Positions 1-37,712 of a stretch of 37,712 nucleotides of DNA are shown in pieces. The stretch lies in assembly GCA_028871525.1 (NCBI GenBank), contig JAGWMX010000017.1:1-37712 (forward strand), given 5' to 3'. The notes under the pieces are model-generated. The model was not told where the DNA came from, did no database searches, and saw only the letters and a program-made list of their open reading frames with translations. The position numbers were made by a program, and so were the translations under genes. The stretch is from Gammaproteobacteria bacterium (lineage in GTDB: Bacteria > Pseudomonadota > Gammaproteobacteria > Nevskiales > Nevskiaceae). Each line of letters opens with the position of its first letter. Within the stretch, counting starts at the first letter, position 1.

Positions 1-2
1 CC

Positions 3-497
3 CGTTACCAGCGGCGAGTGATCACGCTGTGGCTGCTGGCGCCGGCGGGCGCCGCCGGCGCCGCACCCAGCGACATGATGCAACGCATCGAAGCCGGCGA
101 GGCACCGCCGCTGTTCGCGCGCAGCCACGAACAGTTCATCCAGGTGCTGGGCTACGTCACCGCCAAGCCGCCGTTCATCCCCGGCGCAGTGCGCGACCTG
201 CTGGCCGACCGCGCGATCGCCGATCACGACCTGCACACCCGCATCTTCGACGAACTGTGGCGCGAACGCCCGGCACTGGAGCCGGTGGCCGACCGCATCC
301 AGGCGCCGACGCTGATCGTCTGGGGCGAAGCCGACCGCGTGCTGCACCCGTCCGGCGCCAAAATTCTGGAGAAGGCGCTGCCCACCGCCGAAGCCAACGT
401 CTTGCCCGGCATCGGCCATCTGCCGCAGCTCGAAGCGCCGGGCGAATGCGCCGAGTTGTTCCGCAGTTTCGTCAGCCGTTTTACCCAGCAGCGCTGA
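3..497 (+). CDS. alpha/beta hydrolase, C-terminal part (5' end outside window)
   Basis: The reading frame is open from the first bases of the window, so the start lies upstream and about 164 residues are visible. The visible part looks like the cap region and second half of an alpha/beta-fold hydrolase. Near the C-terminus the stretch LIVWGEADRVLHP is the usual strand carrying the catalytic acid (D in EAD), and GIGHLPQLEAP carries the catalytic His. The nucleophile elbow must lie upstream and is not seen. The substrate cannot be told. It ends 10 bases before the ATG of a broken thioesterase copy, which suggests it was once co-transcribed with tesB. An ATG-less start at codon GTG/ATC near base 18 is possible but would give a protein lacking the nucleophile. 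Confidence 0.75.
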   Translation, partial: RYQRRVITLWLLAPAGAAGAAPSDMMQRIEAGEAPPLFARSHEQFIQVLGYVTAKPPFIPGAVRDLLADRAIADHDLHTRIFDELWRERPALEPVADRIQAPTLIVWGEADRVLHPSGAKILEKALPTAEANVLPGIGHLPQLEAPGECAELFRSFVSRFTQQR

Positions 498-507
498 CCG
501 GGCGCCG

Positions 508-640
508 ATGCACCGACAACTTGCCGATCTGGTGTCGCTGCTGGACCTGGAACGGCTCGAGGACAACCTGTTCCGCGGCGCCTCGCGCGACCTCGGCGGC
601 CTGTGCGTGCTCCGGCGGGGCGGATGCCTGGCCGCTGTTT
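508..640 (+). pseudogene. degenerate duplicate of the tesB 5' end
   Basis: From ATG 508 the translation runs MHRQLADLVSLLDLERLEDN and on to the DLGG at base 600. This parallels the N-terminus of the intact thioesterase that starts at 689. Bases 538-600 are identical to 719-781. After 600 the similarity breaks down by substitutions and a frameshift: GCGTGCTCCGGCGG aligns with GCGTGTTCGGCGG of the intact gene. The frame then runs to a stop at 705 with no thioesterase sequence. I read this as a leftover from a tandem duplication of the gene start or of a close paralog. The first codons differ in DNA but keep protein similarity, which favours a diverged paralog over a fresh copy. Confidence 0.6.
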
Positions 641-781
641 CCTCTGACCGCCATGGCGGGGCGGCACCGCTGCCACGTCCGGGGATTCATGAACCACATT
701 CTTGAAGATCTCATCCGCCTGCTGGACCTGGAACGGCTCGAGGACAACCTGTTCCGCGGCGCCTCGCGCGACCTCGGCGGC
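538..781. repeat. 63-bp perfect direct repeat (538-600 and 719-781)
   Basis: Bases 538-600 and 719-781 are identical, with an offset of 181 bases. Base 537 (g) differs from 718 (c), and the copies diverge after 600/781. The repeat encodes the LDLERLEDNLFRGASRDLGG segment of TesB. The copies sit in different frames because 181 is not a multiple of three. Confidence 0.9.
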
Positions 782-1576
782 AAAAGCGTGTTCGGCGGCC
801 AGGTCGCCGGCCAGGCGCTGGCCGCCGCCGCCCGCACCGTCGAGGACCGCCAGCCGCACTCGATGCACGGCTATTTCCTTCGCGCCGGCGACATGACCGC
901 GCCGATCGTCTACGAAGTGGACCGGGTGCGCGACGGCCGGCACTTCTCGGCGCGACGGGTGCAGGCGATCCAGTTCGGCCGGCCGATCTTCACCATGATC
1001 GCCAGCTTCCAGCAGCCGGAAGGCGGGCTCGAGCATCAGCTGCCGATGCCCGAGGTGCCGCCGCCCGAGGCACTGCAGGATCAGCGCGAACTGCGCCGGC
1101 AGTGGCTGGCGCGCTATCGGCAACCGTTGCCGGATCGCCTGCGCGCGGCGTTCCTGCGCGAGCTGGCGATCGAATTCCGGCCGGTACAACCGTGGAACCC
1201 GCTGGCGCCGGAGGCGGGACCGCCGCGCCAGCAAATCTGGATGCGCGCCGCCGGCCGGCTGCCGGACGATCCGCTGCTGCACCGCTGCGTGATGGCCTAC
1301 GCCAGCGATTTCAGCCTGTTGTCCACCGCGCTGATCCCGCACGCCAAAAGCTTCCTGCACCCAGACATGATGGTGGCTTCGATCGACCACGGCCTTTGGT
1401 TCCACCAATACGGCCGCGCTGACGACTGGCTGCTGTATGCGATGGATTCGCCCGGCGCGCAAGGCGCCCGCGGCTTCTCGCGCGGGCTGATCTACAGCCG
1501 CGACGGCCGCCTGCTGGCCAGCGTGGCGCAGGAAAACCTGATGCGTCAGGTGGCGGGAGTTTCGGTCGGCGCCTGA
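689..1576 (+). CDS. tesB: acyl-CoA thioesterase II
   Basis: This cytoplasmic double-hotdog thioesterase hydrolyses acyl-CoA to free fatty acid and CoA. It has 295 residues, the normal TesB length. The N-terminal hotdog carries FRGASRDLGGKSVFGGQVAGQAL (about 22-44). In the C-terminal hotdog the family's catalytic trio is visible: Asp207 in ASDFSLL, Ser231 in SIDHGLWFH (Ser/Thr in the family) and Gln281 in VAQENLMR. ATG 689 is chosen because the family N-terminus (MNHILEDLIRLLDLE) starts there; no strong ribosome-binding site precedes it. The longer open frame upstream is out of phase with the hydrolase and not real. The 3' end overlaps the convergent hydrolase-OsmC gene by 31 bases. Together with the acyl-CoA dehydrogenase downstream it suggests fatty-acid turnover. 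Confidence 0.95.
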   Translation: MNHILEDLIRLLDLERLEDNLFRGASRDLGGKSVFGGQVAGQALAAAARTVEDRQPHSMHGYFLRAGDMTAPIVYEVDRVRDGRHFSARRVQAIQFGRPIFTMIASFQQPEGGLEHQLPMPEVPPPEALQDQRELRRQWLARYRQPLPDRLRAAFLRELAIEFRPVQPWNPLAPEAGPPRQQIWMRAAGRLPDDPLLHRCVMAYASDFSLLSTALIPHAKSFLHPDMMVASIDHGLWFHQYGRADDWLLYAMDSPGAQGARGFSRGLIYSRDGRLLASVAQENLMRQVAGVSVGA

Positions 1577-2781
1577 TCCGCCAGCCGCGTGCGGATTTTG
1601 ATTTCGCCGGTCAGGGTCCGGTGCACCGGGCATTTGTCGGCGATCTCCAACAGCCTGGCGCGCTGGGCGTCGTCCAGCGCGCCCTCGATCACCACCTCGC
1701 GCGTGATCTCCGTAATCTGACCCTGGCTGTGCTCGCAGTCTTCGCAGTCGGCCGCGTGGACGCGCGCGTGCCGCAGCCGCACGCTCACTCGCTGCAGCGG
1801 CAACTGCTTGCGTTGCGCGTACATGCGCAGCGTCATCGACGTACAGGCGCCGAGCCCGGCCAACAGAAAATCGTAAGGGCTCGGACCGGCGTCGTCGCCG
1901 CCGGCGCTGCGCGGTTCGTCCGCGGTCAGCGCGTGGCGGCCGACGCGCACCGTCTGGGTGTATTGGCCGATGCGCGTTTCCGTAACTTCGACCGATCCGG
2001 ACGCCGGCGCTTCGGCTGCATCCCTGGGCAGATAGCGCGAAGCCCAGGCCGCCAGTACCTGTGCGGCGTATTCGGCGTCTTCGCGTCTGCGCAATAGATG
2101 ATCGGCATCGTCGAGCGAGACGAAGCTCTTCGGGTGCTTGGCGGCCTCGAACAGCCGCCGTGCGTGGTCGATGCCGACGGTTTCGTCGCGCGGCGAGTGC
2201 ATCACCAGCAGCGCGCGGCCGAGGCGCTCGACGCGGCCGCGCAGCCGTGTGCGCTCGATGTCCTCCAGGAACTGCCGCTGAATGCGGAACGGCCGGCCGG
2301 CGAGCTGCACCTTCAGCTCACCGCGCGCGCGGATCTCGTCCACTTGATCGCCGAACGCGCCGGTGATGTGCGCCGGCTCGCTGGGCGCGCCGATCGTCGC
2401 CACCGCTCTGACTTCCGGAATTTCGCCCGCCGCCGCCAGTACCGCCGCGCCGCCGAGGCTGTGACCGACCAGCAGCGCCGGCGCCTGAAATTTCCCGCGC
2501 AGGAAATCCGCAGCCCGGATCAGGTCGGCGACGTTGGAGCTGAAATTGGTGTTGGCGAATTCGCCCTGACTCATGCCCAGGCCGGTGAAGTCGAAGCGCA
2601 GCACCGCGATACCGAGCGCGGCCAGCCCGGCGCTGATGCGCGAAGCGGCGAAGATGTCCTTGCCGCAGGTGAAGCAATGCGCGAACAGCGCGCAGGCGCG
2701 CGGCGCTGCGGCCGGCCAGTCCATCCTGGCGGCCAGCAGACTGCCGTCGTGACCTTCGAATTCAAGCCGCTGCGACGCCAT
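1546..2781 (-). CDS. alpha/beta hydrolase-OsmC fusion protein
   Basis: This 411-residue protein joins two domains. Residues 1-250 are an alpha/beta hydrolase with GHSLGG (nucleophile Ser108), an acid in HSPRDET (Asp199) and a His in DDADHLL (His228). Residues about 262-400 are an OsmC/Ohr-type domain with the two redox cysteines, Cys313 in LGACTSM and Cys384 in DKCPVHRTL. OsmC proteins reduce organic hydroperoxides with a peroxidatic cysteine. This bifunctional layout is a recurrent proteobacterial family whose substrate is uncertain. ATG 2781 starts the conserved MASQRLEFEGHDGS segment; the frame stays open another 64 codons upstream without matching the family. It is divergent from the aldolase gene and converges on tesB with a 31-base overlap. 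Confidence 0.93.
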   Translation of the reverse strand: MASQRLEFEGHDGSLLAARMDWPAAAPRACALFAHCFTCGKDIFAASRISAGLAALGIAVLRFDFTGLGMSQGEFANTNFSSNVADLIRAADFLRGKFQAPALLVGHSLGGAAVLAAAGEIPEVRAVATIGAPSEPAHITGAFGDQVDEIRARGELKVQLAGRPFRIQRQFLEDIERTRLRGRVERLGRALLVMHSPRDETVGIDHARRLFEAAKHPKSFVSLDDADHLLRRREDAEYAAQVLAAWASRYLPRDAAEAPASGSVEVTETRIGQYTQTVRVGRHALTADEPRSAGGDDAGPSPYDFLLAGLGACTSMTLRMYAQRKQLPLQRVSVRLRHARVHAADCEDCEHSQGQITEITREVVIEGALDDAQRARLLEIADKCPVHRTLTGEIKIRTRLADQAPTETPAT

Positions 2782-2936
2782 GATCGATCCTCGACGTGAA
2801 GTGACCGGCGCAATGATGCGTTGAAACGGGGCGCACTGCACCCGGCCGTGGCAGACTGGGAGCGCCCGCCAAGCCGTTCGCGAAATGCGCCTGCCCTGTG
2901 TCTGCTTCGGTTCAAACCCCGCCCGCGATCGTGGCG

Positions 2937-3632
2937 ATGGCGACGACGATGTTCGCACCGCACCTCGGATCATCGCCGGTGCTCATCGCTGAGCGGGAGG
3001 CGATCGCGCTGGCCGGGCGACGGCTGGCCGCGGCCGGCCTGGTGCTCGGCACCGCCGGCAACCTGTCGCTGCGCTCGAGCAGCCGTATCGCCGTCACCGC
3101 CACCGGCGCCGCGCTGGCCGAACTGACCGCCGATCAGGTCAGCGTGGTGGACCGCCGCGGCCGCCTGCTGCACGGCGGACTGGCGCCGACCACCGAACTG
3201 GGCCTGCACCTCGGCATCTACCGCCGCTATCGCGCCGGTGCGGTAGTGCACACCCATGCGCCGTGGGCAACCGCGCTGTCGTGCGTGATCGAGGAACTGC
3301 CCTGCATCCACTACCAGATGCTGCCGCTGGGCGGTTCGGTGCGGGTGGCGCCGTACCGGCTGTTCGGCACCCCGGAACTGGCGCGGGTGACGCTGCGGGC
3401 GCTGCAGGATCGCCGCGCCGCGCTGATGGCCAACCACGGCGCCATCTGCTACGCCGATACGCTCGATCAGGCAATCGAATCTGCGCTGGTGCTCGAATTC
3501 GCCTGCGCGCTGTACTGGCGCGCCGCACAACTGGGCACGCCGCAGACGCTGGACGCTGACCAGTGGCGGGAAGTCGCCGCCCATGTGCGCCGGCTGCGCT
3601 ACGGCGCCCCCCGGCGCGCGCGGCGCGGCTGA
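2937..3632 (+). CDS. class II aldolase/adducin family protein
   Basis: This cytoplasmic Zn-dependent class II aldolase is 231 residues long from ATG 2937, similar in length to L-fuculose-phosphate aldolase. The fold signatures are GTAGNLSLR (39-47), PTTELGLHLGIY with the catalytic Glu87, VVHTHAPW with metal ligands His105 and His107, and ANHGAIC with His167. The substrate cannot be inferred; related proteins act on sugar phosphates such as fuculose- or ribulose-phosphate. The start is uncertain: GTG 2898 and ATG 2949 are in frame and none has a clear ribosome-binding site. It stands between the divergent hydrolase-OsmC gene and the acyl-CoA dehydrogenase 161 bases downstream. Confidence 0.9.
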   Translation: MATTMFAPHLGSSPVLIAEREAIALAGRRLAAAGLVLGTAGNLSLRSSSRIAVTATGAALAELTADQVSVVDRRGRLLHGGLAPTTELGLHLGIYRRYRAGAVVHTHAPWATALSCVIEELPCIHYQMLPLGGSVRVAPYRLFGTPELARVTLRALQDRRAALMANHGAICYADTLDQAIESALVLEFACALYWRAAQLGTPQTLDADQWREVAAHVRRLRYGAPRRARRG

Positions 3633-3705
3633 TCGATTCCGCACCCTCCCGCGCACCGAAGCCTCCCGGCCGGCGGCGCGCCGGTTTCCCCGCCGCCCGC
3701 GCGCC

Positions 3706-3719
3706 ATACGCCTGCGTAT
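3706..3719. promoter_or_regulatory. possible operator upstream of the acyl-CoA dehydrogenase
   Basis: The sequence ATACGC-CT-GCGTAT is a perfect 6-bp inverted repeat with a 2-bp centre, 75 bases before the acyl-CoA dehydrogenase start. Short dyads like this in front of fatty-acid genes are typical of TetR-family operators, but no regulator is encoded nearby. The function is inferred from symmetry and position only. Confidence 0.35.
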
Positions 3720-3793
3720 TGGAAAATCCCGGGAATCCCGGTAGGCTTAGCCGCCGATTTCCCCAAGCATCCACGCCCGTCACCGGAGTTCCC

Positions 3794-5593
3794 ATGCCGT
3801 CGTACGTCCCACCGCTGCGCGACATCCAGTTCGTGCTGCACGAATTGCTGGAGGTCGAACCGGCGCTGAAGCAGATCCCCAGGTACGCCGATCTCGATAC
3901 CGCCACCATCGACTCGGTGATCGAGGAAGCCGGCAAGTTCGTCTCGCAGGTGGTCTTCCCGCTCAATCAGGTCGGCGACCGCGCCGGCTGCGCGCGCCAC
4001 GACGACGGCTCGGTGACCACGCCGCCCGGCTTCAAGACCGCGTACCAGCAATTCGTCGACGCCGGCTGGCCGGCGTTGTCCAGCGATCCGGACTACGGCG
4101 GCCAGGGCCTGCCGGAACTGGTCAACAGCGTGGTGATGGAGATGCTCAACTCCGGCAGCCAGGCCTGGACCATGTATCCGGGCCTGTCGCACGGCGCCTA
4201 CGCGGCGCTGATCGCGCACGGCACGCCTGCACTCAAGCAGGCTTATCTGCCGAAGCTGGTGTCCGGCGAGTGGACCGGCACCATGTGCCTGACCGAAGCG
4301 CACTGCGGCACCGACCTCGGCCTGCTCAAGACCCGCGCCGAGCCGCAGGCCGACGGCAGCTATAGCATCACCGGCACCAAGATCTTCATCTCCGCCGGCG
4401 AGCACGATATGTCCGACAACATCGTGCATCTGGTGCTGGCGCGCCTGCCGGACGCCCCGGCCGGAACCAAGGGCATCTCGATGTTCATCGTGCCGAAGTT
4501 CGTTCCGGACGGCGACGGCAAGCCAGGCCGGCGCAACGCGGTGACCTGCGGCTCGATCGAGCACAAGATGGGTATTCACGCCAACGCCACCTGCGTCATC
4601 AACCTGGACGGCGCACAGGGGTGGATGGTCGGCGAGCCCAACCGCGGCCTGAATGCAATGTTCGTGATGATGAACGGCGCGCGACTGGGCGTGGGCATGC
4701 AGTCGCTGGGCCTGGCCGAAGTCGCCTACCAGAACTCACTGGCCTACGCCAAGGACCGCCTGCAGATGCGCTCGCTGTCGGGCCCGAAAGCCAAGGACAA
4801 GCCGGCCGACCCGATCATCGTCCACCCCGACGTGCGCCGGATGCTGCTGACGCAGAAGGCCTACGTCGAGGCGGCGCGCGCGTTCACTTACTGGGTGAGC
4901 CTGCACATCGACCTCGAGCACCACCATCCCGACGAGAAAGTGCGCAAGAACGCCGCGGATCTGGTTTCGCTGCTGACGCCGGTGGTCAAGGGCTTCATCA
5001 CCGACAACGGCTACGAATCGACGACGCTGGCGATGCAGGTATTCGGCGGCCACGGCTACATCTGGGAAAACGGCGTCGAGCAATACGTGCGCGACGCGCG
5101 CATCAACATGATCTACGAGGGCACCAACACCGTGCAGGCGCTGGATCTGCTGGGCCGCAAGGTGCTCGGCGACATGGGCGCCAGGCTGATGAAGTTCGGC
5201 ACGCTGATCCAGGGTTTCGTCAAGCACCAGGCCGGAGTACCGGCGATGCAGGCGTTCGCCGAACCCTTGGCCCGCCTGCTCGGCGAGGTGCAGAAACTGA
5301 CGCTGGAGATCGGCCAGAAGGCGATGAAGAATCCGGAAGAGGCCGGCGCCGCGGCCACGCCGTACCTACGCATCATCGGCCACCTGGTGTTCGCGTATTT
5401 CTGGGCGCGGATGGCGCGCATCGCGCTGGACCGGCAGCAACAAGAGCCGGCCGCGGACGACGCGTTCTACGCCTCCAAGCTGGCCACCGCACGCTTCTAC
5501 TACGCCAAACTGCTGCCGGAAACCGGATTCCAGATCGACGCCGCGCGCGCCGGCGCTGCGCCGCTGATGGAACTGCAAACCGCCGGTTTCTGA
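3794..5593 (+). CDS. acyl-CoA dehydrogenase with C-terminal extension (FadE-like)
   Basis: This FAD enzyme makes the trans-2,3 double bond in acyl-CoA, the first step of beta-oxidation. Its 599 residues match the large class with an extra C-terminal domain (PF12806 type) that includes the methylmercaptopropionyl-CoA dehydrogenases. Visible signatures are [19 protein letters not shown] in the FAD/acyl binding region (about 165-183), a C-terminal [16 protein letters not shown] segment and [15 protein letters not shown] with the probable catalytic Glu442. Residues about 460-599 form the helical extension. The start ATG 3794 follows CCGGAG and begins the conserved [19 protein letters not shown]. 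It is probably transcribed from its own promoter, since 161 bases and a palindrome separate it from the aldolase. Chain-length specificity is unknown. Confidence 0.95.
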
Positions 5594-5607
5594 AACGCCG
5601 AACGACG

Positions 5608-5745
5608 ATGAAACGCAAACCGCCGGTCAATCCGGACCGCCGCCCGAAGCTTCCGGGCGGCAGCCGCTGGCGCGTCGCCGCCTGCAGCGGCAAACCGCAA
5701 CCGGACTATGCGCGCCGCGGCGGCCGCCAGCGCAGCGTGCACTGA
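5608..5745 (+). CDS. possible small basic protein, 45 aa
   Basis: A 45-codon frame starts 14 bases after the acyl-CoA dehydrogenase stop with MKRKPPVNPDRRPKLPGG and ends QRSVH. It is rich in Arg, Lys and Pro and has no domain I recognise. The position invites translational coupling, but no good ribosome-binding site is seen and it could be chance. It faces the convergent DUF3429 gene, whose stop is at 5756. Confidence 0.35.
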   Translation: MKRKPPVNPDRRPKLPGGSRWRVAACSGKPQPDYARRGGRQRSVH

Positions 5746-5755
5746 CGCCCGCTCC

Positions 5756-6193
5756 TCAGCTTCGCAGCAGCGCGTAACGCCAACCGATCGCCAGCCACAC
5801 GCCGACCGTCAACGCCAGCCGCAGCCGAAGGTAGGCGCGGGAGGAATCCAGCGCCCGCTCGCGCCACAGCTCGGCGGCCAGAAGCAGCAGGAACACCAGC
5901 GCCAGCGCCGGCAACGCCAGCGACATCGGCAGCAGCGCCGCGCCCCAGGTCAGCAGCATCGAGCCGGCGGCGATGACCGCACCGAGCCGTCCCAGCGGAT
6001 TTTCGATCACCATCAGCGCCAGACCCCAGAAGGTTCCGGCCATGAAGCTGGTGATCAGCGCCGCGTACAGCAACCAGGCGCGGTCGAGCCACGCCGGCGC
6101 CGAAGCCGGCGCCAGTGCCAGCCAGGCCGGCGCCGCAAAAAACGGGATCAGCCCGGCGTAGCCGAGCGCAAACAGCAGTGGCGGCAGCTTCAT
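5756..6193 (-). CDS. DUF3429 family inner-membrane protein
   Basis: This 145-residue, very hydrophobic protein has about five predicted membrane segments: LLFALGYAGLIPFFAAPAWL, LLYAALITSFMAGTFWGLAL, a stretch around LGAVIAAGSMLLTWGAAL, LALPALALVFLLLLAAEL and LALTVGVWLAIGWRYALL. The GYAGLIPFF start and SFMAGTFWG motif are typical of DUF3429, a family of unknown function. ATG 6193 is 31 bases beyond the stop of the upstream MFS gene, so it is probably the last gene of the P450-thioesterase-MFS operon. Confidence 0.8.
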   Translation of the reverse strand: MKLPPLLFALGYAGLIPFFAAPAWLALAPASAPAWLDRAWLLYAALITSFMAGTFWGLALMVIENPLGRLGAVIAAGSMLLTWGAALLPMSLALPALALVFLLLLAAELWRERALDSSRAYLRLRLALTVGVWLAIGWRYALLRS

Positions 6194-6224
6194 CGCGCAC
6201 TCCGAGATCGAAGCACAGGGTACT

Positions 6225-7565
6225 TCAGGCGACGCCGGCGACAGTAGCCGGCGGCGGCCGCGCCACGCGCCAGGCCACTGCGCCGCCGACCACCAGCAAG
6301 GCGGCGGCGAGCAGAAACGCGGCCCCGGGCAGATCCGGACTCGATCCCGCGATCGAGACGGCGAAGACGTTGGTGAACAGCGCCGGCCCGAAGATGCCGG
6401 CAAAACTCAGCAGGCTGGCCAGCGTCCCCTGCAAGCGCCCCTGCTGGTCGGGCGGTACGCGGGCACTCATCAACGACTGTGCCGGCGGCTCCGACAAGCC
6501 CCACAGCGCGATCAGCGGAACGGCGGCGACGAACGCCGCGGCACGTCCGGCGAGCCCCATCCACACCAGACCGAGCACGCCGCAAGCCAGTCCGGCGAGC
6601 AGCGTGGCCCGCTCGCCGAAGCGCACGACCGCCCGCCCGACCAGCACCGCCGACACCAAGCCGCTGCACAGGCCGACCAGCGCCAGCGTCGCGCCGACCT
6701 CCCGCGGTCCCCAGCCGTAACGGAAGTCGGTATACAGCACGAACGTACTCTGCAACACGTAATGCGCGAGCTGGGTGATGAACACCAGCAGCGCCAGGCT
6801 GAACACCCGCGGGTAACGGCGCAGCAGCAGCAGGGCGCCCCAGGGGTTGGCTTCGCGCAGCCGGAAGCGCCGGCTGCGCCGCTCCGGCGGCAGCGACTCC
6901 GGCAGCACCCACAGACCGTAGCAGAAGTTGGTCAACGACAAACCGGCGGCGGCCCAGAATGGCGCCCGCGGGCCAATGCTGCCCAACAAACCACCGATCG
7001 CCGGGCCGACGACGAAACCGATGCCGAAAGCAGCGCCGAGCAAGCCGTAGGCACCGGCACGCCGCTGCGGTGGCGTCACGTCGGCGATATAGGCGTTGGC
7101 GGTGGAGAAACTGGCCGCGGTCATCGCCGACACCGCGCGACCGACGAACAGCAGCCACAGGCTCGGCGCTAACGCCATCACCGCAAAATCGACACCCAGG
7201 CCCATATTGGACACCAGAATCACGCGCCGTCGGCCCCAGCGATCCGATGCCGCGCCCTGTAGCGGCGAGGCGAAAAACTGGATCGCCGCGAACATCGTCT
7301 GCATCGCGCCAACCCACACCGCGGCGCGCCCGATCTGGCCGCCGGAGAGCTGCTCGACCAGGTGCGGCAACACCGGAATGATGATGCCGAACGACAGAAT
7401 GTCGATCAGCACGGTGATGAAGATGAACGCCAGTGCGGGTGAGGAGCCGCGCTTGGCGAGTGCCAGCGGCACTCGCGGCGGCGGCGAACGCCCGGCCAAG
7501 GATGGCCGGGCCGGGCCATGCAAAAGTCGCCGAAATCGCGCTAGGGATGGCAAGCATGAAAACAT
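6225..7565 (-). CDS. MFS transporter, TetA-like drug/metabolite exporter
   Basis: This 446-residue inner-membrane protein has the 12-helix MFS pattern. The loop 2-3 signature is SDRWGRRRVILVSN (G-x-x-x-D-R-x-G-R-R type), and the repeated half has a weaker version around VRFGERATLLAG. The first helix (FIFITVLIDILSFGIIIPVLPHLVE) resembles the tetracycline-resistance/TCR subfamily of proton-driven exporters. ATG 7565 lies 7 bases after the thioesterase stop; the 30-40 extra N-terminal residues before helix 1 are poorly conserved, so a later start is possible. With a P450 and a thioesterase upstream, export of a modified lipid or xenobiotic is a reasonable guess, not shown. Confidence 0.9.
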   Translation of the reverse strand: MFSCLPSLARFRRLLHGPARPSLAGRSPPPRVPLALAKRGSSPALAFIFITVLIDILSFGIIIPVLPHLVEQLSGGQIGRAAVWVGAMQTMFAAIQFFASPLQGAASDRWGRRRVILVSNMGLGVDFAVMALAPSLWLLFVGRAVSAMTAASFSTANAYIADVTPPQRRAGAYGLLGAAFGIGFVVGPAIGGLLGSIGPRAPFWAAAGLSLTNFCYGLWVLPESLPPERRSRRFRLREANPWGALLLLRRYPRVFSLALLVFITQLAHYVLQSTFVLYTDFRYGWGPREVGATLALVGLCSGLVSAVLVGRAVVRFGERATLLAGLACGVLGLVWMGLAGRAAAFVAAVPLIALWGLSEPPAQSLMSARVPPDQQGRLQGTLASLLSFAGIFGPALFTNVFAVSIAGSSPDLPGAAFLLAAALLVVGGAVAWRVARPPPATVAGVA

Positions 7566-7572
7566 ACGGCGC

Positions 7573-8034
7573 TTACGCCGATCGACCGACTGGTGCCGCA
7601 ACTGCGATCCGGGCCAGCGCCGTGCGCAACGGCAACGGCACCCGCACTGGCCGGCGCGTGTGGCGGTCGACGAACACGTGCGTGAAGGCGCCGGCGGCCA
7701 GCGCCTGCTGGCGTTCCTCATCAAAGATCGCGATGCCGTAGGTCACCGAACTGTGACCCAGCCGGTCGACGCGCAGCCCGGCGCGCAGCGCCGCCGGATA
7801 CGCCGCCGGCACGAAATACTCGCAGCGCGAGGACACCACCAGGCCGATCGCCGCCCCGTGCCTTGCGTCCAGCCCGCCCTCGTGGATCAGATAGTGATTG
7901 GCCACGGTGTCGAAATAGCTGTAGTAGGTCGCGTTGTTGACGTGGCCGTAGACGTCATTGTCCATCCAGCGCGTGGTGATCGGCAGGAAATAGCGATACG
8001 CAGCCGCTCGCGGCGGCGGCGGGCGCGCGCTCAC
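7573..8034 (-). CDS. acyl-CoA thioesterase, single-hotdog (4HBT/YbgC-like)
   Basis: This 153-residue hotdog protein has the 4-hydroxybenzoyl-CoA thioesterase signature WMDNDVYGHVNNATYYSYFDT, with the catalytic Asp27 before YGHVNN. The later RCEYFVPAAYP strand is also typical. It would hydrolyse a short or aromatic acyl-CoA in the cytoplasm. GTG 8034 is chosen because it overlaps the P450 stop in a GTGA arrangement (8031-8034), a classic coupling signal, and gives a normal family length. Second gene of the P450 operon. Confidence 0.9.
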   Translation of the reverse strand: MSARPPPPRAAAYRYFLPITTRWMDNDVYGHVNNATYYSYFDTVANHYLIHEGGLDARHGAAIGLVVSSRCEYFVPAAYPAALRAGLRVDRLGHSSVTYGIAIFDEERQQALAAGAFTHVFVDRHTRRPVRVPLPLRTALARIAVAAPVGRSA

Positions 8035-9368
8035 AGCCGACGCAGCGTGATCGGCAGGCGATCGCGCGGAATCGGCAACGAAGTATGGTCCTGCCGGATC
8101 CGGTAGCCCTCGGGCACCGACCAGGAGAAACCAAGCAACAGCCGGTGCAGCACCGCCTTGATCTCCAGTTCGCCGAAGTGCAGGCCGATGCACTTGTGTA
8201 CCCCGCCGCCGAACGGCACCCAGGCGTACGGGTGGCGCCGGTCTTCGCGCCGGCCCTCCGCGAAGCGTTCGGGATCGAAACGCTCCGGCTCGTGCCAAAG
8301 CTCCGGCAGCAGATGGGTGAAGGCCGGCGAGATTTCCACCAGCGCGTTGGCCGGAATCCGATAGCCCTTGAACTCGACCTCGGCGGTGGTGCGCCGCGGC
8401 AGAAACGGCACCGGCGCCACCAGGCGCAGGGTCTCGCGCATCGCCAGATCCATGGACGTCAGCATGCCGATCTGACCGTACTCGAGTTCCACGCTGCCCA
8501 GCGTCCGGCTTTCCTCGCGCAGCCGCTCCTGCCAATACGGATACTTGGCGAGAAAATACACGAGATTGGTCAGCGTGATCGTACTGGTGTCGTGTGCGGC
8601 CATCAGCAGAAAGATCATGTGGTTGACGATGTCTTCGTCGGAGAAACGCTGGCCGTCCTCGGTGGTTGCGCGGCACAGCTCGGCGAACAGGTCGCCCGCG
8701 CCTGCGTCGGCGCGCTTGGCCGGCAACCGCGGGAGGAAGAACCGTTCCAGCAGCCGGCGGCCGCGCAAGCCCCTGCGCCAGCGCGTGCCCGGCAGCGGCA
8801 GGCGCAGCAGGCTGGTGGCCGCCTGCACGGTGTCGAAAAAGGCGCGGTTGAGCGCGTCGGCCTGCGCCCCCGCCGATTCGCCGACGAACACGCGGCTGCC
8901 GACCTCCAGCGTCAGGCGCTTGAAATGATCGTAGGCCAGCAGGCCGTCACCGGGTTGCCAGCGCGCCAACTCCTGCCCGATCACCGGCTGCATGCGCGCC
9001 AGGTAGCCGGCCAGCGCCTCGCGCCGGAACGCGCCCTGCATGATGCGCCGATGCAGCCGGTGTTCGGCGAAATCCAGCAGCATCAGTCCGCGCGGAAACA
9101 GGCGACCGATGAAGGCGTTCCAGCCGTCGTTGGCGAAGCGCTCGTCGGTGTTCTGCAACACCAGTTGATTGGCGTCCGGACCCAGCAGCCACAGAAAGCG
9201 CATGCCCAGCGCGCGCGCCCAGGACACTGCGCCATAACGCTGAAACCGTTCGCCCACCAGCGCCAGCGGATCGCGCAGCGAGCGGAAAGTGTCGCCGACC
9301 AACGGCGGCCCCGGCTCGCCCGGAATACCGGCGAATCGCTGGTTGAACCGCATCGCCGCCGCATTCAT
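8031..9368 (-). CDS. cytochrome P450
   Basis: This 445-residue soluble haem monooxygenase has the haem-binding loop FGGGVHKCIG (axial Cys393), the ExxR motif ETLR of the K helix, and the I-helix oxygen-activation stretch AAHDTSTIT. There is no membrane anchor, as usual for bacterial P450s that take electrons from a ferredoxin; no redox partner is encoded here. The substrate is unknown. The start ATG 9368 is preceded on the minus strand by a GAGGG-like site about 6 bases upstream. It is first in an operon with the thioesterase, MFS exporter and DUF3429 protein, which may together modify and export a lipid-like compound. Two palindromes sit just upstream. Confidence 0.95.
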   Translation of the reverse strand: MNAAAMRFNQRFAGIPGEPGPPLVGDTFRSLRDPLALVGERFQRYGAVSWARALGMRFLWLLGPDANQLVLQNTDERFANDGWNAFIGRLFPRGLMLLDFAEHRLHRRIMQGAFRREALAGYLARMQPVIGQELARWQPGDGLLAYDHFKRLTLEVGSRVFVGESAGAQADALNRAFFDTVQAATSLLRLPLPGTRWRRGLRGRRLLERFFLPRLPAKRADAGAGDLFAELCRATTEDGQRFSDEDIVNHMIFLLMAAHDTSTITLTNLVYFLAKYPYWQERLREESRTLGSVELEYGQIGMLTSMDLAMRETLRLVAPVPFLPRRTTAEVEFKGYRIPANALVEISPAFTHLLPELWHEPERFDPERFAEGRREDRRHPYAWVPFGGGVHKCIGLHFGELEIKAVLHRLLLGFSWSVPEGYRIRQDHTSLPIPRDRLPITLRRL

Positions 9369-9392
9369 CGCGCATCCCTCGTCGGTCCTTGT

Positions 9393-9426
9393 TGAACGAT
9401 TGTTCAGGCGCGCTGACCGGCGGTCA
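9393..9426. promoter_or_regulatory. paired palindromes upstream of the P450 operon
   Basis: Two perfect dyads lie 25-58 bases before the P450 start. TGAAC-gatt-GTTCA is at 9393-9406 and TGACC-ggc-GGTCA at 9414-9426. Spaced half-sites of this kind suit a TetR-family repressor. No such regulator is encoded in the window, so the assignment rests on symmetry and position. Confidence 0.45.
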
Positions 9427-9622
9427 AGCCGGCGCCGCGCGCACGATCTCGATTGGCTTGCCGCCCAACGCCTCGCCGGCGTCCTGCGGCCGTGCGCGGC
9501 GCCGGCCGGCCGACGCTCCAAGGCGATGCCTGGGATACGCCCGCTGCAATCCTCCGCCGGCGTTTACAATGCGCACCGCGCTTCGCCGCCTCTGTGCTGA
9601 AGCCTCGCCCAGGAGCCGACGC

Positions 9623-11434
9623 ATGCCTTCAGCCGCCCCGAACCCGCCGCCGCCAATGCGTTTCAGCGAGCTGCCGCTGGCCGCGCCGCTGCTGCAGGCG
9701 CTGGAATCGATCGGCTACGAATCGCCCAGCCCGATCCAGGCGCGCACCATCCCGCCGCTGCTCGACGGCCGCGACCTGATCGGCCAGGCACAGACCGGCA
9801 CCGGCAAGACTGCCGCCTTCGCGCTGCCGATCCTGTCGCGACTCGAGCTGGCGAAAAAGACCCCGCAGGCGCTGGTGCTGGCGCCGACGCGCGAGCTGGC
9901 AATCCAGGTCGCCGAGGCGTTTCAGAAGTACGCCGGCCGCCTGCCCGGCTTTCACGTGCTGCCGATCTACGGCGGCCAGAGCTACGCGCCGCAACTGAAG
10001 GGGTTGAAGCGCGGCGCGCAGGTCGTCGTCGGCACGCCCGGCCGCGTCGTCGATCACATCAAGCGCGGCACCTTAAAACTCGACGCCGTCAAGCATCTGG
10101 TACTGGACGAAGCCGACGAGATGCTGCGCATGGGCTTCATCGACGACGTCGAATGGGTGCTGCAGCGCACGCCGCAGGAACGCCAGATCGCGCTGTTTTC
10201 TGCGACCATGCCGCCGGCCATCCGCCGCGTCGCGCAGACCTACCTGCGCGACCCGGTGGAAGTAACGATCAAGTCCAGAACCACCACCGGCGCCAATATC
10301 CGCCAACGCTACTGGCTGGTCAGCGGACTGCAGAAACTCGATGCACTGACCCGCTTCCTCGAAACCGAGGATTTCGACGGCATGCTGGTGTTCGTGCGCA
10401 CCAAGGCGGCGACCCAGGAACTGGCGGACAGGCTGGAGGCGCGCGGATTCGCGGCCGCGGCGCTCAACGGCGACATGGAGCAGAAAATCCGCGAGCGCAC
10501 CGTCGCCCGCCTCAAGCACGGCCAGATCGACATTCTCGTCGCCACCGACGTCGCCGCGCGCGGGCTGGATGTGGAGCGCATCAGCCACGTCGTCAACTAC
10601 GACATCCCCACCGACACCGAATCCTACGTGCACCGCATCGGCCGTACCGGCCGCGCCGGCCGCAGCGGCGAGGCGATCCTGTTCGTGTCCCCGCGCGAGC
10701 GCCACCTGCTGAAGGCCATCGAGCGCGCCACCCGGCAGCCGATCGAGGCGCTCTCCGCGCCCAGCGCCGACGCCATCAACCGGCGCCGCCTCGAACGTTT
10801 CAAACAGACGCTTGCCGAGACGCTGGACGCGGCGCAGACCGACGCCGATCTTCGCGCGCAGATCGACGCCTACCGCGGTGCGCTCGGCGAATACGAGCTC
10901 GCCTCCGGCACGCCGCTGGCCGACCTCGCCGCCACGCTGGCGGTGCTGGCGCAAAGCGGCAAACCGATGCTGCCGGGCACCGCAACCACCGCGCCGGCGT
11001 CGCCGCCGCCGGCCACCGCATCGCCGCGGGCGGACACCGCCGCGGCACCGCCGCGATCCGGAGTCCAGCCCGAAACGCCGCGGCGGCCCGCGCGCGCGCC
11101 GCAGCCGCCGCGCCGGGACGCGGATCGGGGCGAGCAACCGGAGATGGAAACCTTTCGCCTCGAGGTCGGTCAGCAGCACGGCGTCAAGGCAGCCAACATC
11201 GTCGGCGCCATCGCCAACGAAGCCGGGCTGGACAGCCGCTATATCGGCCGCGTCGAGATTCTCGACGATCACAGCCTGGTCGAGCTGCCGGTCGGCATGC
11301 CCAAGGCGGTGTTCCGCGAGCTGCGCAAGGTCTGGGTCTGCAGCCGCCAGCTGCAGATCAGCCGGCTGCAGCCGGACGCCGCGGAAAGCCGCCCGCCGTC
11401 ACGGCCGCGCGGGGCACGGCGGCAGCGTCACTGA
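9623..11434 (+). CDS. deaD: DEAD-box ATP-dependent RNA helicase, DeaD/CsdA type
   Basis: This 603-residue RNA helicase has the full motif set: Q-motif FSELPLAAPLLQAL, motif I AQTGTGKT (56-63), PTRELAIQ, DEAD (162-165), SAT in LFSATMPP, and VATDVAARGLD plus HRIGRTGRAGR in the second RecA domain. A proline/alanine-rich linker (about 455-505) leads to a DbpA-type RNA-binding domain at about 511-581 (FRLEVGQQHGVKAANIVGAI). The family assists ribosome assembly and RNA decay, especially in the cold. The start ATG 9623 follows AGGAG with 7-base spacing. DeaD versus a close paralog is judged from length and the C-terminal domain. Confidence 0.93.
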   Translation: MPSAAPNPPPPMRFSELPLAAPLLQALESIGYESPSPIQARTIPPLLDGRDLIGQAQTGTGKTAAFALPILSRLELAKKTPQALVLAPTRELAIQVAEAFQKYAGRLPGFHVLPIYGGQSYAPQLKGLKRGAQVVVGTPGRVVDHIKRGTLKLDAVKHLVLDEADEMLRMGFIDDVEWVLQRTPQERQIALFSATMPPAIRRVAQTYLRDPVEVTIKSRTTTGANIRQRYWLVSGLQKLDALTRFLETEDFDGMLVFVRTKAATQELADRLEARGFAAAALNGDMEQKIRERTVARLKHGQIDILVATDVAARGLDVERISHVVNYDIPTDTESYVHRIGRTGRAGRSGEAILFVSPRERHLLKAIERATRQPIEALSAPSADAINRRRLERFKQTLAETLDAAQTDADLRAQIDAYRGALGEYELASGTPLADLAATLAVLAQSGKPMLPGTATTAPASPPPATASPRADTAAAPPRSGVQPETPRRPARAPQPPRRDADRGEQPEMETFRLEVGQQHGVKAANIVGAIANEAGLDSRYIGRVEILDDHSLVELPVGMPKAVFRELRKVWVCSRQLQISRLQPDAAESRPPSRPRGARRQRH

Positions 11435-11538
11435 CGCGCTCGCCAACGGCAGCGCAAGCGCCGCTGCGGTCGAGCGGCCCGGATACGCGCGCCGAACCCT
11501 GCAAGGCGATCCGCAGCGTCGGCCAGGCGACGGCTCGG

Positions 11539-11544
11539 TATACT
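11539..11544 (+). promoter_or_regulatory. possible -10 element of the small-protein pair
   Basis: TATACT sits 28 bases before the ATG of the 52-residue protein, in an otherwise GC-rich stretch. No convincing -35 hexamer is seen 17 bases upstream, so this is tentative. Confidence 0.3.
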
Positions 11545-11571
11545 GTCCGGGCACGTCAAGCGGAAGGCAAC

Positions 11572-11730
11572 ATGGCCAAACCCAACTACGGCTTCGACAA
11601 GCGGCAGCGCGAGCTGAAAAAAAACCGCAAGCAGGAAGAAAAGCGCCTGAAGAGACAGGCCCGCAATGCGCCTGCGGACGCCGCCGGAGCAGCGGATAGC
11701 GCAGCAACCAGCCAGGAGATCCAGAAATGA
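11572..11730 (+). CDS. small conserved basic protein, 52 aa
   Basis: The protein begins MAKPNYGFDKRQRELKKNRK and is a Lys/Arg/Glu-rich helix followed by an Ala-rich tail. Proteins with this MAKPNYGFxKRQRE start are common in proteobacteria and have no known function. A good ribosome-binding site (GGAAGG) precedes ATG 11572. It overlaps the next small gene by ATGA. Confidence 0.8.
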   Translation: MAKPNYGFDKRQRELKKNRKQEEKRLKRQARNAPADAAGAADSAATSQEIQK

Positions 11731-11828
11731 GCAAGGGCATGGACCGCAAGAAGGAAACCAAGAAGAAGCCGGCGATGAATATCCTGGAAAAGAGGGCGGC
11801 CAAGGCGGAGAAGAAAAAGAAGAAGTAG
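11727..11828 (+). CDS. very small lysine-rich protein, 33 aa
   Basis: The start ATG 11727 overlaps the stop of the preceding gene (ATGA), and the frame ends at TAG 11828 after a run of lysines. The product opens MSKGMDRKKETKKKPAMNIL; over 40 percent is lysine. The coupling, the codon pattern and an AGGAG about 10 bases upstream make translation likely. Such polycationic mini-proteins may bind RNA or ribosomes; that is inference from composition. Confidence 0.65.
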   Translation: MSKGMDRKKETKKKPAMNILEKRAAKAEKKKKK

Positions 11829-11921
11829 GCGTGGCTGCCCGCGCGTCTGCGGCAAGCTCGACCGCCGCCGCGCCAGCGTCCCGCCCCGCGCGCCGGCCGC
11901 GTCGCTGAGCCGCGACCGCGC

Positions 11922-12800
11922 ATGAAATCGCCCCCAGGCCTGCAGCCGCTGATCGACGACGGCATCGTCGACCAGGTCGTCCGCCAGCTCAAAAGCGGCA
12001 AGGAAGCCTCGGTCTACATCGTCGCCTGCGGCGGCCGGATTCGCTGCGCCAAGGTCTACAAGGACGCGGAACGCCGCAGCTTCCACAAACTCGCCGAATA
12101 TCGGGAAGGCCGCAAGGCTCGTGGCAGCCGCGACGCGCGCGCGATGGGCAAGCGCAGCCGCCACGGCCGCAAGCTGCAGGAAACGGAATGGAAAAACGCC
12201 GAGGTCGAGGCGCTCTACCGGCTCGCCGGCGCCGGCGTTCGCGTGCCCGAACCGCAAGGGGTCTATGACGGCGTGCTGCTGATGGAACTGGTGGTGGATG
12301 CTCGAGGCAACCCGGCGCCGCGGCTCAGCGAAGTGGCGCCGACGCCGGCGCAAGCCCGCGCCTGGCACGCCTTCATGATCGGCCAGATCGTGCGCATGCT
12401 CTGCGCCGGTCTGATCCATGGCGATCTGTCCGAATACAACGTGCTGATCGCCGCCGACGGCCCGGTCATCATCGACCTGCCGCAGGCGGTGAACGCGGCC
12501 GGCAATCAAAACGCCATGCGCATGCTCGAGCGCGACGTCGACAACATGCGCGCCGCCTTTGCCCGCGCCGCGCCCGAGCTGCTGCAGACCGGGTACGCCG
12601 GCGAAATCCGGGCGCTCTACGAAGCCGGCGAACTGAAACCCGACTCGCCGCTGACCGGCCGCTTCGAGCACGACCCGGCCCCGGCCGACGTCGGTGCGGT
12701 GCTGGCACAGATCGAAGCCGCGCGCCGCGAGGCCGCAGCGCGGCAGCGGGGACGCGAGGCGGCCGATTCCGCCCGGTTTTCGGAAGACGGCGTATCATAG
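11922..12800 (+). CDS. RIO1-like atypical serine protein kinase
   Basis: This 292-residue protein has the RIO kinase core: SGKEASVYIVACGG (nucleotide-binding, no glycine-rich loop), the catalytic loop HGDLSEYNVLI (Asp168) and the metal site IIDLPQAV (Asp185). The insert with KLAEYREGRKARGSRDARAM is typical of the bacterial PA4780-like group. In eukaryotes RIO1 acts in small-subunit maturation; in bacteria the role is unknown, but the nearby RNA helicase and lysine-rich small proteins are compatible with a link to ribosomes. The start ATG follows 93 bases after the small-protein pair. Confidence 0.93.
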   Translation: MKSPPGLQPLIDDGIVDQVVRQLKSGKEASVYIVACGGRIRCAKVYKDAERRSFHKLAEYREGRKARGSRDARAMGKRSRHGRKLQETEWKNAEVEALYRLAGAGVRVPEPQGVYDGVLLMELVVDARGNPAPRLSEVAPTPAQARAWHAFMIGQIVRMLCAGLIHGDLSEYNVLIAADGPVIIDLPQAVNAAGNQNAMRMLERDVDNMRAAFARAAPELLQTGYAGEIRALYEAGELKPDSPLTGRFEHDPAPADVGAVLAQIEAARREAAARQRGREAADSARFSEDGVS

Positions 12801-12942
12801 AAGGAGTTCCGCTTCGCCCGAGCCGCTGGTTTTTCGTCAACCCGGCCCGGGGAATCGGCCGAATCCTTGCCGTGTATCCAGCATGCTCATCGGGATACGA
12901 TGCACGGACCCCGTCCACCACTCAAGCAAAGGGGTCACTCCG

Positions 12943-13329
12943 TTGGCCAACAATCCGCGCGCTTTCGATCCTCGCGCCCGCGAGGCGCAGCAACGCGCCT
13001 ACCTTGCGGTGCCGACGCTGGCGGAACAATTTCCCGGCGTCGATGAAGTCAGCGTGGAACTGCGTTTCATGCTGCCGGGCGGCCAGCCGCACTCGTCGCC
13101 GCACAAGCGGATCTTCCTGCCCGACATGCAGGCGTTTTTCGGCATCCAATGTCCGGACCGGGACTGCAGCGGCGGCGGGTTTGACCTGGGGTCGGCGATC
13201 AAGGCAGCCGCGCGCAGCAAGCGCCGCGGCGCCTCCGGCAGCCTGCAGTGCCAGGGGGTCAAGGCAGGCGATCCCTGCAGCGTGTCGCTGAACTACAGCG
13301 TGGCCATCCGGCGCGGCGGCGCCGGCTGA
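12943..13329 (+). CDS. hypothetical protein with a CxxxxC motif
   Basis: This 128-residue protein starts at TTG 12943, chosen because AAGGGG precedes it at good spacing and it begins the plausible segment LANNPRAFDPRAREAQQRAYL. ATG 12883 is an in-frame alternative without a ribosome-binding site. Features are a strand-rich first half (VSVELRFMLPGG), QCPDRDCSGGGFDLGSAI with two close cysteines, and a third and fourth cysteine near LQCQGVKAGDPCS. The four cysteines could bind zinc. It seems to be a conserved hypothetical; no function is assigned. Confidence 0.7.
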   Translation: MANNPRAFDPRAREAQQRAYLAVPTLAEQFPGVDEVSVELRFMLPGGQPHSSPHKRIFLPDMQAFFGIQCPDRDCSGGGFDLGSAIKAAARSKRRGASGSLQCQGVKAGDPCSVSLNYSVAIRRGGAG

Positions 13330-13445
13330 GGCGGCGCTTGCTGGTCACGCCGCCGTTCGCGATGCCCGGCCGTCGATGGGGCGATCCGGCCCGGGTTCGC
13401 CGTTGCGCCTCCGGCGCCTGTCCCGACTCGATCTCGCGCAGCCGG

Positions 13446-13474
13446 TTGTTCAAGCGCCTTAAGCGCTCAAACAA
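13446..13474. terminator. bidirectional terminator-like stem-loop
   Basis: TTGTT-ca-AGCGC-cttaa-GCGCT-ca-AACAA forms a 5+5 bp stem with a symmetrical 2x2 internal loop and a 5-base loop. Because the outer arms are TTGTT/AACAA it would give U-rich ends on either strand. It lies between two convergent genes, where a shared terminator is expected. Confidence 0.6.
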
Positions 13475-13492
13475 TCAGCGCCCCGCGATGAT

Positions 13493-13972
13493 CTAACGCG
13501 CGGCCTCGGCGACGATCTTGTCGAACACCGGGTCCAGCTCGCGCGCCATCGCATCCAGCGCTGGCACGCCGTAGGCCGCGAACACCGCGGTGGGCTTGCG
13601 GTAGGTGATGTCCGCCGCGCCGTCTGCGGTCTCGGTCAGGTAGATGCGCAGCGGCGCCTCGATGCCGGCCGGCACGCTGGCCGCCAGCATGCGCACCGCG
13701 TAATCGTTGCGGAACACCATCAGCACCGCGTTACCGGGAATCTTCACCCCGCGCGCCGCGGCGCCCCGGCTGGCGCTGGCCTGCGCCACCAGCCCCATAT
13801 GGTTGGCGGCGATCGCCTGCTGCAGCCGCGTCAGCGTTTCGGCATAGCCGTGGCGGGATTTCACCGTCACCATGCCGGAATACGGCGACTCCGCCGCCGC
13901 GGCCGCAGCGACAGCCACCATCATGCCGGCCAAAAACGTCGCCCTGCCCAGATCGATCAATCGCTTCATCAT
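13493..13972 (-). CDS. exported DUF302 family protein
   Basis: This 159-residue protein has a signal peptide (MMKRLIDLGRATFLAGMMVAVAAAAAAES) with cleavage probably near AAA-ES, so it should be periplasmic. The mature part matches DUF302: SRHGYAETLTRLQQAIAANHMGLVAQ, then GVKIPGNAVLMVFRNDYAVRMLAA, and APLRIYLTE near the end. The family has no agreed function. The adjacent ATG pair 13972/13969 or GTG 13978 could each start it; GGGTGAG lies just upstream. Confidence 0.85.
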   Translation of the reverse strand: MMKRLIDLGRATFLAGMMVAVAAAAAAESPYSGMVTVKSRHGYAETLTRLQQAIAANHMGLVAQASASRGAAARGVKIPGNAVLMVFRNDYAVRMLAASVPAGIEAPLRIYLTETADGAADITYRKPTAVFAAYGVPALDAMARELDPVFDKIVAEAAR

Positions 13973-14197
13973 GCTCACCCGTTCGTGCGTCCACCGCCCC
14001 GACTGTCGTCGCCGGATTCTAGCTCGCGGACCGATGCGGGGTCGGCAGCGGCTGGCTGCTGGCGGGCCGGGCGCTGCGGCGGCGTCCGGCAGACGCCGGC
14101 GCGCCCGCCGGCGTTGATCGTCGGGCGCGACTTTCGCTAAAGTCTGACACTGGCCGTCACCGGCGACGATGCGGGTCCGTCCACACCGGGAGCGCAG

Positions 14198-14680
14198 GTG
14201 CAGCAGCAGAGCGACAAACCAGGCGTCGCGGTCTTCCCACCGCTGTTCTTCGCCGCCGCGCTGATCCTGGCGCTGGTGCTGAACTGGCTGTGGCCGCTGC
14301 CGCTGGCCGGGCGCGGTGCCTTGCCGGCGTTGGAACTAGCGTTGGGACTGGCGCTGGTGCTGGCCGGCGCCGCACTGCTGGCCTGGGGACGCAGGACCAT
14401 GCTGCGCGCCGGCACGCCCATCGACCCCTCGCAGCCGACCACCGCCATCATCACCGACGGCCCCTTCCGCCACACCCGCAACCCGCTGTACCTGTCGCTG
14501 ATCCTGCTGTTCGTCGGCCTGAGCCTGATCGCCGATACCGCCTGGGGACCGCTGCTGCTGCTGCTCGCGGTGCTGCCGGTGCTGCACTTCGGCGTCATCC
14601 GCCGCGAGGAACGCTACCTGGAGCGCAAGTTCGGCGACGTCTACCGCGCCTATCGCCGCCGGGTCCGCCGCTACCTGTGA
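14198..14680 (+). CDS. membrane methyltransferase, isoprenylcysteine carboxyl methyltransferase-like
   Basis: This 160-residue protein has about four membrane helices (PPLFFAAALILALVLNWLW, a Leu/Ala-rich second helix, LSLILLFVGLSLIA and LLLLLAVLPVLHF). The C-terminal signature GPFRHTRNPLYLSLI plus REERYLERKFGDVYRAYRRRVRRYL is that of the ICMT/phospholipid methyltransferase superfamily, which uses SAM at the membrane face. The substrate in bacteria is usually unknown. GTG 14198 follows GGGAGCGCAG. Its stop overlaps the next gene's GTG start (14677-14680). Confidence 0.88.
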   Translation: MQQQSDKPGVAVFPPLFFAAALILALVLNWLWPLPLAGRGALPALELALGLALVLAGAALLAWGRRTMLRAGTPIDPSQPTTAIITDGPFRHTRNPLYLSLILLFVGLSLIADTAWGPLLLLLAVLPVLHFGVIRREERYLERKFGDVYRAYRRRVRRYL

Positions 14681-15990
14681 CCGCGGCCGACTTCCGCACG
14701 CGCCCGCGACCGACGCTCAAATCCCGGCTGACCCACCTGCTGATCCGGGCCGGTGATCCGTCGGCGCGGCTGCGCGCCGGCGCCGCGCTGGAGCTGTACT
14801 ACGAAGTCGGCGACGCGCATTCGCATCTGTGCGCACGCTGGCTGGCCGGCGTGCGCGGGCGGTTGCGGGTCCCGCTGCGCATCAGGCCGGTGCCGGCGCC
14901 GGCGCCGGAAACCTATCCCGAGGCTGCCCGCCAGCGCGCCTTCGCCCGCGAGGACGTCCGTCGTCTGGCGCCCTGCGTCGGCCTCGAGCTGAGACATCCG
15001 CCGGCAGAACCGGACCCGGCGCTGCGCGCGACCGTGGAACGGCGGCTGGCGGCGCTGGCCGGCGATCCCGAGCGCTTCCTGACCACGGAGGCCGAGTTGA
15101 TCCCGCAATTATGGGCAGGCCGGGTACCTGCGGGCGGAGCTGGCGCCGCTGCGCCCGCCGCTGCGGCGCTGCTGCGCGAGAACGCGCTGCGCCGGCAACG
15201 GCTGGGCCATTACCTGCCGGCAATGTGGCAGTTCGGCGGCCGCTGGTTCTGGGCGCTGGAGCGGCTGCCGTGGCTGGAGCGCGCGCTGCGCGCGCGCGGC
15301 CTGCTGGACGGCGCGGCGCCGCTGATCGAGCGTCAACCGCAGCGGCTGCCGGCGCCGACGCCGGCCGCGGACGACCCGCTGGAGGTGTTTTTCAGCTTCC
15401 GCAGCCCCTACTCCTACCTGGCGCTGGTGGAGCTGGCGCGCCGGGGCGCTGGAGATTCCTGGCCGCTGCGGCTGCGCCCGGTACTGCCGATGGTGATGCG
15501 CGGCCTGACGGTGCCGCGCGCCAAGCGCATGTATATCGCCGGCGACGCCGCCCGCTGCGCGCGCGAGCTGAACATTGCCTTCGGTCACGTGCACGACCCG
15601 CTGGGCGCCGGCGTGCTGCGCCTGCTGGCCGCGTATCCCTGGTCGGCCGCGCCGGAGGTGCAGCTGCGCTACGCCGTCGCCGCCGGCCGCGCGGTGTGGG
15701 CCGAAGGCGTCAACGTAGCCGAAGACGCCGGGCTGCGTCACGTGCTCGAACACGGCGGGCTGGACGGAACGCACGCCGCCGGCGACGAGGACACGGCGCT
15801 GGCCGCCGCCGAGGACAATCGCCGCGCGCTGCAAGCCATCGGGCTGTGGGGCGTGCCCTCATTCCACTGCGGCGGCTTCGCCACCTGGGGCCAGGACCGG
15901 CTGTGGATGATCGACGAATTGCGGCGGCGCCAGCGGAATATCGCGCGCGCCGCCGGCGGCGCCGTTCAGCCTGGCGTCAGCCGACGCTGA
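14677..15990 (+). CDS. tandem DsbA-fold protein (two thioredoxin-like halves)
   Basis: This 437-residue protein appears to hold two DsbA/HCCA-isomerase-like halves. The second (about 234-420) is clear: VFFSFRSPYSYLALVELARR, a helical insert, then GLWGVPSFHCGGFATWGQDRLW, as in 2-hydroxychromene-2-carboxylate isomerase and its DsbA relatives. The first (about 37-225, starting LELYYEVGDAHSHLCARWLAG) has the same layout but is more diverged. Neither has a CxxC at the active position, so classical disulfide oxidation is unlikely and a glutathione-dependent or isomerase role is possible. No signal peptide is seen, so it is probably cytoplasmic. GTG 14677 overlaps the methyltransferase stop. It converges on the methyltransferase remnant, overlapping it by 14 bases. 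Confidence 0.85.
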   Translation: MTAADFRTRPRPTLKSRLTHLLIRAGDPSARLRAGAALELYYEVGDAHSHLCARWLAGVRGRLRVPLRIRPVPAPAPETYPEAARQRAFAREDVRRLAPCVGLELRHPPAEPDPALRATVERRLAALAGDPERFLTTEAELIPQLWAGRVPAGGAGAAAPAAAALLRENALRRQRLGHYLPAMWQFGGRWFWALERLPWLERALRARGLLDGAAPLIERQPQRLPAPTPAADDPLEVFFSFRSPYSYLALVELARRGAGDSWPLRLRPVLPMVMRGLTVPRAKRMYIAGDAARCARELNIAFGHVHDPLGAGVLRLLAAYPWSAAPEVQLRYAVAAGRAVWAEGVNVAEDAGLRHVLEHGGLDGTHAAGDEDTALAAAEDNRRALQAIGLWGVPSFHCGGFATWGQDRLWMIDELRRRQRNIARAAGGAVQPGVSRR

Positions 15991-16909
15991 CCGGCAGCAG
16001 CGTCATGGTGTCGTTGCCGAAGATGTCGATGACCTTCACCGCCACGGTGTAGCGCCCCGGCACCTGATAGCTGTGCTCGGCGGTGATGAGTTCCAGCTCG
16101 CGGTTGCGGCGGGTGCGGAACGACTGCCACTCGTTTTCGAAGATATAGCTGCCGGTCCAGCGCTCCTCGTATTCCAGCGGTTTGCCGTCCTGGCCACTGC
16201 CTTCGACCGCCACCTTGATGATCTCCTTCCTCGACTGGTAATCGAAATCCACCGCCCAGTAATCCACCCAGTCGGTCCAGCGCTTGGTCAGTACCTCGCG
16301 CTTGACCACGCCGTCCTTGTCCTTGCTGATCTTGACCAGCTTGCCGGAATCGCAGATCACGCCGTTCTTGCCCTCCTTGAGATTGGCGATGGCGGCCTCG
16401 GCGGCGCCCTGCGTGTAGTACACGGAAAAATCCGTCAGCTCGATCTTCAGCCGCAGCTTGTTCTTCTTGTCGTAGCGCGGCGTGGCCTCGACGAACGACA
16501 CGTCGTGAAACACCACCTGGCCCTTGTCCACCGCGCGCTTGTCGAACACTTCCGCCGGGATGTATTTCGGAATCAGGTCGATGCCTTTCTGCCTGGCTTC
16601 CTCCAGCACCGCCGGGAACAGACCCATCTCGAACTCGAAGGCCAGCACGTCGACGCGGGTGGCACCGCGCTTGCGCATTTCCGTGATGATTTCCTCCACG
16701 AACACCCGGCCGACCGGAAGATTGATTGGCCCCACGACCACGAGTCGGTTGGCGTTCTTGCCGTTCCACACCAGCTCGACCTCGCGCTTGTCCTCGAACA
16801 GCACGAAGCGGTACTTCTCCGGCAGCGGCTTGCTCTGCTGGATCAGCTCGATCAGGTCGCGCTTTTCGGCGTCGCTGACCTCGTAGGCATCCTTATGCGG
16901 GCGGGGCAT
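15977..16909 (-). pseudogene. type III-like DNA methyltransferase with catalytic core deleted
   Basis: The 310 residues join two ends of one family. Residues 1 to about 56 (VSDAEKRDLIELIQQSKPLP and on to VELVWNGKNANRLVVV) are the N-terminus of the site-specific adenine methyltransferases that accompany DEAD-helicase restriction proteins. From GPINLPVGRVFVEEIITEMR onward it is their C-terminal region. The middle, which should carry the catalytic DPPY and SAM-binding FxG motifs and several hundred residues, is absent, so it cannot methylate DNA. The frame is intact across the junction, and ATG 16909 is 2 bases after the ParA stop, so a truncated protein may still be made and could keep a recognition or partner-binding role. 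The 3' end overlaps the DsbA-fold gene by 14 bases. Confidence 0.75.
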
Positions 16910-16911
16910 GG

Positions 16912-17916
16912 TCAAGCGTTTACAGCCATGCCGATGCGGCCGAGGATTTGGCTCGCCAGAGCCTTAAAGTGCTCACGCGCTTCGAGAACTGCATACGAGT
17001 GACTACCGATAGCGCCGTCCGCTGCACTAAGTTTGAAGATGGGCTTGCGCGCTTCTTGAGCCATCGGTACAAGGCTGCGGTAATGCTTCAACCGCGCAAG
17101 ACAATACGGGTCGTTTTCGAGCCAGATGTTTTTGACCGGCTCGTCCAGGACACTGGACCGATATACCGCAGGAATTCGTTCGGCCCATTTGCTGTATGCC
17201 TGCACCGGCCGCGACAGACGCTCGATATGCTGCTGAACGATGTAGCCTTCCGGGCTCATCGCACCCGCGGGCAGTTGGAACTGTGCCGAAGGCCAGTTCG
17301 ACAGCCGCTTTTTCCAATCCACCCGCCAGGCGCGCAACGTGGGACCCAGATTACGCAAGCCTTGCAGCGAAAATAGGTCAGCGGCCAGGGGAATTATGAC
17401 GTGATCCGAACCAATAAGCGCCGAACGGTTGATGGCGCCAAGGTTGGGACCGACATCGGCGAGGATCAAATCTGCTTCGTGCTCTTGCGCCGCCATCTGT
17501 GCCACTTGCCAGAATGCTGTCAGAACCCGGAACGGTCGGTACAGGGTTCCCGAACCGAGGCTGTTCGGCCATTCTTGCGACAGAAAATCCTCGAAGCCCG
17601 CCAGACTAAGATCGCCGGCGACTAGGCGCAGACGCGACGTGATGCGGTGCGTGGCAGGTTTGAGAATGTCCCCCACTTCGGTCAACGGTCGAACGCATTG
17701 ATAGATCGTCTGGGCTTCGTCCAACTTGTTGTCGTCCCAAAGCAGTTCGAGCTGTTCTTCGGGAAGGAATGCCGACGTGAGGTTTGCTTGTGGGTCAAGG
17801 TCAATGGCAACGACCCGTTGACCCATATCCGAGAACATCCACGAAAGATGATAGGCGAGCGAGGTCTTCCCGACGCCGCCCTTGTTGTTAAAGAAAGTGA
17901 GAACTGGAACGCTCAT
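16912..17916 (-). CDS. ParA-like ATPase
   Basis: This 334-residue P-loop ATPase of the ParA/MinD class has the deviant Walker A KGGVGKT at 12-18 with the signature Lys12, the DLDPQANLT switch region, and a Walker B-like LILADVGPNLG. No ParB gene or centromere-like repeat is nearby, so chromosome or plasmid partition is not supported. ParA-like ATPases also act as partners of defence and regulatory proteins. Its ATG overlaps the AlbA_2 gene stop (17913-17916), and the methyltransferase remnant follows 2 bases later. The G+C content is low for this window (30 of 60 in 17701-17760), pointing to separate acquisition with the AlbA_2 gene. Confidence 0.9.
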   Translation of the reverse strand: MSVPVLTFFNNKGGVGKTSLAYHLSWMFSDMGQRVVAIDLDPQANLTSAFLPEEQLELLWDDNKLDEAQTIYQCVRPLTEVGDILKPATHRITSRLRLVAGDLSLAGFEDFLSQEWPNSLGSGTLYRPFRVLTAFWQVAQMAAQEHEADLILADVGPNLGAINRSALIGSDHVIIPLAADLFSLQGLRNLGPTLRAWRVDWKKRLSNWPSAQFQLPAGAMSPEGYIVQQHIERLSRPVQAYSKWAERIPAVYRSSVLDEPVKNIWLENDPYCLARLKHYRSLVPMAQEARKPIFKLSAADGAIGSHSYAVLEAREHFKALASQILGRIGMAVNA

Positions 17917-19124
17917 GGCGTTCGTCTCATAGTGGCAAGCACAACTGTCGGTTCGACTTGGAACTCCAATGGCGGGTTGCCGTTTTCGGCAAGCGCCTTC
18001 CGCGCATCGGCAATGCCGAACCCGAAGCGCTGAGCGAAACCAAGGGTTTTCATGACCTCGGCAAGCCGGGGATTTCGATAGTCGGCCTTGCCGGGTTGTC
18101 CGAAATTCTCGCGTGTTACCGACCCGAATGGCCCGCCCGGACTATGAATTTCGATGCGGTCATCGAACCAGTACACCCGAACGGGTGCATTTGTGCCTTC
18201 GTAAGTGCGATGTAAGATCGCATTGCGCGTCAACTGCTGGAGTGCAACCAGCGGATACGGACTGCGACGTGTCTCGGTTGTCGTGCCAGAGGTGAAATCC
18301 ACCGCCACCGTCAGGTGTGCTTTGAGCTTTTCGTCCAATCTCCTAATGATCAAATCAAGCGTTCCATCCAGTTCTTGCTCATCAACAACAGGATCACCCC
18401 ACTCGGTTCCGTTGATCCGCAGAAATTGAACATACGCACAGGGCAACCACGTTCGCGGTGTTTTGCCCAAGGTGAGTACCCCTGTGACGGTTGGCGTGAG
18501 GTCTTCCACGGAAACGATCATGCCTGTTGAGGCAAGCCGCTCCTCATAAGATCGGGCATTCGCAGTCAAAACGTCACCCGCGACTGCTCGCGGCAGGTAC
18601 TCTTGCTCGAACACCACGCGATTGAGTTCAGCCATCGGACATGCGACCACCGGATGGCTATCAAACGTCCTGTCTCGGTGACGCCGTTTTTCATTGAGAA
18701 TACGTTCATCTTGCGCAGTGGCGATATCGCGCCGCGGCCCAGTGCGAATCCAGATGCGGCCCCGATAGCGAACCGGTGGAGCGTCCGCAGGCTGCACCGC
18801 CACTACAGCCATTTCGGCGTTCTTGAGCCTGCGTTTCTCAACCGTGCACGATGGAGGGGGAACGATGTTCCCATTGCTGCGCAGGTCGGCAAGAGTGCGC
18901 AGAAGCTCATCCGTAATCGGCAAACCGGATGGTTCTCCATCATCTTTGGCGCCAACAAACAGCACGCCGGGTTTTTCGTGATTCGGCAAGTCGTTAGCGA
19001 AGGCACAAACAGCTTGGCCGCCCTTGTCTCGACAGTCGCCCGACCATGACTCCTTACGCTCTACCCGGTCAGACTCCAAGTCATCGAGAAGAGCTTCAAG
19101 CTCGATGTCGCTTAACGGTTTCAT
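17913..19124 (-). CDS. AlbA_2 (Schlafen-like) domain, putative transcriptional regulator or helper protein
   Basis: This 403-residue protein is of the COG2865 type. The N-terminal AlbA_2 domain (about 10-150) contains VERKESWSG and the loop CAFANDLPNHEKPGVLFVGA. The C-terminal part (about 270-400) is the ATPase-like HATPase_c_4 region with QQLTRNAILHRTYEG, VRVYWFDDRIEIHSPGGPFG and the YRNPRLAEVM and FGFGIADA motifs. Related proteins are annotated as regulators or RecG-related, and AlbA_2 domains occur in several anti-phage systems; a nucleic-acid role is likely. It overlaps the chimeric remnant upstream (ATGA at 19121-19124) and the ParA gene downstream. G+C is lower than in flanking genes. 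Confidence 0.88.
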   Translation of the reverse strand: MKPLSDIELEALLDDLESDRVERKESWSGDCRDKGGQAVCAFANDLPNHEKPGVLFVGAKDDGEPSGLPITDELLRTLADLRSNGNIVPPPSCTVEKRRLKNAEMAVVAVQPADAPPVRYRGRIWIRTGPRRDIATAQDERILNEKRRHRDRTFDSHPVVACPMAELNRVVFEQEYLPRAVAGDVLTANARSYEERLASTGMIVSVEDLTPTVTGVLTLGKTPRTWLPCAYVQFLRINGTEWGDPVVDEQELDGTLDLIIRRLDEKLKAHLTVAVDFTSGTTTETRRSPYPLVALQQLTRNAILHRTYEGTNAPVRVYWFDDRIEIHSPGGPFGSVTRENFGQPGKADYRNPRLAEVMKTLGFAQRFGFGIADARKALAENGNPPLEFQVEPTVVLATMRRTP

Positions 19125-19609
19125 AGATCACGATACTGGCGGAAACCAGCTACCAGTGTAGCGAACGTTCTTGCCGGGTCGCGCTCATGGCTTTGTTGGT
19201 CCACGTACACGAAACGGTAGGCTGGACCTCCAGCCGCCTGGCTTGCACTCGTCGCGTCCACACACCACTGGCGCAGCGCGCCGGATTTCAGCGAGGACAG
19301 GATCAGCTTGTTGTCGCCCCAGATCAGCTTGTTGGTCCAGCCGCGCGCCTGGCGGCCGCGGCTGTCGAACAGCTCCCCTTGCGCCTTCGTTTCGGCTCTG
19401 GGCTCGTCCACGTGCTCCAGCGTCTGGAACGGCAGCACGGTGGTGCAGACGTCGCGGGTCTTGCCGTTCCAGACGAGCTCGACCTCGCGCTTGTCCTCGA
19501 ACAGGATGAAGCGGTACTTCTCCGGCAGCGGCTTGCCCTGCTGAATCAGCGCGATCAGGTCGCGCTTCTCGGCGTCGGAGAGGTCGTAGGCGGGTGGAGT
19601 CTTGGGCAT
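19121..19609 (-). pseudogene. chimera: methyltransferase N-terminus fused to restriction-subunit C-terminus
   Basis: The frame encodes 162 residues. Residues 1 to about 112 (LSDAEKRDLIALIQQGKPLP through LIWGDNKLILSSLKSGALR) are the N-terminus of the same methyltransferase family as the remnant at 15977, ending before the catalytic motif. Residues about 113-162 (WCVDATSAS, FVYVDQQSHERD, FATLVAGFRQYRDL) match the last 50 residues of the restriction protein at 20345 (WCEDATAAS, FVYVDQQSFERH, FTGLVAAFRDFQP). This is what a deletion from inside a mod gene to near the end of a downstream res gene would leave. It is similar but not identical to the local res gene, so a second copy of the system is implied. 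The ATG overlaps the PIN toxin stop by one base and the stop overlaps the AlbA_2 start. Confidence 0.75.
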
Positions 19610-19992
19610 CAGACCAGCATCAGTCCGTGGTCGAGGAACGGTTCGAAATCCCTTCGGTTGAGCGTGATCAGCCTGGAGCCATGCAGGATCGCGGTTGCGG
19701 CGATGATGCAGTCCGGCAGCGAGCGCGAGCGGCGGCCGGTGCGGTTGAACAGCGCCGAGGCGCGTTCGGCGACGGCGCGGTCGACCGGAACGATGGCGCC
19801 GTCGAGCATGCGATCCCAGGTCCGCACCGAGTCCAGCGTGACGGGTCCGCACAAGAATTCGGCCCAGGCCATGCCCGACACCGCCAGCGACACCCCGGCG
19901 CCGCGCCAGCGGGCCAGGCGCACGCGCAGCGCGTGACCCGGCTCCAGCCCGAAGATCAGGGCGTTGGTGTCCAGATGGATCGGCGCGGCCAC
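19609..19992 (-). CDS. PIN-domain toxin, VapC-like
   Basis: This 127-residue PIN ribonuclease has the metal-binding acids in place: Asp8 in HLDTNALIFG, Glu45 in MAWAEFLCG, Asp94 in LPDCIIAATA and Asp115 in LNRRDFEPF. Such toxins cleave tRNA or rRNA and are held inactive by the partner antitoxin. The start is GTG 19992, 4 bases after the antitoxin stop; upstream in-frame codons would run inside the antitoxin gene. The stop overlaps the next ATG by one base (TGATG). Confidence 0.9.
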   Translation of the reverse strand: MAAPIHLDTNALIFGLEPGHALRVRLARWRGAGVSLAVSGMAWAEFLCGPVTLDSVRTWDRMLDGAIVPVDRAVAERASALFNRTGRRSRSLPDCIIAATAILHGSRLITLNRRDFEPFLDHGLMLV

Positions 19993-19996
19993 GGCG

Positions 19997-20305
19997 TCAA
20001 CGCCAAACGTCGCGGCTACGCTTGGCCCAGGCTGCAAAATCCACGCCCGCGGCGGCCATCGCATCGCCGGCGGCGAACAGCGCTTCGAGCGCGGGATCGA
20101 GTCGGGTCCGCGCAGAGCCTTTTCCCTTGGACCCGGACCTGGCTGCGGGCGACGGGCGCTGGCCCGCCACCGTCCCGGGTTCAGCGGCAGCCAGCCCGGC
20201 GGCGATCGCCTCCGTGACCACGTCCTTGAGGCGGCGGTCGCTGGAGGCGGCCCGCATCTTGAGCGCGCGCATCAGTTCGTCGGGTAACTCAAGCGTGGTT
20301 TTCAT
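19997..20305 (-). CDS. ribbon-helix-helix antitoxin of the PIN toxin
   Basis: This 102-residue protein begins MKTTLELPDELMRALKMRA, a ribbon-helix-helix DNA-binding start (a strand followed by two helices). The C-terminal part, ARTRLDPALEALFAAGDAMA and VDFAAWAKRSRDVWR, is the expected toxin-binding tail. ATG 20305 is preferred over ATG 20311 because GGAG lies 8 bases upstream of the former but only 2 upstream of the latter. It probably represses its own promoter through the palindrome at 20316-20335. Confidence 0.88.
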   Translation of the reverse strand: MKTTLELPDELMRALKMRAASSDRRLKDVVTEAIAAGLAAAEPGTVAGQRPSPAARSGSKGKGSARTRLDPALEALFAAGDAMAAAGVDFAAWAKRSRDVWR

Positions 20306-20315
20306 TGCCATATCT

Positions 20316-20335
20316 CCATAAAAATGTCTTTATGG
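20316..20335. promoter_or_regulatory. operator palindrome of the toxin-antitoxin pair
   Basis: CCATAAA-N6-TTTATGG is a perfect 7-bp inverted repeat in the 39-base gap between the restriction gene stop and the antitoxin ATG. It is AT-rich against the background and overlaps the ribosome-binding region. Autoregulation by an RHH antitoxin at such a site is the usual arrangement. Confidence 0.65.
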
Positions 20336-20344
20336 CACTATAGC

Positions 20345-23092
20345 TCACGGTTGGAAGTCCCGGAAGGCGGCCACGAGCCCGGTGAAGTTCGCTGGTGGGT
20401 GGCGCTCGAAGCTTTGCTGGTCCACGTACACAAAACAGTAAGTCGGCCCGCCTTCGACGATGCTGGCGGCGGTGGCGTCCTCGCACCAGTGCGCCAGGCG
20501 TTTCATCTTCTGCGGCAGGTCCAGCTCCTGCCGGCCCTTGGTCTCGACGATCCAGATGATCCCGCCGGCGGTCTTGACGATGAAGTCCGGTACGTAGTTG
20601 GACAGCTCGCCGTTGGCTTTGACGTAGTCGATCTTGAAGCCGACCGCCAGGTAGTTCTTGGCGAAGCTGGCCACGTCTGGCGCATCCTCCAGAAATTTGG
20701 CAAAGGCCAGCTCGAAGCCGCCGGCGCCGGCCTCGCCGACGATGCGGTTGAACACCGATTTCTTCACCGGCAGGTAAGGCCGCGCTTCGGTGCGGAACGG
20801 GCGCGTGTCGCGCAGGCGGATCCGATCTTCGATGCGGGTACTGCCGGAGTCCTGCACGGTGAGCGCGTTGATGGCCTGCTTGAAGCCATCAAAGAGCACT
20901 TTTCCGGGTGCCGCCTCCGACAGGTTGCGCAGCACCACCGGATCGTCCAGATCGACCGGCGCGCCCTCGAACAGGTGTTCGCGCATGAAGTCGCGCACCT
21001 TCGGATAGAGCAGGTCGTAGCCGCCGACCAGACGCAGTTCTTTGAGCAGTTGCCGGGCAAAGAAGCCGACCACGCTGCGCCAGTCGCCGGGACCGGCGCC
21101 GTCGAGGTGGATCGTGTGGTGCGCTTGTCCATCGAGCATGGTCTTGAACACGATCTCGCGGGTTTGTTCCGGCGTGAATGCCTGCAGCGGCAGTCGCGGG
21201 TTGCCGAAACCGGCGGGATCGAGCGCGTCGAGGTCCTTGTACTCACGCTGGTAGCGGCGCGCGAGTCTGGGAATGGCGATATCGAGTGCGTCGAGATCCT
21301 TGCCGGAGTCCGCACCGTCGACTTCGACCGTCACCGAATCCTTGCGCGGCGCGCCGCCGCCCATCGGCCGGTATTCGAGATCCACGCCTTCGGCCTTGAT
21401 CGACTCGACGAACTCCATGAACGCCGGCGTGCCCATCACCGAGACGGTTTCCGGCGTCTCCGAGCCGCCGCTCGCATCCGCGGTTGCGAGGTCCAGACCG
21501 CGATACATCCGCCGCAGGCCGCGGCCGAGCGTCTGCTCGGGCAGGATGTTGCTCCTGGCGTTGTAGGCGCGCAGGCCGCAGATCACGGTGACGTTCTTCA
21601 CGTCCCAGCCTTCCTTGAGCACCAGCACCGAGACGATGGCCTTGTACCGCGAGGCCCGGCCGTCGATGGCGTTGGCCTGTTCGCGCAGCCGCTCAAGCTC
21701 GTCCTTGCTCTTGCCGGAGGCCGCTTCGGAAATCTCACCGTTGGCCTTGGTGTGAATCACCAGCACGTTGCCCTCCAGTTCGGGGGCGATCTTTTCCAGA
21801 TGCGTGCCGGCCTCGTCGCAGTTACGGGTGTCGTCCACCATGACGAACAGCACCGCCTTCTTGCCGAGCTTTTCGTGCTCGGCGTAGCTCTTGCGCCACT
21901 CCTCCACGCCCAGGCGCAGATAGTCGTCGTAGCGCTCCGAGAAGATGGCGCTCTTATGCTCGGTCAGGCGCGCGCGGCTGCCGGCGTCCGGCAGCACCGG
22001 GTGTTTGACCACGTTCTGGGCGATGGCCTCCACCAGCGGGTAGTCGCTGACGGTCTGCACGAAGATGGCGCCGTTGTTGTGGCGCGGCGTGGCGGTGACG
22101 TCGATCTGCAGCGCCAGCCGCGTGTCCTTCTGCAACATGCGGTGGTGGATGTCCTGGATCGAGCCGAACCAGGCCATGCGCGGATCGTGGACGTGGTGCG
22201 CCTCGTCGTTGAACACCGCCAGCTCGTCGATCTCGCGCACGATCTCGCCGAGATCGGTGCGGCTGTCGGTGGTCTTGCCGACGGGCTTCGGTCCGAAAGG
22301 GCTCAAGAAATAGTCGCGCAGATCGTCGTCGTCCAGCGACGGTTGCGGCACGTCCGACAGATAGACGCGGTGGATGTTGGTCAGGAACAGATTGCCGGTC
22401 GGGCGCACGATGTGCACGTCGTCCTGCAGGTGCGGGGTGAGCTGGAAGTCGTCGCGCCAGTTCTGACCCGCATGGCCGTTGTCGGGCAGCATCGGATCGT
22501 TGAAGAAGATTTTCAACCCGTCGAAGTCGGCGCGCAGGCGATCGAGCACGATGATGTTTGGCGCGATCAGCAGCATGTTGCGCGCCAGGGCCGAACCCGC
22601 TTCATATAGTTTGTGGAAGTAACACCAGGCGACCAGCAACGACAGCACCTTGGTCTTGCCGGAACCCGTGGCCATCTTCAGCACGTAGCGCGGCCAGTCC
22701 TCATCGAACATGTTCGCGGAGACGACGCCCGAGGCATCGAAGCGCATCAGCTCGTGCTTGTCACGCGCCTGCCGGACATCGTAAAGCCAGATCACCGTTT
22801 CCACCGCCTCGCGCTGTGCGTAGTAGTAGCGGAACGGTGAGCGTGTGCCGTCCGCCTGCTCGACCGCGTGCTCGGTTTCGAACCACCAGTTCAGCAGCGC
22901 GCGCGAGGTATCGGACGCGCCGGCATAGCCGTTCGCGCGCCAGCTTGTGACCTCACGGCGGATGCTCGCCACCAGCGGCGGCAGCAGTTTTTCGTAAGCA
23001 GTCTCGCGCAGTGTCTCGTCGGCCGGGAACCAGCGCGCGTCCGGCGGCAGCGGCGCATACGGGGAGCGTGGGAAATCGGGGTGCAGGGCCAT
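20345..23092 (-). CDS. type III-like restriction enzyme, SF2 helicase-endonuclease subunit
   Basis: This 915-residue protein combines an SF2 translocase with a nuclease. Motif I is ATGSGKT (141-147), motif II DEAH (296-299), motif III TATPR (about 333-337), and motif VI is in PEQTLGRGLRRMYRG. A PD-(D/E)xK nuclease signature follows near the C-terminus: VPDFIV (Asp836) then WIVETKG (Glu850, Lys852). It resembles the DEAD-helicase restriction proteins encoded with the methyltransferase family seen here as remnants. The frame is complete with all motifs, so it looks functional, yet no intact methyltransferase is in the window. ATG 23092 starts the conserved MALHPDFPRSPYAPLPP; no strong ribosome-binding site. 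The antitoxin gene follows 39 bases later. Confidence 0.9.
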   Translation of the reverse strand: MALHPDFPRSPYAPLPPDARWFPADETLRETAYEKLLPPLVASIRREVTSWRANGYAGASDTSRALLNWWFETEHAVEQADGTRSPFRYYYAQREAVETVIWLYDVRQARDKHELMRFDASGVVSANMFDEDWPRYVLKMATGSGKTKVLSLLVAWCYFHKLYEAGSALARNMLLIAPNIIVLDRLRADFDGLKIFFNDPMLPDNGHAGQNWRDDFQLTPHLQDDVHIVRPTGNLFLTNIHRVYLSDVPQPSLDDDDLRDYFLSPFGPKPVGKTTDSRTDLGEIVREIDELAVFNDEAHHVHDPRMAWFGSIQDIHHRMLQKDTRLALQIDVTATPRHNNGAIFVQTVSDYPLVEAIAQNVVKHPVLPDAGSRARLTEHKSAIFSERYDDYLRLGVEEWRKSYAEHEKLGKKAVLFVMVDDTRNCDEAGTHLEKIAPELEGNVLVIHTKANGEISEAASGKSKDELERLREQANAIDGRASRYKAIVSVLVLKEGWDVKNVTVICGLRAYNARSNILPEQTLGRGLRRMYRGLDLATADASGGSETPETVSVMGTPAFMEFVESIKAEGVDLEYRPMGGGAPRKDSVTVEVDGADSGKDLDALDIAIPRLARRYQREYKDLDALDPAGFGNPRLPLQAFTPEQTREIVFKTMLDGQAHHTIHLDGAGPGDWRSVVGFFARQLLKELRLVGGYDLLYPKVRDFMREHLFEGAPVDLDDPVVLRNLSEAAPGKVLFDGFKQAINALTVQDSGSTRIEDRIRLRDTRPFRTEARPYLPVKKSVFNRIVGEAGAGGFELAFAKFLEDAPDVASFAKNYLAVGFKIDYVKANGELSNYVPDFIVKTAGGIIWIVETKGRQELDLPQKMKRLAHWCEDATAASIVEGGPTYCFVYVDQQSFERHPPANFTGLVAAFRDFQP

Positions 23093-23159
23093 GCGGCCAT
23101 GATCGCCGCAAATCGCGCCGCCTGCCATCGGCGCCGCCCGAACACCCGCCGGCATTGCT

Positions 23160-23190
23160 CTGTGACCCAGGTCACCAACCTGGGTCACAG
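23160..23190. promoter_or_regulatory. perfect 13-bp inverted repeat between divergent genes
   Basis: CTGTGACCCAGGT, a 5-base spacer (23173-23177) and the exact reverse complement ACCTGGGTCACAG form a 31-base palindrome, 67 bases before the restriction gene start and 111 before the multicopper oxidase. Its left half contains TGTGA-N6-TCAC, close to the Crp consensus TGTGA-N6-TCACA. Since both flanking genes start away from it, an operator is more likely than a terminator. Confidence 0.6.
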
Positions 23191-23301
23191 ACGGCGGCTG
23201 CCGCCCACGGTTTCAATACACCCACGTAACGTCACTGCAAGGCCGCCGAGGTCGCCGCAGCGGACGCTCACTACTTCGCAGAGATTATCGAGGGGATTCG
23301 C

Positions 23302-25143
23302 ATGAAAAGACGAGACGCGATCAAGTTCGGTCTGGCCTTCGCGGGCACCGGGGCTGCATCCAGGGTGGCTGTCGCGGACGTTCCCCAGAGCGGGCTGGTG
23401 TTCCCGCAGACGTTCCGGCCCAGCATCGTCACATCGCCGAGCCCGCCGGTGACGCCGTTCACGGTGCCGTTGTTCGTGATGCCGGTCGCGCAGCCGGTGA
23501 CGCAGGCGCAACTGGAGGCGCAGGGCGGGCCGATCGATCCGCTGGCGCACCAGCGCTACGCCGAATTCCTGCCGAAGAAGCTCTACGTCCAGCGCATCAG
23601 CGAGTTCCCGTGGGTGTATCACACCGATGCGCCGTATGGCAGCGGGTCTTATGCCTGGGGGTTCAACGGCATCACGCCGGGCGAGACGTTCCACGCTTAC
23701 TACGGCGAGCCGGTGCTGGTGCGGCGCATCAATGCGCTGCCGCCGGTGGGCAGCGCCAACGTCAACTGGGCGCTGCCGTCGGTCACCATCCACCGGCACA
23801 ACGGCCATCACGCCTCGGAGAGCGACGGCATCCCGCAGGACTTCTTCGATCCGGGCCAGTTCTGGGATTACCACTACCCGATGTACCCGGCCGGCGGCGA
23901 CCAGAAGGAGATCATGAGCACGTTGTGGTACCACGACCATCGTCTCGATTTCACCGCCACCAACGTCTACGCCGGCCTGTCCGGCTTCTACCTGCACTTC
24001 GACGCGTTCGACTCGAACAACGAGAACGACCCCAGCAAAGAGGCGTCGCGCCTGCCGAGCGGCAAGTACGACGTGCCGCTGATCCTGCACGACATCCAGT
24101 TCGATCAGCAGGGCCAGGTGATCTTCGACTTCGGCAACCCCGCGGCGACGATGGGCAACCCGGATAATTTCAACCCCAACTCGCGCAACGCCCAGTTCGG
24201 CGAACAGGGAACCGACACGATCGAAACCTGGCGGTTCCAGGAGCAATGGAACAACTCGGTGGCGCCGCAGCACACCACCTTCGGCATGATCGGCGACCGC
24301 TTCACGGTCAACCGCATCATCCAGCCGTTTTTCCGGGTCGAGCGGCGCAAGTACCGCTTCCGCATTCTCAACGGCGGCCCGTCGCGGCTCTACAACCTGT
24401 TCCTGAGAGCCGAGAACAACCTCGGCGGCAGCACCACCTCGCGCGAGAAATTCATCGTGATCTCGACCGACGGCAACCTGCTGCCGGAGCCGCTGGTCAA
24501 GGAAAATCTCGAGATCTGGGTGGCGCAGCGGCACGACGTCATCGTCGATTTTTCCAACTTCGCCGCCGGCGATCACGTTTTTCTGGTCAACACCCTGGCG
24601 ATGCGCGAAGACGGCGCCGGTCCCAACGGCCGCGATCTGGATCCGGGCGACCAGATCATGCGCTTCGACGTGGTCGATCGCACCGGACCGGATCACAGCC
24701 GCATCCCCGACGAACTGCGGGCGCTGCCGAAGATCGATCTGCGCGAAGTACGCCGCGAGCGCACCTTCGTCTTCGACTACGACAACGGCCTGTTCACGGT
24801 CAACGGCCGCTTGATGGACCCGAACCGGGTGGACGCCGCCATCGAACAGGGCTCGGCCGAGATCTGGACGCTGCGCAACGAGGGCAACACCTGGGTGCAC
24901 CCGATCCACACGCACTTCGAGGAGTTCCAGATTCTGGAAGTCAACGGCAAGCCGCCGGGCAAAGACGACGTGATCCGCTCGCGCAAGGACGTGGTCTCGC
25001 TGGGGCCGGGCATGGAAGTCAAGTTCTTCGGCCGCTGGCGCGACTTCTTCGGCAAGTACGTCATGCACTGCCACAACGTCGTGCACGAGGACCACGCCAT
25101 GATGATCCGCTGGGACATCGTGCCGCCGGGGCAGGGCGATTAA
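23302..25143 (+). CDS. Tat-exported multicopper oxidase
   Basis: This 613-residue three-cupredoxin oxidase resembles the CotA/bilirubin oxidase group. All copper motifs are present: IHRHNGHH (His164, His166), WYHDHR (His211, His213), HPIHTH (His533, His536, His538) and MHCHNVVHEDHAMM (His589, Cys590, His591, His595, with an axial Met at about 600). The enzyme would oxidise a phenolic, metal or other donor and reduce oxygen to water in the periplasm. The N-terminus MKRRDAIKFGLAFAGTG is a twin-arginine signal, expected for a folded copper protein. A ribosome-binding site (GAGGGG) precedes ATG 23302. First gene of a five-gene cluster with SCO proteins and a cytochrome fusion. The substrate is unknown. 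Confidence 0.95.
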   Translation: MKRRDAIKFGLAFAGTGAASRVAVADVPQSGLVFPQTFRPSIVTSPSPPVTPFTVPLFVMPVAQPVTQAQLEAQGGPIDPLAHQRYAEFLPKKLYVQRISEFPWVYHTDAPYGSGSYAWGFNGITPGETFHAYYGEPVLVRRINALPPVGSANVNWALPSVTIHRHNGHHASESDGIPQDFFDPGQFWDYHYPMYPAGGDQKEIMSTLWYHDHRLDFTATNVYAGLSGFYLHFDAFDSNNENDPSKEASRLPSGKYDVPLILHDIQFDQQGQVIFDFGNPAATMGNPDNFNPNSRNAQFGEQGTDTIETWRFQEQWNNSVAPQHTTFGMIGDRFTVNRIIQPFFRVERRKYRFRILNGGPSRLYNLFLRAENNLGGSTTSREKFIVISTDGNLLPEPLVKENLEIWVAQRHDVIVDFSNFAAGDHVFLVNTLAMREDGAGPNGRDLDPGDQIMRFDVVDRTGPDHSRIPDELRALPKIDLREVRRERTFVFDYDNGLFTVNGRLMDPNRVDAAIEQGSAEIWTLRNEGNTWVHPIHTHFEEFQILEVNGKPPGKDDVIRSRKDVVSLGPGMEVKFFGRWRDFFGKYVMHCHNVVHEDHAMMIRWDIVPPGQGD

Positions 25144-25200
25144 GGCGCCGTCACCCCTTCGCTGATCGGATTCAAAACGCATCGAATCGAGGAGCAGGTT

Positions 25201-25917
25201 ATGAAGCAACGACGCGAATTACTCAAAATAATGCCGGTGGCGGCGCTGGGACTGACCCCGCTGGGGTCGGCGGTGGGCGCGCTGTCGCGCCCTGCGCCCG
25301 GCAGCGACACGGCTGCCGCAGCCCCGGAGTTCGACCCGAGAAAGCAGCGCCGCATTCCCAACGTGCCGGGCGTGGCGCATACCGGTCAGAGCTTCAATTT
25401 TTACCGCGACCTGGTCAAGGACAAGGTGGTCCTGATCAACTTCATGTCGATCGCCGGCGAGGCCGGCTATCCGGTGACGGCGCGCATGACCGAAGTGGCA
25501 CGGCGACTCGGTGACAAACTGGGCCGCGAGGTGTTCATGGTCTCGGTCACGCGCGACCCGGTGAGCGACACGCCGGAACGGCTGGCGGCCTTCGCCGCGC
25601 AGCACGGCGACTTCAAAGGTTGGATTTTCGCCAACCTGGCGCCGGAAGGCACCGCCGCGCTGGCTCACCGCGTCTATCACCCCCAGGACCATAGCGGCGC
25701 TCCTGCCTACCACCATCGCCGCACCGCCGACGTCGTGTTCTACGGCAACGGCGGCGTCGGCTTGTGGAGCACCTTCCCGGTGGACATCCGTCCGGACGAC
25801 GCCGTCCGGCGCGTCGCCTGGATGATGCCGGGCAAGCCGGCGGACGGTGCGCTGCAGCGGGGCGGACCGCGCCGACTGAACAGCGCCGGCCTGACCTCGG
25901 ACAACCGCATCGCCTGA
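25201..25917 (+). CDS. SCO1/SenC-like protein lacking the copper-binding cysteines
   Basis: This 238-residue thioredoxin-fold protein is related to SCO: VVLINFMSIAGEAGYP (77-91), VFMVSVTRDPVSDTPERLAAFA (111-132) and the late AYHHRRTADVVFYG match the SCO scaffold. The CxxxC of SCO is replaced by Gly86 and Tyr90, and I see no cysteine anywhere in the protein. The conserved His (171/172) remains. It therefore cannot bind copper in the usual way. The N-terminus MKQRRELLKIMPVAALGL has an RRxLLK Tat-like signal. ATG 25201 follows GAGGAGCAGG. It may be a partner of the oxidase rather than a copper donor; a canonical SCO is two genes downstream. Confidence 0.85.
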   Translation: MKQRRELLKIMPVAALGLTPLGSAVGALSRPAPGSDTAAAAPEFDPRKQRRIPNVPGVAHTGQSFNFYRDLVKDKVVLINFMSIAGEAGYPVTARMTEVARRLGDKLGREVFMVSVTRDPVSDTPERLAAFAAQHGDFKGWIFANLAPEGTAALAHRVYHPQDHSGAPAYHHRRTADVVFYGNGGVGLWSTFPVDIRPDDAVRRVAWMMPGKPADGALQRGGPRRLNSAGLTSDNRIA

Positions 25918-25971
25918 TCCGCACGTGCCCGGTACGACTCATTTCACGAATGCGACAAGTGGAGCATGACC

Positions 25972-27756
25972 ATGCGACATCAAGATCTTGAAGGCGTTTT
26001 CGCCATTATCCTGTCGGCGGCGGCCCTGCTCGGCCCGCCGGCGGCACAGGCGGCATCGTGCGCGCCGATGCAGCCGCTGCCGGCGCCGGGCTCGTGGTCG
26101 GTCGTCACCAACGGAGATACGACGACCATCGACACCGCGCCGTCGTTTTTCCCGCCGGGCGATTCCTTCGGTCCCAATCCGACCAATCTGCTGCCGACGG
26201 TCTACGAAGATTCCTGCGATGCCGGCGGCAATCCGATCCCCAACACGCTGCCGTCGACGCCGGAGCATCCGTACAACCTGCATCCCGATCCGGTGGTGAC
26301 ACCGCTACCGAACAAACTCTCGCCGACCAACGATCTGGCAGCGATCATCAAGGCACTGCATGGCGGCAAAGTCAGTCGAAGCCAGATCCAGTTCGCCATC
26401 GACATCCTCGAAGGCAACCCGGTCAACCGTCTCTACAGCGGCTTTCCGGTGCTGCACTACAACGGGCCGCTGAAGGGCAAGACGGTGACGCCGACTCTGG
26501 ACGCCAACGGCAACGTCGTCGGCGGGACCGTCAACATTCACATGATCTATTACGACTCGCACATCGAATCCGACACCTCCTATGTCGATCCCACCGCCGT
26601 CAACGACGTGCCGTGGACCATCCATTACACCGTCGACGTGCTCGACCGCGGTTCCGACGATTTCGCCGGCTACATCATGTATTTCAACGCCAAGCTCGGT
26701 ACCGCCAACGGCGGCAAACCCAACGTCGGTCTGGACGACAGCTTCTTCCCGATGTCGGTCGGCCAGGATTCGGAGCGCGGCCAGCGCTACCAGTTCGACA
26801 TGAAGATGGCCCCGGCCGCATATTGGAATCTGACCTACCACTGGGGTTGGCGCATTCATCCGCCGCGGGTCCAGGTGACGGAGAATTTCAAGGTTCCGAT
26901 CAACGGCAACCCGCGCAATTTCTCGGAGTTCCAGGCGTTCTGCCCGACTCACGCGCCCAACGCCACCGGCGACTGCCCGGAATTGCGCACCGACCCGGCC
27001 TTCAGGACCGCGGCGATCAACATGATCGGCGACATCGCGCCGGCCAAGCGCATGTGGAACGACTTCCGCGCCATCCAGGCCGGGGCCGGCGGTTCGACGC
27101 TCAAGAGCCTGATCGCGGATCTGGATTCGGCCTTCGACGACTGGCAGCACCGCACGCGACTGCCGAAGGGCGTGCCCGAGGATCCCAACTACGACGAGAC
27201 GCTGTTGTTCGTCAACAACACGATCTACGGCCACGTCACCGGCTTCACCCGCGACATGCAGATGGAGGTGTTCAAGTACACCGGCCGCGGCAGCCAGATC
27301 AAAGTCAAGCTGTTCAACGGCGATTACTACAACCACGCCTACGTACTGGTGGATTTCGGCGGCATCCGCGGCTGGGAAAACACCTTCCAGAACACGCTTC
27401 CCCTCGGCGGACAGGGCCCGCTGTTCACCTTCGGCCGCAATCACTGGTGGGTCAACACTGCCAGCGGCGCGCTGCCGATCCCGGTGGCCACGCGGCCGCC
27501 CACGTCGTCCGGTACGGTCCTCGACTTCAAGAGCATGAAGGGCACCGATGACCCGCGCACGCCGCTGTTCAACCGGATTGACGCCCGCAGGACCGCCGAC
27601 ATGCACACGCGACTGACCACAGCCGATCCGACTTTCGGCGAAACACTCGGCGCGCATGACGTGATCATCAATTTCCACTACGACCCAAGCCCGCGACTGC
27701 GCATGTACCAGTTCGACGCGCTGCATCACGACGAGGCGATCTGGTCGCCGCACTGA
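25972..27756 (+). CDS. large exported protein of unknown family in the copper-oxidase cluster
   Basis: This 594-residue protein has a signal peptide (MRHQDLEGVFAIILSAAALLGPPAAQA, cleavage probably before ASC). The mature part has no domain I recognise. It is rich in aromatic residues and histidines in strand-like contexts: VNIHMIYYDSHIESDTSY, VPWTIHYTVDVLDRG, WNLTYHWGWRIHPP, IYGHVTGFTRDMQMEVFKYT, NHWWVNT and FDALHHDEAIWSPH at the C-terminus. Three cysteines lie in the mature protein (AASCAP, SCDAG, and FCPTHAPNATGDCPE adds two more). It may be a metal-binding enzyme or a scaffold for the oxidase. ATG 25972 is preferred over 25966 because GGAG lies 7 bases before it. The gaps to its neighbours (54 and 93 bases) suit one operon. 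Confidence 0.85.
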   Translation: MRHQDLEGVFAIILSAAALLGPPAAQAASCAPMQPLPAPGSWSVVTNGDTTTIDTAPSFFPPGDSFGPNPTNLLPTVYEDSCDAGGNPIPNTLPSTPEHPYNLHPDPVVTPLPNKLSPTNDLAAIIKALHGGKVSRSQIQFAIDILEGNPVNRLYSGFPVLHYNGPLKGKTVTPTLDANGNVVGGTVNIHMIYYDSHIESDTSYVDPTAVNDVPWTIHYTVDVLDRGSDDFAGYIMYFNAKLGTANGGKPNVGLDDSFFPMSVGQDSERGQRYQFDMKMAPAAYWNLTYHWGWRIHPPRVQVTENFKVPINGNPRNFSEFQAFCPTHAPNATGDCPELRTDPAFRTAAINMIGDIAPAKRMWNDFRAIQAGAGGSTLKSLIADLDSAFDDWQHRTRLPKGVPEDPNYDETLLFVNNTIYGHVTGFTRDMQMEVFKYTGRGSQIKVKLFNGDYYNHAYVLVDFGGIRGWENTFQNTLPLGGQGPLFTFGRNHWWVNTASGALPIPVATRPPTSSGTVLDFKSMKGTDDPRTPLFNRIDARRTADMHTRLTTADPTFGETLGAHDVIINFHYDPSPRLRMYQFDALHHDEAIWSPH

Positions 27757-27849
27757 GCCACGGCAGAGGTACGCGCGTGGCGATCAGCGGGACAAATCCG
27801 TCGGTCGCCGCGCGCAGTTCTAGGCGTCAGCGGGAGAAAGGCAACGAAG

Positions 27850-28590
27850 ATGTCTATGTCTACAGCCACGTCGCACCGCTTGTCCGTTCTTAACCCGGCG
27901 CAAAGGCTTGCAACCACGCTGGGGTTTGCAGTCATGCTGGCATTCGCCACCCGCTCCGGGCCGGCGTTTTCGGCCGGCCACGACGGCATGGGGGCCATGG
28001 CGCGTCCGCACCATCACGATCCGGGTGGGGAGATGGCCGGCATGAGCGACATGAGCGGCACCGCCGCCGCGACGAAATACACCGCAGCGCGGGCCAACTA
28101 CACCGTGCCCGCCGTGACGTTGACGGACGCCCACGGCCGCCCGGTCCGGCTGGCGCAGCTGCTATCGCAGCCGCGCCCGGTGCTGGTACAGTTCATTTTC
28201 ACCAGCTGCACCACGATCTGCCCGTTGTTGAGCACGACGTTCTCCCAGGCGCAGGCCGAGCTGGGGCGGATGCACGGCGATTACCAGTTGATCTCCATTT
28301 CCATCGACCCCGAGTACGACACGCCGGAACGCCTTGCAGCCTATGCCAAGCGCTACAACGCCGGCGCCCACTGGATGTTCCTGACCGGGCAGGCGGGGGA
28401 TGTCCGCAGCGTCATGACAGCCTTCGATGCGCTGTATCAAGGCAGCAACAAGATGTATCACCGACCGCTGTTTTACCTGCGAGCCAGACCGGACACCCCG
28501 TGGCTGCGAATCGAAGGGTTCATGCAGACCGCCGACCTGCTGAGGGAGTATCACGGCGTCCTCGGCGCCGCCGGGCTTGCCGTTCGCTGA
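27850..28590 (+). CDS. SCO family copper chaperone
   Basis: This 246-residue SCO1/SenC protein is exported by an uncleaved or late-cleaved N-terminal helix (LATTLGFAVMLAFATRSGPAF). A Met/His-rich segment follows (GHDGMGAMARPHHHDPGGEM, then GMSDMSG), typical for loose copper binding. The copper site is intact: FTSCTTICP with Cys120 and Cys124, and His204 in KMYHRPLFYL. SCO proteins deliver copper to CuA or other copper enzymes or keep their thiols reduced; here the multicopper oxidase or the unknown protein may be the client. A GGAGAAAGG site precedes ATG 27850. The next gene starts 8 bases after its stop. Confidence 0.93.
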   Translation: MSMSTATSHRLSVLNPAQRLATTLGFAVMLAFATRSGPAFSAGHDGMGAMARPHHHDPGGEMAGMSDMSGTAAATKYTAARANYTVPAVTLTDAHGRPVRLAQLLSQPRPVLVQFIFTSCTTICPLLSTTFSQAQAELGRMHGDYQLISISIDPEYDTPERLAAYAKRYNAGAHWMFLTGQAGDVRSVMTAFDALYQGSNKMYHRPLFYLRARPDTPWLRIEGFMQTADLLREYHGVLGAAGLAVR

Positions 28591-28598
28591 GCCGCTGG

Positions 28599-30428
28599 GT
28601 GCCGAAGCTCAGCGCTTTCATCCGCAGCGCCGCGCTAGCTGCGGTGCTGGCCGGCCTGGCGAACCCAGCGGCAGCCGGCGATATTTCAAGCGTTGCGGTG
28701 CCTGCCATCCATGGCACAACGCCAGTGGCTTCAATCCACCCCCGGCCCAGCCAGTCCGTGACCGGGCGTTCGGAACCGCCGCGACCGGTGGTCGCCAAGC
28801 GCGGCCCCTCACCCGCCGGCGACAGCGCCGCCGGCAAACGGCTCTATTGGCACGGCGCGACGGCCTCCGGCGCGCCGTTGCAAGCGGCCATCGCCGGCGA
28901 TGCCGCCGTCGCCGGCACGCAGTTCGGCTGCGTGAATTGCCACCGCCCCAGCGGCTTCGGTTCCAGCGAGGGCGGGAAATACGTCCCGCCGATCACCGGG
29001 CCGATCCTGTTTTCGCCGCGGCAACTCAACCGCAACCGGATCTACACCAAGCTGTTCGAGGAGGCCCAGCCGGCAGGGTTTGCCGCCGACGTGCGGATGC
29101 CGCGCATGCGGCCGGCCTACACCGATCAGACCCTGGCCGACGCACTGCGCAAAGGCGTCGATCCGGCCGGCCGCAAGCTCGATGCGCAGATGCCGCGTTA
29201 CGCGCTGAGCGATCGAGACGCCGCCAACCTGATTGCGTATCTGAAAACCCTGTCGGCGGCTGCCGATCCCGGCGTCGATGCCGCGGTCATCCATTTCGCC
29301 ACGGTGGTCAGCGACGGCACCGATCCGGCCGAGCGCGCGGCGGTCGTCAGCACGATCACCGCGTTTTTCGATTGGATGAACCGCGCCACCCACGGCTATC
29401 AGAGCCGGCCGGGATTCTCTCCCTACCACATGTCCGAACTCGCCAGCGCCTTCCGGCACTGGCAGCTGCACGTGTGGGAACTGCACGGACCGCCCGCAAC
29501 CTGGCCGCAGCAGATTCAGCGGCAATACGACGCGCAACCGGTTTTCGCCGTGATCAGCGGACTGGTGCACGGACCGTGGCGCCCGCTCGCACAGTTCTGC
29601 GACGCGAAACATATGCCGTGCGTGTTTCCCAACACGGAGCTTCCCCGCACCACGAACACGGATTACGCCTACTCCCTCTATTTTTCGCGCGGCCTGACGC
29701 TCGAAGGCGAGGTTTTGGCGCGGTATCTCGGCCGCCGACAGCCGCAAGCGGATCGCATCGCGCTGGTGCATTCCACCGATCCCTACGGCACGACGCCGGC
29801 CCGCGCATTCGAGCGCGCGCTCAAGACCGAGCAAGCGGACGCACGCATCCGCGAATTCGCATTCTCGGACCAAACTGAGCTGAACGCGGCGGTTCGCGAA
29901 CTCGCATCCGCCGCCGGGAACTTCGATGCGTTGGTTCTGTTGCCCGGCGAGCGCGTGAACGCGGCGTTGACGGCGTTGGGCGAGTGGCGACCTGGAATCA
30001 AGGTCATCGGTCTGCCATCCGACGCACTGACGTCGGTGCAGCCGGGAAAGCTGGGCACGCTGGCGGGCAGCCTGCTGTTCGCCTACCCGTACGAGCTGCC
30101 GTCGGCCTACCATCCGCGATCGTTCCGGGTGCGCCAGTGGATGCACGCGCAACACCTGGACATCGCCTATCCGAGGCTGCAATTTCAGACCTATTACGCG
30201 CTGACGATGGCCGAATTCGCGCTCGACCAGATACTCGACGACTTCTTTCGGGATTATTTCATCGAGGCGATCGAGCACGAGGCCGAAAACAACCTCGACA
30301 TCGGCACGCACCCGACGCTGGCCCTGGGGCCGGGGCAACGGTTCGCCTCCAAAGGCGCCTACATCGTGCGTATCGACGCCGCCGCACCGGGCGGCATCCG
30401 CGCGTTGAGCGACTGGATTGTCCCTTGA
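28599..30428 (+). CDS. cytochrome c fused to a type 1 periplasmic ligand-binding domain
   Basis: This 609-residue exported protein has a signal peptide (VPKLSAFIRSAALAAVLAGLANPAAAG), a linker, and a c-type cytochrome domain with haem site CVNCH (111-115) and Met198 in DAQMPRY as the likely sixth ligand. From about 225 to the end it resembles the Leu/Ile/Val-binding-protein fold used by ABC receptors: QPVFAVISGLVHG, CVFPNTELPR, RIALVHSTDPYGTTPARAFE, FDALVLLPGERVNAALTALG. Such a fusion could couple ligand binding to electron transfer. GTG 28599 is the first good start after the SCO stop; the exact start is uncertain. Last gene of the cluster, ending 105 bases before the convergent Crp/Fnr gene. 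No ABC permease is nearby. Confidence 0.88.
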   Translation: MPKLSAFIRSAALAAVLAGLANPAAAGDISSVAVPAIHGTTPVASIHPRPSQSVTGRSEPPRPVVAKRGPSPAGDSAAGKRLYWHGATASGAPLQAAIAGDAAVAGTQFGCVNCHRPSGFGSSEGGKYVPPITGPILFSPRQLNRNRIYTKLFEEAQPAGFAADVRMPRMRPAYTDQTLADALRKGVDPAGRKLDAQMPRYALSDRDAANLIAYLKTLSAAADPGVDAAVIHFATVVSDGTDPAERAAVVSTITAFFDWMNRATHGYQSRPGFSPYHMSELASAFRHWQLHVWELHGPPATWPQQIQRQYDAQPVFAVISGLVHGPWRPLAQFCDAKHMPCVFPNTELPRTTNTDYAYSLYFSRGLTLEGEVLARYLGRRQPQADRIALVHSTDPYGTTPARAFERALKTEQADARIREFAFSDQTELNAAVRELASAAGNFDALVLLPGERVNAALTALGEWRPGIKVIGLPSDALTSVQPGKLGTLAGSLLFAYPYELPSAYHPRSFRVRQWMHAQHLDIAYPRLQFQTYYALTMAEFALDQILDDFFRDYFIEAIEHEAENNLDIGTHPTLALGPGQRFASKGAYIVRIDAAAPGGIRALSDWIVP

Positions 30429-30533
30429 ACCGCCGCCGGCACGCGGTTTTGCAATGGACCGTCGTCGCCACCAGGAGACGGCGCGACCACGCGACGTGCC
30501 CGGCAACGCGCGCGGCGATGCGCCCGCAGCAAA

Positions 30534-31322
30534 TCAAAACATCGCCGCATCCACCGCCCAGCCGCCGCCGAGCCACAATCCGGTCACTGCCGCCACCAGA
30601 AAAGCAGTCAGGTTACCGATAAGCCGTCCGATCGACGCACCGGGTCCGTCCGCCTGCCGCTCGAGCAGCCTGACCTGCCCGCGCTTGAGCTCGATGTGAC
30701 CCTGCCGGCGCAAATTCTCCAGCAGACGGCTGACCACCTCGCGCGTGGTGCCCAGTTCGTCGGCCACCTGCTGATGCGTCAGTTTCAGAGTGTCGGAAAC
30801 CATTTGCTGCGCCAGCCGGCGCAGATGGTGCACCAGCCTCACGTCGAGACGCCGGAAGCCCACCTCGGCGACCAGCTCCAACATCTCCACGAAAGTGCTG
30901 GACATGCGCGCCAGCAGATACCGGTTGAAGCTTGCCGAGCCGGCCAACAGGCGCTCGAACTGCTCGGCGGGGATGAACAGGACGGCGGTATCCTCTTCCA
31001 CGAGGCCTTGCGCCACCCAGTTGTCGACAGCCAGCAGCCTGCTGGTGGTCAGCAGGCAGGGCTGCCCCGGCCAGACCCGGTACAGGCAGATCTCGCGTCC
31101 GTCTTCCGCGGTCGTATACACGCGGACCCGGCCGCTGAGCTGAATCACGAAACTGTCGCTGGGAACCTGACGCGCTGTCAGCCTCATGCCGGCGGGAAAT
31201 CGCAACACCCGGGAAGCCGCCAGGGCTTCGTCCCAGGCCTGGCCGGAAATATCGGCGAGGCCGGAAACTGTCTTCACCCAGGCTTTGATCGGAACATTCG
31301 CAACCGGCGCTGCGCCATGCAT
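30534..31322 (-). CDS. Crp/Fnr-family regulator with C-terminal membrane-like segment
   Basis: This 262-residue protein has a cyclic-nucleotide-binding-type sensor (about 35-130; PSDSFVIQLSGRVRVYTTAEDGREICLYRVWPGQPC), a long dimerisation helix, and a winged helix-turn-helix at about 181-202 (LTHQQVADELGTTREVVSRLLENL). The N-terminal cysteines of Fnr are absent (only Cys79 and Cys89), so an oxygen-sensing cluster is unlikely. After the winged helix there is an unusual tail, residues 228-262, with a hydrophobic stretch GNLTAFLVAAVTGLWLGGGW that could enter the membrane and resembles half of a DUF2892 domain. ATG 31322 follows GAGGTG. It may control the adjacent copper cluster. Confidence 0.9.
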   Translation of the reverse strand: MHGAAPVANVPIKAWVKTVSGLADISGQAWDEALAASRVLRFPAGMRLTARQVPSDSFVIQLSGRVRVYTTAEDGREICLYRVWPGQPCLLTTSRLLAVDNWVAQGLVEEDTAVLFIPAEQFERLLAGSASFNRYLLARMSSTFVEMLELVAEVGFRRLDVRLVHHLRRLAQQMVSDTLKLTHQQVADELGTTREVVSRLLENLRRQGHIELKRGQVRLLERQADGPGASIGRLIGNLTAFLVAAVTGLWLGGGWAVDAAMF

Positions 31323-31659
31323 ATCCGCACCTCAATAACAGGTCTGGACCAGCCTCGATCCGATGCCCGCGAATCCGGGATCACTCTGGTTCGCCCCCCG
31401 CGCCGGCCGAGGCCGGCCCGCAACGGCCGCAGGCTCGCCTGACCAGCGAGCGCGAACAATGGCGTGCCAGAATCCCCCTGGTTCAGGCTCTCGATCAAAT
31501 GAATAGCGATAACCAGTCCGTCATTGCTACTCTGATGCTTATCCGGTGGAAACCCCCCATTTGGGTTTTGTCTGGAAATCAGCGCAAAAGCAGCGCGGTG
31601 CAGACGAGCCGGCGGCAAAACCGCCGCCGGGCGAGACGCCCTGACACCCGCGCGGCAGA
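31323..31659. other. intergenic region between the divergent Crp/Fnr and xthA genes
   Basis: These 337 bases hold no gene I can support. The right half is AT-richer (around 31495-31580) and probably carries promoters for both genes. A short dyad AAACCC-N-GGGTTT lies at 31550-31568. No Crp- or Fnr-type palindrome was found here. Confidence 0.5.
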
Positions 31660-32451
31660 ATGCAGGTTGTGAAAATCGCCACCTGGAACGTCAACAGCCT
31701 GCGTGTGCGCCTGCCGCAGCTGCTCGTCTGGCTGCAGCAAAACCCGGTGGACGTGCTGGCGCTGCAGGAAACCAAGCTGACCGACGACGCCTTCCCGCAC
31801 GCCGAACTCGAAGCCGCCGGCTACCGTGCGGCGCACAGCGGCCAGAAAGCCTACAACGGCGTGGCCATCCTCTCGCGCCTGCCGCTCACCGAGGTGTCGC
31901 GCGATCTGCCGAACCTCGACGACGCGCAAAAACGCCTGATCGCCGCCACTGTCGAGGCGCCGAGCGGTCCGCTACGGGTGATCAGCGCCTACGTCGTCAA
32001 TGGCCAGGCGGTGGGCAGCGAGAAATTCGACTACAAGCTGCGCTGGCTGGCGGCGCTCTCCGACTACCTCGGCCAGGAGCTGTCGCGACATCGGCACCTG
32101 GCCGTGGTCGGCGACTTCAACATCGCGCCCGAGGATCGCGACGTGCACGATCCCGAAGCCTGGCGCGAACGCATCCTGTGCAGCACGCCGGAACGCTCGC
32201 GCTTCCGCGCTTTACTCGAATTGGGGCTGGTGGATGCGCTGCGCCAGTACACCGATGCGCCGGGTGTGTTCACCTGGTGGGACTATCGCCAGGCCGCGTT
32301 TCGCCGCAATCTGGGATTGCGCATCGACCACGTGTTGGTTACCGCACCGCTGGCCAAACGCGTGACCGAGGTCGGCGTCGACCTCGGCCCGCGGCGCAAC
32401 GAGCGGCCCTCCGATCACGCGCCGGTCGTCGTGCATCTGGCGCCGGCCTGA
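31660..32451 (+). CDS. xth: exodeoxyribonuclease III
   Basis: This 263-residue protein is an AP endonuclease/3'-exonuclease of base-excision repair, of the exonuclease III family. Motifs in order: IATWNVNSLRVRLPQL (start), LALQETKL with metal-binding Glu37, NGVAILSRLPL, VVGDFNIAPED (Asp, Asn) and the C-terminal SDHAPVVV with the catalytic His. Trp/Tyr in FTWWDYR and LRIDHVL are typical of the group. ATG 31660 is used; GTG 31669 nearby is possible. It is divergent from the Crp/Fnr gene and followed by an MFS remnant. Confidence 0.95.
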   Translation: MQVVKIATWNVNSLRVRLPQLLVWLQQNPVDVLALQETKLTDDAFPHAELEAAGYRAAHSGQKAYNGVAILSRLPLTEVSRDLPNLDDAQKRLIAATVEAPSGPLRVISAYVVNGQAVGSEKFDYKLRWLAALSDYLGQELSRHRHLAVVGDFNIAPEDRDVHDPEAWRERILCSTPERSRFRALLELGLVDALRQYTDAPGVFTWWDYRQAAFRRNLGLRIDHVLVTAPLAKRVTEVGVDLGPRRNERPSDHAPVVVHLAPA

Positions 32452-32480
32452 CCTGGGGGACGGCGACGAACCCGAACTGA

Positions 32481-33240
32481 CGCAGGCCCTGCGGGAAACG
32501 GCGACGCGGAATCGGCCGCTGGCCTGGCGCGCTGCGCAGCCTCGGCCAGGGCCTGCTGGTGGTCGATTTTCCCTTATATCTGGCGGCGCTGGGCTGGAGC
32601 GGCGTGGCGATCGGCGCGCTGTTCACGGCGATCGTCACCTTTCAGGCGACCCTGACACTGTTCAGCCATCCGTTGTCGGATCGCCACGGGCGCAAGGGTT
32701 TTCTGCTGGTCTATGAGACGGCGCTGATCGCCGCAGCAGCCCTGGCCCTGGCCAGCGACAGCGCGTGGGCGATTACCGTGGCCGCGATCGTCGGCGGCTT
32801 CGGCCGCGGGATCAACGGCGCCGCCGGCCCCTTTTCTCCGGTCGAGCAAGCCTGGTTGGCGCGCGTGACGCCGCTGCCCAGGCGCGGTGCGATCTTCAGC
32901 CTGAACACCGCGCTCGGCTCTCTGGGCATGGGGCTGGGTGCGCTGCTGGCGGTATTGCCGTCTCTATGGGGTGGCCGCTTGCCGAGTGCCGCCGCCTACC
33001 GCCCGCTGTTCGCGCTGGTGCTGGCGTTCGCGCTGCTGACGCTGGCGCTGGTGGCCACGCTCGCAGAACGCCGACGCCCAGCTCCGGCGGCCGACGCCGA
33101 CGTGCCCACCCGACCGGAGGAGAACCGCCGGCTGCTGGCGATCGCTGCGGTCAACGCGCTCAACGGCGCCGCCATCGGATTGATCGGACCGTTGATCACG
33201 TATTGGTTTCACCTGCGTTACGGCGCCAGCGACAACGTTC
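32481..33240 (+). pseudogene. MFS transporter remnant, truncated at both ends
   Basis: In one frame, MFS-like sequence runs from LRSLGQGLLVVDFPLYLAAL to YWFHLRYGASDN, about 230 residues with six to seven helices and the loop 2-3 motif SDRHGRKGFLLVY. An upstream in-frame stop at 32478-32480 cuts off the N-terminus, and the best start (GTG 32559) would lie in the middle of helix 1. After about base 33237 the hydrophobic pattern ends abruptly and the frame continues into Arg/Cys/Ser-rich noise. About half of the transporter is missing. It is probably a decaying gene. Confidence 0.7.
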
Positions 33241-33411
33241 GGGCACCGGCATGCGCCGTGGCCTCGGCGAGCGGGCGCCGCAAGCGCGACTGCCCCGCCA
33301 GTAGATCCGGCCACAGCCGGCGCACTGGAGGAAACAGTTGCGATCACAGCGGGTTCTGGGCGCCGTGCCGTTATCGGTACCGCTGCCGAAAGCGCGGCCG
33401 GATCGCCCAGG

Positions 33412-33615
33412 CTATGCCTCAGGCTGGGCCGTCCTGGAGGCGGTGGTGCGGCGTTTGGCCGGGGTCTGCCGGGCGCGTTGTTTCGCCGGCTTTCGGGAAA
33501 CCCTGGCGCCCTTTTCGAGGAGCTTGGCGAGTTGCTCCAGATTCTCCTGCGCGCTGCACAGGCAACGGGTGGCCCGCCTGATCAGCAGCTGCGGCTTTGG
33601 CGTCGGATAGGTCAT
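33412..33615 (-). CDS. small basic protein, 67 aa
   Basis: From ATG 33615 the product MTYPTPKPQLLIRRATRCLC continues as one amphipathic helix (SAQENLEQLAKLLEKGARV) and ends in a Lys/Arg/Ala-rich tail resembling histone H1 or phasin-type DNA-binding tails. GGGAG lies 9 bases upstream. It is transcribed in the same direction as the kinase, 139 bases downstream of that gene's end. Function unknown; nucleic-acid binding is a guess from composition. Confidence 0.6.
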   Translation of the reverse strand: MTYPTPKPQLLIRRATRCLCSAQENLEQLAKLLEKGARVSRKPAKQRARQTPAKRRTTASRTAQPEA

Positions 33616-33754
33616 GGACGACGACTCCCTTGCACTTTGAATTAAACCTAAAAAGTGCGCTCGTGTGCACTCGGATTGTGCGCCGCAGTCCCCCATGTAG
33701 CAAGCTCGAACGGCGTTCGCCTCGGTGCTGTTGTGCGTCTGCAGACACAGTGCG

Positions 33755-36307
33755 TCATCGCCCACCGGATTGTTCTATGCAGGCGTGCGAATTGTTGGCG
33801 CACTCGCGCTCGATATCCGACAGCGCCGTTCGAATACTCGTCCTCAGAACGTCTCGCGTGCCCACCTTTTCCGCGAATTCGAGCGCGTCCCGAAAGCTTT
33901 CCAGAGCATGCCCCAAATCGCCCTGTTGCCGATACGCCAGCCCCAGGTAGTAGGTGATCGCCGCATAGTACTGATCCTCGCGCCCAAAACTCGCCACCTG
34001 GCGGCGCTGCAAATCCTTGAGAATGGCGACCGCTTCGGGTAAGCGCCCTTGCCGCAGGCGCAATTTCCCGAGGTCGTACAACAACGGCCTCGTATATTTC
34101 AAGTTGTCACCGACCCAGGCGCGCATATCCTTCAGCGCCGCGGTGAGCTCGGTGTCCGCTTCATCGTAGCGGCCCAGCTCGAGCGACACGTCAGCGAGCG
34201 TCTGGCGCGCCGCCGCCGTGCTCGAATGCCGTGGACCGAAGGTCCGCAGATGGAAAGCGACCACTTCGCGCAGCAGCGGCTCGGCTTCCCCGTAACGGTG
34301 CAGCGTGATCAGGATCGAACCCAAACGCCAACGGATTTCGTCCACCAGCGGGTGGTCGCGGACGGGCGCCCGCATGGCGTCGGCGAGCACGCCGCGCAGC
34401 TCGCCGGCGACCCGCGCGTACTGCTCGGCCGTGCTCCACATCCAGTATCGGGCCCAGGCCAGCTTCTGACGGGCGTCCAGCACTCTGGAGTCCAGCGGAT
34501 CCAGCAGTTTCTGGCGATCGACCAAAACTTCCTGCCACAACCTGGCTGCATCCTGCGGCCGGCCAAGATCCAGCAGGGTGTCAGCCAAAAGGCCCAACGC
34601 GGTAGAGGTCGGCTCCCCTGCCCGTCCGTACAGGCGCTGGTACAGAGCGACGGCTTTCTGCAATTGTGTTTCAGCCTGCTCATTCAACCCCAACCCGGCA
34701 TACGACTTTCCAAGCGAAAGGTGGCCTTCCGCCGCGGCCTGCGGCTGGTCCCTGAAGCGCCGGTCCACCGTTTTGGCGGCGCGCTCCAGCAGCGCCTCGA
34801 GCGTGAGATCCTTGGTAGGACCGGCCTCGGGATCGCCGCTCGACAACAGATCCTGGTTGAGGAACTCGCTGACGGCCGCGGTGGTCGCCTCGGACGCCAA
34901 CGCCTCGTTGCGCGCACGGCGGGCGTCGACGTAGAGCGCCACGCTGAGGCCCAGGCCGACCGCCAGCGTGGCCAGTGCGGTACGCATCCAGGTGCGGCGC
35001 GCGCGCATGCGCTCCAGCGCCTGCCGGGTCCGCTCCGCTTGGAGCTTCGACACGCGCTCCTGCGCGCGCTGGCTGCGGCGTTCGTCCAGCGTTCTCAAAC
35101 GCTGCGCCAAACGCGTGGCGTCGGCGAGTCGATGCGCGGGGTTTCCCGCCGCCGCGGCGGCGATGTCCTCGCACAGGATTTCGTCCTCCACATCCCGCTC
35201 CCAGTCCGGCGACAGCGGACGCCTGAGATCCGCCACCACCAACTGGTAGAGCATCACACCGACGGCATAGACATCCGCCTGCACGGTGAACGGCTGGCCG
35301 GCGATCACCTCCGGCGCGAGATAACTCAGGGTGCCGCTGGTGGTGCCGGCGTCCACCGCCTGGGTCAGGCCCATGCGGGTGATGCCCAGCGCATCAAGGC
35401 GCGCGGTGTCCAACACGCCGCCGCTGCCGAAGTCGGCCAGCTTGACCGCGGGCACGCCGTCCCGGCGTGTATCCATCAGGACATTGGCGGGCTTCAAGTC
35501 CTTGTGCAGGACACCGACCGAATGCGCGGCGAACAGCGCCTCGGCAATGCGCGCCGCGATCTCGATCCGCGCCGGCAGGGCGACGTTGGCGAGCCCGCCC
35601 TGCGCGTCCGCCCACTGCAGCAGACTGCCGCCGGCGGTGTATTCGGTCTCGATGAAAAACGGCGGCCGCTCGAGATTCCAGTCGAGCACTCGCGCGAACG
35701 CCGCGGCGCGCTCGCCGAGGCTGTCGTGCAGCAGGCGTGATAGCGTGATCTCACGCTTGAGCGCGTTCAGCGCGGTGCCGTCGAAGGCGAACTTGTAGAC
35801 CCGCTCCTCGCCGGTCTTGTCGTGGCGCGACAGCCAGGCCTCGCCGTGGCCGCCGGCGCCCAGGCGCTCCACCAGGCTCCACAAGGGCCGCAGCGCAGGG
35901 TGGTCGCCAGCCTTGAAATCGAAGTGGGGCGCCGTGACGGCGGCGGCGCTCTCGACCCGGACCGGCGCATCCAGGCGGTAGCCGTAACCGTGGACCGTTT
36001 TGATCAGCGAACGGCCGTCCTCGCCCAGCGCCTCGCGCAGCTTGCCGACGCACTTGGTGAGGACAGTTTCGGTGAGGATGCGGCCCGGCCAGACGCCGTC
36101 GAGCAGCTCGTCCTTGGTCACCACCTCACCGGCGTGGTGCAGCAGGAACAGCAGGACTTCCAGCGTCTTGCGCTCCAGTTTCACCGGGCGGTCGTGGACG
36201 TGGAGCGTCAGGGCGCGCTCGTCCATGCAGGCCGGCCCGAACAACCAGCGCCGGGCCTGCAATCCGGCATTGCCCGCCTGCCCGGCTCCTTGCAAGGTGT
36301 CCGCCAT
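33755..36307 (-). CDS. winged-helix / Ser-Thr kinase / TPR fusion protein
   Basis: This 850-residue protein has an unusual domain order. Residues about 22-113 form a PhoB/CadC-type winged helix (RKTLEVLLFLLHHAGEVVTK, VWPGRILTETVLTKCVGKLR, IKTVHGYGYRLD). Residues about 145-405 are a eukaryotic-type kinase: loop LGAGGHGEAWL (149-159), Lys172, HKDLKPANVLM (Asp270, Asn275), DFGSGG (Asp292) and APE (331-333). A single membrane helix (about 442-460) leads to TPR-like repeats (about 520-840), probably periplasmic. A membrane-tethered DNA-binding kinase could pass an external signal to both promoter and substrates. ATG 36307 lies in a repeat that recurs at the window end. No phosphatase is nearby. 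Confidence 0.9.
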   Translation of the reverse strand: MADTLQGAGQAGNAGLQARRWLFGPACMDERALTLHVHDRPVKLERKTLEVLLFLLHHAGEVVTKDELLDGVWPGRILTETVLTKCVGKLREALGEDGRSLIKTVHGYGYRLDAPVRVESAAAVTAPHFDFKAGDHPALRPLWSLVERLGAGGHGEAWLSRHDKTGEERVYKFAFDGTALNALKREITLSRLLHDSLGERAAAFARVLDWNLERPPFFIETEYTAGGSLLQWADAQGGLANVALPARIEIAARIAEALFAAHSVGVLHKDLKPANVLMDTRRDGVPAVKLADFGSGGVLDTARLDALGITRMGLTQAVDAGTTSGTLSYLAPEVIAGQPFTVQADVYAVGVMLYQLVVADLRRPLSPDWERDVEDEILCEDIAAAAAGNPAHRLADATRLAQRLRTLDERRSQRAQERVSKLQAERTRQALERMRARRTWMRTALATLAVGLGLSVALYVDARRARNEALASEATTAAVSEFLNQDLLSSGDPEAGPTKDLTLEALLERAAKTVDRRFRDQPQAAAEGHLSLGKSYAGLGLNEQAETQLQKAVALYQRLYGRAGEPTSTALGLLADTLLDLGRPQDAARLWQEVLVDRQKLLDPLDSRVLDARQKLAWARYWMWSTAEQYARVAGELRGVLADAMRAPVRDHPLVDEIRWRLGSILITLHRYGEAEPLLREVVAFHLRTFGPRHSSTAAARQTLADVSLELGRYDEADTELTAALKDMRAWVGDNLKYTRPLLYDLGKLRLRQGRLPEAVAILKDLQRRQVASFGREDQYYAAITYYLGLAYRQQGDLGHALESFRDALEFAEKVGTRDVLRTSIRTALSDIERECANNSHACIEQSGGR

Positions 36308-36343
36308 GCCAGCGACTCTTCGTGGCGACGTCCCTGCCGCAGA
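36246..36343. repeat. 98-bp exact repeat, copy 1 (kinase start region)
   Basis: Identical to 37615-37712, offset 1369 bases, same orientation. It covers the first 20 codons of the kinase and 36 bases upstream. The match stops at the left at 36245 and runs to the window edge on the right, so its full length is unknown. Confidence 0.95.
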
Positions 36344-36376
36344 AATCTTCCAGGAATTTTCCAGGAATTCGTCAAG
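36344..36376. promoter_or_regulatory. 11-bp tandem repeats upstream of the kinase
   Basis: AATCTTCCAGG (36344-36354) and AATTTTCCAGG (36355-36365) are tandem 11-mers differing at one base, followed by a degenerate third unit AATTCGTCAAG (36366-36376). Direct repeats with 11-base period are the hallmark of PhoB/OmpR-type winged-helix binding. The kinase gene starting 37 bases away encodes such a domain, so autoregulation is a good guess. Confidence 0.5.
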
Positions 36377-36621
36377 ATTCTAGCGCGGCGCGGACCTACC
36401 GTGGGAGCGCTTCGGCGATGACCCCGGTCATCGGGACCGAGGGATCCCCAAACTCAACGGAACATGAACACTCGCTACATCATTCGAAAGCTTCACCGGC
36501 AATCTGATCGTTATCTTTCAAAGCATTCAGCCGGGAAGCCAACCAAACTGCAAGAGGTAATGACCAAGAGGTAATGACAATGAACACGAGGCCTGTGAGA
36601 GAGATGAAAAAAGGAAAGGAA

Positions 36622-37197
36622 ATGAAGCTGAAGTTCGTATTCGCCGGCCTGGCCGCCGCGGCGGCGATCGCCGTGCTGCCGGCGCAGGCCGCAGCGCCCG
36701 TCACCGACACGAAGTCCGTATTTCTGTTCTCGGACAACTCGGTCGTCGGCACCTCGACGCTGATGCGATTTCCGAAGGCGGTGCAGATGACCCTGCAGAC
36801 GACCGGCTTGCCGGCAAACCATATCGTGACCGTGTGGTGGGTTATCTTCAACCACCCGGAGTTCTGCACGCACGGCGGCGAGGTTCCGAGGTGCCAAGGA
36901 GACAACTTTGGCGATTCGCGCGTCGAGGCCTCAGCCGTGCACGCAGCCGGGCAAGTGATCGGCGCGACCGGTGACGGCCGCTACGGCGCGTATCTGCCAG
37001 TCGGCTCCACCCAGGAGCAGATCCTGTTCGGACCCGGGCTCACCAACCCGCTGGGCGCCGATATCCACCTCATCGTCCACGACCACGACAGCCTGAGTGC
37101 GCTTCAGAGCGGCAGCACGATCGGGCGGGAGATCAACTCGATCGGCACGGTCCCAGGCGCAGACCTTCAGGCCTCCGTACACGAGGCGCAGCCGTAG
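36622..37197 (+). CDS. exported protein of unknown family
   Basis: This 191-residue protein has a clear signal peptide (MKLKFVFAGLAAAAAIAVLP, cleavage near AQA-AAP). The mature part has strand-like segments and two motifs that stand out: VTVWWVIFNHPEFCTHGGEVPRC (two Cys, possible disulfide) and GADIHLIVHDHDS near the end (three His/Asp that could bind metal). I do not recognise the family; the segment layout recalls small exported beta-sandwich proteins. ATG 36622 is preceded by GGAAAGGA at good spacing; ATG 36604 is an in-frame alternative. A strong terminator follows. Confidence 0.85.
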   Translation: MKLKFVFAGLAAAAAIAVLPAQAAAPVTDTKSVFLFSDNSVVGTSTLMRFPKAVQMTLQTTGLPANHIVTVWWVIFNHPEFCTHGGEVPRCQGDNFGDSRVEASAVHAAGQVIGATGDGRYGAYLPVGSTQEQILFGPGLTNPLGADIHLIVHDHDSLSALQSGSTIGREINSIGTVPGADLQASVHEAQP

Positions 37198-37220
37198 ACG
37201 CGGCACACGCGCAGCTTGAG

Positions 37221-37250
37221 AGGCCCCGCTCCGGCGGGGCTTCTCGTTTC
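37221..37250 (+). terminator. rho-independent terminator
   Basis: GCCCCGC-tccg-GCGGGGC (37223-37240) is a perfect 7-bp GC stem with a 4-base loop, followed by TTCTCGTTT. It lies 25 bases after the stop of the exported protein gene. Confidence 0.85.
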
Positions 37251-37364
37251 TGGCGGGCGTAGACTGCGTTTCCTCTCGACGCGAGCGGGAAAGCCAAAGA
37301 ACCGCGTGAAAGAAGTGCTGGATGAAATGCAGTTCATGCACCGCCGCAGTCACTAATCCCCGCT

Positions 37365-37452
37365 CGTAGGATGCAATGAGCAACTTCTTGCGAATTGCAT
37401 CGGTCGCGTGAACCTCGAACGATGCAATTCGCTGCGCTCATTACATTCTGCG
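37365..37452. repeat. palindromic intergenic repeat element, two inverted copies
   Basis: Two related units in opposite orientation (37365-37402 and 37420-37452) share ATG(C/T)AATGAGC and GCGAATTGCATCG. The inner arms GAATTGCATCG/CGATGCAATTC are perfectly complementary around a 17-base loop. The layout is that of REP/BIME-like elements. It sits between the terminator and the Mut7-C fragment. Confidence 0.6.
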
Positions 37453-37455
37453 TTC

Positions 37456-37712
37456 TCAATCGCGGCTAAAGCCACTCCTATCAAGCAACTCCGAAACCAG
37501 CCGTTCCAGGCGCGGATAGCGGCTGCCGTTCCAGTACACCTGTGCGCAGTCGCGGCAGCGCCGGAAACGGTCATGCCGGCTGCGCGAGGCCTCCGGCACG
37601 CGGTGCCGCACCTGCAGCGCCGGGCCTGCAATCCGGCATTGCCCGCCTGCCCGGCTCCTTGCAAGGTGTCCGCCATGCCAGCGACTCTTCGTGGCGACGT
37701 CCCTGCCGCAGA
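37456..37712 (-). CDS. Mut7-C RNase-like fragment, 5' end outside window
   Basis: The minus-strand frame ending at TGA 37456 encodes RVPEASRSRHDRFRRCRDC followed by AQVYWNGSRYPRLERLVSEL. This matches the C-terminus of Mut7-C (DUF82) putative RNases, whose hallmark is RVP, a CxxC pair and YWxGSH. The frame stays open leftward to the window edge, but from 37615 on it runs through the 98-bp repeat of the kinase start, where similarity to Mut7-C is at best weak (QCRIAGPAL). Either the gene is broken by that repeat or the kinase's first codons derive from it. Confidence 0.5.
   Translation of the reverse strand, partial: CGRDVATKSRWHGGHLARSRAGGQCRIAGPALQVRHRVPEASRSRHDRFRRCRDCAQVYWNGSRYPRLERLVSELLDRSGFSRD
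37615..37712. repeat. 98-bp exact repeat, copy 2 (window edge)
   Basis: Identical to 36246-36343 in the same orientation and cut by the window end. It would also encode the kinase-like N-terminus MADTLQGAGQAGNAGLQARR from ATG 37676, but the frame then leaves the kinase sequence. Confidence 0.95.

Follow-up and report, generated by a model that had tools for sequence, protein, structure and literature searches.

A Probable iox Cluster

The five genes at positions 23302-30428 of the window (the whole analyzed stretch of 37,712 nucleotides, contig JAGWMX010000017.1 of assembly GCA_028871525.1) very probably form an iodide oxidase (iox) cluster with the order ioxA-B-C-D-E, horizontally acquired by a gammaproteobacterium, in which IoxA and IoxC oxidize iodide. 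That this organism uses iodide is what we infer, and the same applies to the functions assigned to IoxB, IoxD and IoxE. In some marine and brine bacteria, the iox copper oxidase converts iodide to iodine, and iodide oxidizers are known from the genus Roseovarius. The system itself is thus already known. What is new here is chiefly the host, along with certain accessory details, namely a second and apparently separately acquired copy, a patchy spread, the predicted fold of IoxE, relatives that comprise A-B-C only, a weak hint for IoxC and fusion proteins in Burkholderiaceae.

All five open frames lie on the plus strand and run in the same direction. The ioxA-like gene (23302..25143) encodes a multicopper oxidase of 613 amino acids with a twin-arginine N-terminus and the Pfam domains Cu-oxidase_2 and Cu-oxidase_3. 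It is followed by an ioxB-like pseudo-SCO gene (25201..25917; 238 amino acids), whose product is a thioredoxin-fold relative of SCO according to a weak Pfam SCO1-SenC match and an alignment, and by the ioxC-like gene (25966..27756; 596 amino acids, or 594 from the next methionine), which is without a family by Pfam, NCBIfam and PDB sequence searches. The ioxD-like gene (27850..28590; 246 amino acids) encodes a canonical SCO, as judged from Pfam SCO1-SenC and the alignment, and the ioxE-like gene (28599..30428; 609 amino acids) a fusion of a cytochrome c with a type-1 periplasmic binding protein, based on Pfam and an AlphaFold model. The intergenic gaps are 57, 48, 93 and 8 bp if ioxE starts at the GTG at 28599, just 3' of the ioxD stop codon (28588-28590), which is the most likely start. 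The longest ioxE frame begins at the GTG at 28500, within ioxD, and is an unlikely start. Export of the five proteins was judged by eye from their N-termini, with twin arginines in A and B and Sec-like signals in C, D and E. An initial annotation of this DNA had proposed five same-strand genes with short gaps for an oxidase, a cysteine-less SCO, a protein without a family, an SCO and a cytochrome/binding-protein fusion; the frames, Pfam and the alignment bear out both the arrangement and all five assignments.

Synteny and Published iox Systems

A scan with IoxC as query, confirmed with tblastn, yielded 17 loci in named genomes. Roseovarius contributes most of them, alongside Methylobacter sp. 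KS41 (74% identical), an Acidobacteria assembly and unclassified alpha- and gammaproteobacteria. In all 17 named loci, ioxA and a cysteine-less ioxB are found directly upstream of ioxC, and in 16 of them ioxD and ioxE are found directly downstream; the exception (L012) ends at a contig end. The order ioxA-B-C-D-E is consequently kept in each of the 16 untruncated loci, those of Roseovarius included, and the strong co-occurrence of the five that the initial annotation had put forward as a check is indeed found. Since this arrangement of five genes is shared by further phyla and classes, the gene set goes beyond chance.

The iox cluster of Iodidimonas is described as comprising the multicopper oxidase gene ioxA and the SCO1/SenC genes ioxB, ioxD and ioxF, while the function of IoxC and IoxE was called unclear in the same 2022 review (PMC9415286). 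Iodide oxidase purified from Iodidimonas sp. Q-1 and from Roseovarius sp. A-2 contains both IoxA and IoxC (PMC9415286; PMC5928188). Relatives of IoxA were reported from Gammaproteobacteria (PMC9415286; PMC5928188) and Nitrospirae (PMC9415286), and a similar oxidase of the terrestrial bacterium Rhodanobacter denitrificans is cited in a review (PMC10643221). The window cluster resembles the clusters of strains Q-1 and A-2 in its multicopper oxidase A, the SCO-family proteins B and D on both sides of C, the presence of C and E, its single strand and its tight spacing, and it shares the order A-B-C-D-E with Roseovarius genomes, ioxE following ioxD on the same strand as in the 16 untruncated named loci. 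This match to both the published iox set and the Roseovarius synteny is the reason to assign the window cluster to iox. The link to the Iodidimonas and strain A-2 clusters runs via the Roseovarius relatives and the published description, and the published Iodidimonas IoxE was matched by gene position. When Iodidimonas was sought among 385 genomes of the class of Roseovarius, the sole match was the Roseovarius centre itself.

The window cluster differs from that of strains Q-1 and A-2 in its gammaproteobacterial host, in the presence of two divergent copies in one genome and in lacking IoxF and adjoining gsp genes. The loci retrieved, those of Roseovarius included, contain no further SCO gene that could represent ioxF, and no gsp genes were found among the window genes scanned, although such genes flank the iox cluster of Iodidimonas (PMC9415286). 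A type II secretion gene, gspG, is present elsewhere in the same genome, and one Roseovarius cluster (L010) is followed by a prepilin peptidase gene and gspG, J, K and L, resembling the Iodidimonas flank. We treated ioxF and the gsp flank as accessory rather than defining for iox membership, in the case of ioxF as the Roseovarius loci lack it too.

Properties of the Individual Proteins

IoxA matches Cu-oxidase_2 (4.6e-16) and Cu-oxidase_3 (3.8e-7) in Pfam and bilirubin oxidase in a PDB search (E=7e-54). The latter alignment spans every copper motif, among them HCHNVVHEDHAMM, which contains the axial methionine. The four copper motifs are intact in 21 out of 21 IoxA sequences, and the window protein is 57-83% identical to the IoxA-like proteins of other iox loci. 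IoxA belongs to the same family of three-domain folds as bilirubin oxidase, CotA and CueO and has all of their copper motifs, the axial methionine among them. Its NCBIfam scores fall far short of the CueO and PhsA cut-offs, and its partner genes are different. IoxA-like oxidases with 39-41% identity also occur on Skermanella plasmids (L049 5695-8082 and L050 5929-8330), where the genes that follow encode an SCO keeping a CxxxC-type motif and secreted proteins that do not evidently resemble IoxC.

The two SCO relatives diverge in their metal ligands. IoxD matches Pfam SCO1-SenC at 1.5e-21, whereas IoxB does so at 6.6e-4, below the cut-off. In the alignment, the CxxxC motif and the distal ligand histidine are present in 11 out of 11 IoxD proteins and absent in 15 out of 15 IoxB proteins, in which an invariant glutamate adjoins the first lost cysteine. 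That IoxB is cysteine-less in every relative checked is a new detail. Since the ligands are kept in IoxD and lost in IoxB, IoxD is predicted to load copper and IoxB to be a metal-free partner.

IoxC has no Pfam or NCBIfam match and a best PDB sequence match of only E=1.1, and membership of a known family was rejected on these grounds. The window protein is 42-74% identical to its homologue in every iox locus. Its AlphaFold model is of low confidence (pLDDT 61.5), with residues 106-310 weakly cupredoxin-like. Foldseek returned nothing below E 0.001 (nor below 0.03) for this model. In VIA, cupredoxin-fold proteins dominate the list at Z values of only 4-6.3, the best match for residues 106-310 of the low-confidence model being rusticyanin (Z 6.3, 3.4 A over 121 residues). 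These comparisons give a weak hint that IoxC may be cupredoxin-like.

IoxE carries the Pfam domains cytochrome c and Peripla_BP_6, with the heme motif CVNCH at about 28929-28943 and the binding-protein domain at about 29277-30425. The AlphaFold model of the C-terminal domain adopts a type-1 binding-protein fold (Foldseek E 1.8e-13; VIA Z 25.2 over 341 residues), which strongly supports a type-1 binding protein as the predicted second domain. In one Roseovarius assembly (L007 10609-12284), ioxE is split over two overlapping frames by a frameshift that is either real or an assembly error.

Fusions with the same two-domain architecture are found on megaplasmids of Cupriavidus and Paraburkholderia (33-35% identity to IoxE over 87%), and neither IoxA nor IoxC was found near them in the stretches read. 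In Paraburkholderia AP028202.1 (L051 662-15927) and Cupriavidus metallidurans CH34 (L047), the fusion gene is located downstream of a gene for a secreted protein of 2723 amino acids. In the Paraburkholderia locus, two multicopper-oxidase-domain proteins adjoin the fusion and gsp genes come next. In both genera the fusion belongs to an exported gene set unlike that of iox; in Paraburkholderia, the two oxidase-domain proteins are unrelated and are accompanied by the 2723-residue secreted protein and LolA-like proteins. Because the Burkholderiaceae fusions adjoin unrelated multicopper oxidases, they suggest an accessory role of IoxE-like proteins with exported copper oxidases; the context does not indicate the ligand. 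A more far-reaching and improbable idea is that exported multicopper oxidases in general make use of IoxE-type fusions as an accessory, whose binding domain would sense or hold the substrate or product of the oxidase and pass electrons to the respiratory chain.

Relatives Comprising A-B-C Only

Loci of three further genomes (L034 6024-16192, L035 5428-15076 and L036 1554-12524) carry a divergent trio with homologues of IoxA, of the cysteine-less IoxB and of IoxC, arranged as in the window but without IoxD and IoxE. Their A and C proteins are 45-47% and 36-37% identical to those of the window, respectively, and in the IoxA tree they constitute a separate, well-supported clade next to an A-B-C-D-E clade of 18 members. 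These modules are accompanied by CusB, a CusA-type RND pump and DsbA. The CusB/CusA-type exporter is encoded downstream of A-B-C in L034 and L035, and sequence similarity indicates the same for L036; a glutamine cyclotransferase occurs with two of the three modules, and DsbA-like proteins were confirmed in two. CRP-family genes lie beside A-B-C genes in L033, L034 (46% identical) and L036. Since these loci have the trio but lack D and E, the core of the system seems to be A-B-C, with D-E as an accessory part.

The genome of L035 has three ammonia monooxygenase (AMO) copies and is therefore probably that of an ammonia oxidizer. Homologues of ioxA and ioxC were noted in Nitrosomonas in a 2025 paper, whose authors did not know whether the whole operon is present (PMC12335899). 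In the one AMO-positive genome encountered here, the operon is not whole but limited to A-B-C.

Second Copy, Distribution and Origin

The host rpoB is 72-76% identical to that of three gammaproteobacterial assemblies and 58-60% to that of Roseovarius. The spread of iox is rare and patchy: IoxC occurs in one out of 58 genomes of the host's family, i.e., in the host but not in the 57 others, and, in wider samples, in 5 out of 369 genomes of the class and 3 out of 398 of the phylum. A search for plasmid carriage of ioxC gave no match.

The same genome contains a second complete A-B-C-D-E cluster on another contig (C119; L020 7391-14592), with 59% identity to the window copy for A and 44% for C. 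The IoxA tree joins the window copy to Methylobacter KS41 (support 100/99) and the second copy to another genome, G219 (100/100), and the identities for A, C and E agree with both pairings. The window cluster has a GC content of 0.65 compared to 0.69 in bases 1-14000, and the second copy one of 0.629 compared to 0.687 in its flanks. Taken together, the tree grouping, the A, C and E identities and a GC content below that of the flanks point to two separate horizontal acquisitions of iox. On each of the two contigs, the genes flanking the cluster have homologues across the family, most of them 54-67% identical, and hence there is no obvious sign that either contig is foreign; a binning error is a residual possibility for C119.

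Surroundings and Possible Regulation

A perfect 14-bp inverted repeat, TCTGTGACCCAGGT-CACCA-ACCTGGGTCACAGA, is located upstream of ioxA at 23159..23191 and is a candidate operator. It contains TGTGA-N6-TCACC, resembling CRP half-sites. The repeat was not found upstream of ioxA in 13 other loci checked, which makes an operator function speculative. Convergent with the cluster, a gene for a CRP/FNR-family protein (30534..31322, minus strand; Pfam cNMP_binding and HTH_Crp_2) possibly encodes a regulator of the cluster. In a scan for FNR boxes, weak matches exceeded those in shuffled sequences, but they are two-mismatch sites only and mostly lie inside genes; the single weak match near a gene start falls between ioxA and ioxB.

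Directly upstream of the cluster, on the minus strand, a block of lower GC content (16912-23188; about 0.60 at 16-20 kb) encodes a ParA-like ATPase, a Schlafen/AlbA_2 protein, a PIN-domain toxin-like protein and a Res-type protein (type III restriction). It looks like a mobile or defense island. Further downstream, also on the minus strand, an 850-residue protein combines winged-helix DNA-binding and protein kinase domains with TPR repeats (33755-36307).

Proposed Mechanism and Alternative Explanations

In the mechanism that we propose, the four-copper oxidase IoxA, together with IoxC, would oxidize iodide on the extracytoplasmic side and use the electrons to reduce O2 to water, with I2 or HOI as the product. 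IoxD would deliver copper to IoxA. IoxB may be an assembly or structural partner of IoxA and IoxC rather than a copper or thiol carrier, and IoxE either an accessory carrier of electrons or a partner that responds to a ligand.

There is an appreciable, though clearly smaller, chance that the same five genes serve another physiological substrate in this lineage, such as phenolics, Mn(II), Cu(I) or reduced sulfur. Purified IOX also oxidizes phenolic compounds and ABTS in vitro (ABTS, syringaldazine, 2,6-dimethoxyphenol and hydroquinone; PMC9415286), identity between the window IoxA and the Roseovarius proteins is only about 57-59%, and the location of the sister A-B-C modules beside a CusBA-like exporter suggests that this branch has some connection with copper. 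What argues for iodide is that the five partners, their order and the copper motifs are all kept, including IoxC, a component of the purified iodide oxidase.

A copper-tolerance operon with a CueO/CopA-like oxidase and copper chaperones is very unlikely. It would account for the combination of a multicopper oxidase with SCO and for the resemblance of IoxA to CueO and bilirubin oxidase in profiles and the PDB. IoxA scores only 137 bits against an NCBIfam cut-off of 525 for CueO and 19 against 479 for CopA, however, and the window cluster contains no copper exporter or CopB, CopC or CopD gene; this reading was rejected on these scores and missing genes. Moreover, we know of no place for IoxC and IoxE in CueO/CopA-type operons, which counts against it as well.

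Least probable of all is the proposal of the initial annotation, an unrelated and undescribed pathway of substrate binding and oxidation, which the lack of a known family for IoxC and the genuine cytochrome/binding-protein fusion in IoxE would favor but which we rejected, since the same set is already described as iox in Iodidimonas and Roseovarius (PMC9415286) and is found again, with its order unchanged, in Roseovarius and others. Its statement that no described system has this set is thereby contradicted, and the match to a characterized pathway that it named as grounds for refutation is found in iox. Its mechanistic outline (an exported copper oxidase, a small substrate, copper delivery by SCO and a cytochrome/ligand-binding fusion) was reasonable, but not as that of an undescribed system.

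Iodide oxidation governs the mobility of iodine, radioactive iodine-129 included, and yields a strong biocide. To our knowledge, few bacteria have been proven to oxidize iodide. Two complete iox clusters in a gammaproteobacterial genome, together with the relatives in Methylobacter sp. KS41 and one Acidobacteria assembly, add candidates to the iodide oxidizers. The predicted metal-free IoxB, the cytochrome/binding-protein IoxE and the apparent A-B-C core provide testable ideas on IoxB, IoxC and IoxE. If IoxE-type fusions were indeed to act as general accessories of exported multicopper oxidases, iodide oxidation would be energy-coupled or ligand-controlled and not merely a production of toxic iodine.
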